Below are positions 1 through 64,000 of a DNA stretch of 64,000 bases, in pieces. The notes under the pieces were generated by a model, which was given only the letters and a program-made list of their open reading frames with translations, was not told the DNA's origin and ran no database searches. The stretch comes from Brevundimonas sp. (GTDB lineage Bacteria > Pseudomonadota > Alphaproteobacteria > Caulobacterales > Caulobacteraceae), in assembly GCF_013912065.1 (NCBI RefSeq), contig NZ_JACESA010000004.1, forward strand, positions 62,001-126,000. Direction: 5' to 3'. Position numbers and translations under genes: made by a program. The number at the start of each line of letters is the position of its first letter. The first letter of the stretch is position 1.

Positions 1-980
1 GGAACGATCTTGTTGTCCTCGATCATGACCGGCTCGCCGGGACAGTTGCGCAGCTTGTGGATGCACTGCTCCATGATCCGCACCGACTGCTTCATCTCCT
101 CGATGCGGCAGAGATAACGATCCCAGCAGTCGCCGTTCTTGCCGACCGGAACGTCGAACTCCAGCTCGGCGTAGCATTCATAGGGCTGCGACTTGCGCAG
201 ATCCCAGGCGATGTCCGAGCCGCGCAGCATGACGCCGGTGAAGGCCCAGGCCAGGGCCTGTTCCTTGGACACCACGCCGATGTCGACGTTGCGCTGCTTG
301 AAGATGCGGTTCTCGGTGACCAGGTTCTCGATATCGGTCAGAATCCTCGGGAACTCCTGGCACCAGCGGCCGATGTCGTCGATCAGGTCCATCGGCAGGT
401 CCTGGTGGACGCCGCCGGGCCGGAAATAGTTGGCGTGCAGACGCGCGCCGCAGGCCCGCTCGTAGAAGACCATCAGCTTCTCGCGCTCTTCATGGCCCCA
501 CAGCGGGGGCGTCAGGGCGCCGACGTCCATGGCCTGCATGGTCGCGTTCAGCAGGTGGTTCCCGATCCGGCCGATTTCCGAATAGAGGACGCGGATCAGC
601 TGGGCCCGATACGGGACCTCGACGCCGAGCAGCTTCTCGATGGCCAGGCAGAAGGCGTGTTCCTGGTTCATCGGCGAGACGTAGTCGAGGCGATCCAGAT
701 AGGGCACGTTCTGCAGATAGGTGCGCGCCTCCATCAGCTTCTCGGTGCCGCGGTGCAGCAGGCCGATATGCGGATCGACGCGTTCGACGATCTCGCCGTC
801 CAGTTCCAGCACCAGGCGCAGCACGCCGTGCGCGGCCGGGTGTTGCGGACCGAAGTTGATGGTGAACTTGCGGTCGTCCATGTCCTTGGCGTGGTCGGTG
901 CGATGATCGACCGGCATGTCCTCGAACGGATCGACGCCGCCGCCGTTAGCGGGCGCGGGAATGCGGACTGCGTCGGCCAT
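1..980 (-). CDS. nuoD: NADH-quinone oxidoreductase subunit D, partial (3' end outside window)
   Basis: This is the 49-kDa-type subunit of respiratory complex I, which helps form the quinone-binding site in the peripheral arm on the cytoplasmic side of the inner membrane. The minus-strand reading starts [15 protein letters not shown] and soon gives the family signature [20 protein letters not shown], followed by the [14 protein letters not shown] block and [13 protein letters not shown]. About 326 residues are visible; the family is usually near 400, so the C-terminus lies beyond base 1. The ATG shares one base with the nuoC stop (TGATG), so translation is coupled. Identification is certain. 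Confidence 0.97.
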
Positions 981-1609
981 CAGCCCTTAACTCCAGCCTT
1001 TTCGTCGCCGGGAAGCACGGGCGCCGGGTAGTCGGCGCCTTCCCAGGGCGACAGGAAGTCGAACGTGCGGAATTCCTGCGTCAGCTTGACCGGCTCATAG
1101 ACCACCCGCTTCTGCTCTTCGTCGTAGCGGACCTCGACGTAGCCCGTCATCGGGAAGTCCTTGCGGAGGGGGTGCCCCTCGAAACCATAGTCGGTCAGCA
1201 GCCGGCGCATGTCCGGGTGGCCCGAAAAGATCACGCCGTACATGTCGTAGGCTTCGCGCTCGAACCAGCCGGCGGACGGATAGACCTCCGACACGGTGGC
1301 GACGGGCTGGATTTCATCGGTCACGACCTTGACGCGGACGCGGGCGTTCCGGGTCAGCGACAGCAGATGATAGACGACCTCGAACCGCTCCTCGCGATCC
1401 GGATAGTCGGCGCCGCAGACGTCCAGCAGCTGCTGGAAGCCGAAACGGTCGCGCAGCGCGGTCATCACCTCGACGATCCGCTCGCGCGGCGCCAGCAGGG
1501 TCAGTTCGCCGAACGCGACCTGCGCCTCGACACCGAGCGCGCCGACCAGTTCGGCGCCCATGGGCGTCAGCGCGGCCTCGAACTGGGCCTGAACAGCCAG
1601 AGAGCTCAT
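980..1609 (-). CDS. nuoC: NADH-quinone oxidoreductase subunit C
   Basis: This is the 30-kDa subunit of complex I, part of the connecting module that carries electrons toward quinone. The protein has 209 residues. The conserved C-terminal block [20 protein letters not shown] followed by [20 protein letters not shown] is diagnostic. I chose the ATG at 1609 ([10 protein letters not shown]) rather than longer upstream readings because it overlaps the nuoB stop by four bases (ATGA), the usual spacing in this operon. It is separate from nuoD, unlike the fused nuoCD of enterobacteria. Confidence 0.96.
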
Positions 1610-2208
1610 CGGTCGATGGTCCCCGTGCGACGGATCTTCTTCTGCAACTGCAGCAGCCCGTACAGCAGGGCCTCCGCCGTCGGCGGGCAGCCCGGCACAT
1701 AAACGTCCACCGGCACCACGCGATCGCAACCGCGAACGACGCTGTAGCTGTAATGATAATAGCCGCCGCCGTTGGCGCAGCTGCCCATCGACAGGACGTA
1801 GCGGGGATCCGGCATCTGGTCGTAGACCTTGCGGAGGGCCGGAGCCATCTTGTTGGTCAGGGTGCCGGCGACGATCATCAGGTCCGAGTGACGCGGGCTG
1901 CCGCGCGGGGCCATGCCGAAGCGTTCGACATCGAAGCGGGGCATCGACATCTGGATCATCTCGACGGCGCAACAGGCCAGGCCGAAGGTCATCCACATCA
2001 GCGAGCCGGTGCGCGCCCAGGTGATGACATCGTCCAGGGAGGCGGTCAGGAAGCCGCGCTCGCCCAGTTCGGTGTTCACGGCCTCGAAGAACTTGTCGTG
2101 GATCTTGGGGTCATACCCCTCGACCATCGACCGAGCGGCCGAATTGGCCGGGACCAGCCCGCCGGTCGAAACGCCGCCCAGCGGCGAGGAAGGCGCGATC
2201 ACTCCCAT
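1606..2208 (-). CDS. nuoB: NADH-quinone oxidoreductase subunit B
   Basis: This subunit carries the terminal N2 [4Fe-4S] cluster of complex I. The cluster ligands are visible: the tandem cysteines in [13 protein letters not shown], the cysteine in [16 protein letters not shown] and the one in [16 protein letters not shown]. The protein has 200 residues from the ATG at 2208 ([12 protein letters not shown]). A longer in-frame reading upstream runs through nuoA in another frame and is not expected. The start overlaps the nuoA stop by ten bases. Confidence 0.96.
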
Positions 2209-2576
2209 TCCAGAGCTCCCTTCTTCCATTCGTAGATGAAGCCGATGGTGAGGACGCCGAGGAAGACCATCATCGACCAGAAGGCGAAGACCATGCTCGC
2301 ATGGGACAGGTCGAACATCGACACCGCCCAGGGGAACAGGAAGGCGACTTCCAGATCGAAGATGATGAACAGGATCGACACGAGATAGAATCGGACGTCG
2401 AACTTCATCCGCGCGTCGTCGAAGGCGTTGAACCCGCATTCATAGGCGGACAGCTTCTCCGCATCGGGGCTCTTGGGGGCCAGCAGCAGCGGCAGGGCGA
2501 TGAAGAGCACGCCGATGAAGGCGGCTATGCCGGCGAAGATCAGCACGGGCAGATATTCAAGAAGAAATGCGTTCAT
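2199..2576 (-). CDS. nuoA: NADH-quinone oxidoreductase subunit A
   Basis: This small membrane subunit of complex I has 125 residues and three predicted transmembrane segments (about residues 8-30, 62-84 and 90-112). The family signature [20 protein letters not shown] follows the first segment, and the protein ends [10 protein letters not shown]. It is the first gene of the nuo operon seen here, with nuoB overlapping its end. The operon promoter must lie in the non-coding stretch above 2576. Confidence 0.95.
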
Positions 2577-3008
2577 TCAAAGAACCTCGGCCGCCGGGGA
2601 GAGGCGGGATTCGGGGCTTCTTAGACCCAACGTTCGCGCGGTTCAAACCCCTGCGGACATTGGTTTTTCATTGAGAACGGATCGCAAGTTTTCGAGCCAT
2701 ATGCCGCAAGCGCAGAGCTTGCCGTCCCGCCTGTCGTTCGGCCTTGGCGGCGCCTTGAATTCCTGACCGAAAGTCTTGTGGATGAGCGTCGCTGACCGAG
2801 GCTCCGAACACTGTAGAGCGGATGGGGAATCGCCTCCCCGATCCGGTAATCCCGTTCCCGTGGCTGATTGGCGGCCTGGTCCAGCCGAGTCTGCTTGGCG
2901 CCGACGCGGCAAGCGCGATCTTTCTCGGAAAAGGCCGCTTGACGCGCTGGGTCAGCCCGCCTAAACGACGCCCCTCGCCGGGGCGCACAGCCGCTTCGGC
3001 CGGGAAAC
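2577..3008. other. Intergenic region between nuoA and tRNA-Asp
   Basis: About 430 bases without a convincing gene. Short overlapping open frames exist on both strands, but none has a ribosome binding site or a recognisable product. The region should hold the leftward nuo promoter and the rightward promoter of the tRNA-Asp pair; I could not pick clear -35/-10 boxes. Confidence 0.5.
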
Positions 3009-3085
3009 GCGGGTGTAGCTCAGTTGGTTAGAGTGCCGGCCTGTCACGCCGGAGGTCGCGGGTTCGAGCCCCGTCACTCGCGCCA
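3009..3085 (+). tRNA. tRNA-Asp (GUC), copy 1
   Basis: A 77-base cloverleaf with CCA encoded. The acceptor arm GCGGGTG pairs with CACTCGC with one G-U pair. The anticodon loop CTGTCAC gives anticodon GTC, and the T arm contains GGTTCGAGCC. It is identical to the second copy at 3164. Confidence 0.97.
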
Positions 3086-3110
3086 CTCTCTAGAAATAGA
3101 AGAGTGGCGC
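3080..3110 (+). terminator. Hairpin overlapping the 3' end of tRNA-Asp copy 1
   Basis: GCGCCACTCT (3080-3089) pairs perfectly with AGAGTGGCGC (3101-3110) across an 11-base loop. The 5' arm includes the last six bases of the tRNA with its CCA. No U-run follows, so this may be a processing or stabilising structure rather than an intrinsic terminator. Confidence 0.5.
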
Positions 3111-3163
3111 ACACCGCCTTCCCTCATAGTTTTCGAAACAACTCAAAAGTTTCGACCTGGTAC

Positions 3164-3240
3164 GCGGGTGTAGCTCAGTTGGTTAGAGTGCCGGCCTGTC
3201 ACGCCGGAGGTCGCGGGTTCGAGCCCCGTCACTCGCGCCA
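3164..3240 (+). tRNA. tRNA-Asp (GUC), copy 2
   Basis: Second tandem copy, identical to the first over its 77 bases, starting 78 bases after the first ends. Anticodon GTC; CCA is encoded. Confidence 0.97.
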
Positions 3241-3265
3241 CTTCTTCTAACCGAGAAGTGGCGCG
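3234..3265 (+). terminator. Hairpin overlapping the 3' end of tRNA-Asp copy 2
   Basis: CGCGCCACTTCT (3234-3245) pairs with AGAAGTGGCGCG (3254-3265) over 12 base pairs with an 8-base loop. As at the first copy, the left arm includes the tRNA CCA end. The trailer half of the stem differs from copy 1 on both sides, so pairing is kept. Confidence 0.5.
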
Positions 3266-3300
3266 CCGCCCCCCGCAGGGCCTGCCTCGATATTTCGAAC

Positions 3301-4551
3301 TCAGTGAACGGCGAAGGCTTCGTCAGGTTGGACGAAGGCGGCGTCGCCAGTCAGCTCGCCATACAACATGCACAGATCCTCGAATACGCGGTTCCAGGCG
3401 AACTGGTTGACTGCCTTCTCGCGCGCCGCCCGACCGATGGCTTCTATGTCGCGCGCGAACAGGGCCTCGATCGCCTGGGCGTAGTCGCCGGGGTCGGCGC
3501 TGGCCGCCAGCTGGCCAACCGTCTCATCGACCGTTTCGGCCACGCCGCCGGCGTTGACGCCGACCACGGGCCGTCCGCAGGCCATGGCCTCAAGCACGAT
3601 CAGTCCGAACGGCTCCTTGTCGTTGGCGTGGACGAAGGCGTCGCAGCTGGCGATGATCTTGGCGACCGCCCGGGGATCCTTTTCATAGGGCATCGAGATC
3701 ACGCGATCCTCGACCGGCATGCCCGAGCCGGCGCCGACCAGCACCAGATGATAGGGGGCGCCCAGCTTCTGGACCGCCTCGATCAGGATATCGACATTCT
3801 TTTCCTTGGCTGGACGACCGGCGAAACACAGAAGGCGGGCGTCATCGCCCAGGCCCAGCGTCTTAAGCAGCCATTGTCGGTCGCGTCGCTCGGGCCGGAA
3901 GGTGTCGATCTCCACGCCCAACGGCCGGATGACGATATTGTTCACCCCGGCCTCTTCAAGACGGCGCGCGATGAACCGGCTGGGCGAGACGACGCGGTCG
4001 AACTGCGAGAACAGCCGCGCCCAGCGTTTCTCGACCGGCTTCTTGGCCCATTCGCCGAAATGCAGGGCTGCGAGACTGGCCGGGTCAGAATGGCAGAAGC
4101 CGACGACCGGGCATCCGACCCTCTGTCCGGCCTCCAGCGCGCCCTGCCCTGGCGTATAGGGATCGCCCGCCTCGATGATCGACGGCTTCATCGCCGCCGC
4201 CCAGGCGCTCCAGCGCTTCACTGAACTGGGCCAGCGATAGCCGTCGCCGAAGGGCAGCTTGGTGGCCCGCAGTTGCACCACCCCGTCAGCCCGCGCCCTG
4301 TGCCGGGCGCCCGGCACGATCAGGGAATGGCTGACGCCCGGTCGGTTCGTCTCGATCCAGGCCTTCTTGGATAGAAGATAACGCTTCACCCCGCCCGAGC
4401 GGGGCGCATACAGCATCGTGGTGTCCACCAGCCGGGGCCGGTCGTCCATCGAAGCCAGCTTCAGGGCGCGCAATGTATCGGCGACCTCGACGTCCAGCCC
4501 CGGAATCAGCCGGAGTTCGCTTTCGTGAACGTCGAGATCGGTCAGTGTCAT
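3301..4551 (-). CDS. Glycosyltransferase family 4 (GT4) protein
   Basis: A 416-residue GT-B fold glycosyltransferase, expected to move a sugar from a nucleotide-sugar donor to a lipid or polysaccharide in the cytoplasm. The N-terminal half has the acceptor-side glycine-rich loop APRSGGVKRYL (about residue 50). The C-terminal half has LLCFAGRPAKEKNVDILIEA and the GT4 donor-site motif EPFGLIVLEAMACGRPVVG, with the catalytic-type EPFGLIVLE spacing. A shorter start at MDDRPRLVDTTML is possible. It stands alone between the tRNA pair and the autotransporter, so its acceptor cannot be inferred. Confidence 0.85.
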   Translation of the reverse strand: MTLTDLDVHESELRLIPGLDVEVADTLRALKLASMDDRPRLVDTTMLYAPRSGGVKRYLLSKKAWIETNRPGVSHSLIVPGARHRARADGVVQLRATKLPFGDGYRWPSSVKRWSAWAAAMKPSIIEAGDPYTPGQGALEAGQRVGCPVVGFCHSDPASLAALHFGEWAKKPVEKRWARLFSQFDRVVSPSRFIARRLEEAGVNNIVIRPLGVEIDTFRPERRDRQWLLKTLGLGDDARLLCFAGRPAKEKNVDILIEAVQKLGAPYHLVLVGAGSGMPVEDRVISMPYEKDPRAVAKIIASCDAFVHANDKEPFGLIVLEAMACGRPVVGVNAGGVAETVDETVGQLAASADPGDYAQAIEALFARDIEAIGRAAREKAVNQFAWNRVFEDLCMLYGELTGDAAFVQPDEAFAVH

Positions 4552-4876
4552 GAAGAGGTTCTCGCCTGGTCTGGGCTCGCAAACGCCGGAGGGCGCGGAT
4601 TGGATGCGTCATCGGGGAACGCGTTCGACCTTCCCAACCGCCCCTAAACCTCACGGCGGCAAAGCTCAACACTTCTATCGAAAAACCTTCCGAACCCGCC
4701 ACAAGGCGTCGCAAAATCAGCAACTTGACTGGAAGACGGTTCCGACACCGATCAGCAACATGGCTGACATGGCCTTGCATTCGCCTCAAATTCGATAAAC
4801 TTGGGGAAGGCTGGCGCGGACCCTGCTAAGGGTCGCCCGCTTCGTGATCGCGTGACCACCAGGGGTTTTCTACCGA
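4552..4876. other. Divergent intergenic region, glycosyltransferase/autotransporter
   Basis: 325 bases that must hold both divergent promoters. A TTGACT box lies at 4725-4730 on the plus strand but without a good -10 at the usual distance. A small perfect hairpin (GACCCT, loop GCTA, AGGGTC) spans 4819-4834, about 40 bases before the autotransporter start. No gene is supported. Confidence 0.4.
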
Positions 4877-7800
4877 ATGCGTATTCTGCTCGCGACCGCC
4901 GTGGCGATCGCCCCCTTGCTGGCCGTAACGGGCGCTCAGGCCGAGATCGTCGTCTCGACGGCACGCACCACGCCAATCCAGACCTCCAACGCCACGGGCA
5001 CGGCGGCCGACAATGTGCGGATCGCCAGCGGCGGCTCGATCGCCGTCACCTCGGGCACGGCGATGACGCTGGATTCCAACAATACGCTCGACATCGACAG
5101 CGGCGGTTCGATCACCATGGCCAAGTCGGCCGACGGCGCGACCGGCGTCCTGGTGAACGGCGGCAATACGGGATCGCTGGCCATGGGCGGCGTCATCTCC
5201 GTGACCGACTCGCTCGAGGACGCTGACTACAAGGACACTGACGGCGACGGCGACATCGATGGGCCGTTCGCGACCGGAACCGGCCGCTATGGGGTTCGCG
5301 TCGTCGGCGCCTCGCCTTTCAACGGGAACATCACCATCGAATCGTCCGGCTCGGTGACGGTCGAGGGCAACAATAGCTATGGGCTGTCGGTCGAGACCGG
5401 GCTGAACGGCCGCTTGCAAAGCCTCGGCACAGTCCGGATGCTGGGCGACGGCACGGTGGGCGTCCGCACAACTGCGCCCGTGACCGGCAATGTCGATCTG
5501 GCCGGCGCCATCACGGCCACCGGCGCCGGCGCCACCGGCGTGTCCATCGAAGGCGCCGTCGGCGGCGCATTGAAGATTCACTCGGCCGTGACCTCCACAG
5601 GCTATCGGTACACCACCGCGCCGTCGGCGAAACCGACCAGCGGCACGGTATCCGACAGCGCCCTGTACCTCGAAGACCTGGACGCCGACGATCTGTTGCA
5701 AGGCGGTCCCGCCGTTCGTGTGGCGGCCGACATCGGCGGAGGTATCCTTCTGGATACCGGCCCGAGCTATGGCGCAGACGGAATCGAAGGCGACGACGAC
5801 AAGGATGGCGTCAAGAACGGCGATGAGGACAACGACGGCGATGGCGTCAAGAACCGTGACGACACGGACCGCGACGGCGACGGCGTGCCGGACACCAGCG
5901 AAACGACCGCCTCCCTGACCTCGTTGGGAGGCGCTCCGGCGTTGTTGATCGGCTCCACCGCCAACAGCGTCACCCTGGGCGCGGTGGGCACGGGCGACGC
6001 CGCCTACGGCCTGATCAATCGAGGCAGCATAACCGGTTCCGGCGTTTACGCCGGCGTGGAAGCGCGCGCCTTGCAATTGGGCGTCGACGGCGGACAGGCC
6101 GTGACGGTCGCCGGCGGCGTCCGAAACGAAGGCACGATCTCCGCATCGGCGTCCAAGGCGGACGCAAGCGCCATCTGGATCGGCGCCGACGTCAGCGCCC
6201 CGACCCTGTACAACAGCGGCACGATCCAGACAGGGGTCTCCGGCAATACGGCCAATACGTCCACGGCGGTGCTGATCGGCGCCGGCGCCAATCTGCCGTC
6301 GATGACCAATGTCGGCGTCATCACCGCAGCCTTCACGGGCAACCACGGCGACGCCGTCGCGGTCAGGGACGCCTCCGGCACCTTGACCCAGTTCACCAAC
6401 GCCGGAACCATCGCGGTCGGCATAACGCCGGACACGACCGATGACACGCCCCTGGACGGCGAGGCCATCGCTATCGACCTGTCCGCCAACACGACCGGCG
6501 TCACCCTGCGCCAGTATGGAATCGTTGCGAGCTCCGACAGCACGGCGACCGACAGCGACGACGATGGCGTCCCTGACAACGCCGAGCCCGCGATCATCGG
6601 CGATATCCGTCTCGGCTCGGGCGACGACGCCCTGAACGTCGAAAACGGCACCATCATCGGCGATATCTCGTTCGGGGGCGGCGCCGACGCCCTGAACATC
6701 AGCGGCGGGGCCGCCGTTTCGGGCGCCATCACCAACGCGGCGGGGCTGAGCGTCAATGTGGCCAACGGCTCGCTGTTCGCGAACCAGACGACCGCCACGG
6801 ACATCGCCAGCCTCAATGTCGGCGCGGACGGCACCCTGGTCGTCACGGTCGATCCGGCCGCGAACACCGGCGGCGGGTTCAACGTCAGCGGCGCGGCCAA
6901 TATCGCGACCGGCGCCGCCCTCGGCGTGCGCTTCGCCTCGCTGCTGCAGGAGCCCGCCCGTTTCGACGTGATCAACGCCGATTCGCTGACCGTCGGCACG
7001 ATCGACCAGACGCTGCTGGGCGAGAATTCCCCCTATCTCTACGTGGTCGAGGCCGGGGCGGACACGGCCGCCGGCCAAGTCTATATCGACGCCCGTCGGC
7101 GTACAGCCCAGGAAGCCGATCTCATCCCGGTCGAGGCCTCGGCGTTCGACGCCGTCTATGCCGCCCTGGGCGACAATCAGACGCTGCAGAACCTGTTCCT
7201 GAGCCAGACGAACCGCGACGACTTCATCGACGTCTACGAACAGATGCTGCCGGACCACTCGGGCGGCCCGCTGATGTCACTGGCGGCCGGCGTCGACGCC
7301 GTGACCCGCGCCCTGACCGGCCGCAACGCCTCGGCCGCCCCCGGCGAGACCAGCGCCTGGTTGCAGGAGATCAACTTCTACGCCGACAAGGACAAGACCG
7401 ATTCCTACGGCTTCCGCTCAGAAGGTTTCGGCGTGGCGGGCGGCGTCGAAAAGGGCACCAGCGTCGGCGCCTTCGGCCTCACCGCCGCCTTCACTTCGTC
7501 GGACATCGAGGATCCCGAATCCCAAGCCGAGGAGGTCCTGTCCGCCAACCTGCTGGAACTGGGTCTCTACTGGCGCGCCCAGGGTCAGTACTGGACGACC
7601 TGGGCGCGGGCGGCTGGCGGCTACGCCAGCTTCAGCGCCGACCGGTCCCTGGTCGCCGACGGCGTCTATCTGAACAACACCTCCGACTGGCATGGCTGGA
7701 CTGCGGCAGCCGCAGGCGGCGCCTCTTATGAACGCAACTATGGACGACTGAACGTCCGCCCAGAGGTCTATGCCGAGTTCTTCCACCTGTCGGAGAACGC

Positions 7801-8170
7801 ACGTTCGGAATCGGGCGGCGGCGACGGCTTCGATCTGGATATCGACTCGCGCGACAGCCACATCTTCTCGGCGGTGGCGGCGATGAACATCGGCTACGGC
7901 TTCGGCAAGGACGGCTGGGTTCGGCCTGAACTGCGAATCGGCTACCGCCAGAACCTGTCGGTCGACGCCGGCGAGACCATCGCCCGCTTCGCCAGCGGCG
8001 GCCCGGACTTCGTCCTGTCGCCCGACTCCGTCGATGGTGGCGGCCTGGTCCTGGGCTTCCGCCTGAACCTGGGCAACGAGCTGGGCATGCTGTCGCTGAC
8101 GGGCGATGCTGAACTGCTCGAGGACTACGTCCGCTACTCACTACTGCTGCGAGCCAGCTTCCGCTTCTGA
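4877..8170 (+). CDS. Autotransporter (type Va) with DxDxDG calcium-binding-like repeats
   Basis: A 1097-residue secreted outer membrane protein. Residues 1-22 form a Sec signal peptide ending TGAQA. The passenger (about 23-820) is a repetitive beta-helix-like domain rich in G, T, S, N and short sets such as NVRIASGGSI and NEGTISASA. It is interrupted by acidic inserts like thrombospondin type 3 repeats near residues 114-129, 303-340 and 556-572, for example DGDGVKNRDDTDRDGDGVPD. The last roughly 270 residues form the autotransporter barrel and end in F (RASFRF), as outer membrane barrels do. Role is probably adhesion or surface structure; the ligand is unknown. Confidence 0.9.
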   Translation: MRILLATAVAIAPLLAVTGAQAEIVVSTARTTPIQTSNATGTAADNVRIASGGSIAVTSGTAMTLDSNNTLDIDSGGSITMAKSADGATGVLVNGGNTGSLAMGGVISVTDSLEDADYKDTDGDGDIDGPFATGTGRYGVRVVGASPFNGNITIESSGSVTVEGNNSYGLSVETGLNGRLQSLGTVRMLGDGTVGVRTTAPVTGNVDLAGAITATGAGATGVSIEGAVGGALKIHSAVTSTGYRYTTAPSAKPTSGTVSDSALYLEDLDADDLLQGGPAVRVAADIGGGILLDTGPSYGADGIEGDDDKDGVKNGDEDNDGDGVKNRDDTDRDGDGVPDTSETTASLTSLGGAPALLIGSTANSVTLGAVGTGDAAYGLINRGSITGSGVYAGVEARALQLGVDGGQAVTVAGGVRNEGTISASASKADASAIWIGADVSAPTLYNSGTIQTGVSGNTANTSTAVLIGAGANLPSMTNVGVITAAFTGNHGDAVAVRDASGTLTQFTNAGTIAVGITPDTTDDTPLDGEAIAIDLSANTTGVTLRQYGIVASSDSTATDSDDDGVPDNAEPAIIGDIRLGSGDDALNVENGTIIGDISFGGGADALNISGGAAVSGAITNAAGLSVNVANGSLFANQTTATDIASLNVGADGTLVVTVDPAANTGGGFNVSGAANIATGAALGVRFASLLQEPARFDVINADSLTVGTIDQTLLGENSPYLYVVEAGADTAAGQVYIDARRRTAQEADLIPVEASAFDAVYAALGDNQTLQNLFLSQTNRDDFIDVYEQMLPDHSGGPLMSLAAGVDAVTRALTGRNASAAPGETSAWLQEINFYADKDKTDSYGFRSEGFGVAGGVEKGTSVGAFGLTAAFTSSDIEDPESQAEEVLSANLLELGLYWRAQGQYWTTWARAAGGYASFSADRSLVADGVYLNNTSDWHGWTAAAAGGASYERNYGRLNVRPEVYAEFFHLSENARSESGGGDGFDLDIDSRDSHIFSAVAAMNIGYGFGKDGWVRPELRIGYRQNLSVDAGETIARFASGGPDFVLSPDSVDGGGLVLGFRLNLGNELGMLSLTGDAELLEDYVRYSLLLRASFRF

Positions 8171-8196
8171 TCCAGCGAACATCCTGAAATGACGAA

Positions 8197-8225
8197 GGCC
8201 GCCGGATCGCTCCGGCGGCCTTTTT
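8197..8225 (+). terminator. Intrinsic terminator of the autotransporter gene
   Basis: GGCCGCCGGA (8197-8206), loop TCGC, TCCGGCGGCC (8211-8220), then TTTTT. A 10-bp perfect GC stem with U-run, 27 bases after the stop codon. Confidence 0.9.
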
Positions 8226-8228
8226 CTA

Positions 8229-8305
8229 TGGTAGGCGGCGACGGGTTCGAACCGCCGACCCTCTCGGTGTAAACGAGATGCTCTGACCAGCTGAGCTAGC
8301 CGCCC
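8229..8305 (-). tRNA. tRNA-Val (UAC)
   Basis: On the minus strand the acceptor arm GGGCGGC pairs with GCCGCCT, CCA is encoded, and the anticodon stem TCTCG/CGAGA encloses TTTACAC, giving anticodon TAC. The T arm contains GGTTCGAACC. It lies between the autotransporter terminator and the HU gene. Confidence 0.96.
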
Positions 8306-8338
8306 GTAAACCGGAGCCGGGCTTATGCCCTTTGGGCT

Positions 8339-8614
8339 TCAGCCGTTCAAGGCGCTTTTCAAACCCTCGCCGGGGCGAAAGCGCGCGGTGCGGGAGGCGG
8401 CGCGGGCGACGGCCTCGCCAGTCTGTGGATTGCGCGCCACCCCCGCCTTGCGATCGACGGGCGTGAAACTGCCGAAACCGATCAGCTTGACGTCCCTGCC
8501 CTGCGACAAGGCCTCCACCACGCCGTCCGTGAAGGCTTCCAGCGCCGTCTTCGCCTGGTCGCGACTGATGCTCGCGGCCTGGGCCATGCGCCCGATGAGT
8601 TCGGCTTTGGTCAT
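8339..8614 (-). CDS. hupB: HU family DNA-binding protein
   Basis: A 91-residue nucleoid protein that bends DNA as a dimer. The sequence opens MTKAELIGRMAQAASISRDQ and holds the core VKLIGFGSFTPVDRKAG and the DNA-binding arm ARNPQTGEAVARAASRTARF, ending FRPGEGLKSALNG, all typical of HU. It follows lon on the same strand, the usual place for the HU-beta gene, but the terminator at 8669-8704 makes separate transcription likely. Confidence 0.93.
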   Translation of the reverse strand: MTKAELIGRMAQAASISRDQAKTALEAFTDGVVEALSQGRDVKLIGFGSFTPVDRKAGVARNPQTGEAVARAASRTARFRPGEGLKSALNG

Positions 8615-8668
8615 GTCATCCTCCCAAGCAAGCCAATAAAGGGCGGATCGCGGCTCGCGTCAAAAGCG

Positions 8669-8704
8669 AAAACGCCGCCGACGGAGCGGTCGGCGGCGTT
8701 TTCC
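8669..8704 (-). terminator. Intrinsic terminator of lon
   Basis: On the minus strand AAAACGCCGCCGAC pairs with GTCGGCGGCGTTTT around a 6-base loop. It sits 20 bases after the lon stop. Because the arms carry A and T runs, it could work in both directions. Confidence 0.85.
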
Positions 8705-8723
8705 CCTCGACTTAGGTCGGGTG

Positions 8724-11120
8724 TCAGTGGCTGACGGGCGCCGAAACACCGTCGATGGGCGGCAGAGGGGTCGGCAGAGGCTCGGCGGCCTCGTCCCACT
8801 CGACCGGCGTAAGCGTGCCGACGAGAGCCCATTTCAGCGCCTCGTCCGCCGTGGAGATCGGCACGATCTCCAGCGCCGACTTGACGTTGTCCGGCACCTC
8901 GGCGAGGTCCTTCTCGTTCTCCTGCGGGATCAGCACCGTCTTGACGCCTGAGCGCAGGGCGGCGAGCAGTTTCTCCTTCAGCCCGCCGATGGCGGTGACC
9001 CGGCCGCGCAGGGTGATCTCGCCGGTCATGGCGATGTCCTTGCGGATCGGAATACCCGTCAGGACCGAGACCATGGCCACAGTCATGGCGACACCGGCGG
9101 ACGGACCGTCCTTGGGCGTAGCGCCGTCCGGCACGTGGACGTGGATGTCGGTCTTCTCGAACACCGGCGGCTTGACGCCGAAGGCCAGAGCCCGCGAGCG
9201 GACGTAGGAGGCGGCCGCCGAGATCGACTCTTTCATCACATCCTTCAGGTTGCCGGTCACGGTCATGCGGCCGCGGCCCGGCATCTTGATGGCCTCAATG
9301 GTCAGGATGTCGCCGCCGAACTCGGTCCAGGCCAGGCCGGTGACGATGCCGACCTGATCCTCCTCGTCCGTCTCGCCATAGCGGAACTTCTTAACGCCCG
9401 CATAGTCGGCCAGCTTGTCCGCATCGACGGTGATCGAGGCGACCTTGGTCTTGGCCATCTCACGCACGGCCTTGCGGGCCAGGCCGCCCAGGGCCCGCTC
9501 CAGCGAGCGCACCCCGGCCTCACGGGTGTAGTAGCGGATCAGGTCGCGGATCGTGTCTTCCGGAATGATCAGCTCGCCCGGCTTCAGACCATGGTCGGTC
9601 AGTTGTTTGGGCAGGACGTGACGTTTGGCGATCTCGACCTTCTCGTCCTCAGTGTAGCCCGAGACGCGGATGATCTCCATCCGGTCCATCAGCGGCTGCG
9701 GCATGTTCAGGCTGTTGGCCGTCGTCACGAACATGACCTGGGACAGGTCGTAGTCCACCTCGAGATAGTGGTCGCCGAAGGTCGAGTTCTGGGCCGGATC
9801 CAGCACCTCAAGCAGGGCCGAAGACGGGTCGCCGCGCCAGTCGGCGCCCAGCTTGTCGATCTCGTCCAGCAGGACGAAGGCGTTGGTCGTCTTGGCCTTC
9901 TTCATCGACTGGATGATCTTGCCGGGCATGGAGCCGATATAGGTCCGGCGGTGGCCGCGGATCTCGCTTTCGTCACGAACGCCGCCCAGGGACATGCGGA
10001 CATATTCACGCCCGGTAGCCTTGGCGATCGACTTGGCCAGCGAGGTCTTGCCGACGCCGGGAGGGCCAACGAGGCACAGGATCGGCCCTTTCAGGCTGCC
10101 GGTACGGGCCTGAACGGCCAGATATTCGACGATCCGTTCCTTGACCTTCTCCAGGCCGAAGTGATCCTCCTCGAGGATCTCCTCCGCCTTGGCCAGGTCG
10201 ATCGGCTTCTGTTTGGCCTTGCCCCACGGCACGGACAGCAGCCAGTCGAGATAGTTGCGCACCACGGTCGATTCCGCCGACATCGGCGACATGTTGCGCA
10301 GCTTCTTGACCTCGGCCTCGGCCTTGGTGCGGGCTTCCTTGGACAGGCGCGTCTTACGGATGCGCTTCTCCAGATCCATGATCTCGTCGCGAGCGTCGTC
10401 GGTCTCGCCCAGCTCGCGCTGGATCGCCTTCATCTGCTCGTTCAGATAGTATTCGCGCTGGGTCTTCTCCATCTGGCGCTTCACGCGCGAGCGGATCTTC
10501 TTCTCGACCTGCAGGACGGAAATCTCGCCCTCCATCAGACCATAGACCTTCTCCAGCCGCTTGGGCACGTCGATGGTTTCCAGCAGGCCCTGCTTGTCGG
10601 CGATCTTGACCGACAGATGGGCGGCGACCGAGTCCGCCAGCTTGGAGGCGTCGGTGATCTGGGGAATGGAACTGAGGGCCTCGGGCGGGACCTTCTTGTT
10701 CAGCTTCACATAGTTTTCGAACTGTTCGACCACGGCGCGCAGCATGGCTTCGGCCTGGGAAGGGTCCCCGGCCTCGTCCTCGATCTCGACAGCTTCGGCT
10801 TCGAAATACTCGGTGCGGTCGGTGAAACGGGTCAGGCGCGCGCGGCCCTTGCCCTCGACCAGGACCTTGACGGTGCCGTCGGGCAGTTTCAGCAGTTGCA
10901 GCACGGTGGCCAGCACGCCGATGGGATAGATGGCGTCGGGCGACGGATCGTCGTCGACGGAGTTCTTCTGGGTCGCCAGAAGGATTTGCTTCTCGCCCTT
11001 CATGATCTCGTCGAGAGCCTTCACCGACTTCTCGCGGCCCACGAAGAGCGGCACGACCATATGCGGAAAGACCACGATGTCTCTCAACGGCAGGACGGGC
11101 AGGATCTTGGGTTCAGTCAT
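8724..11120 (-). CDS. lon: ATP-dependent protease La (Lon)
   Basis: A 798-residue AAA+ serine protease that degrades misfolded and regulatory proteins in the cytoplasm. Order of domains: substrate-binding N-domain (ILPVLPLRDIVVFPHMVVPL), Walker A GPPGVGKTSLAKSIA, Walker B FVLLDEIDKLG, and the C-terminal protease domain with the Ser-Lys dyad in DGPSAGVAM and the later TGEITLRGRVTAIGGLKEK. The start at 11120 (MTEPKILPVL) is set by AGGAG seven bases upstream; a longer open frame to 11282 has no such support. Length is typical. Confidence 0.97.
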   Translation of the reverse strand: MTEPKILPVLPLRDIVVFPHMVVPLFVGREKSVKALDEIMKGEKQILLATQKNSVDDDPSPDAIYPIGVLATVLQLLKLPDGTVKVLVEGKGRARLTRFTDRTEYFEAEAVEIEDEAGDPSQAEAMLRAVVEQFENYVKLNKKVPPEALSSIPQITDASKLADSVAAHLSVKIADKQGLLETIDVPKRLEKVYGLMEGEISVLQVEKKIRSRVKRQMEKTQREYYLNEQMKAIQRELGETDDARDEIMDLEKRIRKTRLSKEARTKAEAEVKKLRNMSPMSAESTVVRNYLDWLLSVPWGKAKQKPIDLAKAEEILEEDHFGLEKVKERIVEYLAVQARTGSLKGPILCLVGPPGVGKTSLAKSIAKATGREYVRMSLGGVRDESEIRGHRRTYIGSMPGKIIQSMKKAKTTNAFVLLDEIDKLGADWRGDPSSALLEVLDPAQNSTFGDHYLEVDYDLSQVMFVTTANSLNMPQPLMDRMEIIRVSGYTEDEKVEIAKRHVLPKQLTDHGLKPGELIIPEDTIRDLIRYYTREAGVRSLERALGGLARKAVREMAKTKVASITVDADKLADYAGVKKFRYGETDEEDQVGIVTGLAWTEFGGDILTIEAIKMPGRGRMTVTGNLKDVMKESISAAASYVRSRALAFGVKPPVFEKTDIHVHVPDGATPKDGPSAGVAMTVAMVSVLTGIPIRKDIAMTGEITLRGRVTAIGGLKEKLLAALRSGVKTVLIPQENEKDLAEVPDNVKSALEIVPISTADEALKWALVGTLTPVEWDEAAEPLPTPLPPIDGVSAPVSH

Positions 11121-11230
11121 GATGCTTACTCCTGGGCCATTGATGATCGCCGGCCCGCCGCCACGGTCGCTCGGGCAAGAGGCCCGACCAGCGCATGACG
11201 ACCCGTCGATTCCGACGGCGTTCGGATGAG

Positions 11231-11259
11231 TATGTGGTTTGAAAGACCCAAGGTTCAAG
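11231..11259 (-). promoter_or_regulatory. Possible heat-shock (RpoH) promoter of lon
   Basis: On the minus strand CTTGAA (11259-11254) is followed 16 bases later by CCACATA (11237-11231). CTTGAA fits the -35 element of sigma-32; the -10 resembles the C-rich RpoH -10 only partly. It is about 110 bases upstream of the lon start, and lon is a standard RpoH target. Confidence 0.4.
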
Positions 11260-11347
11260 CGTGACCGCTGAACGGCCCACACCTGCGTGGTTTGGGCGCA
11301 TCGCCGGAAGATCGCACAGCCTGGTGAAGCCGACGATGCAAGGCATG

Positions 11348-11378
11348 AAAAAGGCCGAAGAGGTCGCCCTCCCCGGCC
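11348..11378 (-). terminator. Terminator of clpX
   Basis: On the minus strand GGCCG...GAGG pairs with CCTC...CGGCC in an interrupted stem and is followed by TTTTT. It lies 28 bases after the clpX stop. Confidence 0.7.
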
Positions 11379-11405
11379 CTTGTCGGTCTAAGGCTCGGCT
11401 ATCCG

Positions 11406-12674
11406 TCAGGCGGCGCCGTCGGCCTTCTTCTTGGAGGCTTCGGAATAGATCAGCAGGGGCTGGGCCTTGCCGTCGATGACCTCGGCGTTGACCACCACTT
11501 CCTCGACGCCTTCGAAGGTCGGCAGTTCGAACATGGTTTCGAGCAGGATGCCTTCCAGGATCGAGCGCAGGCCGCGCGCGCCGGTCTTGCGGGTGATGGC
11601 CTTCTTGGCGACGGCGATCAGGGCGTCGTCAGTGAACGTCAGTTCGACATTCTCCATCTCGAACAGGCGCTTGTACTGTTTGACCAGGGCGTTCTTCGGC
11701 TCGGTCAGGATGGTGACCAAGGCCGCTTCGTCCAGATCCTCCAGCGTCGCCAGAACGGGCAGACGGCCGATGAACTCGGGAATCAGGCCGAACCGCATCA
11801 GGTCGTCGGGCTCGACATTCTTCAGGATGTCGCCGGTGCGGCGCTCGTCGATTTCCTTGACCTTGGCGCCGAAGCCGATCGAGGCCCCCTCGCCGCGCGC
11901 CGAGATCACCTTTTCCAGGCCGGCGAAGGCGCCGCCGACGATGAACAGGATGTTGGCGGTGTCGACCTGCAGGAACTCCTGCTGCGGGTGCTTGCGGCCG
12001 CCTTGCGGAGGCACCGAGGCGACGGTGCCTTCCATGATCTTCAGCAGGGCCTGCTGCACGCCCTCGCCCGAGACGTCGCGGGTAATCGAGGGATTGTCCG
12101 ACTTGCGGCTGATCTTGTCGATCTCATCGATATAGACGATGCCGCGCTGGGCCCGCTCGACGTTGTAATCCGAGGCCTGGAGCAGTTTCAGGATGATGTT
12201 CTCGACATCCTCGCCCACATAACCGGCTTCGGTCAGGGTCGTGGCGTCGGCCATGGTGAAGGGCACGTCGATGATGCGGGCCAGGGTCTGGGCCAGCAGC
12301 GTCTTGCCCGAACCGGTCGGGCCGATCAGCATGATGTTCGACTTGGCCAGTTCGACGTCGTTGTTCTTCGTCGCGTGGTTCAGGCGCTTGTAGTGGTTGT
12401 GAACGGCGACCGAGAGGACCTTCTTGGCGTGCGACTGGCCGATGACGTAATCGTCCAGGACGTCGCGAATCTCCTTGGGCGTAGGCACGCCGTCGGTCGT
12501 CTTCTTGAAACCGATCTTGTGCTCTTCGCGGATGATGTCCATGCACAGTTCGACGCATTCATCGCAGATGAAGACGGTCGGGCCCGCGATGAGTTTGCGG
12601 ACCTCGTGCTGGCTCTTTCCGCAGAACGAGCAGTAGAGGGTGCTTTTGGCGTCAGAGCCTGCTGCTTTGGTCAT
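11406..12674 (-). CDS. clpX: ATP-dependent Clp protease ATP-binding subunit ClpX
   Basis: A 422-residue AAA+ unfoldase that feeds substrates into ClpP; in Caulobacterales it also drives cell-cycle proteolysis. The N-terminal zinc-binding domain shows [14 protein letters not shown] and CDECVELC (four Cys). Walker A is [15 protein letters not shown], Walker B is [10 protein letters not shown], and the ClpP-contact loop contains IGFGAK. Length is typical. It lies between lon and clpP, as in most relatives, with a small HAD gene and a hypothetical gene inserted on the clpP side. Confidence 0.97.
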
Positions 12675-12868
12675 AGACCCTTATCTCACTCCCGCGGAGC
12701 GGACCGAAATGGCCCGAAACGCGCTTCCTCGACGTTGATTCCAGCATTCTGGACGCAAAGGTCTTCAAAAAATGACAATCACCCATCCCACGTTCGACGA
12801 CAACCCCGAAGGCGGTGGGGGATTGTTGCAGTGCGTGGATGGATCAGTGTCGATGGGGATCAAGGCGA

Positions 12869-13528
12869 ATGTCTGACATGGGAAGCCTGCAGGATTTACG
12901 CCAGTCCCGGATCAAGTCTGGACAGGAACGCCAGCCGATCGTGGCCTTTGACTTCGACGGCACCTTGACGATTCGCGACAGCTTCACCGAATTCCTGCGC
13001 TGGCGCGCCGGTCCGGGCGGCTGGGCCCTGGGCCTGGTCAAGCTGGCGCCTGCAGTAGCTGCCTATGCCCGGGATCGAGACCGGGGCCGGATCAAGGCGG
13101 CGTCGGTCAAGGAGTTCCTGCTGGGCGTGGAACGGCGGACGCTGGAGGCGGACGCCGAGGGGTTCGCGGATCGGATCTGGAGCCGATTCATGCGGCCCGA
13201 TGCGCTCAAGGTCTGGAACGACTGGGGCGAACGCGGCGCCCATCGCGTAATCGTGACCGCCTCGCCCGAGACGACCGTGGCGCCCTTCGCCCGAAAACTG
13301 GGCGCCGAGGCCCTGCTGGGCACGCCCCTGGTGTTCGACGCCGATGATCGTGTGACCGGCGCCTTCGCCACGCCCAACTGCCGCGGTGAGGAGAAGGTGC
13401 GTCGGCTGAGGGCCGTCTATGGCGACGACCTGGTTCTGGCGGCCGCCTATGGCGACACCTCGGGCGACACCGAGATGTTGGCCCTCGCGGAGGAAAAGGG
13501 GTTCCGGGTGTTCACCGGACGGCCCTGA
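12869..13528 (+). CDS. HAD-IB family hydrolase (phosphatase)
   Basis: A 219-residue HAD-superfamily phosphatase, subfamily IB (SerB/PgpC-like). Motif I is VAFDFDGTLT with the nucleophile and acid/base aspartates, motif II is VIVTASPE, and motif III/IV is AAYGDTSGDTEML. The alpha-helical cap sits between motifs I and II. I chose ATG 12869 (MSDMGSLQDL) because AAGG precedes it; an ORF from 12815 adds an unlikely leader. It is transcribed opposite to its neighbours. Substrate cannot be told; phosphatidylglycerophosphate or phosphoserine are the usual possibilities. Confidence 0.82.
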   Translation: MSDMGSLQDLRQSRIKSGQERQPIVAFDFDGTLTIRDSFTEFLRWRAGPGGWALGLVKLAPAVAAYARDRDRGRIKAASVKEFLLGVERRTLEADAEGFADRIWSRFMRPDALKVWNDWGERGAHRVIVTASPETTVAPFARKLGAEALLGTPLVFDADDRVTGAFATPNCRGEEKVRRLRAVYGDDLVLAAAYGDTSGDTEMLALAEEKGFRVFTGRP

Positions 13529-13533
13529 ATGGA

Positions 13534-13854
13534 CTACCGGCCGTCTGCGTCTACGTCGAACACCACGGCCTTGCCGCGCGATGTCGGATCCCAGCCCGCC
13601 TCCATGGCCGAGGCCACCGCGTTGCGGACGGCGTCGACATTGACCCGCTGTTTCTCGACGTCCGGCCGCCCGTTGGGGCGCAGCGGCGGGGGAAACTGGA
13701 CGATGGCCTCGCGCTTGAAGTCCACATGGCGCAGGGACACGGCCATGCCTTCCCATTCCTTGCCGCCCTTGGGCTGGGGCTGGCGACGGATTTCCCAGGC
13801 ATAGGTCTCGCCTTCGACCTCGACCGTGCCGCTGCTGTCTCGTGTGAATTGCAT
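13534..13854 (-). CDS. Conserved hypothetical protein
   Basis: 106 residues from the ATG at 13854 (MQFTRDSSGTVEVEG). It is a soluble, charged protein with no signal peptide or membrane segment and no motif I recognise. It lies after clpP but beyond a clear terminator, and its end nearly touches the convergent HAD gene (5 bases apart). Codon use looks like that of neighbours, so it is probably a real gene. Confidence 0.6.
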   Translation of the reverse strand: MQFTRDSSGTVEVEGETYAWEIRRQPQPKGGKEWEGMAVSLRHVDFKREAIVQFPPPLRPNGRPDVEKQRVNVDAVRNAVASAMEAGWDPTSRGKAVVFDVDADGR

Positions 13855-13876
13855 GGCGGCCTGATAGCACAAAAGA

Positions 13877-13905
13877 AAAAGGGCGCACCGTCGGCGCGCC
13901 CTTTT
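13877..13905 (-). terminator. Terminator of clpP
   Basis: AAAAGGGCGC pairs with GCGCCCTTTT across a 9-base loop, with U-runs readable in both directions. It lies 21 bases after the clpP stop on the minus strand. Confidence 0.8.
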
Positions 13906-13926
13906 CGCTTTCAGAACTGAATTGGA

Positions 13927-14574
13927 TCAGGCGCCGGGCGTCTTGACGCCGTCGGCGTCCGCCTGTTCGCGGCGGTCATAGACGTGGTCGACGATGCCCC
14001 AGGCCTTGGACTCTTCCGCGCTCATGAAATGGTCGCGGTCCAGGGTCTTCTCGACCTCTTCATAGGTCCGGCCGGTGTGGTGGACGTAGATCTCGTTCAG
14101 ACGGCGCTTGGTGTAGCGGATGTCCTCGGCGTGACGCTCGATGTCCGAAGCCTGGCCGCGGAAGCCGCCCGAGGGTTGGTGCACCATGATCCGCGCGTTG
14201 GGCAGGGCGATCCGCTGGCCCGCCTCCCCAGCCGTCAGGATCAGCGAGCCGGCCGAAGCGGCCATTCCCATGACCACGGTCGAGACCGGGCTCTTGATGT
14301 ATTGCATGGTGTCGTAGATCGCGAGCGCCGAGGTCACCTGACCGCCGGGGCTGTTGATGTACATCGAGATTTCCTTCTTCGGATTTTCCGATTCCAGGAA
14401 CAGCAGCTGGGCGCAGATCAACGACGCCATCGTGTCCTCGAAAGGCCCCGTCAGGAAGATGATCCGCTCGCGCAGCAGGCGCGAGAAGATGTCGAAGGAG
14501 CGCTCGCCCCGGCTGGATTGCTCCACCACCATGGGGACGAGATTCATGTTCATCAGTTCGATCGGATCGCGCAT
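13927..14574 (-). CDS. clpP: ATP-dependent Clp protease proteolytic subunit
   Basis: A 215-residue serine peptidase that forms the tetradecameric chamber used by ClpX and ClpA. The catalytic triad is visible: Ser in [14 protein letters not shown], His in IMVHQPSGG and Asp in [13 protein letters not shown]. The start at 14574 ([14 protein letters not shown]) has GAGAAGG six bases upstream; an in-frame extension to 14649 looks spurious. The N-terminal [19 protein letters not shown] is typical of the family. Confidence 0.97.
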
Positions 14575-14675
14575 GGAGGCCTTCTCGGGATGCAATGGGC
14601 GCGATTCAGACCGCGCCCTTCGTCCTAGCATATCGCGTCCGCAGAGCATCGGCGCAAGACGGGCGACCGAGCGAC

Positions 14676-15620
14676 CTATTGCGGAGTGTCGCCTGAAGCC
14701 TGATCTGAGACGGGGGCTTCATCCGCCCTGTCGCGTTCCTGCTGCCGGCGCGCCATGGAGTGGAGGACGCCATTCTCCTGCTGCTCAGCGCTGAAGCGGT
14801 CGGTGGGGGCCGAATAGAGGGCGGCCAGATAGTCCTTGTCCCATTGGCTCAGACCGTCGATCTCACTTGGGGTGTTGAACAGATTCATCACCGTCGATTG
14901 GGCGCTTAGATCCGCCGACGGGTCGATCTGAGCAAGAGAAACCATGGAGACATAGTCCGCCAACACACCGAACGGCGCACCGTTGGTTCGGCTCATGTCC
15001 ACGATGACGATGGTCCAGGCCATGTCGTAACGCACGTTGGAGCGCAGACGCGATCCGTCGCGTACGACGACCTGCTGGGGGTCGTCGCCACGCAACGTGA
15101 TCGCGAGTTCACCAGTGTCAGTCGTCACCGGCATCGTCACGTTCCACCACCGAACCGGCGCGCCCGAGTTCTGGAAATCCGCAAGGGCGTCTCGCGACAG
15201 GTTCGTGTGATTGATCGCCGGTCGGAAGCCCAGACCGACCTCCTTGACCAGCTTCTTCGCCAACGCCGGACCGTCGGTGGTGGCCAGTATGATGACGTTC
15301 GGCTTGCAGTCGGGGCCGCCGACATCTGCGCCCGCGTCGAGTGCATTGGCTGCGATGCGATCAATGACGAACTGGGCGAATCGCGGCTGCATGTTGGTCA
15401 TGCTGATGCAGACCGGCTGATTCCAACGCGCTAGGCGCGTCCCGCGAGGCGGCTCGCCCACTTCCTCGATATAGCTGCGCGCCGCCTCTTCTATGCGGCG
15501 CCCCTCGACGATGATCGCGTCGAGCTCCGCGGGCGCACCAGCATCAACCGGCGTTTGCGGCGCGGCTTGCGGAGAGGCGAACAACAGGGCGGTGGAAACC
15601 AGGGCTGCGATCATGGTCAC
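14676..15620 (-). CDS. Hypothetical exported protein
   Basis: About 314 residues with a hydrophobic N-terminal signal ([18 protein letters not shown]) and a mature region of mixed alpha/beta look with no motif I recognise; it contains three Cys (PVCISM, GPDCKPN) and a C-terminal charged, Gln-rich tail. I set the start at GTG 15620 because GGAGG lies seven bases upstream; a TTG at 15650 would begin inside the tig terminator. It sits between tig and clpP but is probably transcribed on its own. Confidence 0.65.
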
Positions 15621-15648
15621 GAATAGGCCTCCGACAACCGCTCGATGC

Positions 15649-15671
15649 AAAAAAGGCCCGCTACGCGGGCC
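15649..15671 (-). terminator. Terminator of tig
   Basis: GGCCCGC (15655-15661) and GCGGGCC (15665-15671) form a 7-bp stem; reading the minus strand it is followed by TTTTTT. It ends tig transcription 57 bases after the stop codon. Confidence 0.85.
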
Positions 15672-15728
15672 CTTTTCATCTATCCTTCTCCGCAGCGATT
15701 GGACAGTGACTCTTCCGTAAGAAGGAAG

Positions 15729-17072
15729 TTACGCCTCTTCGTCTTCCTTCAGCAGCTCTTCCTTGGTGATCGGCGTGTCGGTCACCTCGGCCAGGCCGAC
15801 GATCAGGTCGACGACCTTTTCCTCGTAGATCGGGGCGCGCATCTGGGCGGCGGCGTTGGGGTTCTGGCGGTAGAAGTTCAGGACGGCCTGTTCCTGGCCC
15901 GGATAGTTGCGGGCTTCCTGCAGCAGGGCGGCGTTCAGCTCCTGGTCGGTGACCTGGACATTATTGGCGCGACCGATTTCGGCCAGGACCAGGCCCAGAC
16001 GGACGCGGCGCTCGGCGATCTTGCGGTATTCGGCCTTCAGGTCTTCGTCGGACTTGGCGGCGTCCTCTTCGGGCAGACGGCCGGCGGCCTTGTCGGCCTC
16101 GACCTGTTGCCAGATGCCGTCGAACTCGGCCTCGACCATCTTCGGCGGCAGCGGGAAGTCATGGGCCGTGTCCAGCTGGTCCAGCAGGGCGCGCTTCAGC
16201 TTGAAACGGGCCGCGCCGGCATATTGCTGGTTCAGGTTCTGGCTCAGCAGTTCCTTCAGCTTGTCGAGCGATTCCAGACCGATGCGCTTGGCGAAGTCTT
16301 CGTCGACCTTGGCTTCGACCTCGGCCTTGATGGCCTTCACCTTGACGTCGAAGGTGGCCAGTTTGCCGGCCAGGTGGGCGGCCTGATAGTTTTCCGGGAA
16401 GGTGACCTCGATGGTCTTCTCTTCACCGACCTTGGCGCCGGTCAGCTGCTCTTCGAAGCCGGGGATGAAGCGGCCCGAGCCTATGACCAGGTCCGCGTCC
16501 TCGGCGGCGCCGCCGTCGAAGGGTTCGCCGTCCAGCTTGCCCAGGAAGTCGATGGTTAGTTGGTCGCCCTCGGCGGCCTTAACGGTCTTGCCCTTCTTGT
16601 CCTCGTAGGACTTGGCCTGGCCGGCCAGCTCGGTCAGGGCCTCGTCCAGATCGGCGTCCGAGGCTTCGTAGGTCGGGCGTTCCAGCTTCAGGGTCTTAGG
16701 ATCGATCGGGGTGAAGTCCGGCATGATCTCCAGGGCCATTTCGTAGGCCAGGTCTTCCTGACCGGCCATGACCTTGTCCATGTCGGAGGTCAGCTTCATC
16801 TCGGCCGGGGCGGCCGGACGGATCTTGGCGTCGTCCAGGGCCTTCTGGCTGGTCTCGTTCAGCTCGGCGTTGATGATTTCGCCCATGAACTCACGGCCGA
16901 AGGTCTTCTTGACGTGGGCGACCGGCACCTTGCCCGGACGGAAGCCTTTCAGCTTCACCTGCGGGGCGACTTCCTTGACGCGGGCTTCGAGCTTCTCGTT
17001 CAGCTCCGCGACGGGGATGGTGACCGCGAGCACGCGGCTGAGGCCTTCGTTCGACTTTTCGACGACTTGCAT
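15729..17072 (-). CDS. tig: Trigger factor
   Basis: A 447-residue ribosome-associated chaperone with peptidyl-prolyl isomerase activity. The N-terminal ribosome-binding loop is VKLKGFRPGKVPVAHVKKTF, followed by the FKBP-like PPIase domain (AEGDQLTIDFLGKLDGEPFD; GFEEQLTGAKVGEEKTIEV) and the helical C-domain. I chose ATG 17072 (MQVVEKSNEGLSRV). The order tig-clpP-clpX-lon is the classic proteostasis cluster. Confidence 0.96.
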   Translation of the reverse strand: MQVVEKSNEGLSRVLAVTIPVAELNEKLEARVKEVAPQVKLKGFRPGKVPVAHVKKTFGREFMGEIINAELNETSQKALDDAKIRPAAPAEMKLTSDMDKVMAGQEDLAYEMALEIMPDFTPIDPKTLKLERPTYEASDADLDEALTELAGQAKSYEDKKGKTVKAAEGDQLTIDFLGKLDGEPFDGGAAEDADLVIGSGRFIPGFEEQLTGAKVGEEKTIEVTFPENYQAAHLAGKLATFDVKVKAIKAEVEAKVDEDFAKRIGLESLDKLKELLSQNLNQQYAGAARFKLKRALLDQLDTAHDFPLPPKMVEAEFDGIWQQVEADKAAGRLPEEDAAKSDEDLKAEYRKIAERRVRLGLVLAEIGRANNVQVTDQELNAALLQEARNYPGQEQAVLNFYRQNPNAAAQMRAPIYEEKVVDLIVGLAEVTDTPITKEELLKEDEEA

Positions 17073-17263
17073 GGTCGGGATTTCTGACGCTCTGGGGCGC
17101 GTGAGCCTGAGAAAGGCCGGCGCGGAATGGATAAAGCAAGAAGGCCGCCCCGTTAGGAGCGGCGCCTCGAAGCCCGCCCTTATGTCGAGAAGGGCTCCAA
17201 AGGTCAACGCGAGCGTGGCGCCGAGCGGTGGTTTCGCGCCGGATCGACGGTTATGTAGGGGGT

Positions 17264-17965
17264 ATGAGCCAGCCCGCCTCCCCCATCGGCGTTTTCGTAA
17301 CGCCCGTAACCCCGCTTCAGCAGAACTGCACCACCGTCTGGTGCACCGCGACCAACAAGGCGGCGGTCATCGATCCGGGGGGCGGGGTCGATGCGATTCT
17401 GGGCGAGGTGGAGAGGCGCGGCCTGACGCTGGATCAGATCTGGATCACCCACGGTCATCTGGACCATGCCGGCGGCGCGGCCGAAATGCAGGAGAAGACC
17501 GGGGTTTCGATCACCGGGCCGCAGAAGGCCGATCAGTTCTGGATCGACCGTATCGTCGAGAGCGGCCAGATGTACGGCCTTCCCGACGCCCGCCCCTTCG
17601 TCCCCGACCGCTGGCTGGAGGACGGCGACACGGTGAGCCTGGGCGAAACCACCTGGGAAGTTCGTCACTGCCCCGGCCATACGCCGGGTCATGTCATCTT
17701 CTTCAACCGGGCCGCGCGGTTCGCCCAGGTTGGGGACGTGCTGTTCAAGGGGTCTGTCGGCCGCACTGATTTTCCGATGAGCGACCCGCCTGCCCTGATC
17801 CGCGCCGTGGTCGAGAAGCTTTGGCCCCTCGGTGACGACGTCACCTTCGTGCCCGGCCACGGGCCGATCTCGACCTTCGGCGAGGAGCGGCGAACCAATC
17901 CCTTCGTCTCGGACGCGGCCCTGCGGGGCACGCCGATGACTCGGCAGCCGACGGGACCGGCCTGA
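17264..17965 (+). CDS. MBL-fold metallo-hydrolase (glyoxalase II-like)
   Basis: A 233-residue metallo-beta-lactamase fold protein. The metal-binding motif is ITHGHLDHAGG, with the further ligand histidines in CPGHTPGHVIF and VPGHGP and the bridging aspartate in VGRTDFP. The sequence resembles the YcbL group of glyoxalase II-like thioester hydrolases. The start ATG 17264 (MSQPASPIGVF) was chosen over an upstream start with no match to the family. It is convergent with the gene at 17977. Confidence 0.85.
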   Translation: MSQPASPIGVFVTPVTPLQQNCTTVWCTATNKAAVIDPGGGVDAILGEVERRGLTLDQIWITHGHLDHAGGAAEMQEKTGVSITGPQKADQFWIDRIVESGQMYGLPDARPFVPDRWLEDGDTVSLGETTWEVRHCPGHTPGHVIFFNRAARFAQVGDVLFKGSVGRTDFPMSDPPALIRAVVEKLWPLGDDVTFVPGHGPISTFGEERRTNPFVSDAALRGTPMTRQPTGPA

Positions 17966-17976
17966 GCCGCCGTCGG

Positions 17977-18270
17977 TCAGCGGCGAAGCAGCATCCCGAT
18001 AATCACGCCGAGGCCGAGGGCGTAGAGGGTCGTCTCCATCGGACGATCCCGGATGCCGTCACGGGTCGTTGCCACCCGATCCGAGAACTTCTGTCGGATC
18101 ATCTCGGCGTCTTCCCGAACCGCCTGGCGCAGGGACAGCGAGTCTTCAAAATTTCGGGCTTCGCCAGCAGCGATGATTTCGTCGGCCTGACGGTCCAGTC
18201 GCTGGGTCAGGTCCTTGTCCTCCAGGACAATGTCGTCGGGCGAAGGCGGGGCTATGGGGGTCTGGGTCAT
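17977..18270 (-). CDS. Small membrane-anchored protein (YqjD/ElaB-like)
   Basis: 97 residues: a long charged helical region (about 15-75) and a single C-terminal transmembrane segment LYALGLGVIIGMLL followed by RR. This layout is that of ribosome- or membrane-associated stress proteins such as YqjD/ElaB, though I see no specific signature. GGAG lies six bases before the ATG. An EcfG-like promoter precedes it (18295-18319), which suggests general stress control. Confidence 0.65.
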   Translation of the reverse strand: MTQTPIAPPSPDDIVLEDKDLTQRLDRQADEIIAAGEARNFEDSLSLRQAVREDAEMIRQKFSDRVATTRDGIRDRPMETTLYALGLGVIIGMLLRR

Positions 18271-18294
18271 AGGGGGCTCCGGGTTCGGACAATG

Positions 18295-18319
18295 AACCGG
18301 CGCGGCGCCCTCCGGTTCC
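18295..18319 (-). promoter_or_regulatory. EcfG/SigT-like general stress promoter
   Basis: On the minus strand GGAAC (18319-18315), 16 bases, GGTT (18298-18295). This matches the alphaproteobacterial general stress pattern GGAAC-N16/17-CGTT except for the first base of the -10. It ends 25 bases before the start codon of the small membrane protein gene. Confidence 0.55.
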
Positions 18320-18368
18320 CTCTGAACATCGGTCTCCGCGCCGCGTTGTACCGTGACAGGAGAACCCC

Positions 18369-18545
18369 ATGACCTTCACCGATCCGACACCGTCCGAAAC
18401 GCCGCAGCCCCTCATTCCTTCCGAGATCCCGCCCGAGCCGTCGCCGCAGCCCGAACTCGACCCGTCCGATACGCCACAGGAGGTTCCGCCCATGGAACCG
18501 GGCGGCGGCGGAGAAGGTGATTCCCGCCCTTACGGCGCTGCGTGA
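18369..18545 (+). CDS. Small proline-rich protein
   Basis: 58 residues starting MTFTDPTPSETPQPLIPSE and ending GEGDSRPYGAA. About a quarter is Pro, with many Glu and Ser, so it is probably disordered. AGGAG lies six bases before the ATG. It has no recognised domain. It stands between two genes with EcfG-like promoters and may belong to the same stress group. Confidence 0.55.
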   Translation: MTFTDPTPSETPQPLIPSEIPPEPSPQPELDPSDTPQEVPPMEPGGGGEGDSRPYGAA

Positions 18546-18597
18546 AGTCAAGCCACGAAGACGTTCAGACCCGTGACAGTAAAACGAAGTTCCCGAC

Positions 18598-18622
18598 GGA
18601 ACCGTCACCGAGTCACAGGGTT
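18598..18622 (+). promoter_or_regulatory. EcfG/SigT-like promoter of the KGG protein
   Basis: GGAAC (18598-18602), 16 bases, GGTT (18619-18622), the same variant pattern as the promoter at 18295-18319. It lies 40 bases before the ATG of the KGG-repeat gene. Confidence 0.55.
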
Positions 18623-18662
18623 CATTCCGGCAAGCGCAACGGCAGCACTGAAAGGAACACCG

Positions 18663-18887
18663 ATGGACAGCCAGCCCACGCGACCCTCCGGCGTTTCCAA
18701 GCGAGGCTTCGCCTCGATGGATCCCGAACGTCAGCGCGAGATCGCGCGAAAAGGCGGGGCCAGCGTCCCGAGTGAGAAGAGAAGCTTCTCCCAAGACCGT
18801 AGCCTGGCCGCCCAGGCCGGGCGGAAAGGCGGCGAGGCGTCGCACGGCGCCAAGAAGGACGCGCCCTCTTCTGGCGAAGCTGAATAG
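18663..18887 (+). CDS. KGG-motif general stress protein
   Basis: 74 residues with the KGG (GsiB-type) repeat: first copy RGFASMDPERQREIARKGG, second copy SFSQDRSLAAQAGRKGGEAS. These hydrophilic, disordered proteins accumulate in starvation, desiccation or osmotic stress. The start MDSQPTRPSGVS has AAAGGAAC ahead of it; the open frame further upstream overlaps the promoter and is rejected. Confidence 0.85.
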   Translation: MDSQPTRPSGVSKRGFASMDPERQREIARKGGASVPSEKRSFSQDRSLAAQAGRKGGEASHGAKKDAPSSGEAE

Positions 18888-18910
18888 GCTTTTACGAAGC
18901 TGGTCCAGCA

Positions 18911-18943
18911 AGGGCGGGGTGTCAGTCGACGCCCCGCCCTTTC
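18911..18943 (+). terminator. Terminator of the KGG gene
   Basis: AGGGCGGGG...GTC pairs with GAC...GCCCCGCCCT around loop AGTC and is followed by TTCATTTT. It lies 23 bases after the stop codon and before the convergent map gene. Confidence 0.7.
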
Positions 18944-18964
18944 ATTTTGGCCAGGCCTCTTGCC

Positions 18965-19744
18965 TCAGACGATGTGGGCGGCGGCTCGGGTCTCTTCAGG
19001 ACGAAGCGTCAGGACCTGCACCCCGTCCTTGGTGACAGCCACGGTGTGCTCGAACTGGGCGGACAATTGAGCGTCCAACGTAACAACCGTCCATCCATCC
19101 GCCTTTGTCCTGACAGTCCGCCGACCCTGGTTCAACATGGGCTCGATGGTGAACACCATCCCCTCACGCAGCACGAGGCCCGTTCCCGGCTTTCCAAAAT
19201 GCAGAACCTGAGGCGCTTCGTGCATCTCGCGTCCGATGCCGTGGCCGCAATAGTCGCGGACCACCGAATAGCCGTTGCGCTTTGCGTGCCGCTCGATGGC
19301 GAAGCCGATATCGCCCAGCGCGGCGCCCGGCCGGACCGCCTGGATTCCCTTCCACATCGCAACATAGGCTGTATCGACAAGCCGGCGAGCGGAAGGCGCT
19401 ACGTCTCCGATCAGATAGGTCTTGCTGGAGTCGGCGATATAGCCGTTCTTTTCCAGCGTGATGTCGAAGTTGACGATGTCGCCGTCCTGGAGAATCTCGT
19501 CCCTGGACGGGACGCCATGACAGACCACCTCGTTTCGCGAACTGTTCAGGACGAAGCCGTAGCCGTACTGGCCCTTGCTGGCGGGACGGGCCTCAAGCTG
19601 ATCGACAATGAAGGCCTCGACCCGGTTATTGACCTCGAGCGTGCTCATGCCGATGAGTTGCAGTTCATCCAGGCGAGCGAAAACCGAGGCGAGCAGCCGG
19701 CCCGACTCCGCCATCAGCGCAACCTCGGCCGGCGTCTTCGTCAT
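18965..19744 (-). CDS. map: Type I methionine aminopeptidase
   Basis: A 259-residue metal-dependent enzyme that removes initiator methionine. The dinuclear metal ligands are in place: Asp in IVNFDITLEKNG, Asp in YIADSSKTYL, His in CGHGIGREMH, Glu in VFTIEPML and Glu in AQFEHTVAV. The ATG overlaps the stop of the upstream ParD-like gene (ATGA), so the two are translationally coupled. This is probably an extra map gene; the usual housekeeping copy would be elsewhere. Confidence 0.93.
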   Translation of the reverse strand: MTKTPAEVALMAESGRLLASVFARLDELQLIGMSTLEVNNRVEAFIVDQLEARPASKGQYGYGFVLNSSRNEVVCHGVPSRDEILQDGDIVNFDITLEKNGYIADSSKTYLIGDVAPSARRLVDTAYVAMWKGIQAVRPGAALGDIGFAIERHAKRNGYSVVRDYCGHGIGREMHEAPQVLHFGKPGTGLVLREGMVFTIEPMLNQGRRTVRTKADGWTVVTLDAQLSAQFEHTVAVTKDGVQVLTLRPEETRAAAHIV

Positions 19745-19950
19745 GCCGCGCCAGCGAGCTCAGACGCATCTACGCCTGCGGTTTTCAACTCGCGCGCGAC
19801 CAATTCCTGGAAGCTGAGGCCGGGGTTCAACTCGCACAGCATGCCGATCTTGATCCAGAAAGCAGCCTGGGCGTTGACCGACCGAAAAGAGGCCTTGCTC
19901 GCCCGGCGAAGCTGGTCATGCAGCTCATCTTCGATATTGACGATCCCCAC
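19741..19950 (-). CDS. ParD-like antitoxin-family protein
   Basis: 69 residues if the start is GTG 19950 (reading MGIVNIEDELHDQLRRASKA). The family is a short ribbon-helix-helix-like N-terminus followed by a helical C-terminus (NPGLSFQELVARELK). A longer frame to 19992 would run through the palindrome at 19961-19987 and is less likely. The gene has no adjacent ParE toxin; it is coupled to map instead. Autoregulation through the palindrome is inferred. Confidence 0.7.
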   Translation of the reverse strand: MGIVNIEDELHDQLRRASKASFRSVNAQAAFWIKIGMLCELNPGLSFQELVARELKTAGVDASELAGAA

Positions 19951-19960
19951 GGCGCCTCGC

Positions 19961-19987
19961 TGGAATATATGATTTATATATATTCCA
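19961..19987. promoter_or_regulatory. AT-rich palindromic operator upstream of parD-like/map
   Basis: TGGAATATAT, spacer GATTTAT, ATATATTCCA: perfect 10-bp arms, 27 bases in all, 11 bases before the GTG start. In an otherwise GC-rich region this AT-rich block is conspicuous and may hold both the promoter -10 and the operator. Confidence 0.6.
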
Positions 19988-20031
19988 TACATTCAGACCG
20001 GACGCGCGGCAAGGCTGTCGGCGGTAAGCGG

Positions 20032-22191
20032 CTAGGCCCTCAACAGCGCCAGGGCCACGCTGGGAGCGGGTGAGATGTCGAACTGGACAAGGGACCAGCC
20101 GGAGGCGGTCGCCAGAGCCTCGACCGACGCCTGAGTGAATTTGCGAGAGCTTTCGGTGTGGATGGTCTCGCCGGCGATGAAGCTGAAGGTACGGTCTCCG
20201 ACGTGGGCGGTGGTCGGTCGCGTCGCCTGGAGGTGCATCTCCATCCGCGCCTGATCCGGGTTCCAGACGGCGCGGTGGGCGAAGGCGTCCAGATCGAAGT
20301 CGGCGTCGAGTTCGGCGTTGGCGCGGACCAGGACGTTCAGGTTGAAGGCGGCGGTGACGCCCTGGCTGTCGTCATAGGCGGCGACCAGGGTCGCTGGGTC
20401 CTTGACCAGATCGACGCCGAGGATGAACAGCGCCCCCTCCCCCAGCATACGCCGGGCCGAGGCCAGGAAGCGCTCGGCCTCCTCAGGCTCCAGATTGCCG
20501 ATGGTCGAACCAGGGAAGAAGCCGATGCGGCGGCCGGCGGGCAGATGGTCCGGCAGGGGCGCCAGATGTTCGAAATCCCCCAACAGGGGCTCGACCCGCA
20601 GGCCCGGATAGTCGGCGCGCAGACGGGCGGCGGCGTCCGCCAGGGCGGTCTCGCTGATGTCCAGCGGCACATAGGCGCCGAGGTCCGGCGCGGCGTCCAG
20701 CAGCAGACGGGTCTTCTCGCTGGCGCCCGAACCGAACTCCACCAAGACGGCGTTGGGGCCGAAGTCGGCGGTCAGGGCGGCGGCGCTCGCCTTCAGCAGG
20801 GCCGTCTCCTGCCGCGTCGGATAATATTCCGGCAGGGCGGTGATCTCCTCGAACAACCGCGACCCCACGGCATCGTAGAACCACTTGGGCGGCAGGGTCT
20901 TCTGGTCGCGCGACAGACCTTCGACGAGATCGTGCCGGAAGGCGGCGGTCTGGGCGTCCTCATCGGGCGCGGCGCGGCGGCGCGGGGCGTCTTCGGCCAG
21001 TCTCAGACCCATGAAGGCCCACCTTTGGTTAGGATAGAAGAAGTTGCGATAGGTGACGCGCGCATGGCCGGCCGGCGTGGCGAAGGCGCCGCCGCGCAGA
21101 ACCATCTGATTGGACATGAACTTGCCGTTGTACTCGGCGGCCGTGCCGGAGGTCGGCTGGAAGCCGGGATAGGGGCCATAGGCGCTTGACGTCCACTGCC
21201 AGACCTCGCCCCACAGGTTGGAGAAGACGTTGGGAGCCGTTGTCGCCGCATGTTCCCATTCCGCCTCGGACGGCAGGCGTTTGCCGGCCCAGCGGGCATA
21301 GGCGTCGGCCTCGTAGAAGCTGACGTGGCGCACGGGGGCGGACGGATTGACGGGCGCGCGGCCGGTCAGGCTCATGACCGTCCAGCCGTCGCCGTCGCGA
21401 CGCCAGTACAGGGGGGCGGTCCAGCCCTCGGCCTTGACCGTCGCCCAGCCGTCTGACAGCCAAAGGTCGGCGCGGGAATAGCCGCCATCGGCGATGAAGT
21501 CAGTCCAGTCGCCGTTGGTCACCAGATCGGCGGCCAGAGCGAACGGCTCCAGCCAAGCCCGGTGGCCGGGTCCTTCATTGTCGAAGGCGAAGCCCGCTCC
21601 ATCGTGGCCGACCGAGACCAAACCTCCGTCGAACCTTACCGCACCACCGAGTTGCGTTTCGAGCGGCCGGGCGCGCGGCTCGCTCGCATAGGCGGCTGGG
21701 TCCAGCGGCGATCGCGACATCAGGTTCAGCAGGTCCATCAGGAAAAGCTCCTGATGTTGCTGGTCGTGGTGCAGGCCCAGTTCGAACAGATAGCGCTGAA
21801 GACCGCTGGACGGTCCCTGCGCCAGCCAGGCGGCCATACGCCGGTCGATCTCGCGCCTATAGGCCAGAACCTCTTCGACGGAAGGCCGGGTCATCAGGCC
21901 GCGCTGTGCGCGCGGCACCCGCTCGCCCAGGGCTTCGTAGTAGGAGTTGAACAGTTGCTGGAAGCGCGGATCGACGGGCTGATAGTCGGGGTCAGCCGAC
22001 AGGATCATCGCCTCGAAAAACCAGCTGGTGTGGGCCAGATGCCATTTGCCGGGGCTGCAGTCGGGCATCGACTGGGCCGACAGATCCTCCACGGACAGGC
22101 CCTCGGCCAAGGCCGGCATGGCGTCCCGAACGGCCCTGAACCGCGCCACGTCGGACGCCGCCCGCCTGTCGGGCTCAAAGCGAGCATTCAT
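20032..22191 (-). CDS. egtBD: Fused ergothioneine synthase EgtB-EgtD
   Basis: One 719-residue frame with both ergothioneine enzymes. Residues 1-400 are EgtB: DinB-type domain with iron ligands H51 (KWHLAHTSWFFE), H142 and H146 (HHDQQHQELF), then the FGE-sulfatase domain (GEVWQWTSSAYGPYPGF; VLRGGAFATPAGHARVTYRN). Residues about 414-719 are EgtD, the histidine trimethyltransferase: KWFYDAVGSRLFEEITALPE, SAM site VEFGSGASEKTR, FFPGSTIGNLEPEE, and the substrate site IHTESSRKF. The enzyme should turn histidine into hercynine and then oxidatively couple it to a thiol. The fungal Egt1 fusion has the opposite order. No frameshift at the junction. OvoA was considered, but the C-domain is EgtD-like. 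Confidence 0.9.
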   Translation of the reverse strand: MNARFEPDRRAASDVARFRAVRDAMPALAEGLSVEDLSAQSMPDCSPGKWHLAHTSWFFEAMILSADPDYQPVDPRFQQLFNSYYEALGERVPRAQRGLMTRPSVEEVLAYRREIDRRMAAWLAQGPSSGLQRYLFELGLHHDQQHQELFLMDLLNLMSRSPLDPAAYASEPRARPLETQLGGAVRFDGGLVSVGHDGAGFAFDNEGPGHRAWLEPFALAADLVTNGDWTDFIADGGYSRADLWLSDGWATVKAEGWTAPLYWRRDGDGWTVMSLTGRAPVNPSAPVRHVSFYEADAYARWAGKRLPSEAEWEHAATTAPNVFSNLWGEVWQWTSSAYGPYPGFQPTSGTAAEYNGKFMSNQMVLRGGAFATPAGHARVTYRNFFYPNQRWAFMGLRLAEDAPRRRAAPDEDAQTAAFRHDLVEGLSRDQKTLPPKWFYDAVGSRLFEEITALPEYYPTRQETALLKASAAALTADFGPNAVLVEFGSGASEKTRLLLDAAPDLGAYVPLDISETALADAAARLRADYPGLRVEPLLGDFEHLAPLPDHLPAGRRIGFFPGSTIGNLEPEEAERFLASARRMLGEGALFILGVDLVKDPATLVAAYDDSQGVTAAFNLNVLVRANAELDADFDLDAFAHRAVWNPDQARMEMHLQATRPTTAHVGDRTFSFIAGETIHTESSRKFTQASVEALATASGWSLVQFDISPAPSVALALLRA

Positions 22192-22307
22192 GTCAGCAGA
22201 TCCGTCCCGCCAGCCCAGAGCCCCGACCGGGCGTCGCGTCCTTCATGGAGAGCGAACGTCACGCCAAGGTCGAGGTTCCCGAGGAGATAGGAGGCGTAAC
22301 AGCGAAT

Positions 22308-23519
22308 TCAACGCACCGGCTTGCCGCCATGTTTTGCGTATTCCAGCCGGGCGATGGTGCGGTTGTGAACCTCGTCCGGGCCGTCGGCGATACGCAGGGT
22401 GCGCACCGTCGCATACAACTCGGCGAGAGGCGTATCGGCCGAAACGCCGGCGCCGCCGAACGCCTGGATGGCGTCGTCTATGACCTGAAGCGCCATACGC
22501 GGCGCCGCGACCTTGATCTGGGCGATCTCGGAGCGGGCGTTCTTGGCCCCCGCCTCGTCCATCATCCAGGCGGCCTTCAGCACCAGCAGGCGGCACATCT
22601 CGATATTGGTGCGGGCGTCGGCGACGCGCTGTTCCCACACCGAATGTTCGGCCAGCTGCTTCCTGAAGGCGGTACGGTTCAGCAGACGCGTCACCATCAG
22701 CTCCAGCGCCCGTTCCGCCGCGCCGATCACGCGCATACAGTGGTGGATACGGCCGGGGCCGAGGCGCCCTTGTGCGATCTCGAACCCCCTGCCCTCGCCG
22801 GCGATCAGGTTTTCGACCGGGACGCGGACATTCTCCAGCACCACCTCGGCATGGCCGATGGGCCGTTCGTCATAGCCGAAGACCGACAACATCCGCTCGA
22901 CGCGGAAGCCGGGGGTGTCGACCGGCACGATCACCTGCGACTGCTGGGCGTGGGTCGCGGCGTCGAAGTCGGTCTTGCCCATGACGATGGTCATGGCGAC
23001 GTTCGGATGCGCCATGTTGGTCGACCACCATTTGCGGCCGTTGATGACATAGTGGTCGCCGTCGCGCTCGATCCGGGTCTGGATATTGGTGGCGTCGGAC
23101 GAGGCGACCTCGGGCTCGGTCATCAGGAAGGCCGAGCGGATCTCGCCGGCCATCAGCGGCTTCAGCCAGCGGGCCTGCTGTTCGGCGTTCCCGTACATGT
23201 GCAACACTTCCATGTTGCCGGTGTCGGGCGCATTGCAGTTGAACACCTCCGACGACCACAGATGGGCGCCCATCATCTCGGCCAGCGGGGCGTAGTCGAG
23301 GTTGGTCAAACCGGCGCCGTGCTCTCCCGGCAGGAACATGTTCCACAGGCCGGCTTCGCGGGCCGCGGCCTTCATCGCCTCCATAACCGGCGGCTGGCGG
23401 TCGGGGTTTTCGCGCACCTGGGCGAAATACTCCGCCTCGCGCGGGATGACCTGTTCGTCGAGGAAACGCCGCACGCGGGCGTGCCAGTCCAGGGCGCGGT
23501 CGGAATGTCTGAAGTCCAT
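22308..23519 (-). CDS. Acyl-CoA dehydrogenase family protein (ACAD10/11-like)
   Basis: A 403-residue flavoenzyme for alpha,beta-dehydrogenation of acyl-CoA. Visible blocks: [20 protein letters not shown] (flavin contact), [12 protein letters not shown], and the C-terminal [20 protein letters not shown] with [16 protein letters not shown], as in the ACAD10/11 group. The ATG is at 23519 ([20 protein letters not shown]). The next gene upstream encodes an SCP2 lipid-binding protein, so a lipid or fatty acid breakdown role fits; a terminator-like hairpin separates them. Confidence 0.88.
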
Positions 23520-23564
23520 GTCGTTTCCTCTTATGTTTCGCGCCTCTGACGGGCGCTGAATACG

Positions 23565-23595
23565 AAAACGGCGCGGCCCCTGGGGAGCCGCGCCG
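23565..23595 (-). terminator. Terminator of the SCP2 gene
   Basis: CGGCGCGGC (23569-23577) pairs with GCCGCGCCG (23587-23595); on the minus strand TTTTCGTATT follows. It lies 26 bases after the SCP2 stop. Confidence 0.75.
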
Positions 23596-23620
23596 CGATC
23601 AACTATTGCTCAGCTTGCCA

Positions 23621-23926
23621 TCAGCGCTTCAGCAGCGGGGCCAGCTTCTGGGCGATCATCATATCGCCGGCGATTTTCAGCTTGCCCTGCATGAAGGCCA
23701 TCATCGGGTCCAGCTTGCCTTCCGACAGGGCCATGAAGTCGTCCCACTTCATCGAGACGGTGGCGTCGGCGGGCTTGTCTTCGTTCGTCACCGTGTTCGG
23801 CACCGAGGCGCCGTCGATGTAGATCTTGCCTTCGTCGCCGAGGTCGAGCTTCACGGTCTTGCCCAGACCGGAGTTGTCGCCGACGGCGCCGCGGATGTGT
23901 TCGGTGACTTGAGCGAGATCAGGCAT
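23621..23926 (-). CDS. SCP2 sterol-binding domain protein
   Basis: A 101-residue single-domain protein of the SCP-2 fold, a soluble carrier of lipids or acyl-CoA. Typical parts are VKLDLGDEGKIYIDG, DATVSMKWDDFMALSEGKLD and PMMAFMQGKLKIAGDMMIAQKL cut short here for length. The ATG at 23926 (MPDLAQVTEHIRGAV) was chosen over a long upstream extension without domain support. Confidence 0.88.
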   Translation of the reverse strand: MPDLAQVTEHIRGAVGDNSGLGKTVKLDLGDEGKIYIDGASVPNTVTNEDKPADATVSMKWDDFMALSEGKLDPMMAFMQGKLKIAGDMMIAQKLAPLLKR

Positions 23927-24009
23927 TGGGCGTCTCCCATAGGACGGTTGAGCCTCTGCCCTAGCGCGCGGCGGGCGAGGCGCCAAGATCACGTCGGGTA
24001 AAGCTGTCG

Positions 24010-24120
24010 TCACTTGTCGTCGGACGATCGAGAATAAAGGCTGGCCAGACTCAGGGCGGCCATGAAGAAGACGAAGGCCGCGACGATGGCGGCGACGAAG
24101 GGCACGGCGTCTTGGGGCAT
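24010..24120 (-). CDS. Small single-span membrane protein
   Basis: 36 residues: MPQDAVPFVAAIVAAFVFFM and then AALSLASLYSRSSDDK. One transmembrane segment (about 7-28) with a charged tail. GAGGAG lies nine bases before the ATG, which is strong support for so short a gene. Function is unknown. Confidence 0.6.
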   Translation of the reverse strand: MPQDAVPFVAAIVAAFVFFMAALSLASLYSRSSDDK

Positions 24121-24192
24121 AGGAATTCTCCTCTGCCGCCGATCTTGCGCCGACTTCAGCCACCCGCCTTGATCGGGATCAAATCACCTGAG

Positions 24193-24477
24193 TCACCCTT
24201 GGGCCTCGGGATCGCCGTCCCGGAACCGCCATTTCATCGCCAGGACGGCAGAGGCCATCACCAGGGCGCAGGCGTTGGCGACGGTCACCGGCCAGGCCTC
24301 GGTCATTACGCCATAAACCACCCACAGGGCGAAACAGGTCACGGTCAGGGAATAGGTCTTCAGACTGACCGACGAGGCGTCGCGTTCCTTCCAGATCTTG
24401 ATCGCCTGGGGCGCGAAACTTGTGACCGAACAGACGGCTGCGGCCGAGCCGACGATGTTGGCGATCAGGTCGCTCAC
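24193..24477 (-). CDS. SemiSWEET-family sugar transporter
   Basis: 94 residues, three transmembrane helices, with the PQ-loop proline-glutamine in CSVTSFAPQAIKIWKERDAS and the matching helix SLKTYSLTVTCFALWVVYG. This is the half-size (three-helix) bacterial SWEET that dimerises to move sugars. The last helix is ANACALVMASAVLAMKW. No metabolic partner is adjacent. Confidence 0.85.
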   Translation of the reverse strand: MSDLIANIVGSAAAVCSVTSFAPQAIKIWKERDASSVSLKTYSLTVTCFALWVVYGVMTEAWPVTVANACALVMASAVLAMKWRFRDGDPEAQG

Positions 24478-24546
24478 AAGCAGGACCTTCGCGGCCCTGA
24501 TCCGAAGATTTCACGCATGCCGCACTCCCGCGCGACCGCTCCGGTT

Positions 24547-26052
24547 TCAGGGCCGGGATGCAGACGGCGGTCGCCGCGCCTGCGTCGCCTGTTCGAAGGC
24601 GTAACCGAGGGAAAGGATGCGCGCGTCATCCCATTTTCCACCAATAAAGCTGAGGCCTACGGGCATGCCCTGATCGAAGCCCATAGGGACGGTCAGGTGC
24701 GGATAACCGGCGACGGCGGCCAGACGGCTGGCCGATCCCTGCATGTCGTCGTCGTCCTCGGGATCATTGGTCCAGGCGCGCGAGGTGGTGGGGGCGACCA
24801 GAGCGGCCAGGTCGTGATCGCTCATTAGCCGGTCGATCCCCTCGGCCCCCGCCAGCTTCAGAGAGGTGGCGCGGGCCTCCACATAGTCGGGATCGTCCAG
24901 TCCTCCCATAGCCTGCGCCTCTTCGAAGATGTCCTGGCCGAACAGCACCGTCTCGCGCGGTTCGGCGGCGTTGAAGGCGATGACGTCGGCCAGGGTGCGG
25001 GTGCGGACCTGGGCCGGGTCGGTCGAGGCCAGATAGGCGTTCAGATCGTGCTTCAGCTCGTAAAGCAGCACCTTGAACTCGGCCTCGCCCAGGGCCCGAC
25101 CGTCCGGACCTTCAGGCAGATCGACCAGCACGGCGCCGGCGTCACGCAGAGCCTGGAGGTTCTGTTCGAACACCGCTTGGGTCTCGGGCGAATAGTTCTT
25201 CAGAAACCGCATCACCCCGATGCGAGCGCCCCGCAGCGAGCCGGCGTCCAGGGCAGCGACATAGTCGGTCTTGCGGGCGTCAGCCTCGACCGTGGCGGGA
25301 TCGATCGGGTCGGAGCCGGCGATGACCGTCAGCACCCGCGCGGCGTCACGAACCGTCGCCGTCATCGGCCCCGCCGTGTCCTGGGAATGGCTGATCGGCA
25401 CGATGTGGGTGCGCGACACCAGGCCGACACTCGGCTTGAATCCGACGATTCCGTTCACCGAAGCGGGACAGGTGATCGACCCGTCAGTCTCGGTGCCGAT
25501 GGCCGCGGGCGCCAGCCCCAGGGCCACCGCCGCGCCGCTTCCGGACGAGGAACCGCACGGAGTGCGGGCGGGATCATAGGGGTTGAGGGTCTGGCCGCCG
25601 ACCGCGCTCCACCCGCTGATCGAGTCCGATGATCGGATATTGGCCCATTCCGACAAATTGGTCTTGCCCACGATCACGGCCCCGCCGGCGCGCAGCCGGG
25701 CGACCAGGGGGGCGTCGCGGCCGGGTGTATTGGCGATCAGGGCCAGAGACCCGGCGGTCGTCGGCATGTCCGCCGTCTCGATATTGTCCTTCAGCAGGAT
25801 CGGCATGCCGGACACGGCGGAGACGCGGCCGCTGGTCGGCGAAACGTCGGTCCAGCGCAGCACCGCATGGGCGCTGTCGTTCAGGCGACCGGCCTCGACC
25901 ACCGCCGAGGCGATCGGATAGCCGCTTGTTTCTCCGCCCGCCCCGGCCGCGCATCCCGTCAGGGACAGGGCGGCCGCGGCGGCGAGGATCAGTCGGTGGA
26001 CGCCGACCGGGTTCCGATCGTGCGATCGAGGAAGTCGAGATAGGTGCGCCAT
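24547..26052 (-). CDS. Amidase signature family lipoprotein
   Basis: 501 residues. A hydrophobic signal ends in a lipobox LSLTGCAAG near residue 34, so the protein is probably anchored on the periplasmic side. The Ser-cisSer-Lys centre is visible: Lys in [19 protein letters not shown], and the Ser pair in [19 protein letters not shown] and [18 protein letters not shown]. The start ATG at 26052 lies 64 bases inside the end of the upstream peptidase gene, in a different frame; no better start was seen. Together with that peptidase it may act in peptide use outside the cytoplasm. Confidence 0.85.
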
Positions 26053-28250
26053 TGCTGAAGTTGCCTCGGTTCGCCGCGGACGCCGTGCCGCTGGCCGGGA
26101 TAGAGCATCATCTCGAACGGCGTGCTCTTGGCTTGGAGGGCGTCGATCACGCGGGTGGCGTTGCCGAAGATGACATTGTCGTCGGCCATGCCGTGCAGAA
26201 GCAGCAGACGGCCCGTCAGATCGTCAAGGCGCGGCAGGACGTCGGTGGCGGCATAGCCTTCCGGATTGTCCTGGGGCGTCGACATATAGCGTTCGGTGTA
26301 GTGGGTGTCGTAGAGGCTCCACTCCGTCGGCGCCGCCCCGGCCAGGGCCGAGGCCAGACCAGCGTCCGGATCGGTCAGGGTCAGCAGGCTGAGGAAGCCG
26401 CCGAAGCTCCAGCCCATGACCGCGATATGGTCAGGATCGACATACGGAAGGGTCTTCAACCATTTGGCGGCCTGGGCCTGATCCTCGACCGCAGGAAGGC
26501 CCAGGCGACGATAGATGCTGGTCTCGAAGGCCTGCGACCGGTCGCCTTCGCCCCGATTGTCGACGCGGAAGACGATATAGCCGGCCTCGGTCAGCAACTG
26601 GTTGGTCAGGGGTTGCCAGCTCTTCTGCACCCCCGCGCCCGTGCCAGGACCGCCATAGACCTGCATCACCACCGGATACTTCTTGGATGGATCGAAGTCC
26701 GGCGGGGTGGTCATGCGCCAGACCAGGGTCTGGTCATGGCTTTGCATCGTGCCGAACTGGGGCGTGCGCAGGCGCGGGACATAGGGGGCGAAGGGGTGGT
26801 CGGCGTCGAGCCGGTTTTCCTCGATCCAGCGCACCCGCGCGCCGTCGATCCGGTACAGGGCCGACTGGGGCGGGGTCGCGGGATCGGAATAGTTGCCGAC
26901 ATAGGCCGTCGCCGGGCCGTTCACTGACACGTTCCACCAGCCGCCGGCGGGCGTCACCGCCACCGGATCGACCGTGCGGTTCAGGCTGGCGCGGAACATT
27001 TGTTGTTCGATCGGCAGTTCCTCGCCGTCACGCATCGAGGCGGTGAAATAGACCTCCCCAGTCTGTTCGTTGACTCCGTCCAGATGTTTGACCGGATAGT
27101 CGCCGCGCGTGATGGCCCTCAGACGCCGGCCGTTGCGGTCGTACAGATACAGATGCCGCCAACCCGAGTCCTCGTTCGACCAGATGAAGCGGCCGTCCGA
27201 CAGGACGCGGAAATCATTGTTCAAATCGACCCAGGCCTCGGCTTTCTGGCTCAGGATCACGCGCGAGGCGCCGGTGGTCGGATCGACGCTGAGCAAGTCC
27301 AGTGTCTTCTGGTCGCGCGACTGGCGCTGGACGTACAGGGTCTTGCCGTCCTCGGCCCAGTTCACCCGCGCCAGATAGATGTCGGTGTCGGCGCCCATAT
27401 CCACCTTGACCCGACGTCCCGCCTCGCGGTCCTGAACATACAGTTCCACGACGGCGTTGGGGCGACCGGCGCGGGGATAGCGTTGCTCGACCATGGTCGC
27501 GCCGTCCCCGGTGATCTCGAAACGAGGAACGACGTCGACGGGGCTTTCGTCCACGCGGGTCAGGGCGATGTAGCGTTCATCGGGGCTCCACCAGTAGCCG
27601 GTGTCGCGGTCCATCTCCTCCTGGGCGATGAACTCGGCCGTGGCCCAGGTGATCAGACCGGCGCCGTCGTCGGTGATGGGCGTCTCCCGGCCCGTGGCCA
27701 GGTCATAGACAACCAGGTTCTGGTCGCGGACGTATGAGACATAACTGCCCTTGGGCGAGACCTTGGCGTCGATCTCGTCGGCGGGGGTCTCGGTCAGGCG
27801 ACGCACCTTGCCGTCGACGCGATTGGCCAGGAAGATATCGCCCTCCAGCGGGGCCAGGATGTAGCGCCCCTGCTGGTCCCAGGAATATTCGACCACGCCG
27901 CGGGCGCTGATCCGCATCCGCTCGCGCCGGGCCTTCTCGGCCTCCGACAGTTCGCCGGCGTCGGGCACGAGGGCGCGGGCGTCGATCAGCTTGTAGGGCT
28001 CGCCCTCGCCGGTGGGGGCGGCCCACAGGTCCTGGACATCCACATTGTCTTCGCGCGAACGCAGGAAGGCGACCAGCTGGCCGTCCGGCGACAGGCTGAC
28101 CCCCTTGGCCACCGGGCCGTTCAGGCTGGGGCTGGAGAAGACGCGCTCGGGCGTCAGGATGTTGGAGGGCGTTTCCTGGGCCCAAGCTTGGCTTAGGGAG
28201 GCCGAACCGGCCGACAGGAGGATGGTCGAAGCGAGAAGAACTGTGCGCAT
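25989..28250 (-). CDS. S9 family dipeptidyl peptidase IV-like protease
   Basis: 753 residues with a Sec signal (LLASTILLSAGSASLSQAWA). The beta-propeller N-domain is followed by the alpha/beta-hydrolase domain: nucleophile GWSFGGFLSL, Asp in LLHGMADDNVIF, His in PGQRHGVRG. The propeller carries the Glu pair in TAEFIAQEEMDRDTGYWW that binds the substrate N-terminus in DPP IV. It should release Xaa-Pro dipeptides in the periplasm. It is followed by the overlapping amidase gene. Confidence 0.92.
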   Translation of the reverse strand: MRTVLLASTILLSAGSASLSQAWAQETPSNILTPERVFSSPSLNGPVAKGVSLSPDGQLVAFLRSREDNVDVQDLWAAPTGEGEPYKLIDARALVPDAGELSEAEKARRERMRISARGVVEYSWDQQGRYILAPLEGDIFLANRVDGKVRRLTETPADEIDAKVSPKGSYVSYVRDQNLVVYDLATGRETPITDDGAGLITWATAEFIAQEEMDRDTGYWWSPDERYIALTRVDESPVDVVPRFEITGDGATMVEQRYPRAGRPNAVVELYVQDREAGRRVKVDMGADTDIYLARVNWAEDGKTLYVQRQSRDQKTLDLLSVDPTTGASRVILSQKAEAWVDLNNDFRVLSDGRFIWSNEDSGWRHLYLYDRNGRRLRAITRGDYPVKHLDGVNEQTGEVYFTASMRDGEELPIEQQMFRASLNRTVDPVAVTPAGGWWNVSVNGPATAYVGNYSDPATPPQSALYRIDGARVRWIEENRLDADHPFAPYVPRLRTPQFGTMQSHDQTLVWRMTTPPDFDPSKKYPVVMQVYGGPGTGAGVQKSWQPLTNQLLTEAGYIVFRVDNRGEGDRSQAFETSIYRRLGLPAVEDQAQAAKWLKTLPYVDPDHIAVMGWSFGGFLSLLTLTDPDAGLASALAGAAPTEWSLYDTHYTERYMSTPQDNPEGYAATDVLPRLDDLTGRLLLLHGMADDNVIFGNATRVIDALQAKSTPFEMMLYPGQRHGVRGEPRQLQQWRTYLDFLDRTIGTRSASTD

Positions 28251-28358
28251 GGTCGGCGACGCTAGCGGCGCTTCTGCAAGCCGTCACGAGGAAATGTGGC
28301 CGCTCGACAAACGGCTTTTTCTTCCCTGCGAAGGGTTCTCAGCTTAGAGAGGGCCACG

Positions 28359-29186
28359 ATGACCGACGCCGCCCTCTCCCCCGCCGCCGCCAAGGCTCCT
28401 GGCAAGCCCAGCCCGTTCAACGAACTGGAGGTTCTGTGGGTCCGCCACTGGACCGACAGCCTGTTCAGCTTCGGCGTCCGGCGACCCGAGGACTTCCGCT
28501 TCCGCTCGGGCGAGTTCGTGATGATCGGCCTGCCGGGTCAAGACGGGGGCAAACCCGTGCTGCGCGCCTATTCCATCGCCAGCCCCTGCTGGGCCGAGGA
28601 ACTGGAGTTCTTCTCCATCAAGGTCGCCGACGGCCCGCTGACCTCGCGCCTGCAGAAGATCCAGCCCGGGGACACGGTGCTGATGGGCAAGAAGCCGACC
28701 GGGACCCTGGTGCTGGACGCCCTCACCGGCGGCGAGCGGCTGTTCCTGATCGGCACCGGCACGGGCCTGGCGCCCTGGCTCAGCGTGGCGCGCGACCCAG
28801 AGACCTATTCCCGCTTCGGCCATGTCTATGTGATCCATACGGTGCGCGGCGTCGCCGACCTGGCCTATCGCGACTTCTTCAGCCGCGAGATCCACGAGGA
28901 TCCGCTGATCGGCGACGAAGCGAAGGCTCAGCTGACCTATTATCCGACGGTCACGCGCGAAGACTTTGAAAATCCAGGCCGGATCACCGACCGGATCAAG
29001 TCGGGCGACTTCTTCCGCGACCTGGGACTGCCCGAGGGGTTCGATCCGGCGCGCGACCGGGCCATGCTGTGCGGCTCCATGGCCATGATCAAGGAAGTCG
29101 GCGAACTGCTGGAAACCTATGGGCTGAAGGAAGGCTCGAACGCCGAACCGGCCGACTATGTGCTGGAACGCGCCTTCGTCGGTTGA
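28359..29186 (+). CDS. fpr: Ferredoxin--NADP reductase
   Basis: 275 residues, bacterial FPR type. FAD site: VLRAYSIASPCWAEELEFFS; NADP site: FLIGTGTGLAPWLSVARDPE; nicotinamide-side MLCGSMAMIKEV; and the C-terminal VLERAFVG typical of the subclass. It passes electrons between NADPH and ferredoxin or flavodoxin, often under oxidative stress. GAGAGGG precedes the ATG at 28359; an upstream extension to 28296 has no support. Confidence 0.92.
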   Translation: MTDAALSPAAAKAPGKPSPFNELEVLWVRHWTDSLFSFGVRRPEDFRFRSGEFVMIGLPGQDGGKPVLRAYSIASPCWAEELEFFSIKVADGPLTSRLQKIQPGDTVLMGKKPTGTLVLDALTGGERLFLIGTGTGLAPWLSVARDPETYSRFGHVYVIHTVRGVADLAYRDFFSREIHEDPLIGDEAKAQLTYYPTVTREDFENPGRITDRIKSGDFFRDLGLPEGFDPARDRAMLCGSMAMIKEVGELLETYGLKEGSNAEPADYVLERAFVG

Positions 29187-29226
29187 CGACTTGGCTTGGG
29201 CCGCCTGACGGGCTAACCCGGCACCC

Positions 29227-29559
29227 ATGTCGAAGCCTGCCCTTGTCGCCGTCGATCCCCGGGTCGATCCCGCCGAATGCCAGTCCATGGCCGAGGTCCG
29301 CCAGGGCGTCGACGCCCTGGACCGCGCCCTGGTCGCCCTGATGGCTGAACGCCAGCGCTATATGGACGCCGCCGCGCGCATTAAGCCTGATCGCGACGCC
29401 GTGTTCGACCAGGCCCGGATCGATGATGTCGTGGCCAAGGTCCTCACCGCCGCCGAGGCGCATCACCTGTCGCCCGATATCGCCGAACCGGTCTGGCGCC
29501 TGCTGATCGACCGATGCATCGCCCACGAGTTCGCCGCCTACGACCGGACTCGGCGCTAG
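29227..29559 (+). CDS. Chorismate mutase (AroQ fold)
   Basis: 110 residues, all helical. MAEVRQGVDALDRALVALMA is the first helix with the active-site Arg, followed by AERQRYMDAAARIK with the Arg/Lys pair, and VWRLLIDRCIAHEFAAYD at the end. It converts chorismate to prephenate. A related activity (isochorismate pyruvate lyase) has the same fold, but no siderophore genes are near. Its last four bases overlap the convergent Hpt gene end. Confidence 0.82.
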   Translation: MSKPALVAVDPRVDPAECQSMAEVRQGVDALDRALVALMAERQRYMDAAARIKPDRDAVFDQARIDDVVAKVLTAAEAHHLSPDIAEPVWRLLIDRCIAHEFAAYDRTRR

Positions 29560-29909
29560 CCTCTCAAGCCTCTGAGCATCAGTTCGTGGCGATAGGCGGC
29601 GACGTCGGCCAAGGCCGCGTCCAGAGCCGTGCGGACACGCTCCAAAGCCGGCGCCGTCAGCGCCTGATCCATGGTCTCCGCCTCGGCGCAGATCGCCGCC
29701 AGTTCGCCGGCGCCTATGCCCGCCGCCGCGCCCCGGATCGTGTGGACCCCGTCGCGCCAGCCGTCGGTCCTGGGGTCCAGTAATGCGGCCCAGAGGCCGG
29801 CCTGTTCGACGAACAGGCCCAGCACCTCTTCCGATATGCCCGTATCGCCGCCGGTCATCCCCTCCAGCACGCTGAAGTCAACGGCGCCGCTGAGGTCGCG
29901 GCGGGCCAT
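29556..29909 (-). CDS. Hpt (histidine phosphotransfer) domain protein
   Basis: 117 residues, a stand-alone Hpt domain. The phosphoacceptor region is DGVHTIRGAAAGIGAGELA, with H56 in the HxxRGA form of the usual HxxKGA motif. It would pass phosphate between a hybrid kinase and a response regulator. No kinase is adjacent; it is coupled to the permease upstream through a TGATG overlap. Confidence 0.75.
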   Translation of the reverse strand: MARRDLSGAVDFSVLEGMTGGDTGISEEVLGLFVEQAGLWAALLDPRTDGWRDGVHTIRGAAAGIGAGELAAICAEAETMDQALTAPALERVRTALDAALADVAAYRHELMLRGLRG

Positions 29910-31321
29910 CAGGCGGCCTCTTCTTCGCCCTTGGCCAGGCGAGAGTGTTTGGACGACCACAGCAGATAGATGGCCACGCCGATCAGATTCCAGATCAGGA
30001 AACCGACCTGGGTCACGCCCTTGAGGCTGAAGAAGAAGACGATGCAGCCGATGATGCTGATCGCGCCGACGACGGGCCACAACGGCGCCTTGAACACCCG
30101 CTTGCGGCCGGGTTCGCGGATCCGCAGCACGATCAGACACAGGCCCACCGAACAGAAGGCCGCCAGAGTGCCGGCGTTGGCGAGCGACGCCAGTTCGTCC
30201 AGCGGCAGCAGGCCGGCCAGGATCGCGACCACCACCGCGGTGAAGACCGTAACCACCGCCGGCACGCCGCGCGACGACACCTTGGCCAGACGGCGCGGCA
30301 ACAGGCCGTCGCGGGCCATGCCCAGGAAGATGCGGCTCTGGCCGAACAGAAAGGCCAGCAGCACGGTCGGCAGGGCGATCACCGCAGCAGCAGCGATCCA
30401 CTGGGCCGCCGTCACCTGCCCCATCTGGCGCAGGATCAGGGCCAGGGGCTCGGGGCTGTCCGCGAAATCGGCGACCGGCCGGGCGCCGATCGCGGCGGCG
30501 GCGACGACCAGATAGAGGGCCGTGCAGATCAGCATCGAACCGACGATGCCGATGGCCAGGTCGCGCTCAGGCTTCTTGGTCTCTTCCGCCGCCGTCGAGA
30601 TCGCGTCGAAGCCGTAGAAGGCGAAAAAGATGATAGCCGCCGCCGCCATGACCCCCGTCTGGACAAAGGGCGCGCCGAAGCCGTTGGGCATGAAAGGCGT
30701 GAAATGCTCGGGTTTGAAAGCCGGCAGAGCGATGGCGACGAAGACGACCAGAGCGGCGATCTTGATCACGACAAGCACGGCGTTCAGCGTGGCGCTCTCC
30801 CGGGTGCCCAGCAGCAGCAGGCCGGTGACCACGCCGATGATGGCCACGGCCGGCAGATTGACGACGCCCCCCGCATGCGGCCCAGCGACCAGGGCCACCG
30901 GCAGATCGACGCCCAGGCCGCTCAGGAAACCGACGGCGTAGCCGGACCAACCCACCGCCACGGCGCTGACAACCAGCGAGTATTCAAGGATCAGGCTCCA
31001 GCCCACGACCCAGGCGATCCCTTCGCCCAGCACGGCATACGAATAGGTATAGGCGCTGCCCGCCGCCGGCATCATCGTCGACAGTTCGGCATAGGCCAGG
31101 GCGGCGCAGGCGCAGACCAGACCCGCTAGGCCGAAACTGATCAGAACCGCAGGCCCCGCAAGACCCGCCCCGACGCCGATCAGCGTCAGTATGCCCGTGC
31201 CGACGATGGCGCCCACGCCCAGCGCCAGCAGGTGCGGCCAGCTCAATGTCGGCTTCAACCGCGGCCCGTCGTGCGGCGCCAGCATGGCGTCGATCGAACG
31301 ACGCCGTTTCCAAAAGGCCAT
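29909..31321 (-). CDS. APC family amino acid permease (cationic amino acid type)
   Basis: 470 residues with about 12-14 transmembrane helices, beginning LLALGVGAIVGTGILTLIGV, the GxGxGIL consensus of APC carriers. Another conserved stretch is FFAFYGFDAISTAAEETKKP. The start at 31321 (MAFWKRRRSIDAML) has GGGGGAG ten bases upstream. It resembles the CAT/YfnA group; substrate is uncertain. It is the last core gene before tRNA-Lys and the island. Confidence 0.87.
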   Translation of the reverse strand: MAFWKRRRSIDAMLAPHDGPRLKPTLSWPHLLALGVGAIVGTGILTLIGVGAGLAGPAVLISFGLAGLVCACAALAYAELSTMMPAAGSAYTYSYAVLGEGIAWVVGWSLILEYSLVVSAVAVGWSGYAVGFLSGLGVDLPVALVAGPHAGGVVNLPAVAIIGVVTGLLLLGTRESATLNAVLVVIKIAALVVFVAIALPAFKPEHFTPFMPNGFGAPFVQTGVMAAAAIIFFAFYGFDAISTAAEETKKPERDLAIGIVGSMLICTALYLVVAAAAIGARPVADFADSPEPLALILRQMGQVTAAQWIAAAAVIALPTVLLAFLFGQSRIFLGMARDGLLPRRLAKVSSRGVPAVVTVFTAVVVAILAGLLPLDELASLANAGTLAAFCSVGLCLIVLRIREPGRKRVFKAPLWPVVGAISIIGCIVFFFSLKGVTQVGFLIWNLIGVAIYLLWSSKHSRLAKGEEEAA

Positions 31322-31478
31322 GAAGCTTGCTCCCCCGCCGCTTTGCGCGGCTGATTCCGTCCGGACCATAGACCGTCAAAGAAAGTTTGCGAAAGCGCTT
31401 GCCAACCCCCGAACGGGTGGGTAGTAGGAGCGCCCTTCGGCAGGGCGGTCGCCCGCGCCGGAATGAAGACGATCGGTC

Positions 31479-31554
<76 letters not shown>

Positions 31555-31598
31555 TCGTCCCTTTGATTTCTTTGAAGATTTAGAAAAACCCCTCGGGG

Positions 31599-31640
31599 CC
31601 ACCGTTTCTCTGAATCAGAAAAACGGTGAGAAAAACGGTG
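31599..31640. repeat. Short direct and inverted repeats next to the attachment tRNA
   Basis: GAAAAACGGTG occurs twice in tandem (31618-31628, 31630-31640), and an inverted relative CCACCGTTTCTC lies at 31599-31610. Position 45-86 bases after the tRNA end suits arm-type recombinase sites of an attL; a hairpin role is also possible. Confidence 0.5.
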
Positions 31641-31717
31641 GGGATCGCAGCCAGCTTTCTGCCGCTTCGTCACTACGGTTGCCAGTGTCGGGCATAAGCA
31701 GAATCTATCGTCCGTTT

Positions 31718-31729
31718 GGGACATGTCCC
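31718..31729. promoter_or_regulatory. Perfect 12-bp palindrome upstream of the alpA-like gene
   Basis: GGGACATGTCCC, followed two bases later by another GGGAC. It lies 88 bases before the AlpA-like start, a likely operator for a regulator of the island. Confidence 0.45.
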
Positions 31730-31817
31730 GGGGACGTACGACCGTGCCATTGCGGGTATCCGCTCATTCGGGGCCGCCGGAGAATCGTCTGCTTTTCGAG
31801 CGGAAAGGACAGGAGCG

Positions 31818-32024
31818 ATGACCGACGAGAGTTTCCCGCCGAGGCGTTTCCTGCGGACACCGGAAGCAGGCCGATATCTGGGGCTGTCCGGCCGCACGCT
31901 GGAGAAGCACCGGAGCTGCGGCACCGGACCGGTCTATCGAAAACTCGGCGGGCGGGTTGTCTACGCGATCAGCGACCTGTCCGAGTGGGCGGACACCGAC
32001 GTCAGAACACCCACGCCGATCTGA
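31818..32024 (+). CDS. AlpA/excisionase-like helix-turn-helix regulator
   Basis: 68 residues. FLRTPEAGRYLGLSGRTLEK is a MerR/Xis-type winged helix-turn-helix, followed by GPVYRKLGGRVVYAISDLSEW, the wing that is typical of AlpA-family and excisionase proteins. AGGACAGGAG precedes the ATG. Such proteins often control the integrase or excision of tRNA-integrated islands. It stands 94 bases before the large defense gene, which it might also regulate. Confidence 0.8.
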   Translation: MTDESFPPRRFLRTPEAGRYLGLSGRTLEKHRSCGTGPVYRKLGGRVVYAISDLSEWADTDVRTPTPI

Positions 32025-32118
32025 CCTCACGGGTCGGTTCCCAGGTTCCCCGAAGCTGCACGTTGCGGCTGATCGTGCGGCTCCATACATGCTCCGGTTC
32101 GGAAAACAGGGCTGGGCC

Positions 32119-35100
32119 ATGAACGAGAAGACGACGAGCGCGCCGGCGGGCCTGGCCGGATACGACTATCAGGTCGACATCTCCATCTACCTCGCGCTTG
32201 ATCTCATGCTGGTCCAGAAGCGGCTCGACGAAATCACGCTCGAGCCGGCCAACCATGAAGACCTCGCCGCCGATCTGAAGGACGAAACCCAGGTCTCGGC
32301 CGCAACCAGCCTCTCCATCGGGGGATACCCCCTCGTCGTCCAGGCCAAGCTGCGCAACGGGGAGCCTTGGTCCGATACCGATATCGAAACGCTTCTCACG
32401 AAGGGCAAGGCGCGGAAGTCCCCCAACACGCTCCTGACGGAGAACACGGCCCTCCGATATCTGCTGATCACCAGTGCTGCCACAAAGGGGGTCGCGCGTG
32501 ATCTGCGGACCGGTGCGGTCGCGGCGAACTGGCCGGCCAAGCTGCCGAAGGGCATTGGATCAAGGCTGCCAGGCCTGGACGGACGGGTTGCGGTGCTCGA
32601 CGGCCTCGATGAGACGAAACTCGATGGCCAGATCCGCGATGTTCTGCTGACGACCTGCAAGGTCCCGCTGCCCAACATCGTCGACTGCATCAAGGAACTG
32701 CGGACCGTCGCCCTTGAACACATGCGGAACGGACCCAGCGTCTGGACCCGAAACGCCGTGGAAAAGACCATCACCGCCTTCGGGGGCTATCTGGCGACGG
32801 CCCCAGAGGTCGGACTGTTCGTCAAGCCGACGAACTGGGGCGACTTGCAGAACCAGCTGGCGACCCGCCACGGCGTCATCATCAGCGGCAGCTCGGGCAC
32901 CGGGAAAACGATGGCCGCTGAAGTTCTGCTCGATGAACTTCGCAGCCGACCGGACGGTGCGTTCAAGGTGATCCGCGTGACGGCCGGACCCGAACAGGTC
33001 TGGAACTCGAAAGAGACGGGCCGGGTCGTCTTCATGATCGAGGATCCGTGGGGCAAGTACCGCTATCATCCTGAGCAAGGCGTGTGGAACCGCGACCTCG
33101 ATCGCATGCTGAACGGGGCGCACGCCGACCGTCAGTTCATCGTCACCACCCGATCCGATGTCTTTAAGGAGAGTGGCGAGCGGCTGGCCGCCCATTGGTT
33201 CGTCTCACTGGAGACCCGGCATTATGGCCAACGCGAGCGCTTCCGTTTGTTCGACAACCAGGTCAGGCTGCTGCCCGAGGTCTTGAAGGCCCCGGTCGAC
33301 GCGCATCGCGACGTGGTCCTGAAGCGGCTCGTGAGTCCGTACGAGATCCAGAAATTCTTTGACGGGCTCGCAGGCGAAATGTCGCCTGACGCGAACCTGC
33401 CGACCTTCATTCACCGCTGCATAGACCTTGCCCACTACGACGCGATCGAGAACACGATCGTCGACCAGGTCGAAGCGCGGGACGACGCATTTCCGGCGAT
33501 CGCCGTGTGGGGCCTGCTGAAAGCGCTACCGCGTCTGTCCTGGGAGGTGGTCCCTCGACTCGCCGAAGCCATCGGCGAAAAGGACCAAGAGCTCGAGGAC
33601 AAGATCGTTCCGCTGATCCGCTTCATGGCCGCGGGGCGAAACCTGCGTCAGCCGAACGACGTGCTCAGCTACTACCACCCGCGCGTCGAGGCCGGGCTGG
33701 AGCGCATCCTTAAGGGCCACAGCGGACGTGCGGCACGCCTTCTGGGAAGCATGGTTGATGTGCTTGTCGCCATCGATGGTGACAGCGACGCGGACTGGGG
33801 CCGCGAGGCGGCCGCACGCCTCGTCCAGGGCGCCAGGAACGATCGCGTCAAGGTGACCGTGAGCCCCGACTCCCAGGCCACGCTCGACGCGTTCGTCCGG
33901 CGTCGTCTTATCACCCCGTCCGACACGCTTGAGGCCGATCTCAAGCTGGCGGCCGATGTCGGTTCGCCTGACGACACGATCACGCTTTTCGCGGGCTGGG
34001 TCGGCGCTCGCGGCGACACCTTCGGTACGCTGCAAAACTGGTTGGAAACGCCGATCAGCCCGACCGACGCGGCGCGCACGGCCGCCGATCCGGATGTGGC
34101 GATCGTCGCGGCGCGCTTCGTCCGGGAGACGCTCGCGCGCACAAACGACCACTTCCCCGATGATTTCGCGGCCCGCATCGCGGTAATGGCCGGAGCCCAG
34201 ACCGATGCATTCCGCGACGCAGCCTTGCGCATGGTCGGCTTTGGGTACGACTTCAACGCTCGTGCGGTCGGGACGGGGGCGCTGGTCGACTTCGCCGGGT
34301 TCGAGCCGGTGGTGGACGCCGCGATCGCGGTGAACATCAGCCTGCGCGATGACGACGACACGGTTTGGCTGGAAATCCTCAACGGCGAGCACAGCGAGGG
34401 TTATGCCGAACATCTCGCCGACATGCATCATGACGACGGCGACACGGCGGACAGCTTCATCCAGCTCTATGTCGCGGGTTTGCGCCTGCGGTCCGGCTGG
34501 AGCGCCATCGTCGCCCGTACCCAATCGCCGGAGTTGCTCTGGGGCTGGATCCAGGTCCTGGGCGCCGACGGCGTCGTGCCGCAACCGGGCGAAATGGTGG
34601 GGATCGCCGACGCCGCGCGCGGGCATCGCCACGACGCGCGTTTCTGGGATCTGGCGCGCAAGAAGTGGTCGGCCGACCTGGGGTCCCGCCTTGAAGACTA
34701 CCTGAAGACGCCCGGGCTGGCCGAGGACACGCGCCACGCCGTCCTGAAGACCATGATCGTGCATCAACCGTCGAACGGCCGGGCGTGGCTCCAGGCCATG
34801 GCCGCGGCCGGCGACCTTCAGGGAGTCCTGCGGGCGATGACGGATCTGCGCGCACTGGCGAACGGCTACGACCTGAAATCGGAGGTGGCCGTGTTCGCGG
34901 CGGACGCCCCGGGCCATGTCGAGCCCTACGGAGCGTTGGCGCAGGCGGTCCTCGATGAAGCGTCCTACGCGCTGTCGCTGGCGGAAGTCGCTCAGCTGGA
35001 AGCGCTCGACGCCGCCGCAAGTCCCGATCTGCAGCTGGCGCGGGCGCGTCTCCTTGCGGCGGCCGGGCGTCCGGTCCGGACCTATGTCGAAAGCCTGCTC

Positions 35101-36084
35101 GCGACCGCCGGTGATGAAAGTGAGGATATTCAGCGCGCCAGGGCCGCGATTGCGATCGCAATCGCGCAGGGTCTGACGGACATTGTCGAGGGCGGGCTGA
35201 AACACCGGTTCGCCGCCGTGCGCCGCGACGCGCTGCGAACGATCGCCGACGGTCTCGCCGCACCCCTGCCCGCCCACATCCTGGCGCTGGCGCATGACAA
35301 GGGGAGCGGGGTGCGTGAGGCGCTTGTCGAGATCCTCAAGACCAAGCCTGACGCCAGCCACCAACCGACGCTCATCGGTCTGACCTCGGACACCTGGGCC
35401 CGTGCGGAAATCTACTACGGCGACGAGGCGAGCTACCCCATCGCGACCGGGGCGGCGGAGCTGCTCCGCGACCAGGCTCCGCTTTTCGCCGATGCCATCG
35501 ACACCCTGATGGCGCGGGCTGCTGCCACCAGCGACCCCGATCTGCGCAACGCACTCCTGCTGGCCGTGGCCAAGCAGGGCGACATCGCGGGACGCGACCG
35601 ACTGGCGGACCTGGCGCTTGAGGTCGGACGTCCCGGCCTGCACGCGGCCGCCGCCGAGGCCCTCTTCCTCGCCGGCGACCGGTCGGCTGTCCGCGCCTCC
35701 CGGTTCGAGCCGCATCTCCGCGCCGGGCGAGCGGCGCCGGTCGTCATCTCCATGGCGCTGGCGGTCGGTGCGACAGGGGAAAAGGCCGCCACCCTGACGC
35801 TCGCCCGCACCCTGCGCATGGATCCGGATCGATCCGCCCTTGTGGTCCCGCTGCTGTTTGGCGCGATCTGGGGTGAGGAGGGACTGTACGATGCGATCGC
35901 TGCGCTCCTGCCTCAGGATATCCGAGACGGTCTCACGGGCGCCTTCAGCGACCAGGGCCTCGCCCCGCGAACGCTCATGGACGCATTGGGCGACTTCAGA
36001 ATTCGCGAGGCGGTGATGAAACGCCTGCGCCAATTCTTCGAGCCCAAGCCGAAGGATATCCCCCCGCCGCGCCAACCTGCCTAG
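32119..36084 (+). CDS. Avs-like antiviral STAND NTPase with N-terminal Cap4-type nuclease
   Basis: 1321 residues in one frame. Residues 1-130 look like a PD-(D/E)XK dsDNA endonuclease of the DUF4297/Cap4 kind: YDYQ (15-18), acidic residues E42/D48 (ITLEPANHEDL), Q75-A-K77 (LVVQAKLR). A STAND-type ATPase follows: Walker A GSSGTGKT (257-264), Walker B VVFMIEDPWG (303-312) with the DP-(W/F)-G ending of nSTAND3, and sensor IVTTRSDVF (341-349). From about 400 to the end are helical HEAT-like repeats, the likely target sensor. By analogy with Avs proteins, a phage protein would bind the repeats, drive oligomerisation and activate DNA cleavage. ATG 32119 was chosen; the frame opens at 31957 but overlaps alpA. 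Confidence 0.75.
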   Translation: MNEKTTSAPAGLAGYDYQVDISIYLALDLMLVQKRLDEITLEPANHEDLAADLKDETQVSAATSLSIGGYPLVVQAKLRNGEPWSDTDIETLLTKGKARKSPNTLLTENTALRYLLITSAATKGVARDLRTGAVAANWPAKLPKGIGSRLPGLDGRVAVLDGLDETKLDGQIRDVLLTTCKVPLPNIVDCIKELRTVALEHMRNGPSVWTRNAVEKTITAFGGYLATAPEVGLFVKPTNWGDLQNQLATRHGVIISGSSGTGKTMAAEVLLDELRSRPDGAFKVIRVTAGPEQVWNSKETGRVVFMIEDPWGKYRYHPEQGVWNRDLDRMLNGAHADRQFIVTTRSDVFKESGERLAAHWFVSLETRHYGQRERFRLFDNQVRLLPEVLKAPVDAHRDVVLKRLVSPYEIQKFFDGLAGEMSPDANLPTFIHRCIDLAHYDAIENTIVDQVEARDDAFPAIAVWGLLKALPRLSWEVVPRLAEAIGEKDQELEDKIVPLIRFMAAGRNLRQPNDVLSYYHPRVEAGLERILKGHSGRAARLLGSMVDVLVAIDGDSDADWGREAAARLVQGARNDRVKVTVSPDSQATLDAFVRRRLITPSDTLEADLKLAADVGSPDDTITLFAGWVGARGDTFGTLQNWLETPISPTDAARTAADPDVAIVAARFVRETLARTNDHFPDDFAARIAVMAGAQTDAFRDAALRMVGFGYDFNARAVGTGALVDFAGFEPVVDAAIAVNISLRDDDDTVWLEILNGEHSEGYAEHLADMHHDDGDTADSFIQLYVAGLRLRSGWSAIVARTQSPELLWGWIQVLGADGVVPQPGEMVGIADAARGHRHDARFWDLARKKWSADLGSRLEDYLKTPGLAEDTRHAVLKTMIVHQPSNGRAWLQAMAAAGDLQGVLRAMTDLRALANGYDLKSEVAVFAADAPGHVEPYGALAQAVLDEASYALSLAEVAQLEALDAAASPDLQLARARLLAAAGRPVRTYVESLLATAGDESEDIQRARAAIAIAIAQGLTDIVEGGLKHRFAAVRRDALRTIADGLAAPLPAHILALAHDKGSGVREALVEILKTKPDASHQPTLIGLTSDTWARAEIYYGDEASYPIATGAAELLRDQAPLFADAIDTLMARAAATSDPDLRNALLLAVAKQGDIAGRDRLADLALEVGRPGLHAAAAEALFLAGDRSAVRASRFEPHLRAGRAAPVVISMALAVGATGEKAATLTLARTLRMDPDRSALVVPLLFGAIWGEEGLYDAIAALLPQDIRDGLTGAFSDQGLAPRTLMDALGDFRIREAVMKRLRQFFEPKPKDIPPPRQPA

Positions 36085-36160
36085 CGGACGACGCCGTGGG
36101 GCGCGCCGCACGTTTCGGTACGAGGACGCCGCGGACGCAAGCGGCCCTGGGCGCGGGCGT

Positions 36161-36850
36161 TCAGGCCAGGGCGAAATCCACGGCCGCCATCGCGTGGATA
36201 TCCGTGCTGTCGAAGGCCGGGACCGGACATCCGTCGACGTTCAGGATCATGCCGATCTCGGTGCAACCGAAGATCAGACTGTCGGCGCCGTCCGCCTTCG
36301 CCCGTTCCACAAGACCCAGGAGCGCCTGACGTGAGCTGTCCCGAACCACGCCGAGGCAGAGTTCGTTGAAGATAATGTCATGGGTCAGCCCCCGCCCATC
36401 GGCGTCGGGGGTCATGACCTCGATGCCGTGCGTCTCCATGCGGGCGGGATAGAAGCCATTCTCCATCGTGTAGCGCGTCGCCAGCAGAAGCGGCTTTCGG
36501 CAACCCGCCGCCTTCAGGCGGTCCGCAGTCACATCGACGATATGAAGGAAGGGGACAGTCACCGCCGCCTCCACGGCAGGGGCGACCAGATGCATCGTGA
36601 CTGCGCACATCATGACGCAATCCACTCCGGCGCGCTCGAGGCCTTGGGCGGCGTTGGCGAGATAGCGCCCCGCGTCATCCCAACGGTCGGACTTCTGCAT
36701 GTCGACGATGGTCTGGAAATCGACCGAATGAAGGATGAGGTCCGCAGAATGCAGCCCCCCGAGCCGCGCCTTCACCCCCTCGTTGATCTTGCGATAGTAC
36801 AGCGCCGAGCCCTCGAAGCTCATGCCGCCGATCAAGCCGATTCTACGCAT
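36161..36850 (-). CDS. Aspartate/glutamate racemase family protein
   Basis: 229 residues of the Asp/Glu racemase fold, opening MRRIGLIGGMSFEGSALYYR, as in the YgeA/EcL-DER group. The second catalytic cysteine is in LIFGCTEIGMIL. The first catalytic motif, usually CNTxH, reads MMCAVTMHLVA: the asparagine is replaced by valine while Thr and His remain, as partly seen in broad-specificity racemases. It lies between the defense gene and the metal genes, with no metabolic partner, and may be transcribed with the cytochrome gene upstream. Confidence 0.82.
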   Translation of the reverse strand: MRRIGLIGGMSFEGSALYYRKINEGVKARLGGLHSADLILHSVDFQTIVDMQKSDRWDDAGRYLANAAQGLERAGVDCVMMCAVTMHLVAPAVEAAVTVPFLHIVDVTADRLKAAGCRKPLLLATRYTMENGFYPARMETHGIEVMTPDADGRGLTHDIIFNELCLGVVRDSSRQALLGLVERAKADGADSLIFGCTEIGMILNVDGCPVPAFDSTDIHAMAAVDFALA

Positions 36851-36957
36851 GGTCCTGCACCGTTATTCCGGCCCCGAAAGGCCGCTGCACCCGTCGTGAC
36901 AGCCCTGCCGCCGCGCTCTGGCGAGTGCGACCGCGGCGGGCAGCCGATCCCTCAGGT

Positions 36958-37548
36958 TTAGTTCGTCGGTTTGTGTCTGTCTTCACGGCGCGTGAACGGC
37001 GGCATGCGGCTGGCGATTGCGCCCCGGTCGAAGACAAGGTGTTTGATGACCGCACCCACATGCAGGATCAGAAGCGCGTAGGTGACCTTCACGAGAAGGA
37101 CGTGCGTGTCTTCAAAGGCTGCGTGCCCCGCGCGAGGCAGTCCCGGGATAAACGGGAAGCTGAGACCGCCGACGAGCGGAGTGGTCGCGCTCTGGAGTGC
37201 GCCGGATCCCGTCGAGATATAGGCCCAGCCGGTGAGGGATAGTCCGATCAGGACGATGTAGAAGGCAGCGTGGTTCAGCCGCGCCAGCCAGCGCTCCCAG
37301 GTCGGCGTCTGCGCCGGCCAGGCCGGGGGCGGGTTGACCAGACGCCAGACGAGCCGGCCGACGGTCAGCAACAGGATCGCGAAACCGAGGGTCTTGTGCC
37401 AGTTGAACCACTCGGTACGCAGGGCGCCCCGTTCCATGTCCCCGAACGTCCAGCCGACGTAGATCTGCACGAGCAAGAGGATGGCGACGCCCCAATGGAA
37501 GATGGCGGCGATCCTCGAGTAACGGTCCGTGTCCCTGCTGCGGCTCAT
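36958..37548 (-). CDS. Cytochrome b561 family protein
   Basis: 196 residues with four transmembrane helices and the heme-ligand histidines expected for the bacterial b561 (CybB-like) family: one in IAAIFHWGVAILLLVQIYV, one in FNWHKTLGFAILLL, one in RAGHAAFEDTHVLLVK and one in LLILHVGAVIKHLVF. It carries electrons across the inner membrane, from quinol or to a quinone. GAGGTGATGTC precedes the ATG at 37548. The TACT-N7-AGTA site at 37645-37659 overlaps its likely promoter, which ties it to the metal regulon. Confidence 0.87.
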   Translation of the reverse strand: MSRSRDTDRYSRIAAIFHWGVAILLLVQIYVGWTFGDMERGALRTEWFNWHKTLGFAILLLTVGRLVWRLVNPPPAWPAQTPTWERWLARLNHAAFYIVLIGLSLTGWAYISTGSGALQSATTPLVGGLSFPFIPGLPRAGHAAFEDTHVLLVKVTYALLILHVGAVIKHLVFDRGAIASRMPPFTRREDRHKPTN

Positions 37549-37643
37549 GACATCACCTCTCCTCAATGGTCCCGGTCCGTCGGGGTCAACTTCAGCTGAT
37601 TCCGTCCCGGCGACGCGCCCGGGGCTGCCCCCTGCGACAAAAG

Positions 37644-37660
37644 ATACTCCGAGGGAGTAA
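37644..37660. promoter_or_regulatory. RcnR-type operator, copy 1 (cytochrome b561 promoter)
   Basis: TACT-CCGAGGG-AGTA at 37645-37659. On the minus strand it is followed by TATCTT, a possible -10 for the b561 gene, so repression by occlusion is plausible. Confidence 0.65.
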
Positions 37661-37702
37661 TCCGAAATCAGGCGCCGCCAGACGCTGGCGCGTGCCGAAA
37701 TA

Positions 37703-37719
37703 TACTCTATGGGAGTATC
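37703..37719. promoter_or_regulatory. RcnR-type operator, copy 2 (His-rich gene promoter)
   Basis: TACT-CTATGGG-AGTA at 37704-37718 within a longer palindrome ATACTC-N5-GAGTAT. TATCTG right after it may be the -10 of the rightward gene at 37763. Confidence 0.65.
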
Positions 37720-37762
37720 TGTCACTGCCGATTTCGCCAGTGCCCAGAAGGAGACCTATCCG

Positions 37763-38164
37763 ATGAGACTCGCCCCTTCGGCGCTCGCCGCTGCCTGCAT
37801 CGTCCTGTTCGCGGCGCCGGCGCTCGCCCAGACCGCGCCTGCCGCTCAGCCGGCCCACCCGGCCCATCCGGCCCATCCGACGAGCTCGGGTTCTGCTCCC
37901 ACCGCCCACGCGCCCCTGCCGGCCGGGCATCCTCCGGTCAGCGCGCACGGCTCCGCCGGCGCCGCCCTGCCCGCCGGCCACCCGCCGGTCACTCCGCATG
38001 GAAGCGCGAACGCGCCTGCGAGCCACGGCGCCGGGGCTCACGGCCAGGCCGGCCACGGCGCGGCCCATCCGACCGCACCGCTCCCGGAAGGCCATCCGCC
38101 CGTTTCCGACGCGCCGGCCGCCCATCCGCAAGGGACGATGCCGTCGCGGACCACCCCGCAGTAG
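37763..38164 (+). CDS. Exported His/Pro-rich repeat protein
   Basis: 133 residues: a signal peptide (LAPSALAAACIVLFAAPALAQ) then a low-complexity region rich in His, Pro, Ala and Gly. It has three related units, PLPAGHPPVSAHG, ALPAGHPPVTPHG and PLPEGHPPVSD, and a stretch of AHPAHPAHP. It is probably a periplasmic metal-binding buffer. AAGGAGA precedes the ATG. An RcnR-type site lies in its promoter. Confidence 0.7.
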   Translation: MRLAPSALAAACIVLFAAPALAQTAPAAQPAHPAHPAHPTSSGSAPTAHAPLPAGHPPVSAHGSAGAALPAGHPPVTPHGSANAPASHGAGAHGQAGHGAAHPTAPLPEGHPPVSDAPAAHPQGTMPSRTTPQ

Positions 38165-38180
38165 GCCGTCCGTCCCGCTC

Positions 38181-38208
38181 TTGAAAATATACTGGTAGGG
38201 AGTATATG
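38181..38208 (+). promoter_or_regulatory. Promoter of the dmeRF-RND operon with internal RcnR-type operator (copy 3)
   Basis: TTGAAA (38181-38186), 16 bases, TATATG (38203-38208): a good sigma-70 promoter. The operator TACT-GGTAGGG-AGTA (38190-38204) fills the spacer, with extended arms ATATACT/AGTATAT. Binding would block RNA polymerase. Confidence 0.7.
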
Positions 38209-38267
38209 AGCCGCGGTCGAGTTTGTGCGCCCTCCCCTGCACGACGGCTCGACCGCGGACCACTCCA

Positions 38268-38453
38268 GTGAAGACACCCTGTATCGACATCTGCGTTTTC
38301 GATTCCACGACCGGCTGGTGTGTCGGATGCGGCCGAACCCGCCCGGAAGTCGCGCAATGGCGCAAGCTCACCCCGTTTCGCCGCAAGGCGGTTGAACGCG
38401 AGCTTCCACGCCGGATGGCCGCGCTGGGTGCGAAATCCGCGACGGCGGACTAA
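38268..38453 (+). CDS. DUF1289 family protein
   Basis: 61 residues from GTG 38268, reading VKTPCIDICVFDSTTGWCVG and then CGRTRPEVAQWRKLTPFRRK. The four cysteines in the pattern PCxxxC...WCxGC are the family mark and suggest metal or Fe-S binding. An alternative TTG start at 38223 lies only about 15 bases after the promoter -10. It is the first gene of the metal operon; its role is unknown. Confidence 0.7.
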   Translation: MKTPCIDICVFDSTTGWCVGCGRTRPEVAQWRKLTPFRRKAVERELPRRMAALGAKSATAD

Positions 38454-38489
38454 TGAAGCGCGAACGTCGTCTCTCCAAGGATTCCCGCC

Positions 38490-38762
38490 ATGGCTCACAT
38501 CGCCGCCGACAAACCCAAGCTGCTCGCGCGGGTCCGCCGTATCAACGGTCAGGTCAGCGCGCTTGAGCGCGCGATCAATGAGGATGTCGATTGCATCGCC
38601 GTCCTCCAGCAGGCCGCCGCCGTTCGCGGCGCCCTCGGCGGTCTCGTCGAGGCGCTGATCCTTCAGCATCTCGAGCACCACGTGGCCGCACCTCATCTTG
38701 ACGAAGCCGAGCGCCGCAAGGGCGCTGACGAGCTGATATCCATCATCGGACGCTATAAATGA
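38490..38762 (+). CDS. dmeR: RcnR/DmeR-type nickel/cobalt-sensing repressor (CsoR family)
   Basis: 90 residues, all-helical CsoR/RcnR fold. Counting from Met1, His3, Cys35, His60 and His64 are all present, the full RcnR ligand set for Ni(II)/Co(II); copper CsoR (Cys-His-Cys) and formaldehyde FrmR patterns fit less well. DNA-contact helix begins KPKLLARVRRINGQVSALER. AAGGA precedes the ATG, and the end overlaps dmeF (ATGA). Metal-free protein should bind TACT-N7-AGTA and release on Ni/Co binding. Confidence 0.88.
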   Translation: MAHIAADKPKLLARVRRINGQVSALERAINEDVDCIAVLQQAAAVRGALGGLVEALILQHLEHHVAAPHLDEAERRKGADELISIIGRYK

Positions 38763-39706
38763 CCTTCCCGCCAGCCCCGGCAGCTCACGACCATGTCTTC
38801 CTGGCCGCGAACCACGACGAGAACGCCCGTCGCACCTTGATCGTGGTCATCCTGACGGCCGTGATGATGGTCGGCGAAATCGTCGCCGGGGTGCTGACGG
38901 GGTCCATGGCGCTGCTCGCCGACGGCATCCACATGCTGACCCATGCCGGAGCGTTGGGCGTCGCGGCTCTTGCCTATGCCTATGCGCGGCGTCACGCCCA
39001 TGATCGTCGCTACAGCTTCGGAACCGGCAAGGTGGGCGATCTGGCGGGCTTCGCTTCGGCGCTCGTCCTCGGCCTGTTCGCCATCGGCATCGGCGTGGAA
39101 TCGGTCCGCCGCCTGTTCGAGCCGACGTCGGTTCTCTTCGGCGAGGCCGCGATCGTCGCGGTCATCGGCCTGGCGGTGAATGTGGTGAGCGCCCTGCTTC
39201 TTTCGGGCGGCCACCACCACGGTCACCATCACGGCGACCACGACCATCACCACCACGACCATGGCCATGGCCATGGCGGCGACAACAACCTGCGCTCCGC
39301 CTATCTCCACGTCCTGGCCGACGCCCTGACCTCGGTGCTCGCCATCATCGCCCTGCTCTCGGGCCGCTACCTCGGGTGGACCTGGCTGGACCCGATCATG
39401 GGCCTGGTGGGCGCCGCGGTGATCGCCAAATGGTCGTGGGGCCTCATGCGCGATACCGCCGCCGTCCTGCTGGACCGGACGGACGAGCATGTCGCCGAGG
39501 AAACGCGCGAAGCGATCGAGACGCCGGGCGACGCGGCGATCCGCGACCTGCACATCTGGCGCATCGGTCCCGACGCCCACGCAGCGATCATCAGCGTCTC
39601 CGCAACGGGCGTGACCCTGGACGCGCTGCGCGCGCGGCTCGTCCCCGTGCATGAACTGAAGCATGTCACGATCGAGATCGAGACCGCCGAGGCGCTCGCC
39701 GCCTGA
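38759..39706 (+). CDS. dmeF: Cation diffusion facilitator DmeF (Co/Ni efflux)
   Basis: 315 residues, six transmembrane helices. It opens with AAHDHVFLAANHDENARRT, the DmeF N-terminus. The transport sites are ADGIHMLTHAGALG in helix 2 and LHVLADALTSVLA in helix 5. Between helices 4 and 5 is a long His/Asp loop with more than a dozen His (around residues 155-180). A C-terminal cytoplasmic domain follows. It exports Co2+/Ni2+ using the proton gradient, and its coupling to the sensor gene is the known dmeRF pair. Confidence 0.9.
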   Translation: MTFPPAPAAHDHVFLAANHDENARRTLIVVILTAVMMVGEIVAGVLTGSMALLADGIHMLTHAGALGVAALAYAYARRHAHDRRYSFGTGKVGDLAGFASALVLGLFAIGIGVESVRRLFEPTSVLFGEAAIVAVIGLAVNVVSALLLSGGHHHGHHHGDHDHHHHDHGHGHGGDNNLRSAYLHVLADALTSVLAIIALLSGRYLGWTWLDPIMGLVGAAVIAKWSWGLMRDTAAVLLDRTDEHVAEETREAIETPGDAAIRDLHIWRIGPDAHAAIISVSATGVTLDALRARLVPVHELKHVTIEIETAEALAA

Positions 39707-39750
39707 GGTGCGACACTTTCCGTGTTGAAGGAATCATCGCCTTCCCGATA

Positions 39751-40212
39751 GTGGGGGGGGAGTTCGGGAACAACCACTTGCTGCGTCTTCTGCGCCAGAT
39801 CTGCATCGGCCTGACCGTGACCTTGATGGTCGCGGTGCAGGGCTTTGCCTTGCGCGACGCCCAGCACCGGCTCGAACATGCGGTGCAGTTTCCCGGCGTC
39901 GACTATGTGGATGTGGCTGTCATCGCCTCCGGGCCCGACCACGATCACGACCATGGGCACAGCCACGATGAAGGCGGTCCGGTCGCGGACTTCGAGACCG
40001 CTTTCGACGGAGCGACCGACGGGGACGAGATGCCGGTCGTACCGCATCATCACCACTCCGGCGGGGGCGAAATCCACCTGGCGCTCGCTGGCCCGCCCTA
40101 CCCGCCCTCTCTGCATAAGACAGACGGAGGCGCGCTGACCCCGGCGCGCGACGCCCTGCTTGCGGGCACACGCCCGGAAAGACCCCTCGACCCTCCCAAA
40201 CAGCGCGCCTGA
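39751..40212 (+). CDS. Membrane-anchored His-rich protein
   Basis: About 153 residues. One N-terminal hydrophobic segment (QICIGLTVTLMVAVQGFAL) then a mostly periplasmic region with His clusters GPDHDHDHGHSHDEGG and VVPHHHHSGGGEIH, and a Pro-rich tail. It probably binds metal on its way to the RND pump next door. The start is uncertain: GTG 39751 is used here, TTG 39778 after GGGGGGAG is the alternative. It resembles no family I can name. Confidence 0.6.
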   Translation: MGGEFGNNHLLRLLRQICIGLTVTLMVAVQGFALRDAQHRLEHAVQFPGVDYVDVAVIASGPDHDHDHGHSHDEGGPVADFETAFDGATDGDEMPVVPHHHHSGGGEIHLALAGPPYPPSLHKTDGGALTPARDALLAGTRPERPLDPPKQRA

Positions 40213-40271
40213 TCACCTGAAAGTTGATCTTGCGCGGCTGCGGCCGCGCGCGCCCTGTTTGGAGAATTTCC

Positions 40272-41587
40272 TTGAACCACCCTGCATCCGGCCTCGCCGG
40301 ACGGCGGGTGCGCGCCACAGCTGCGTCTGTGCTCGCACTCGCCCTGGGGGCGACGCTCGCCCCTGCATCGGCGTACGCCCAGACGTCGCCGACCTCCCCG
40401 TCTGTCGCCCAACCCGCGACGCTCACCTTGCGCGACGCCCTGTCCCTCGCCGCCCAGGCCGATCCTGCCCGGCCGGGTCTCGCGGCGCGGCAACGCGCGG
40501 CGGAAGCCGGTGTTCGCCAGGCTGACGTCCGGCCCAATCCGACGCTCGGCCTCATGGTCGAGAACCTCCCGACGCTCGGCGGCGGCGACATCCTGAACCG
40601 TACGGAGACCACGCTCACCTACGAGCAACGCCTCGAGCGTGGCGGCGACCGGCCGGCCCGGACGGCCCTGGCTCGGGCGGAAGGCGACCTCGTCGTCGCC
40701 GAAGCCGAGGTCGCCCTGCTCGATCGCCTCGAACAGGTTCAGCGCGCCTGGGCCGAAGCCCTCGCGGCCGAAGCTGCGGTGGAGATCGCCCGCGAGCGTC
40801 TGGACCTTGCCGAGGCCTTCTCTACGGAGGTCCTGCGTCGGGTCGGCGCCGCACGCGACCCGCTGTTCGCAGGCGCCCGGGCCGAGGCCGAACTGGCCCA
40901 GGCCCAGATCGATTTCGACCAGGCCGAGATCACCGCACGGCTGACGCGCGCGAACCTGAGCCTGTTCTGGGGCGGTCGATCCGACTTCACCCTGGGCTCA
41001 AGCCTGTTCGAAGACACTTCCGCCTCAAGGCTGGAGGCCGGACCGGTGGCCCCGGTCGATCTCGCCGTCTTCACCGCACGGCGCCTCATCGCCGACGCCC
41101 AGGTGCGCGTCGAGGAAGCGCGCGCCGTCGCCGATCCGACGGTACAGGTCGGCGTCCGCCACATCTGGGACAATGAGGTCGCCCTGGTGTTCGGCGGCTC
41201 GATCCCCTTGCAGCGCTATGATCGCAATCAGGGCGCTATCGACCGCGCTCGCGCCGAAGGGGTCGCCGCCCAGGCGGACAGCCGGGCGTTCGCGGCCGAG
41301 CGGGAGCGGGAGATTCTCCGTCTCCAGGTGCAGCTCGCCGCGCGGGCGAGCGAGGTCCGACGGATCTCCGAAGAGACCATCCCCCAGGCCGAGCGCGCCG
41401 TGCGGCTGGTCCGGGACGGCTTCGCGAGAGGGGGCTTCACCTACAACGACGTGATGTCCGCCCAGACCGCCCTGCTGCAGGCGCGAGCCCGGCGCGTCTC
41501 GGTCCTGCAAGAATTTCACAACGACCGCGCGCGCCTCGAGCGCCTGACGGGCGCACACGCCGATCTCGTCGGTCTGGAGATCCAACC

Positions 41588-41591
<4 letters not shown>
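40272..41591 (+). CDS. Outer membrane factor of RND metal efflux system (CzcC/NccC-like)
   Basis: 439 residues: signal peptide (ASVLALALGATLAPASAYAQ) then the TolC-fold repeats, e.g. VRPNPTLGLMVENLPTLGGG and LGGSI-type strands, with long helices of the tunnel. The start is a TTG with GGAGA six bases upstream; an earlier TTG at 40224 lacks a site. It forms the outer membrane channel for the pump encoded by the next two genes, and its end overlaps the adaptor gene by four bases. Confidence 0.88.
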
Positions 41592-46052
<4,461 letters not shown>

Positions 46053-46053
<1 letters not shown>

Positions 46054-47222
46054 TGGGCCCCGCTCTTCCCCGGAAGAGCGGGAGCGGCGCCGACGCGGTC
46101 CCCAACGCGTCGGCGCCGGCCTTCCCGAGCCGGCTGCCGGCCCTGACCGGCATCCGGTTCTGGCTCGCCCTCGGCGTCGTGCTCTTCCACTACCAGCTGA
46201 ACATGGTCCCCGAGGGCGGGACGGGCATCGCGCTGATCGAACGCGCGCGCCTCGCGGTCGATTTCTTCTTCATCCTGTCGGGTTTCATCCTGGCCCACGT
46301 CTACGGGCGTCAGGTGCGGAGCGGGACCTACAATCACAAGCGCTTCCTCATCGCGCGGCTGGCCCGGATCTATCCGGCCCACCTCGCCATGATGGTCGTG
46401 ATGGCGATCATCGTCCTCGTCGCGATCGCGCTGGGGCAGCCGTTCGCGAATGACAGCTACTCCCTGCCGGGCTTCCTGTCCGCGCTGTTCCTGACCCACG
46501 CCTGGTTCCCGGCCACCGTCCCCAACGAGTGGAACGGGCCGTCGTGGTCGCTTTCCGCTGAATGGGCCGCCTATCTGGCCTTCCCCGTGTTCGCCTACAT
46601 CGGACTGAAGGCGGGCCGCCGGCCCTGGGTGACGATCGCTCTGTCCGTCGGCCTGTTCCTGTTGATCGACGGCGTTTACCGCTGGGTCTTCAAGGATCAG
46701 CTGACCCACGCCGAACTGGTGCTCGGGGTGCTGAGGATCATTCCCGAGTTTCTGTTCGGGATCGGCCTCTACCAGCTCGGCAGCCGCATCCGGTGCGGTC
46801 GGCGGACCGCGACGCTCGCCGCGATCGGCTCGCTCGCCGCGCTGCTTTGCCTGATGGCGATCAGCGCCGACGAGCGGTTGATCGTGGCGATGTCGGGCGC
46901 CGTCATTCTCGGCCTCGCCCTGTGGGATCGGGCCGAGGACGACAGCGTCTTCAACCACCCGCTGCTGCTGGAGGCCGGCGAAGCCTCCTACGCCCTGTAC
47001 CTCGTCCATCTGCCGCTTCTGATCATCTGGAAGAACGGCATGGCGATGCTGGGCGGCATCGACAGCACCTACCGGATGTCCGCGTCCGAAGCGGCTCTTC
47101 TGCTGGCGCTCACTGTCGCCTGCGCCTTCGCGCTGCACGCCTTCTGGGAGCGTCCGGCGCGCGCCCTGGTCCGCAGCCTTTTCCTTACCCCCTCCCCCAA
47201 ACCTGAGAGAGGTCAATCATGA
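46053..47222 (+). CDS. Acyltransferase family 3 membrane protein
   Basis: 389 residues with about ten transmembrane helices. LPALTGIRFWLALGVVLFHY holds the catalytic His motif of the OafA/YrhL family, and FFFILSGFILAHVYGR and GPSWSLSAEWAAYLAFPVFA are also typical. It acylates a sugar or lipid at the inner membrane. The start shares one base with the pump stop (TGATG), and the end overlaps the HupE gene, so it is firmly part of the metal operon, which is unusual. Confidence 0.87.
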
Positions 47223-47950
47223 CGTCTACCCTGCGCCGCGACTCCTGGTCGTGGCTCCGATCCCCCTGGACGGCGCTGCTTCTCGTGCTCGGCTTCATGC
47301 TGCTCGACGGCGCCTTCAGCCAGGCCCTGGCCCACGGCGTCGCCGAGGGCGACAAGGGCTACATCCAGGAGACCTCCGGCTTCCTGTTCTGGCCCTTCGT
47401 CTATCTGGGGGCCAAGCACATGGTCACCGGCTACGACCACCTGCTGTTCCTCTTCGGGGTGATCTTCTTCCTCTACAAGATGAAGGACATCTCGATCTAT
47501 GTGACGCTGTTCGCCATCGGCCACTCGTCCACGCTTCTGCTGGGCGTCCTGACCGACATCAGTGTGTCCAGCTACATCGTGGACGCCATCATCGGTCTGT
47601 CGGTCGTCTACAAGGCGCTCGACAACATGGGCGGCTTCCAGCGCTGGTTCGGCTTCCAGCCCTCCACCAAGGCAGCGACCCTGATCTTCGGCCTGTTCCA
47701 CGGCTTCGGTCTGGCGACCAAGCTGCAGGACTTCCAGATGTCGCCTGACGGCCTGCTCGGCAATCTGATCGCCTTCAACATCGGGGTGGAGGCCGGACAG
47801 CTTCTGGCCCTCGGCGGCATCCTCATCCTGATGGGCTTCTGGCGCCGGTCGAACAGCTTCTGGAAGCACGCCTACCTGACCAACGCCGTGGTGATGTGCC
47901 TCGGCTTCATTCTGACGGGCTACCAGCTCGTCGGCTTCTTCGTCATGTGA
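47219..47950 (+). CDS. HupE/UreJ-type nickel/cobalt permease-like protein
   Basis: 243 residues, six or seven transmembrane helices. AKHMVTGYDHLLFLFGVIFF, TLFAIGHSSTLLLGV and GLFHGFGLATKL are the HupE/UreJ signature helices with His residues that bind metal. Family members move Ni2+ or Co2+. Its place after an exporter suggests either export help or controlled uptake; direction cannot be read from the sequence. Confidence 0.87.
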   Translation: MTSTLRRDSWSWLRSPWTALLLVLGFMLLDGAFSQALAHGVAEGDKGYIQETSGFLFWPFVYLGAKHMVTGYDHLLFLFGVIFFLYKMKDISIYVTLFAIGHSSTLLLGVLTDISVSSYIVDAIIGLSVVYKALDNMGGFQRWFGFQPSTKAATLIFGLFHGFGLATKLQDFQMSPDGLLGNLIAFNIGVEAGQLLALGGILILMGFWRRSNSFWKHAYLTNAVVMCLGFILTGYQLVGFFVM

Positions 47951-47963
47951 TCGGAGCCCCTCC

Positions 47964-48635
47964 ATGTACAACGCAAACCGACCCACCCGCGACCAGCTGC
48001 CGACCACGGCGGAGCTTCTGAAATCCACCGGCATCGCCGCCGTCGTCGCCGGGGCCATTCTGGTCACCGTCGTGCTGCCGGCCGAATATGGCGTCGACCC
48101 GACCCGCATCGGCTCGGTCTTTGGCCTGACCGAAATGGGTCAGCTGAAACGCCAGCTCGCCCTCGAGGCCGAAGCGGATGCTGCGGCGGACGCCGCCGCC
48201 GGTCAGACCTCGGGCGTCGCCGCCGCCCCGCCCCTGCCCGCCGCCCCGGCCCCGGCCCCGGCGGGAACGCCAGCCGCGCCGATCGCTCAGCCCGTCACGG
48301 CGGATGCCGCAGCGGCCGGCGTCCGCTCGGACGAAACCGTGATCGAATTGGCCCCCAATCAGGGCGCCGAGCTGAAGATGGATATGGCCGAGGGCGCCAA
48401 GGTCCGCTTCACCTGGACCAGCAACGGCGGGGCCGTGAACTACGACACCCACGCCGACCGTCCGGGCCTTCGCTACCACGGCTATGGCAAGGGAACGGAC
48501 CTGCAGCAGTCGGGTGAACTGACGGCCGCCTTCACCGGCAGCCACGGCTGGTTCTGGCGCAACCGCACGGGCCAGACGGTGACCATCACCGTCCGGACGG
48601 AAGGCGCCTATACCGAGATCAAGCGGGTGGTCTGA
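47964..48635 (+). CDS. Transmembrane anchor protein of metal island
   Basis: 223 residues. One N-terminal transmembrane helix (STGIAAVVAGAILVTVVLPA), an Ala/Pro-rich linker (about 75-115), and a C-terminal beta domain (EGAKVRFTWTSNGGAVNYDT; GSHGWFWRNRTGQTVTITVR). It is a periplasmic protein held by its N-terminus and commonly found with HupE-like genes in such islands. Function is not established. Confidence 0.7.
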   Translation: MYNANRPTRDQLPTTAELLKSTGIAAVVAGAILVTVVLPAEYGVDPTRIGSVFGLTEMGQLKRQLALEAEADAAADAAAGQTSGVAAAPPLPAAPAPAPAGTPAAPIAQPVTADAAAAGVRSDETVIELAPNQGAELKMDMAEGAKVRFTWTSNGGAVNYDTHADRPGLRYHGYGKGTDLQQSGELTAAFTGSHGWFWRNRTGQTVTITVRTEGAYTEIKRVV

Positions 48636-48672
48636 CCCGTTTGACGATCAGCCGCCGCCAGTCGGCTGGTCA

Positions 48673-48712
48673 GATGGCGGGGCGCGGAACCCCCCTGCAG
48701 CGCCCCGCCATC
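48673..48712. terminator. Long hairpin between convergent genes
   Basis: GATGGCGGGGCGC (48673-48685) pairs perfectly with GCGCCCCGCCATC (48700-48712) over 13 bp, loop 14 bases. It ends the 10-kb plus-strand operon and overlaps the nreB stop codon. No U-run follows, so termination by itself is not certain. Confidence 0.55.
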
Positions 48713-50045
48713 ACTTATCGTCCCGATCCGGCCAACGCGGATGCTCATCGTCGATCACGACGGGATGGGCGTGCCACCGCGAACGGGAATGCGGACGGTC
48801 TCCCTCGGCCAGATGGGGATGATCCGCATCCAGCTCGTCATGAGCGTGGGCCAGATTGGCCGGGTCGTACTTCGGCCAGACGACGAGGGCGAGAACCACG
48901 CCCACCGCGCAGAGCGCCGCCAGAACCAGGAAGGCCGCCCGCGGATCCGCTTCGGCGGAGACCAGGCCCGCGACGGGGTAGGCGATCAACCAGCAGGCAT
49001 GGGACAGGGCGAACTGGGCGGCGAACAGGGAGGGCCGGTCCGCACCCGTCGAAGAGCGCCGCAGCGCACGGCCCGCGGGAGTGATCGTCAGCGAATAGCC
49101 GAACCCCATCACGATCCACAGGCCGATGAGGATCGCATAGGTCGTCGCCGCGAAGGCGCCCAGCAGCAGCACTCCTGTCATGACCGCCGCGCCGGCGATC
49201 ATCGCGGTCCGGTCGGTCACCCGTTCAAGCACCTTCGGGAGCGCCAGAGCCGCGGTCATCGACCCGCCCCCGAACGCCGCCAAGGCCCAGGCCGTCGCCT
49301 GTTGCGACAGGCCGAAGCTGCTCTGGACGAGAACCACCGTATTCACGAACACCATGGCCCCGCCGGCCGCCGTGGCGAGGCCGACCGCCAGGAGCCCTCT
49401 CAGTCTCGGGGTCAGGGCGAACAACCGGACGCCGCCGGTCAGCCGCCGCATGAACGGCAGAGGCGCCGCCCCCGAAGCGCGTGGCAGCACGGCCCGGATC
49501 ACGAAGGCTGCGGAGAGCGCGAACCCGAGCGCGGTGCCGAGGAACAGATTGTTGTAGCTGATGAAGGCCAGCAGCAGAGCCGCCAGAACGGGGCTCGCCA
49601 CGCTTTCCAGATCCGCCGCGAGACGCGAGAGCGACAGCGCCTTGGTATACTCCCCCTCGTCTTCCAGCAGGTCGGGGATCATCGCCTGGAAGGCCGGAGT
49701 GAAGGCGGCCGAGGCCGTGTAGAGCACCGCCATCAGCGCATACACCTGCCAGGCCGCGCCGACGAACGGCAGGGTGATCGCCACGCCCGCCCTGACCACA
49801 TCCAGCGAGACCAGCAGGGTCTTGCGCGGCAGTCGGGCCGCGATTGCGCTCGCGAAGGGCGCTACGGCGATATAGGCGACCATCTTGATCGACAGCGCCG
49901 CCCCGAGGATTTCCCCGGCGCTGGCGCCGGCCAGATCGTGCGCCAGCAGGCCGAGCGCGACGGTCGCCATGCCCGTCCCCAGGAGCGCCGAGACCTGGGC
50001 GATGAAGAGGCGGCGGTAGGCCGGATTGGACAAGGGAGAGAACAT
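48711..50045 (-). CDS. nreB: MFS metal exporter NreB (nickel resistance)
   Basis: 444 residues, 12 transmembrane helices of the MFS, opening MFSPLSNPAYRRLFIAQVSA. The C-terminal tail after the last helix is His/Asp-rich (WPKYDPANLAHAHDELDADH; RSRWHAHPVVIDDEHPRWPD), the hallmark of NreB nickel exporters. The ATG at 50045 was chosen; the open frame extends to 50231 but runs through the operator. The TACT-N7-AGTA site at 50067-50081 is 21 bases upstream. Confidence 0.85.
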   Translation of the reverse strand: MFSPLSNPAYRRLFIAQVSALLGTGMATVALGLLAHDLAGASAGEILGAALSIKMVAYIAVAPFASAIAARLPRKTLLVSLDVVRAGVAITLPFVGAAWQVYALMAVLYTASAAFTPAFQAMIPDLLEDEGEYTKALSLSRLAADLESVASPVLAALLLAFISYNNLFLGTALGFALSAAFVIRAVLPRASGAAPLPFMRRLTGGVRLFALTPRLRGLLAVGLATAAGGAMVFVNTVVLVQSSFGLSQQATAWALAAFGGGSMTAALALPKVLERVTDRTAMIAGAAVMTGVLLLGAFAATTYAILIGLWIVMGFGYSLTITPAGRALRRSSTGADRPSLFAAQFALSHACWLIAYPVAGLVSAEADPRAAFLVLAALCAVGVVLALVVWPKYDPANLAHAHDELDADHPHLAEGDRPHSRSRWHAHPVVIDDEHPRWPDRDDK

Positions 50046-50065
50046 CGTGGGGTCGCCTCGATCAT

Positions 50066-50082
50066 ATACTCCGGGAGAGTAC
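50066..50082 (-). promoter_or_regulatory. RcnR-type operator, copy 4 (nreB promoter)
   Basis: TACT-CCGGGAG-AGTA (50067-50081), arms extending to ATACTC/GAGTAC. It sits just before nreB and matches the three sites at the b561, His-rich and dmeRF promoters. Confidence 0.65.
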
Positions 50083-50162
50083 CGGACATGTGGTCCGCTT
50101 TCCGCGTCATTTCCAGCCGTCGAGAGCGGCCGGGTCGATATTTCGCTGGAGCGCCGACGCGT

Positions 50163-50182
50163 TACAAGATAACATACTTGTA
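50163..50182 (+). promoter_or_regulatory. Palindrome overlapping the start of the merC-like gene
   Basis: TACAAG (50163-50168) and CTTGTA (50177-50182) flank ATAACATA; the last A is the first base of the ATG. If TAACAT is the -10, the mRNA would begin at or next to the start codon (leaderless). Regulator unknown; the sequence is unlike the TACT-N7-AGTA sites. Confidence 0.4.
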
Positions 50183-50580
50183 TGCCCTCCCCCGGCTCCA
50201 GCCTTGATCGCACCCGCCAGGCCGACCTCATCGGCGCTGGCCTGTCCGTCGCCTGCGTGGTCCACTGCCTGTCCAGCGTGGGCGTGCTCAGCCTCCTGCC
50301 CGTGGCGGGGCTCGCCGGTGGCGAATGGCTTCACTGGACCCTCGCAGCCATCGCGGCGGTCGCGGCCTGGGTCGCCCTCGTCAGACCGCGCGTCGCGGCG
50401 CCGACCGCCCTTCGTCTGCTGGCCGGGCTCGGCATCGCCGCCCTCATCGCCGGCGCGGCGGAACTGCCCACCGCCGGGAGCGCGCCCTTCGCCACGATCG
50501 CCGGCGGGGTGAGCCTGGTTCTCGCCCATCTGCTCAATCTCGCGCGCATGAACCGGGCGCGGCCGCTCCAGCCGGTCTAG
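50182..50580 (+). CDS. MerC-domain membrane protein
   Basis: 132 residues, four transmembrane helices. ADLIGAGLSVACVVHCLSSV carries the Cys...His-Cys pattern of the first MerC helix, which takes up mercury or other soft metals. The second cytoplasmic Cys pair of classic MerC is not seen. No other mer genes are close, so mercury need not be its substrate. The start overlaps a palindrome. Confidence 0.72.
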   Translation: MPSPGSSLDRTRQADLIGAGLSVACVVHCLSSVGVLSLLPVAGLAGGEWLHWTLAAIAAVAAWVALVRPRVAAPTALRLLAGLGIAALIAGAAELPTAGSAPFATIAGGVSLVLAHLLNLARMNRARPLQPV

Positions 50581-50987
50581 CGCGCGCTCGCCGCCTTGGC
50601 CGGGTGATGATGGCGTGGGGTGAAACGGATCTCATCGCGGGCGATGTAGAGCGCCGTCGCGCCGAGAACGCAGACAAGCGCCATTGCGCCGGCCATCACC
50701 CATCCCGCCTTGTCCCGCCCCGCGACGCGGTAGGTTATCGCCGTCAGCAACAGCATCACCACGGCGAACGGCGCGTAGAGCGGGATCCGATACGTCGCCG
50801 CGAGCGGCACGGCGATGACGCAGACGACCAGACCCGCCAAGAGGCTGCAGCCGGCGGCGATCAGGGTGTCCGGGACGGGATCGAACGGCCGGGGACGGTC
50901 GCGGCGTTTGGCGCGTCCGCGACCGCGATAGCGGCCCGGCCGCCAGCGTGGCGCCTGGCTGCGAATGGGTGAGCGTTTGCCGCCCAT
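50577..50987 (-). CDS. Hypothetical membrane protein
   Basis: 136 residues: a very basic N-terminus (about 35 residues, many Arg), three hydrophobic helices, and a His-containing tail FTPRHHHPAKAASAR. No family is recognised. It is the last gene of the leftward metal operon, three bases after the DUF305 gene stop, and its end meets the convergent merC-like gene. Confidence 0.6.
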   Translation of the reverse strand: MGGKRSPIRSQAPRWRPGRYRGRGRAKRRDRPRPFDPVPDTLIAAGCSLLAGLVVCVIAVPLAATYRIPLYAPFAVVMLLLTAITYRVAGRDKAGWVMAGAMALVCVLGATALYIARDEIRFTPRHHHPAKAASAR

Positions 50988-50990
50988 GGT

Positions 50991-51431
50991 TCAGTTCGCC
51001 GGTTCCGCGGGACGAGCGGCGCGATTGGCGAGCCAGACCCGCATGCGCACGATCTCCGCCTCCTGGGTGCGGATGACCTCTTCGGCCAGTCCGCGCACCT
51101 CGGGGTCCGCGCCATGCTCCAGCGCGATGCGAGCCATGGCCACCGCCCCTTCATGGTGGGCGATCATCCCGCGCATGAAGTCGACATCGGCGTCGCCGCT
51201 GTAGTCAATCTCCATCGCCAGGTGCATGCGCTCGTTCGCCTCCTTGTAGGACCGGGTGGCCGGGCTGTCCGACACGGCGTCGGCGTGGCCCGCATGGGCG
51301 TCCACCGGGCGCGCGTCGATCGGCGCCCCCGCCGGGGGAGGTGCGGCGTTCTGCCGGGAGATCATCCCGAAGGCGAACACCGAGACGAGGAGGAAGAGCG
51401 CGATCACGCTGGCCCATCCGAAACGTTTCAT
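50991..51431 (-). CDS. DUF305 (CopM-like) periplasmic protein
   Basis: 146 residues with an N-terminal signal/anchor ([20 protein letters not shown]) and a helical DUF305 domain. The family motif is [20 protein letters not shown], with the His pair and Met residues thought to bind metal; a second Met/His set is [11 protein letters not shown]. Related proteins bind copper or silver in the periplasm. It lies between the P-type ATPase and a hypothetical gene. Confidence 0.85.
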
Positions 51432-51459
51432 GAGGGTCTCCAGTTCGATTGGTTCAGGT

Positions 51460-53514
51460 TCAGGATGCGGGACGGGGATCGCGCCAGGCGAGCAGTCGCA
51501 GGGCGTTGAAGACGACCAGGAGAGTCGAGCCTTCGTGCAGGGCCACGGCGGGCCCTATGCCGAGACCCAGGATGGTGGCCGGGACCAGGAAGGCGACGAC
51601 ACCGAGGCTGACGAAGAGGTTCTGACGGATGATGCGGCGCGTCTGACGGCCGAGCCCCACCGTGAACGGCAGTTTCGACAGGTCGTCCGCCATCAGGGCG
51701 ACGTCCGCCGTCTCCAGGGCGACATCCGACCCGGCCGCGCCCATGGCTACGCCCACGGTCGCCGTCGCCATCGCCGGCGCGTCATTGACGCCATCCCCGA
51801 CCATGGCGACCACCGCCTCGGCGCGTAGTTTCCGGATCGCCTCGACCTTGTCTTCGGGCATCAGGTCGCCCCAGGCCTCGGTCAGGCCGACCTGGCCGGC
51901 GACGGCCTGGGCCGCCTTCTGATGGTCGCCGGAAATCATGATCATCCGGCGGATGCCCAGAGCCCGCAGCGCCGTAAGGGTTTCCCGAACCTTCGGACGC
52001 GGCGTGTCCAACAGGCCGATCACGCCGAGATCCTGGGCGCCCTTGCGGACCACCATCAGGGTCCGGCCCTGATTGCGCAGGCCGGCGACCGCGATCTCGG
52101 CATCGGGTCCGAGCGGCGCTACGTCGTCGGCGCCGAACATTTCCGGCTTGCCGATCCAGACCGTCTCGCCATCGACCTCGGCTATCACGCCCTTGCCGGT
52201 GAGGCTGCGCAGGTTCTCGGCTTTCGCCCCCCAGGATCCGACCACGCGTCCGATCCCGTCCCTCACGATCGCCTCGGCCAAAGGGTGATCGCTGAGACGT
52301 TCGACAGCGATGGCGATGCGCAACAGATCTTGCTCGGTCGTCCGGCCCAACGGGACCACCTCGGTGATACGTGGCCGCCCCTCGGTGAGGGTGCCGGTCT
52401 TGTCGAAGGCGATGGCGTCCAGCGCGCCGAGGTTCTCCAGCGGCGCCCCGCCCTTGATCAGCACCCCGGCGCGGGCCGCCCGTGCGACCCCGGACAGCAC
52501 GGCGCTGGGGGTGGCGATGGCGAGGGCGCAGGGGCTGGCGGCGACCAGGACGGCCATGGCGCGATAGAAGCTGTCGCGGAACGGCTCATCGACGACGACC
52601 CAGGCGAACAACAGGACAAAGGCTAGGCCCAGGACGAGAGGGACGAAGACGCGTTCGAAGCGATCGGTGAACCTCTGGGTCGGAGACTTCTGGGTTTCGG
52701 CCTCGCTGACCATCCTCACCACCTTGGCCAGGGTGGTGTCGTCTGACCGCCGCGTGGTCTCGATCTCGATGGCTCCGGCGCCGTTGATCGTTCCGGCGAA
52801 CACGACCGAAGCGGCGGCCACACCCGCCGGCCTCGCCCGCGCCGCCTCGCGATCCGCCACCGCCTGCTTGTCCACCGGCATGCTTTCGCCGGTGACTGGA
52901 GCCTGATTGACGCTGGTGGTTCCCGCGATGACGAAGCCGTCGGCCGGTAGCCGCTCGTTGGGCCGGACGACGACGATGTCGCCGACCTGCAGATCCTCGA
53001 CGGGCAGTTCCATGACCTCGCCGTCGCGACGGACATGGGCGGTCCGCGGCGCCAGGGCGGCGAGCGCCTCGATCGCCCGCTTGGCGCGACCGAGCGCATA
53101 GTGCTCAAGGGCGTGGCCCAGGCTGAACAGGAAGAGGAGAAGCGCGCCTTCGGCCCAGGCGCCCAGGGCCGCAGCGCCGGCGGCGGCGACCAGCATCAGG
53201 GTGTCGATCTCGAAGCGGCGGCGACGCAGGTTCTCGATCGCCTCGCCGACCGTGAAGAAGCCGCCGAACAGATAGGCCGCCAGGTAGAGGACCAGCGGCG
53301 CCCAGCCCGGAACCGACGGTGCGAACCGCTCGATCAGGAACCCCACAGCGAGCATCGCGCCGCTGGAGAGGGCGAAGATCAGCTCGGTGTTCGGCCCCAG
53401 CAGACCTCCGTCGCCGTAGCTGTGTCCCTCCTCGGCGGCGTGGTCGTGCCGATGCGGAGGCGAGGGATCGGGGGAGACGCCACGGGCGTCATTCCTTGCA
53501 GGTTCAAGGGTCAT
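51460..53514 (-). CDS. P1B-4-type heavy metal translocating ATPase
   Basis: 684 residues. Phosphorylation site [11 protein letters not shown], actuator loop [10 protein letters not shown], hinge [12 protein letters not shown]. The transport site is [13 protein letters not shown] in one helix and [16 protein letters not shown] in the last pair, the SPC plus HEG(S/G)T signature of subgroup P1B-4 (CoaT/CtpD type; Co, Zn, Fe, Cd). There is no N-terminal HMA domain, only a His-rich leader ([17 protein letters not shown]). It pumps metal out of the cytoplasm with ATP. The start overlaps the upstream gene by four bases. Confidence 0.9.
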
Positions 53515-54110
53515 TTGACCACTCCGGTGTCAAAGGCCGCGCGCGCATCGCGCAGGATTTCGAGACCGCCCTTGGCGGCGATGGCGGCGACCACCACCCC
53601 GACCAGCAGGTCGGGCCAGGATTGATCGAGCCACATCACCAGGCCGCCGGCGATGAGGATGCCGCCGTTGGAGGCGAAGTCGTTCAGGCTGAAGGTCTCG
53701 GCGGCCTTCATGTTGACGTCGCCGCTATGCTGGCGACGGATGAGCAACAGGCAGACGAGGTTGATGACGGCGGCCACGACGGCGAGGACCATCATGGTCG
53801 GGCCGACCGGTTCGGTTCCGATCAGGCTGCGCCGCAAGGCGTCCAGCAGGACGAGCACGGCGAAGATCAGCAACATAATTCCTGACGCCCGGGCGGCGCG
53901 GGTCTTCCAGATCAGCGCCCGACCGACGGCGAGGAAGCTGATCAGATAGACGGCGGCGTCCGACCCGTTGTCGATCGCATTGGCCAGAAGCGCGCTGGAG
54001 TCGGCGGCGAGGCCGCCGACTCCCAGGCCCACGAACAACAGGGCGTTCAGAACCAGCACCGCCAGCAGGATGCGGCGCTGGTTCCGCTCCGTGTCGTGGG
54101 CCGCGCTCAC
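53511..54110 (-). CDS. CDF-like cation transporter lacking the C-terminal domain
   Basis: 199 residues, about six transmembrane helices, no cytoplasmic C-domain. It resembles the transmembrane part of CDF transporters: ALLANAIDNGSDAAVYLISF corresponds to helix 2 with a DxxxD site. The helix 5 site reads AETFSLNDFASNGG, where the usual first His is absent. Function as a transporter, perhaps with different metal or by dimerising, is open. It is coupled to both neighbours by ATGA-type overlaps. Confidence 0.75.
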   Translation of the reverse strand: MSAAHDTERNQRRILLAVLVLNALLFVGLGVGGLAADSSALLANAIDNGSDAAVYLISFLAVGRALIWKTRAARASGIMLLIFAVLVLLDALRRSLIGTEPVGPTMMVLAVVAAVINLVCLLLIRRQHSGDVNMKAAETFSLNDFASNGGILIAGGLVMWLDQSWPDLLVGVVVAAIAAKGGLEILRDARAAFDTGVVK

Positions 54111-57100
54111 TCGTCCAGCCCTTCGGCTTTGCGATGCTTCACGGCCTTGGCCGCGAAGGTCGGGAGGACGAGAAGGGTCAGGGCCGTCGCCGTCAGCAGG
54201 CCGCCGATGACCACAGTGGCCAGAGGCTTCTGCACCTCGGCGCCGGCCCCGTGGGCGAGGGCCATCGGGATGAAGCCGACGATGGCGACCATGGCCGTCG
54301 TCAGCACCGCCCGCAGACGGCTTGTCGCCCCCTCGATGGCGGCGTTGCGGGGATCGGCGCCGGCGGCCAGTCGGTCGCGGATCGCCTGCATCAGCACCAG
54401 CCCGTTGAGGGTGGCGACGCCGGAGACCGCGATGAAGCCCACCGCGGCGGACACCGAGAACGGCATCCCCCTGAGCAACAGCGCCAGCGCCCCGCCGACC
54501 AGGGCCAGAGGCACGCAGGCGAACACCAGTCCCGCCTCCGCGAAGGAGCCCAGGGCCATGAACAGCAGGACGCCGATCAGGATGAAGACGATGGGAATGA
54601 CCAGTCCCAGACGCTGCTCGGCGCGCTTGAGATTCTCGAACTGTCCGCCCCAGTCGAGGCGGACGCCGGTCGGCAGCTGGATCTGATCGACCTGCTGCTG
54701 GGCGTCGCTGACGAAGCCCCCCAGATCGCGGCCGCGAACGTTGGCCTGGACCACCATGCGGCGGCTGCCGTCGTTGCGGCTGATCTGGTTCGGTCCCTCG
54801 GCGCTCTGGATGCGGGCGACCGAGGACAGGGGCACGGTCACCCCGGTCGACGACACGATCGGAAGGGCGGCCAGGGCCGCGGGATCGTTACGCGCATCGT
54901 CCGGAAGACGGACCACCACGTCGAAGCGGCGGTCGCCCTCGAAGATCCGCCCGGCCTCGGCGCCGCCGATGGCGGCCGAGACCGCTTCGGAGACGTCCGC
55001 GGCCGACAGGCCGTAGTTGGCCGCCGCGAAGCGGTCCACGCTCACCGTCAGGGTCGGAAGGCCGGAGGCCTGTTCGACCCGGACGTCGGCCGAGCCCTCG
55101 GTCTGACGCAGGGCGTTGGCGACCTGGTCGGCGACCTGCTGCATGGTGGCGAAGTCATCGCCATAGACCATGACGGCCAGGTCGGTCCGCACCCCCGAGA
55201 TCAGCTCGTTGAACCGCAGTTCGATCGGCTGGCTGAACTCGAAGCTGTTCCCGATCTGTCGCGAGGCGACCTCCTCGAAGCGGGCGATCAATGCTTCCTT
55301 CTCGAGGTTGGGGTCCGGCCAGGCCTTGCGGTCCTTCAGCACGATGACGCTGTCCGAGATGTTCGGCGGCATCGGGTCGACGGCGGCTTCCGCGGTGCCG
55401 GTGCGGGAGAACATGGTCTCCACTTCCGGCTGGGCCGTGATGGCCCGCTCCAGCGCCATCTGCATGGCGAGGGATTGCTCCAGCGACGCGGACGGAACCC
55501 GCAGCGCCTGCATGGCGACATCGCCCTCGTCCAGGGTCGGAATGAACTCCCGGCCCAGGGTGGTGAAGGCGATCCCGCCGATCAGGACGGCGCCGAGCGC
55601 CGAGGCCAAAACGATCCTCGGACGGTCGACCGCGGCCCGGATGGCCGGTTCGATCCACCGACGCGCCTTCCGGAGGATGAAGGTCTCGTGTTCGTGGGCG
55701 TGGCCGTGTTCGTCGACCTCGACCTTCTTGGGATCCCGCACCAGCAGGGCCGTCATCGCCGGCACGAAGGTGAAGGAGAAGATGAAGGCGCCGACTAGGG
55801 CCAGCATGACCGTCGCCCCCATCGGGATGAAGGTCTTGCCCTCGACTCCCTCGAGCATCAGCAGCGGGGTGAAGACCAGAAGGATGATCAACTGACCGAA
55901 GGCGGCCGGCTTGACCATCTGACGGGCTGCCGCGGCGGCGACGCCGAGACGTTCTCGGCGCGTCAGCATCCGCCCCGCCTCGGCCCGTTTCTGGCTGAGC
56001 ATCAGCAGGGTGTTCTCGACCACGACGACCGCACCGTCGACCAGGAGGCCGAAGTCCAGGGCGCCGAGGCTCATCAGGTTTCCGCTGATGCCGAAGCGGT
56101 TCATGCCGATGACCGCGAACAGGAAGCTGATCGGGATCATCAGGGCGGTGATCGATGCGGCGCGGATGTTTCCGAGCAGCAGGAACAGCACCACGATCAC
56201 CAGCAGGGCGCCTTCGGTCAGGTTCTTGGCGACCGTGGCGATGGTCTTGTTGACCAGGGCCGAGCGGTCCAGGACCGTGACCGCCTCGATGCCGGGCGGC
56301 AGGGTGGACCGGACCTCCTCGAGGCGCTCGCCGGCGGACTGGGCGACCGTCCGGCTGTTGCCGCCGGCGATCATCAGGGCCGTGCCGAGCACCGCCTCGT
56401 GACCATCCCGGCTGGCCCCGCCCAGACGCGGCGCCTGGCCGATCTCGACGGTGGCGACGTCGGCGACGCGGACCACCAGGCCGCCGCGATTGACGACCGG
56501 CGCCTGGGCGAGGTCCTCGATGGTGAGGGCCAGGGCGTCGGTGCGGACCGTCAGGGCCTCGCCGGAGCGCTGGACATAGCCGGCACCGGCCTGGGTGTTG
56601 GCCCGGTCCAGCGCCTGGATCAGGTCGCCCAGACCGAGGCCGTAGCCCGAGAGCCGGGCCGCATCGGGACGAACCGCATACTCTTTCACATAGCCGCCGA
56701 CGGTGTCGACGCCGGCGAGGCCTGCGGCGGTCCGCATCTGCGGGGCGATGATCCAGTCCTGAACCGTGCGCAGATAGGTCGCGCGGGCCTGGGGCGTGGT
56801 CAGCAGTTCGCCGTCCGGGGTCAGATAGGCCCCTCCGGCCTGCCAGCCCGGCTGTCCCGGTCTGGCGAGGTTTTCGGTGTTAAACGGCTTGTAATCGACC
56901 GTCCACATCAGGACCTCGCCCAACCCCGTGGTGATGGGGGCCATGGCCGGCTCCACCCCCTCAGGCATGGCTTCACGCGCGCCGGCCAGCCGTTCGGCGA
57001 CCTGCTGGCGGGCGAAATAGATATCGGTCTGGTCGGTGAAGATGACCGTGACCTGGCTGAAGCCGCTGCGGCTGAGAGACCGGGTCGTCTGCAGACCCGG

Positions 57101-57328
57101 TATGCCCGCCATGGCGGTTTCGATGGGATAGGTGACCTGTCGTTCGATCTGCTCGGGCGCGAGGGCCGGAGCGACCGTGGTCACCTGGACCTGCCGGTTG
57201 GTGATGTCCGGCACGGCGTCGATGGGCAGTTTGGTGAGCTGGAACAGGCCCCAGGCCGCGACCAGGGCCGTGGCGAGCACCACGAACCAGCGGAAGCGGA
57301 CGGAGGCCTCGATGATGGCTTTGAACAT
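54107..57328 (-). CDS. czcA: Heavy-metal RND efflux pump, second system (CzcA)
   Basis: 1073 residues, HME-RND family. Helix 4 motif ALDFGLLVDGAVVVVEN marks a divalent-metal exporter. A His-rich cytoplasmic stretch VDEHGHAHEHETF lies near residue 545. It differs widely from the pump at 42868, e.g. an insert around residue 160 (PFNTENLARPGQPGWQAG), so the two are not a recent duplication. With the adaptor and outer membrane genes upstream it forms a complete Czc pump, probably for Zn/Co/Cd. Confidence 0.92.
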   Translation of the reverse strand: MFKAIIEASVRFRWFVVLATALVAAWGLFQLTKLPIDAVPDITNRQVQVTTVAPALAPEQIERQVTYPIETAMAGIPGLQTTRSLSRSGFSQVTVIFTDQTDIYFARQQVAERLAGAREAMPEGVEPAMAPITTGLGEVLMWTVDYKPFNTENLARPGQPGWQAGGAYLTPDGELLTTPQARATYLRTVQDWIIAPQMRTAAGLAGVDTVGGYVKEYAVRPDAARLSGYGLGLGDLIQALDRANTQAGAGYVQRSGEALTVRTDALALTIEDLAQAPVVNRGGLVVRVADVATVEIGQAPRLGGASRDGHEAVLGTALMIAGGNSRTVAQSAGERLEEVRSTLPPGIEAVTVLDRSALVNKTIATVAKNLTEGALLVIVVLFLLLGNIRAASITALMIPISFLFAVIGMNRFGISGNLMSLGALDFGLLVDGAVVVVENTLLMLSQKRAEAGRMLTRRERLGVAAAAARQMVKPAAFGQLIILLVFTPLLMLEGVEGKTFIPMGATVMLALVGAFIFSFTFVPAMTALLVRDPKKVEVDEHGHAHEHETFILRKARRWIEPAIRAAVDRPRIVLASALGAVLIGGIAFTTLGREFIPTLDEGDVAMQALRVPSASLEQSLAMQMALERAITAQPEVETMFSRTGTAEAAVDPMPPNISDSVIVLKDRKAWPDPNLEKEALIARFEEVASRQIGNSFEFSQPIELRFNELISGVRTDLAVMVYGDDFATMQQVADQVANALRQTEGSADVRVEQASGLPTLTVSVDRFAAANYGLSAADVSEAVSAAIGGAEAGRIFEGDRRFDVVVRLPDDARNDPAALAALPIVSSTGVTVPLSSVARIQSAEGPNQISRNDGSRRMVVQANVRGRDLGGFVSDAQQQVDQIQLPTGVRLDWGGQFENLKRAEQRLGLVIPIVFILIGVLLFMALGSFAEAGLVFACVPLALVGGALALLLRGMPFSVSAAVGFIAVSGVATLNGLVLMQAIRDRLAAGADPRNAAIEGATSRLRAVLTTAMVAIVGFIPMALAHGAGAEVQKPLATVVIGGLLTATALTLLVLPTFAAKAVKHRKAEGLDE

Positions 57329-57340
57329 GCGATCGCCCCC

Positions 57341-58555
57341 TTAGTGACCGTGCTCGGCCTCGCCCTTGGCGAGTTCGGCCTTGAGCAGGAAGGCGTTGGC
57401 GGCGGCGATCCGTTCGGATCCCGTCAGACCGCGCAGGATCTCGGTCCGCCCGGCGGCCTGACGGCCGGCGAGCACCTGGACGGCCTGGAAGCCGCCCTCG
57501 ACCTGGACGAAGACCACGGTGTTTCCGTCAACGGTCTGGACCGCCTCGGTCGGCACGGTCATGCCCCCGGTCGACTGGCCGGTGACGACCGCGCCGGTGA
57601 CGGCCGAGCCGGCCGGCGGGAGCGTCGCGCCTGAAGGTCGGGCGCGGATCACGGTGGCCCCGCTCTCCCCGATCCCGGCGTCTGCGGCGACCCCGGTGAC
57701 GACGGCGTCGAACTCGCCGTTCGGTCCGGTGACCCGCATCGCCGATCCGGTGCGAATATTGGCCGCCAGCGCCGGCGGCGCATTGAACACCATCTCGACG
57801 CGGGCGGGGTTGCTGACCTCGGCGACCACGCCGCCCTGGGCGACGAAGCCGCCCGGACCGACCTGGACATTGCTGACCACGCCCGAGATCGGACTGACGA
57901 CGCTCAGCCGGCCCGAAGCGTTGGGCGAGCCGGCCGCGGCGGAACGGGCCCGCGCGGCCCGGGTGGCGGCCTCGGCGCTGAGGAACTGGGCGCGGGACGC
58001 TTCCACTTCCTGGCGAGCGACGATGCCCTGATCCGAAAGACTGCGATTGCGCTCGTAGGCCTGGCGCGCCGCCTCGGCAGACGCCCCGGCGGCGTCTGCG
58101 TCGGCCCGGAAGGTAGCCGCCTCGCCGCTGACGAGACTGACAAGGGGCTGGCCGACCCGCACCGCCTGGCCTGGAGCGACCAGCACCCGCTCGACCCGTC
58201 CGCCGACAGCGGCGGCCACCGCCGCGCGCGAGTCGACCATCGGCTCCACGCGACCGGCCAGGCGGGTCTCCCCGCCTCCGCCGCCGCCGACCCCGACGAC
58301 GGTGATCCCCGCCGCCTGGATCTGGGCGGCGGTGAGCGTCACCTGGCCCTCGGGCGCTTCGCCCTCCTCGGCATGTTCGGCTTCGCCCTCGACGTGACCG
58401 GCTTCGTCTTCAGTATGGCCGGCTTCGCCTTCGGCGGCGGGCGGCGATGCCGGGTCGCCGCCTCGGGTGGCGAACCAGAGGCCGCCGCCGCCAAGGATCA
58501 CCAGGGCGGCGACGCCGCCGATCAACAGGGTTTTGTTCGATGTGCGCTTGCGCAT
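57341..58555 (-). CDS. czcB: RND periplasmic adaptor (CzcB)
   Basis: 404 residues. One N-terminal membrane anchor (LLIGGVAALVILGGGGLWFA), then a His/Glu-rich spacer (GHTEDEAGHVEGEAEHAEEG) and the adaptor fold: barrel-sandwich (VGGRVERVLVAPGQAVRVGQ), helical hairpin, and lipoyl return strand (VVSPISGVVSNVQVGPGGFV). It ends KGEAEHGH. The ATG at 58555 overlaps the czcC stop (TGATG). Confidence 0.9.
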   Translation of the reverse strand: MRKRTSNKTLLIGGVAALVILGGGGLWFATRGGDPASPPAAEGEAGHTEDEAGHVEGEAEHAEEGEAPEGQVTLTAAQIQAAGITVVGVGGGGGGETRLAGRVEPMVDSRAAVAAAVGGRVERVLVAPGQAVRVGQPLVSLVSGEAATFRADADAAGASAEAARQAYERNRSLSDQGIVARQEVEASRAQFLSAEAATRAARARSAAAGSPNASGRLSVVSPISGVVSNVQVGPGGFVAQGGVVAEVSNPARVEMVFNAPPALAANIRTGSAMRVTGPNGEFDAVVTGVAADAGIGESGATVIRARPSGATLPPAGSAVTGAVVTGQSTGGMTVPTEAVQTVDGNTVVFVQVEGGFQAVQVLAGRQAAGRTEILRGLTGSERIAAANAFLLKAELAKGEAEHGH

Positions 58556-59808
58556 CACAGGGCTCCTTGGAAGGGGGCGCGGCCGTCCAGGCGCGCGAGA
58601 TCGATTTCGGCGCGGACCCGCGCCAGGCGGGCGTCCACCGCGGCGGCGCGTGCGTTGACGAGGGCGGTGCGGGTGATGCGCAATTCCACCTGGGAGATGC
58701 GTCCGGCCTCGAAGCCGATCCGCGACAGGCGGTAGGCCTCCTCGGCGGCGGTGACGCCGGCGTCGGCCGCGCTCACCCGGCTGACCGAAGCGGCCAGACG
58801 GGCCACGGCCGCGGCGCGGTCGGCCTGGGCCTCCTGCCGCGCCGACATCAGCCGGGCGTCCGCAGCGCGGAACTCAGCCTGGGCCGCGTCGATGTTCCCC
58901 CGGTTCCGATCGAACAAGGGGAGCGGCATGCTGATTCCGAAGGTCAGGGCCGTGGCGTCCTCCGCCTCGAACCGGCGAATGCCGACGCTGGCGTTGATGT
59001 CCGGGCGGGCCTGAACCCGCTGAACATCGACCCGGCGCTCGGCGGCCGTGCGCTGGGCCTCGGCGACGCGAACCGTAGGGGCGTCCTCAATAGCCGAGCC
59101 CCCTGTCGCCGGCGTTTCGTCCAGCAGGCTCGCATCGATCGCGGTCACAGGCGCAGGGATCATCGCGACGGCGGTCAGCCGGGCGTAGGCGGCGTCCCGT
59201 TCGGCGACGGCCTCGTCCCGTGTGGCGCGGGCGGCCGCGGCTTCGGCTTCCCCTTGAATACCGCGCAGCAGGGGCTCACGGCCTTCCTCGACCAGCACCA
59301 GGGCGGCCCTGGCGTCGGCGACGGTAAGGGTCAGGGTTTCTTCGGCGAGCGCCGCCCGCCGTTGGGCGGCTTCCGCCTCGGCATAGACGAGCGCAAGGCG
59401 TCCGGCGGCGTCGATCACCGCCAGATCGCGCTGAAGTCCCACCGCGCCGGCCTCCGCACGCGCGGCGGCGACGCGGGTCGGACGACGCCCCCACAGTTCG
59501 AGATCCTGGCTGATCGCCAGGGTCATGTCGGCGTTGTTCAGCCCCGAATAGGGCCCGGAGCCGTAGGCGTTCTCGACATCGAAGCCGAGCACGGGGTTGG
59601 GCCGGACGCGCGCCTGACGGACACGCGCCTCGGCGGCGTCGTAGTTGGCGCCCGCCTCGAGGGTCGCCGGGGCTTGCCCGAGCTGGGCGAGAAGTTGGGC
59701 ATAGGTCGGGGCCGGGTCAGCCCAAACGGGACTGGCCAGGCTCGCCGCGATCGCGACGAGGGCGCAGCCGACCGCGTAACGCGGCCGCCTGCGAAATGTG
59801 GGAGACAT
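58555..59808 (-). CDS. czcC: Outer membrane factor of second RND system (CzcC)
   Basis: 417 residues with a signal peptide (AVGCALVAIAASLASPVWA) and the two TolC-type repeats (VRQARVRPNPVLGFDVENAY; ISMPLPLFDRNRGNIDAAQA). It forms the channel for CzcBA. The divergent sequence from the factor at 40272 shows the two systems were acquired or evolved separately. Confidence 0.9.
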   Translation of the reverse strand: MSPTFRRRPRYAVGCALVAIAASLASPVWADPAPTYAQLLAQLGQAPATLEAGANYDAAEARVRQARVRPNPVLGFDVENAYGSGPYSGLNNADMTLAISQDLELWGRRPTRVAAARAEAGAVGLQRDLAVIDAAGRLALVYAEAEAAQRRAALAEETLTLTVADARAALVLVEEGREPLLRGIQGEAEAAAARATRDEAVAERDAAYARLTAVAMIPAPVTAIDASLLDETPATGGSAIEDAPTVRVAEAQRTAAERRVDVQRVQARPDINASVGIRRFEAEDATALTFGISMPLPLFDRNRGNIDAAQAEFRAADARLMSARQEAQADRAAAVARLAASVSRVSAADAGVTAAEEAYRLSRIGFEAGRISQVELRITRTALVNARAAAVDARLARVRAEIDLARLDGRAPFQGAL

Positions 59809-59864
59809 GATTCATTTCCAGATTTTCTGAGGACGAAGAGGCGCGCAAAGGCGCAGGACTTCGG

Positions 59865-60209
59865 TCAGACTCTGGGGGGACGCTTCAGCCCGTCGGGCGT
59901 GATGGAGGCCCGGAAATCATCCTGGCGGCCGCTCTCCAGCGGCGGTTCGCCGAAGGCGGGCGCGATCGCGTCCACGCCATTGGCGCGGGCGGTGGTCGTG
60001 TGGTGGCAGTGTCCGTGCGAGCAGATGCCGTGGCCGGCGCCCTTGTCGCTGTGATCGCCGCCGCCCTGATCGTGATCCACCATGGCATGGGCCGCGGGCG
60101 GCTCCGGCAGGCAGGTGGCGGCGTCGACGGCAGGCGCGAAGAAGAAGGCGGCGAACACGATAGTCGCCGCCACGATCAATCTCGCCCATGTCGTCATCGA
60201 CCAGGTCAT
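59865..60209 (-). CDS. Small exported His-rich protein
   Basis: 114 residues with a signal peptide (LIVAATIVFAAFFFAPAVDA). The mature part holds HAMVDHDQGGGDHSDKGAGH and GICSHGHCHHTTT, a His/Asp/Cys cluster likely to bind metal. It heads the second czc operon, like the His-rich gene before the first pump. Starts at 60209 or 60197 are both possible. Confidence 0.65.
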   Translation of the reverse strand: MTWSMTTWARLIVAATIVFAAFFFAPAVDAATCLPEPPAAHAMVDHDQGGGDHSDKGAGHGICSHGHCHHTTTARANGVDAIAPAFGEPPLESGRQDDFRASITPDGLKRPPRV

Positions 60210-60482
60210 CTCGCGCTCGTTACTTCCGATCCCGAAAACAGGCAATGCGTTACAAAGTCCGCGCGAAGGCGGCGGTTGCGCGGCCTCCGGCTCTCGCCTG
60301 AACCAGGATGGCGATGGCGAACCGCACGATTACGCCGCATTGCAGCAGGCCCGGCCGAAGATCGTCCACGCGGTCTCCACCATCCAAACCGGCCCGCCGC
60401 TCGGCGACCGCGCGCGGTTGGCAGGCTCGATGACTGGCGTTAAATCGTGTGACGAAGCCTCATCGTCAGACCTCCGACAGGC

Positions 60483-61400
60483 TCAGGTGAATTGTTGGGC
60501 GGCGTCGTTGAGGGAGAACGCCAGCTTGAGCGCCCCCACCGGATCATCGCTCGGGGTCAGATAGGTCATCATGCCCTTGATCGCCGTGGGACGCGGACCG
60601 CCCCCATGTGTGGGAAGGGCGGACGCGGCGGCCTGGCCGATGAACATCACCGGGAGAGCCGCCTTGCGGCCCGGTCCCAGGGCGGCGCGCCAATCATCGG
60701 CCGGGATTTCGTCGAGGGGCGCAAGGATCGCCCGGATCTGCTGGAAGTAGTCGGATGTGAATTTGGTCTCCGGGAAGGGCATCGACGACGCCGGCCACAG
60801 GGCGTCGTAGTCGAGCAGGTTCTTCACGTTCAGCACCACCAGACCATGGTCCGCCTCGCATGCCTCGATCTGGTCGGACGCCTTCTTGATGTTGTCGTAG
60901 ATCGTCCGCGGGCGGCGGCTATGCAGGGTTTTCAGTGCGAGGGCCCAGCGTTTGGAGCGGTACGTCAACATGACATCCGGATTATCGCCCTTTGACGCAG
61001 AAGGATGATCCAGCTTCACGTCATCGGCGAACCTCATGGCCAGGGCGGCGACATAGAGCTCGATCACCTTGTTCCCGGCATCATCGGTCACCGGGCTGGC
61101 CGCATTCTGCAGCACGGTGGTCTTCGCCAGCATCTTGAGATGAGGGATCAGCTCCCCGAAATCCTTGTGACCCGCGACCCCCACCACCTTGCCGGCAAGA
61201 TCGACGAACCCCATCGCCGCGCGCAGAACCGGCCGGGGATCGGCCGGCAGCAGGTGCGGATCACGCCACATCTGGATGACGTTCGTCATCTGCAACGCCT
61301 CGTCCTGCGACGCGCCGGCGAGGTCTACGCCGTGATCTGAGAGGATTTCGAGGAACCGGTCGACCGTCTCCTCGGCGCTGGTGAAGGAAGGGTAGGACAT
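60483..61400 (-). CDS. Hypothetical protein with a PD-(D/E)XK-nuclease-like core
   Basis: 305 residues from ATG 61400 (MSYPSFTSAEETVDRF), with GGAG six bases upstream. The central part, GDNPDVMLTYRSKRWALALK then TIYDNIKKASDQIEA and HGLVVLNVKNLLDYDALW, follows the layout of restriction-like nucleases: D, then xxK on a strand, then a helix with NIxxAxxQI and a strand GxVxLxV. The usual Glu before the Lys reads Ala-Leu-Lys, so the site may be inactive or shifted. No domain name is certain. It stands alone between metal and transfer genes. Confidence 0.6.
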   Translation of the reverse strand: MSYPSFTSAEETVDRFLEILSDHGVDLAGASQDEALQMTNVIQMWRDPHLLPADPRPVLRAAMGFVDLAGKVVGVAGHKDFGELIPHLKMLAKTTVLQNAASPVTDDAGNKVIELYVAALAMRFADDVKLDHPSASKGDNPDVMLTYRSKRWALALKTLHSRRPRTIYDNIKKASDQIEACEADHGLVVLNVKNLLDYDALWPASSMPFPETKFTSDYFQQIRAILAPLDEIPADDWRAALGPGRKAALPVMFIGQAAASALPTHGGGPRPTAIKGMMTYLTPSDDPVGALKLAFSLNDAAQQFT

Positions 61401-61658
61401 CAGGGCTCCATCGGCGTGCGGCCGGTCGATCCAAGCTACCAGTTCTGACCTCCGGCGCCTCGCCCGGGGCAACGTTTCCGCAGTGGATCGACTCCGGGCG
61501 GGAAGCGCCCCTAGACTATGAGCTGGCGGGTTCCGGAACGGATAAGCGCTGATCGAGAGCCGGGGGACGCGAAAGCGTCGGCGGCGGTCATCGCTGAAAC
61601 TCCCGGCTTCCGTACAGAAGTTCCAGACCCGCCCCCTTTTCGCTCCCGGCCGGAGACT

Positions 61659-61778
61659 TCACTCCGCGTCGGGATCGATGATGCCGTAGCGGACGGCGAC
61701 CGCGACGGCCTCGATACGGGTCCGGACACGGAGCTTCGCACAGGTCTTCTCCAGATTCCTGCGCAACGTCAACTCCGG
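61659..61778 (-). pseudogene. C-terminal fragment of a LuxR-type HTH regulator
   Basis: A 39-residue open stretch reads TLRRNLEKTCAKLRVRTRIE and AVAVAVRYGIIDPDAE before a stop, the recognition helix and last helix of a LuxR/FixJ-type domain. A stop codon and then plus-strand virB11 sequence lie immediately upstream, so the rest of the gene is missing. Confidence 0.6.
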
Positions 61779-62010
61779 TCACCCCGGATCGATCACCACG
61801 GTGCATGCCGATTCCGCCAGCCTCGCCTTCGAGCAACTCACGCTTCTGGTCCGCGAGTCCGAGGGCGGGCGCGACCTGCCGCGCGACGACATCCGCACCA
61901 TGCTGCACCTGATGGTCGATGTGGTGGTGCAGATGAAGAAGACCAACGGCCGGTTCCTGATGACGGAGGTGTGGCATGACCCGCTTCGCAAGCGCCGCGC
62001 CGGGAACTAG
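61756..62010 (+). pseudogene. virB11/trbB remnant, 5' end lost
   Basis: 84 residues read FLRNVNSGHPGSITTVHADS, then RDDIRTMLHLMVDVVVQMKK and NGRFLMTEVWHDP, the His-box and C-terminal part of the VirB11 secretion ATPase. About 250 N-terminal residues with the Walker A site are missing. The end overlaps virD4 by 35 bases, the normal arrangement of an intact virB11-virD4 pair, so only the 5' end was lost. A GTG at 61801 could still start a 69-residue peptide. Confidence 0.75.
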
Positions 62011-63829
62011 GGCGGCCCTGGTCGCGGTGGGTCTGACCGCGGCGCTCGCCCTCGTCACGACCGGCGCGCTGCTCATTGCCCTCATCGGTCTGGGCCGGTT
62101 CTCCGGAGAGATCGATCCCGTCCGCGTCCCGGCCTGGTTCTACTATTACCGCCACGATCCCGAGGTGCGGCGCTGGCTCGGCGTCGGGGCGGGCGTGATG
62201 GGTCTGATCCTTCTCATCCTCATGACCGCGATCGCTCTGGGTATGCGCAGACCGCTCCATGGCGCGGCCCGCTGGTCGACCGGCGCGGAGCAGCGTCGTC
62301 ATCATTTGCGGGACCGGACCGGCATCCTGCTGGGCCAGACCGCCGACGGCCTTCTGGTCGCGGGCGGCCCTGTCCATGTGATGCTCTACGCCCCGACGCG
62401 GACGGGCAAGGGCGTGGGCGTCGTGATCCCGAACCTCCTGACCTGGCCCAGTTCGGTCGTCGTCCTCGACATCAAGCGGGAGAATTTCGACGCCACGGCC
62501 GGCTTTCGAAAAGAGGCGGGACAGCAGGTGCATCTGTTCAACCCGCTCGCCGCGGACGGTCGCACGGCGCGCTTCAACCCGCTCCAGCACATTGATCGCA
62601 CCGCCCCGATCGTCGTTCTGGATGAACTCCAGCGCATCGCAGGCATGTTGTTTCCGGCGCACAGCCATGCCGACCCCTTCTGGTCCGAAGCCGCCCGCAC
62701 CGGCTTCATCGGGGTGGGCGCCTATGTCGCCGCGACGCCGGACCTCCCATTCACGCTCGGTGAAATCTACCGTCAGCTCACCGAAGGGGACCCCCGCGAG
62801 CGTTTCCCCAAACTACTGGAGGAGCGACGCCGGATCGGCGATCCGGTTCCGGCCGGCGCCGCCTCCGCCCTGACCGACTTCTGCAGTTCGGGCGAGAACA
62901 CCTTCGCCTCCATCCGCCAGTCGATCACCACCCGGATGGGTCTCTGGCTCAATCCCCTGGTGGACGCGGCGACGTCCGCGAGCGACTTCGACCTCCGCGA
63001 TATCCGCAACGGCCGTCTGTCGCTCTATCTGGCGGCCTCGCCCGAGAACATGGACCGGATCGTCCCGCTCTACGCCCTCCTGTTCCAGCAACTCGTCGAT
63101 CTCAACTGCCGCACCCTGCCGGCCGCCGACACGCCGCCGACGCTGGTCTTGCTGGACGAGTTCGCCCGGCTCGGTCGCGCCCCGGTGCTGGCCCACGCCT
63201 TCGCCTGGGTCGCCGGCTATGGCCTGCGTCTGCTTCCCGTCATCCAGAGCCCGTCCCAGCTACGCGCCCTGTATGGACCGGACATCACCGAGGACATCCT
63301 CACCAACTGCGGTCTCGAGATCGTCTTCGCGCCAAAGGAGCTGAAGGTGGCCCAGGAGTTGAGCGAACGCCTCGGCTATTACACCTATCGCGCTCGCAGC
63401 CGCAGCCGCCCGATCGGTCTCGGCCAGGGCCGCCGCAGTCTGACGGACTCCGACCAGAGGCGCGCCCTCATGCTTCCGCAGGAGCTGATGCAGTTGTCGG
63501 AAAAGGCCCTGATCGTCCTGAAGGCGGGCCTTTCGCCGACGCGCGGCCGCAAGCTCGTCTACTACCGCGACCGGCGCTTCACGGATCGACTGCGCCCCCC
63601 GCCACCGCCGCCGGCGACGGCGCCCCGTACGCCCACACCGCCGCCGCCGGAGCCCCTGCCCCTGACAGAGGTGGAGACCGACATGGATTTCGACAGCATC
63701 GTCCGCCGCTTCACGGCTGAAGGCCTGACGCCCCCGGCGCCGGGTGCGACGGAGGCGGAGGTGCAGGCCTGGCTCCAGCGCGTCGTCACAGCCCCCGTCG
63801 GCGCTCCGTCCCGGGAGCGGCTGCCATGA
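61976..63829 (+). CDS. virD4: Type IV coupling protein VirD4/TraG
   Basis: 617 residues. Two N-terminal transmembrane helices (about 12-38 and 62-85), Walker A YAPTRTGKGVGVVIPNLL, Walker B TLVLLDEFARLGRAPVL, and the FxxLNP-like LFNPLAADGRTARFNPLQ region typical of VirD4/TraG. The tail is Pro-rich (RPPPPPPATAPRTPTPPPPE). It is the ATPase that hands the relaxase-DNA complex to the type IV secretion channel. GGAGG lies six bases before the ATG. It appears intact. Confidence 0.93.
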   Translation: MTRFASAAPGTRAALVAVGLTAALALVTTGALLIALIGLGRFSGEIDPVRVPAWFYYYRHDPEVRRWLGVGAGVMGLILLILMTAIALGMRRPLHGAARWSTGAEQRRHHLRDRTGILLGQTADGLLVAGGPVHVMLYAPTRTGKGVGVVIPNLLTWPSSVVVLDIKRENFDATAGFRKEAGQQVHLFNPLAADGRTARFNPLQHIDRTAPIVVLDELQRIAGMLFPAHSHADPFWSEAARTGFIGVGAYVAATPDLPFTLGEIYRQLTEGDPRERFPKLLEERRRIGDPVPAGAASALTDFCSSGENTFASIRQSITTRMGLWLNPLVDAATSASDFDLRDIRNGRLSLYLAASPENMDRIVPLYALLFQQLVDLNCRTLPAADTPPTLVLLDEFARLGRAPVLAHAFAWVAGYGLRLLPVIQSPSQLRALYGPDITEDILTNCGLEIVFAPKELKVAQELSERLGYYTYRARSRSRPIGLGQGRRSLTDSDQRRALMLPQELMQLSEKALIVLKAGLSPTRGRKLVYYRDRRFTDRLRPPPPPPATAPRTPTPPPPEPLPLTEVETDMDFDSIVRRFTAEGLTPPAPGATEAEVQAWLQRVVTAPVGAPSRERLP

Positions 63830-64000
63830 CATCCGCTCGGCCAAAGCCCGCCCCGGGCAACCGTGTGTCGCCCAAGCCGGGGACGCGAGCGGACGGCCGC
63901 TCGCTCGACAAGGGCGATGTCCCGACCCAGTTGCTGGATCGCTACCTGATCGAGCGCGACCGTCAGGGTCGCCCGGAGCGCTACTATCGCGACCACAAGG
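63826..64000 (+). CDS. Conjugal transfer-region protein, partial (possible LPD7-domain)
   Basis: 58 residues are visible, beginning MTSARPKPAPGNRVSPKPGT, then VPTQLLDRYLIERDRQGRPE and RYYRDHK. The last part resembles the start of the large polyvalent protein domain LPD7 (vp..l..ryl....yyf.d), often found in or next to relaxases. The ATG overlaps the virD4 stop (ATGA). It runs off the window, so identity is tentative. Confidence 0.5.
   Translation, partial: MTSARPKPAPGNRVSPKPGTRADGRSLDKGDVPTQLLDRYLIERDRQGRPERYYRDHK

Follow-up and report, generated by a model that had tools for sequence, protein, structure and literature searches.

The locus examined here lies in a window of 64,000 nucleotides from Brevundimonas sp. 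(contig NZ_JACESA010000004.1, positions 62,001 to 126,000; coordinates below are those of this whole stretch unless another numbering is given). It raises the question of whether a large single-gene protein on an integrative element is an immune sensor and, if so, from which parts it is built.

32119..36084, + strand: nuclease-nSTAND3-repeat protein gene, 1321 aa (open reading frame, profile matches, conservation, omega)

The open reading frame of 1321 residues that the first-pass annotation had placed here is intact, with no internal stop. The frame extends upstream to a TTG at 31957, giving 1375 aa, but the ATG at 32119 is the preferred start and matches the N-termini of close homologues (L003-L005). 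Repeats within 31300-36700 are short pairs and were judged to be chance. For family comparison, the Brevundimonas protein was aligned with 16 full-length homologues (n = 17), with identity down to 21%.

Integration in tRNA-Lys defines the setting of the gene: among the large cargo genes of a 72.5-kb element bounded by 50-bp exact repeats, it comes first.

31479..31554, + strand: tRNA-Lys(CTT), the integration site (ARAGORN)
31510..31559, + strand: attL, 50-bp direct repeat with an exact second copy, attR
C34:165999-166048 (window coordinate 103999-104048, beyond the window): attR, exact copy of attL
31818..32024, + strand: HTH_17 (AlpA-type) small DNA-binding protein (Pfam HTH_17, 4.8e-6)
61976..63829, + strand: VirD4/TraG-type coupling protein of the same element, given for context (Pfam T4SS-DNA_transf, 5.8e-94)

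An AlpA regulator had been claimed at the tRNA; an HTH_17 gene does lie about 260 bp from the tRNA-Lys end, with a match barely at the cut-off (27.2 vs 27.0 bits), but no Pfam model named AlpA bears out the name. The HTH_17 protein is probably an excisionase or regulator of the element, and homologues of it adjoin this tRNA-Lys in G012, G018, G019, G965, and G967. Three congeners carry islands with a related integrase gene at this tRNA-Lys; in the element's own integrase, Pfam matched the arm domain but no catalytic domain. The stretch of the upstream permease-like gene and tRNA-Lys was matched, whole or in part, in 61/61 genomes of the genus sample. None of the 44 loci compared at tRNA-Lys contained the sequence that follows attR on its right, which has matches elsewhere in 30 of the 61 genomes, its own included. 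This flank could stem from a second insertion or from a rearrangement. Since it is absent from the compared loci, the element is defined by its direct repeat, integrase-type gene, and HTH_17 gene, not by an empty site.

A complete Lamassu system (LmuA 1.7e-78, LmuC 7.1e-46, LmuB 4.7e-135) lies outside the window, approximately 37 kb from the 1321-aa gene, and is the other clear defence system of the element. The locus had been called a classic defense-island position, which has to be corrected: the gene is the first large cargo gene of an integrative element, and the Lamassu system is that distance away. The 1321-aa gene is flanked by the HTH_17 gene on one side and by a 229-aa racemase-like ORF (36161-36850; named by eye) on the other. 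No searched congener has a close orthologue of this ORF: 20/37 genomes match (own included), and the best congener is at 46% identity; it is taken as island cargo. By eye, the part of the element in the window looks rich in metal efflux genes.

STAND immune proteins of the Avs type combine an effector, an NTPase, and a repeat sensor, and the N-terminus would be the effector in the present protein.

32119..32658, + strand: predicted LmuA/Cap4-like nuclease domain, about residues 1-180 (LmuA profile and profile-profile comparison)
32242..32349, + strand: putative catalytic motif E42...D48...Q75-x-K77 (conservation)

The residues E42, D48, Q75, and K77 singled out in the first-pass annotation are all present and invariant in 17/17 aligned members, and in 20/20 once three broken copies join the alignment. 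The LmuA model PDLC03848 matches residues 6-116 (E 0.004) and 12 of the 17 members (best E 2e-5). Comparison of the N-terminal profile with a profile of 13 LmuA (hhalign) gave E 3.7e-5 and a probability of 71%, a score reached by 0/60 controls, and residues 1-165 alone gave E 1.2e-4 and 55%. At default settings residues 180-238 alone are reported in the LmuA profile alignment, and the catalytic motif enters it only with low-confidence columns permitted. The Pfam Cap4 model PF14130 was not listed for the protein at E up to 10, a range in which HMMER filters discard most matches above E 0.1, and the N-terminus was left without any Pfam match. When the N-terminal profile was run against 3 candidate and 41 negative proteins, 44 single sequences in all (hhalign), the PF14130-like L116 ranked first with a probability of just 11.6%, and neither the PF14130 protein L115 (0.2%) nor the LmuA of the element (0.46%) did better than negatives. 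Searching 289 genomes with the Pfam Cap4 profile gave two matches, and searching PDB with the N-terminal profile gave two irrelevant matches, both with E above 1. A structure model of residues 1-560 (5-row alignment A4; mean pLDDT 46.6) has pLDDT under 50 at residues 1-188; fold comparison was informative for residues 233-443 (NTPase) alone and listed no nuclease, the model being too poor at residues 1-188 to bear on it. The earlier description as a Cap4/DUF4297-like nuclease is supported by the LmuA profiles but not by PF14130 or a confident model. Sequence profiles support a relation of the N-terminal domain to LmuA/Cap4-type nucleases, with nuclease activity predicted.

The central domain is an nSTAND3-like ATPase, as had been proposed.

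32818..33189, + strand: nSTAND3 NTPase, residues 234-357 (Pfam PF20720)
32887..32910, + strand: Walker A, residues 257-264, GSSGTGKT (sequence, conservation)
33025..33054, + strand: Walker B region, residues 303-312, VVFMIEDPWG (sequence, conservation)

The nSTAND3 match (E 1.9e-15) exceeds the curated cut-off (57.3 vs 27.2 bits), so the STAND domain is present, and both the Walker A and DPWG Walker B motifs are where they had been reported. The model matches 17/17 members at E up to 0.1, and residues G257, S259, G260, G262, K263, D309, P310, and G312 are invariant in all 17. The P-loop matches from NCBIfam were all weak, among them one to the antiphage model DS41_1 (E 0.11). The PADLOC candidate family PDC-S73 matches 15/17 members (best E 2e-15).

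The remainder of the protein had been described as about 900 residues of HEAT-like repeats, and sequence comparison bears this out for the last third only.

33799..36048, + strand: C-terminal region, residues 561-1310, presumed sensor (omega 0.107-0.208)
34996..35823, + strand: HEAT-like part, about residues 960-1235 (alphaRep profile match, weak self-similarity)

Similarity to solved HEAT-like alphaRep proteins (PDB, profile; E 1.4e-10) spans approximately residues 960-1235 (profile positions 974-1249), which are also weakly self-similar (best off-diagonal E 9.8e-5). Residues 561-960, in contrast, resemble no family that can be named. Pfam HEAT_2 matches 5/17 members, the Brevundimonas protein itself not among them, and a single-sequence search of PDB with the 1321-aa protein gave no match at E up to 1.

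The gene is under purifying selection, with omega about 0.13 (range 0.11-0.15; 6 pairs, 4 close homologues). Omega is lowest in the nuclease (0.080) and NTPase (0.092) regions, and in the C-terminal region it peaks at 0.208 in repeats 851-970. Among 61 genomes (own and 36 congeners included), the full gene occurs in its own genome only, and the NTPase alone is matched in one congener. Homologues that are 75-80% identical occur in Agrobacterium, Ancylobacter, and a Kangiellaceae MAG; absence from the 36 sampled congeners together with this identity in distant taxa indicates that the gene moves horizontally. In the tree, a homologue from the host's own family clusters with Janthinobacterium and Rhizobium. 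Many homologues sit on plasmids and integrative elements; of 16 plasmid records with a match, 8 are typed conjugative. A search of the phage collection gave no match at E 1e-3. One relative (L023) was among the matches listed from viral contigs, and with L023 as query the same contig was returned; three other viral-contig scans gave no relative.

A defence neighbourhood among homologues, on which the first-pass annotation had staked its reading, was found at 8 of 15 loci, where known or candidate defence genes lie no more than 8 kb away: SIR2-HerA, PDC-M30, Gabija (2), Argonaute, CBASS, PDC-S28, and AbiEii (by annotation). The other seven have no known or candidate system. As a weak control, by annotation only, the stretches opposite on the six plasmids among these loci had defence genes in 0/6. 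Downstream of the homologue, L005 has a tRNA-Arg (at 2.3 kb) and L011 a tRNA-Met (at 6.4 kb).

Avs2-Avs4 carry nuclease effectors and have the same nuclease, STAND, and repeat sensor plan in one protein. The effector-STAND-repeat plan of Avs proteins is borne out here by family searches and conservation, the effector by profile and the repeats in one third only. A match to Avs profiles did not materialise: PADLOC-DB 2.0.0 contains Avs models, and none with an Avs name matched at E up to 10 (protein) or 0.1 (17 members). Profile searches of PDB had no Avs chain among the best 60 of 72 and best 60 of 93 matches. Avs5 is the described nSTAND3 Avs and shares its NTPase class with the 1321-aa protein. 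However, the Avs5 effector is SIR2, whereas the present protein is LmuA/Cap4-like with no SIR2 match (Pfam, PADLOC); its post-NTPase region is much longer and partly HEAT-like, that of the studied PaAvs5 being TPR/Sel1/PPR; and its Walker B region reads E-D-P-W-G, where PaAvs5-1 has a single acidic residue. The N-terminal domain and motif relate it to Lamassu LmuA, a Cap4-type nuclease. LmuA pairs with the SMC-like LmuB, whereas the nuclease-like domain here is fused to a STAND NTPase, and no LmuB or LmuC genes adjoin it. PDC-S73 covers only residues 233-350 (profile 174-291 of 752; E 0.0036), and on sequence this likeness appears to be one of common NTPase, not common architecture.

We consider it likely that the 1321-aa protein is a single-protein, mobile-element-borne, Avs-like immune sensor. 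This reading draws on nSTAND3 in every member, the N-terminal nuclease relation with its invariant residues, purifying selection, patchy spread, defence genes beside homologues, and Lamassu on the same element. It also has a precedent in PaAvs5, whose immunity, according to PMC12931631, requires the Walker motifs, effector, and C-terminal helices. Weighing against it are the low pLDDT at residues 1-188, the absent PF14130, the single-sequence LmuA result, the default LmuA alignment, the lack of an Avs-named model, and the seven neighbourhoods without a system. In the proposed mechanism, the repeats would keep the protein inactive at rest and bind an invader protein produced in infection. The ATPase would then bind ATP and oligomerise, bringing together nuclease domains that would cut DNA and stop infection, probably at the cell's cost. 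More tentatively, the family could be an additional Avs-like type, as yet without a name, that combines an LmuA-type nuclease, nSTAND3, and a HEAT-like sensor and occurs on plasmids and islands of alpha-, beta-, and gammaproteobacteria, with a ligand outside the published Avs ligands that we met (large terminase, portal, JADA).

The same machine might have another target, protecting the element or plasmid that carries it from rival plasmids or conjugative elements by sensing a conjugation or replication protein. The plasmids and integrative elements carrying homologues, half of the matching plasmid records being conjugative, fit this somewhat unlikely alternative, and so do some neighbours, as Argonaute and Lamassu act against plasmids as well as phages. 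CBASS, Gabija, and SIR2-HerA, however, are chiefly anti-phage, and those Avs proteins whose ligands are known detect phage proteins, according to PMC12724215 and PMC12931631. A distinctly less probable reading concerns the effector: the N-terminal domain could be degenerate or of a different kind (DNA-binding, adaptor, RNA-cutting), so that killing would not proceed via DNA cleavage. The want of a confident fold or Pfam match and the weak LmuA relation between single sequences favour it, but the invariance of E42, D48, Q75, and K77 in members down to 21% identity and the LmuA profile-profile score argue for a nuclease.

It is very improbable that the protein is not an immune protein but a MalT-like STAND regulator that controls transcription or maintenance of the element. 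The gene does directly follow the HTH_17 gene at attL, and bacterial STAND proteins have chiefly been studied as transcription regulators, according to PMC7159879. The association is not kept, however: HTH_17 relatives occur at 0/16 homologue loci (tblastn, E up to 1), no tRNA-Lys lies there (15 scanned), and the nSTAND3 protein is absent from the first ~12 kb of five islands in congeners where the HTH_17 gene does lie at tRNA-Lys. Moreover, Pfam matched no DNA-binding output domain.

Avs proteins are similar in design to NLR immune sensors of animals and plants. The general design of the Avs-like protein proposed here is known, and the particular combination of its parts on mobile DNA appears new, as no description of a nuclease-nSTAND3-HEAT defence protein was found in open-licence literature. 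No PADLOC model matched over the entire architecture, so a scan with its library probably would miss the protein. If the immune reading is true, a mobile family joins a Lamassu-type nuclease to the Avs5 NTPase class with a different sensor, which would show effectors and sensors swapped around one switch and would offer a system of a single gene in which to look for a new trigger.

The gene noted at 32119-36084 (+) is present, and its reading frame is unbroken: it is a single gene of 1321 codons plus stop, whose ATG at 32119 agrees in alignment with the starts of close homologues. The window (C34:62001-126000) is part of a 3.54-Mb draft genome, probably from a species of the Caulobacterales close to Brevundimonas. 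The proposed central STAND ATPase was also confirmed. It is the single clear Pfam domain of the protein (nSTAND3, residues 234-357, E 1.9e-15), and Pfam matches it in 17/17 aligned members (our protein and 16 full-length homologues).

No Pfam model matches the N-terminus. The PADLOC model of the Lamassu protein LmuA (PDLC03848) weakly matches residues 6-116 (E 0.004) and is matched by 12 of the 17 members (best E 2e-5; match positions are known for our protein alone). An N-terminal profile of 20 sequences (the 17 members plus three broken copies) was compared with 13 LmuA proteins, picked by open length from 34 places in 398 genomes searched with PDLC03848. Profile-profile comparison gave E 3.7e-5 and a probability of 71%, and residues 1-165 alone gave E 1.2e-4 and 55%. 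The score of 43.3 was reached by 0/60 controls (59 with shuffled columns, one reversed), the most probable of which scored 16.7. With default settings the reported columns are residues 180-238 only. Once low-confidence columns are admitted, the alignment spans the N-terminal domain, and the E42/D48 stretch and Q75-x-K77 align near LE-DD and (Q/L)xK stretches of LmuA. Single LmuA and PF14130 (Pfam Cap4) proteins were not recognised by the profile. From these sequence comparisons, the N-terminal domain is likely a nuclease. Of the Cap4/DUF4297-like nuclease originally described, the relation to LmuA stands at profile level, but PF14130 was not listed for our protein and the AlphaFold model is unusable over residues 1-188 (pLDDT under 50).

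About 900 residues of HEAT-like repeats had been proposed for the remainder. This description fits the last third, where profile positions 974-1249 (approximately residues 960-1235) match alphaRep proteins (E 1.4e-10), but not residues 561-960, which resembled no nameable family in profile and Pfam searches; D590, W641, R789, W810, and E825 within that stretch are invariant in the 17 members. Pfam HEAT_2 matches 5/17 members, our protein not among them. Omega was computed on our protein and three close homologues (L003-L005; six pairs). Means were 0.080 for the nuclease-like domain, 0.092 for the NTPase, 0.105 for residues 401-560, 0.124 for the linker (181-230), and 0.107-0.208 for blocks of the repeat region (overall 0.132). 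Omega is low, and therefore the protein is in use; no sign of positive selection was seen in these pairs. Mean pairwise identity among the 17 members is 0.39 in the nuclease-like domain and 0.38 in the NTPase, and goes down to 0.20 in residues 851-970. By both measures, the presumed sensor changes fastest on the whole.

Occurrence of the gene is patchy. Among 61 genomes (our own and 60 relatives, including 36 congeners), the full gene is in our genome only, and one congener matches the NTPase alone. In the order sample, 5/200 genomes match: our own, the NTPase-only congener, and three others whose homologues are nearly full-length (28-35% identity). The class sample gives 2/385 (our own and a fragment). 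The phylum sample gives 3/398, namely our own, that fragment again, and a nearly full-length homologue at 34%. Versions 75-80% identical are on genome contigs of Agrobacterium arsenijevicii, Ancylobacter tetraedralis, and a Kangiellaceae MAG. In the 17-row tree, where 10/14 inner branches have good support and L019 forms a long branch, our protein joins these three, and the homologue from a host of the same family joins Janthinobacterium and Rhizobium. This patchiness, the distant hosts of the close versions, and the tree grouping indicate that the gene spread by horizontal transfer. Sixteen plasmid records match, five of them over at least 80%; phage records gave no match, and at least one viral contig has a version with the frame broken near the end. 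Broken family copies occur in 3/12 fetched plasmid loci: the Agrobacterium copy (L018) is split into two ORFs separated by insertion-sequence genes, and the Rhizobium (L021) and Sphingomonas (L022) copies stop after about 340 and 310 residues, inside the NTPase.

In our genome, an element integrated in tRNA-Lys carries the nSTAND3 gene as its first large cargo gene. The 3' end of the tRNA gene (31510-31559, 50 bp) is repeated exactly at C34:165999-166048, 72,489 bp downstream and beyond the window, and an integrase-type gene adjoins this second copy (Pfam arm domain, 2.2e-7). Relatives of the latter (73-77% DNA identity) lie beside the corresponding repeat in congeners G018, G965, and G967, where an HTH_17 gene also adjoins tRNA-Lys; tRNA-Lys(CTT) is therefore a recurrent site for such elements. 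In at least seven congeners (L089-L096, L104-L106), a repeat of the tRNA-Lys 3' end lies between about 1.3 and 92 kb downstream, and the cargo varies. In five congener islands with the HTH_17 gene, roughly the first 12 kb is taken up by other genes without an nSTAND3 relative, and no empty site was found among the congener loci compared. Among the other genes recognised in our element is a complete Lamassu system, some 37 kb from the nSTAND3 gene and beyond the window (L101:9819-13422; about 72818-76421 in window numbering).

Genes recognised in the tRNA-Lys element
VirD4/TraG-type gene (Pfam)
Lamassu LmuA, 1.7e-78; also an ABC-3C part in Pfam
Lamassu LmuB, 4.7e-135
Lamassu LmuC, 7.1e-46; also an ABC-3C part in Pfam

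Judged from their first residues, the neighbours of this Lamassu are presumably imuA/imuB and dnaE2 genes. L101:16779-19503, also in the element, encodes two further proteins, one with DUF3800 (1.3e-11) and one of HEPN/nucleotidyltransferase type (HEPN 2.5e-6; PDC-S09 6.6e-8). By eye, window 38759-57328 holds several ORFs of efflux type, namely two very long pumps resembling RND proteins as well as cation transporters, which are probably metal resistance cargo of the element.

Elsewhere in our genome lies a second defence cluster (L147, G000:C1:322000-341000). It comprises an ORF that looks integrase-like by eye, a protein of 953 aa combining an LmuA-like N-terminus (2.1e-6) with AAA_22 and SEC-C, and another Lamassu (LmuB 2.8e-121, LmuC 4.4e-13; LmuA match at C1:336410) near a DUF3800-like ORF (by eye). 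In another genome, locus L116 (G390:C4, near 1044253) holds a further protein that matches Cap4 weakly (5.1e-5); its open frame spans 1267 aa, includes a P-loop-like stretch, and adjoins an ORF resembling a CRISPR Cas7-type protein (by eye).

Defence genes were expected near the homologues, and 8/15 neighbourhoods inspected (L003, L004, L005, L011, L012, L013, and L015-L023) have a known or candidate one within 8 kb. The set omits L014 (no annotation), four of the 16 plasmid matches (H9, H11, H14, and H16), and short genome-search loci; PADLOC was run on chosen neighbours only (six proteins of L003-L005 and a further 10).

Genes near homologues
L003: SIR2-HerA pair about 140 bp before the homologue (3.6e-80, 1.2e-171)
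L004: PDC-M30 pair nearby
L011: AbiEii toxin (annotation)
L012: adjoins Gabija (GajA 8.7e-292, GajB 3.2e-260)
L013: adjoins PDC-S28 (7.6e-260)
L015: adjoins Gabija (GajA 0, GajB 7.4e-261)
L017: adjoins class II Argonaute (4.2e-298)
L018: adjoins CBASS cyclase and effector (1e-201, 1.5e-78)
L005: relaxase, recombinase, tRNA-Arg
L016: HipA
L020: toxin-antitoxin genes
L023: PLD-helicase

No nameable defence gene was found within 8 kb in L005, L016, and L019-L023 by annotation and the scan of chosen neighbours. Opposite 20-kb stretches of plasmids L011, L012, L013, L015, L017, and L018 had a named defence system in 0/6 cases, a weak control because it used annotation alone, which would have missed both Gabija pairs; a Fic protein is present in one stretch, and in another a small AAA gene lies close to an exonuclease. 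The Ancylobacter homologue (L005:9998-16306) is 2.3 kb from tRNA-Arg with a recombinase gene between, and so may also be located at the margin of a tRNA-linked element.

Avs proteins provide the mechanistic model. In Avs2, recognition of the viral target by the C-terminal sensor is followed by oligomerisation of the ATPase with ATP and activation of the N-terminal effector; targets are the large terminase for Avs1-3 and the portal for Avs4 (PMC12724215). PaAvs5 is described as an nSTAND3 class NTPase with a SIR2 effector, triggered by a jumbo-phage protein; immunity is abolished by Walker A, Walker B, or SIR2 substitutions or loss of C-terminal helices, and a conserved arginine matters in part (PMC12931631). 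Our protein shares the NTPase class of Avs5, but its effector is nuclease-like and its sensor is longer and in part HEAT-like. By analogy, we infer an Avs-like cycle, in which the C-terminal sensor would bind a ligand, the ATPase would oligomerise, and the output would be DNA cutting, which would end the infection and probably cost the cell its life; computed support covers domains, conservation, selection, mobility, and company. No Avs-named model matched our protein or the 17 members in the PADLOC library used, which we take to contain Avs models. The protein lacks the SIR2 domain that defines Avs5, and its gene lacks the adjacent LmuB that defines Lamassu. Thus, the kind of protein is already known, and the nuclease-nSTAND3-HEAT combination is filed under neither Avs, Avs5, nor Lamassu; no description of such a defence protein was found in the open-licence literature searched, where two papers use the term nSTAND3. 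The interest of this protein lies in its ligand.
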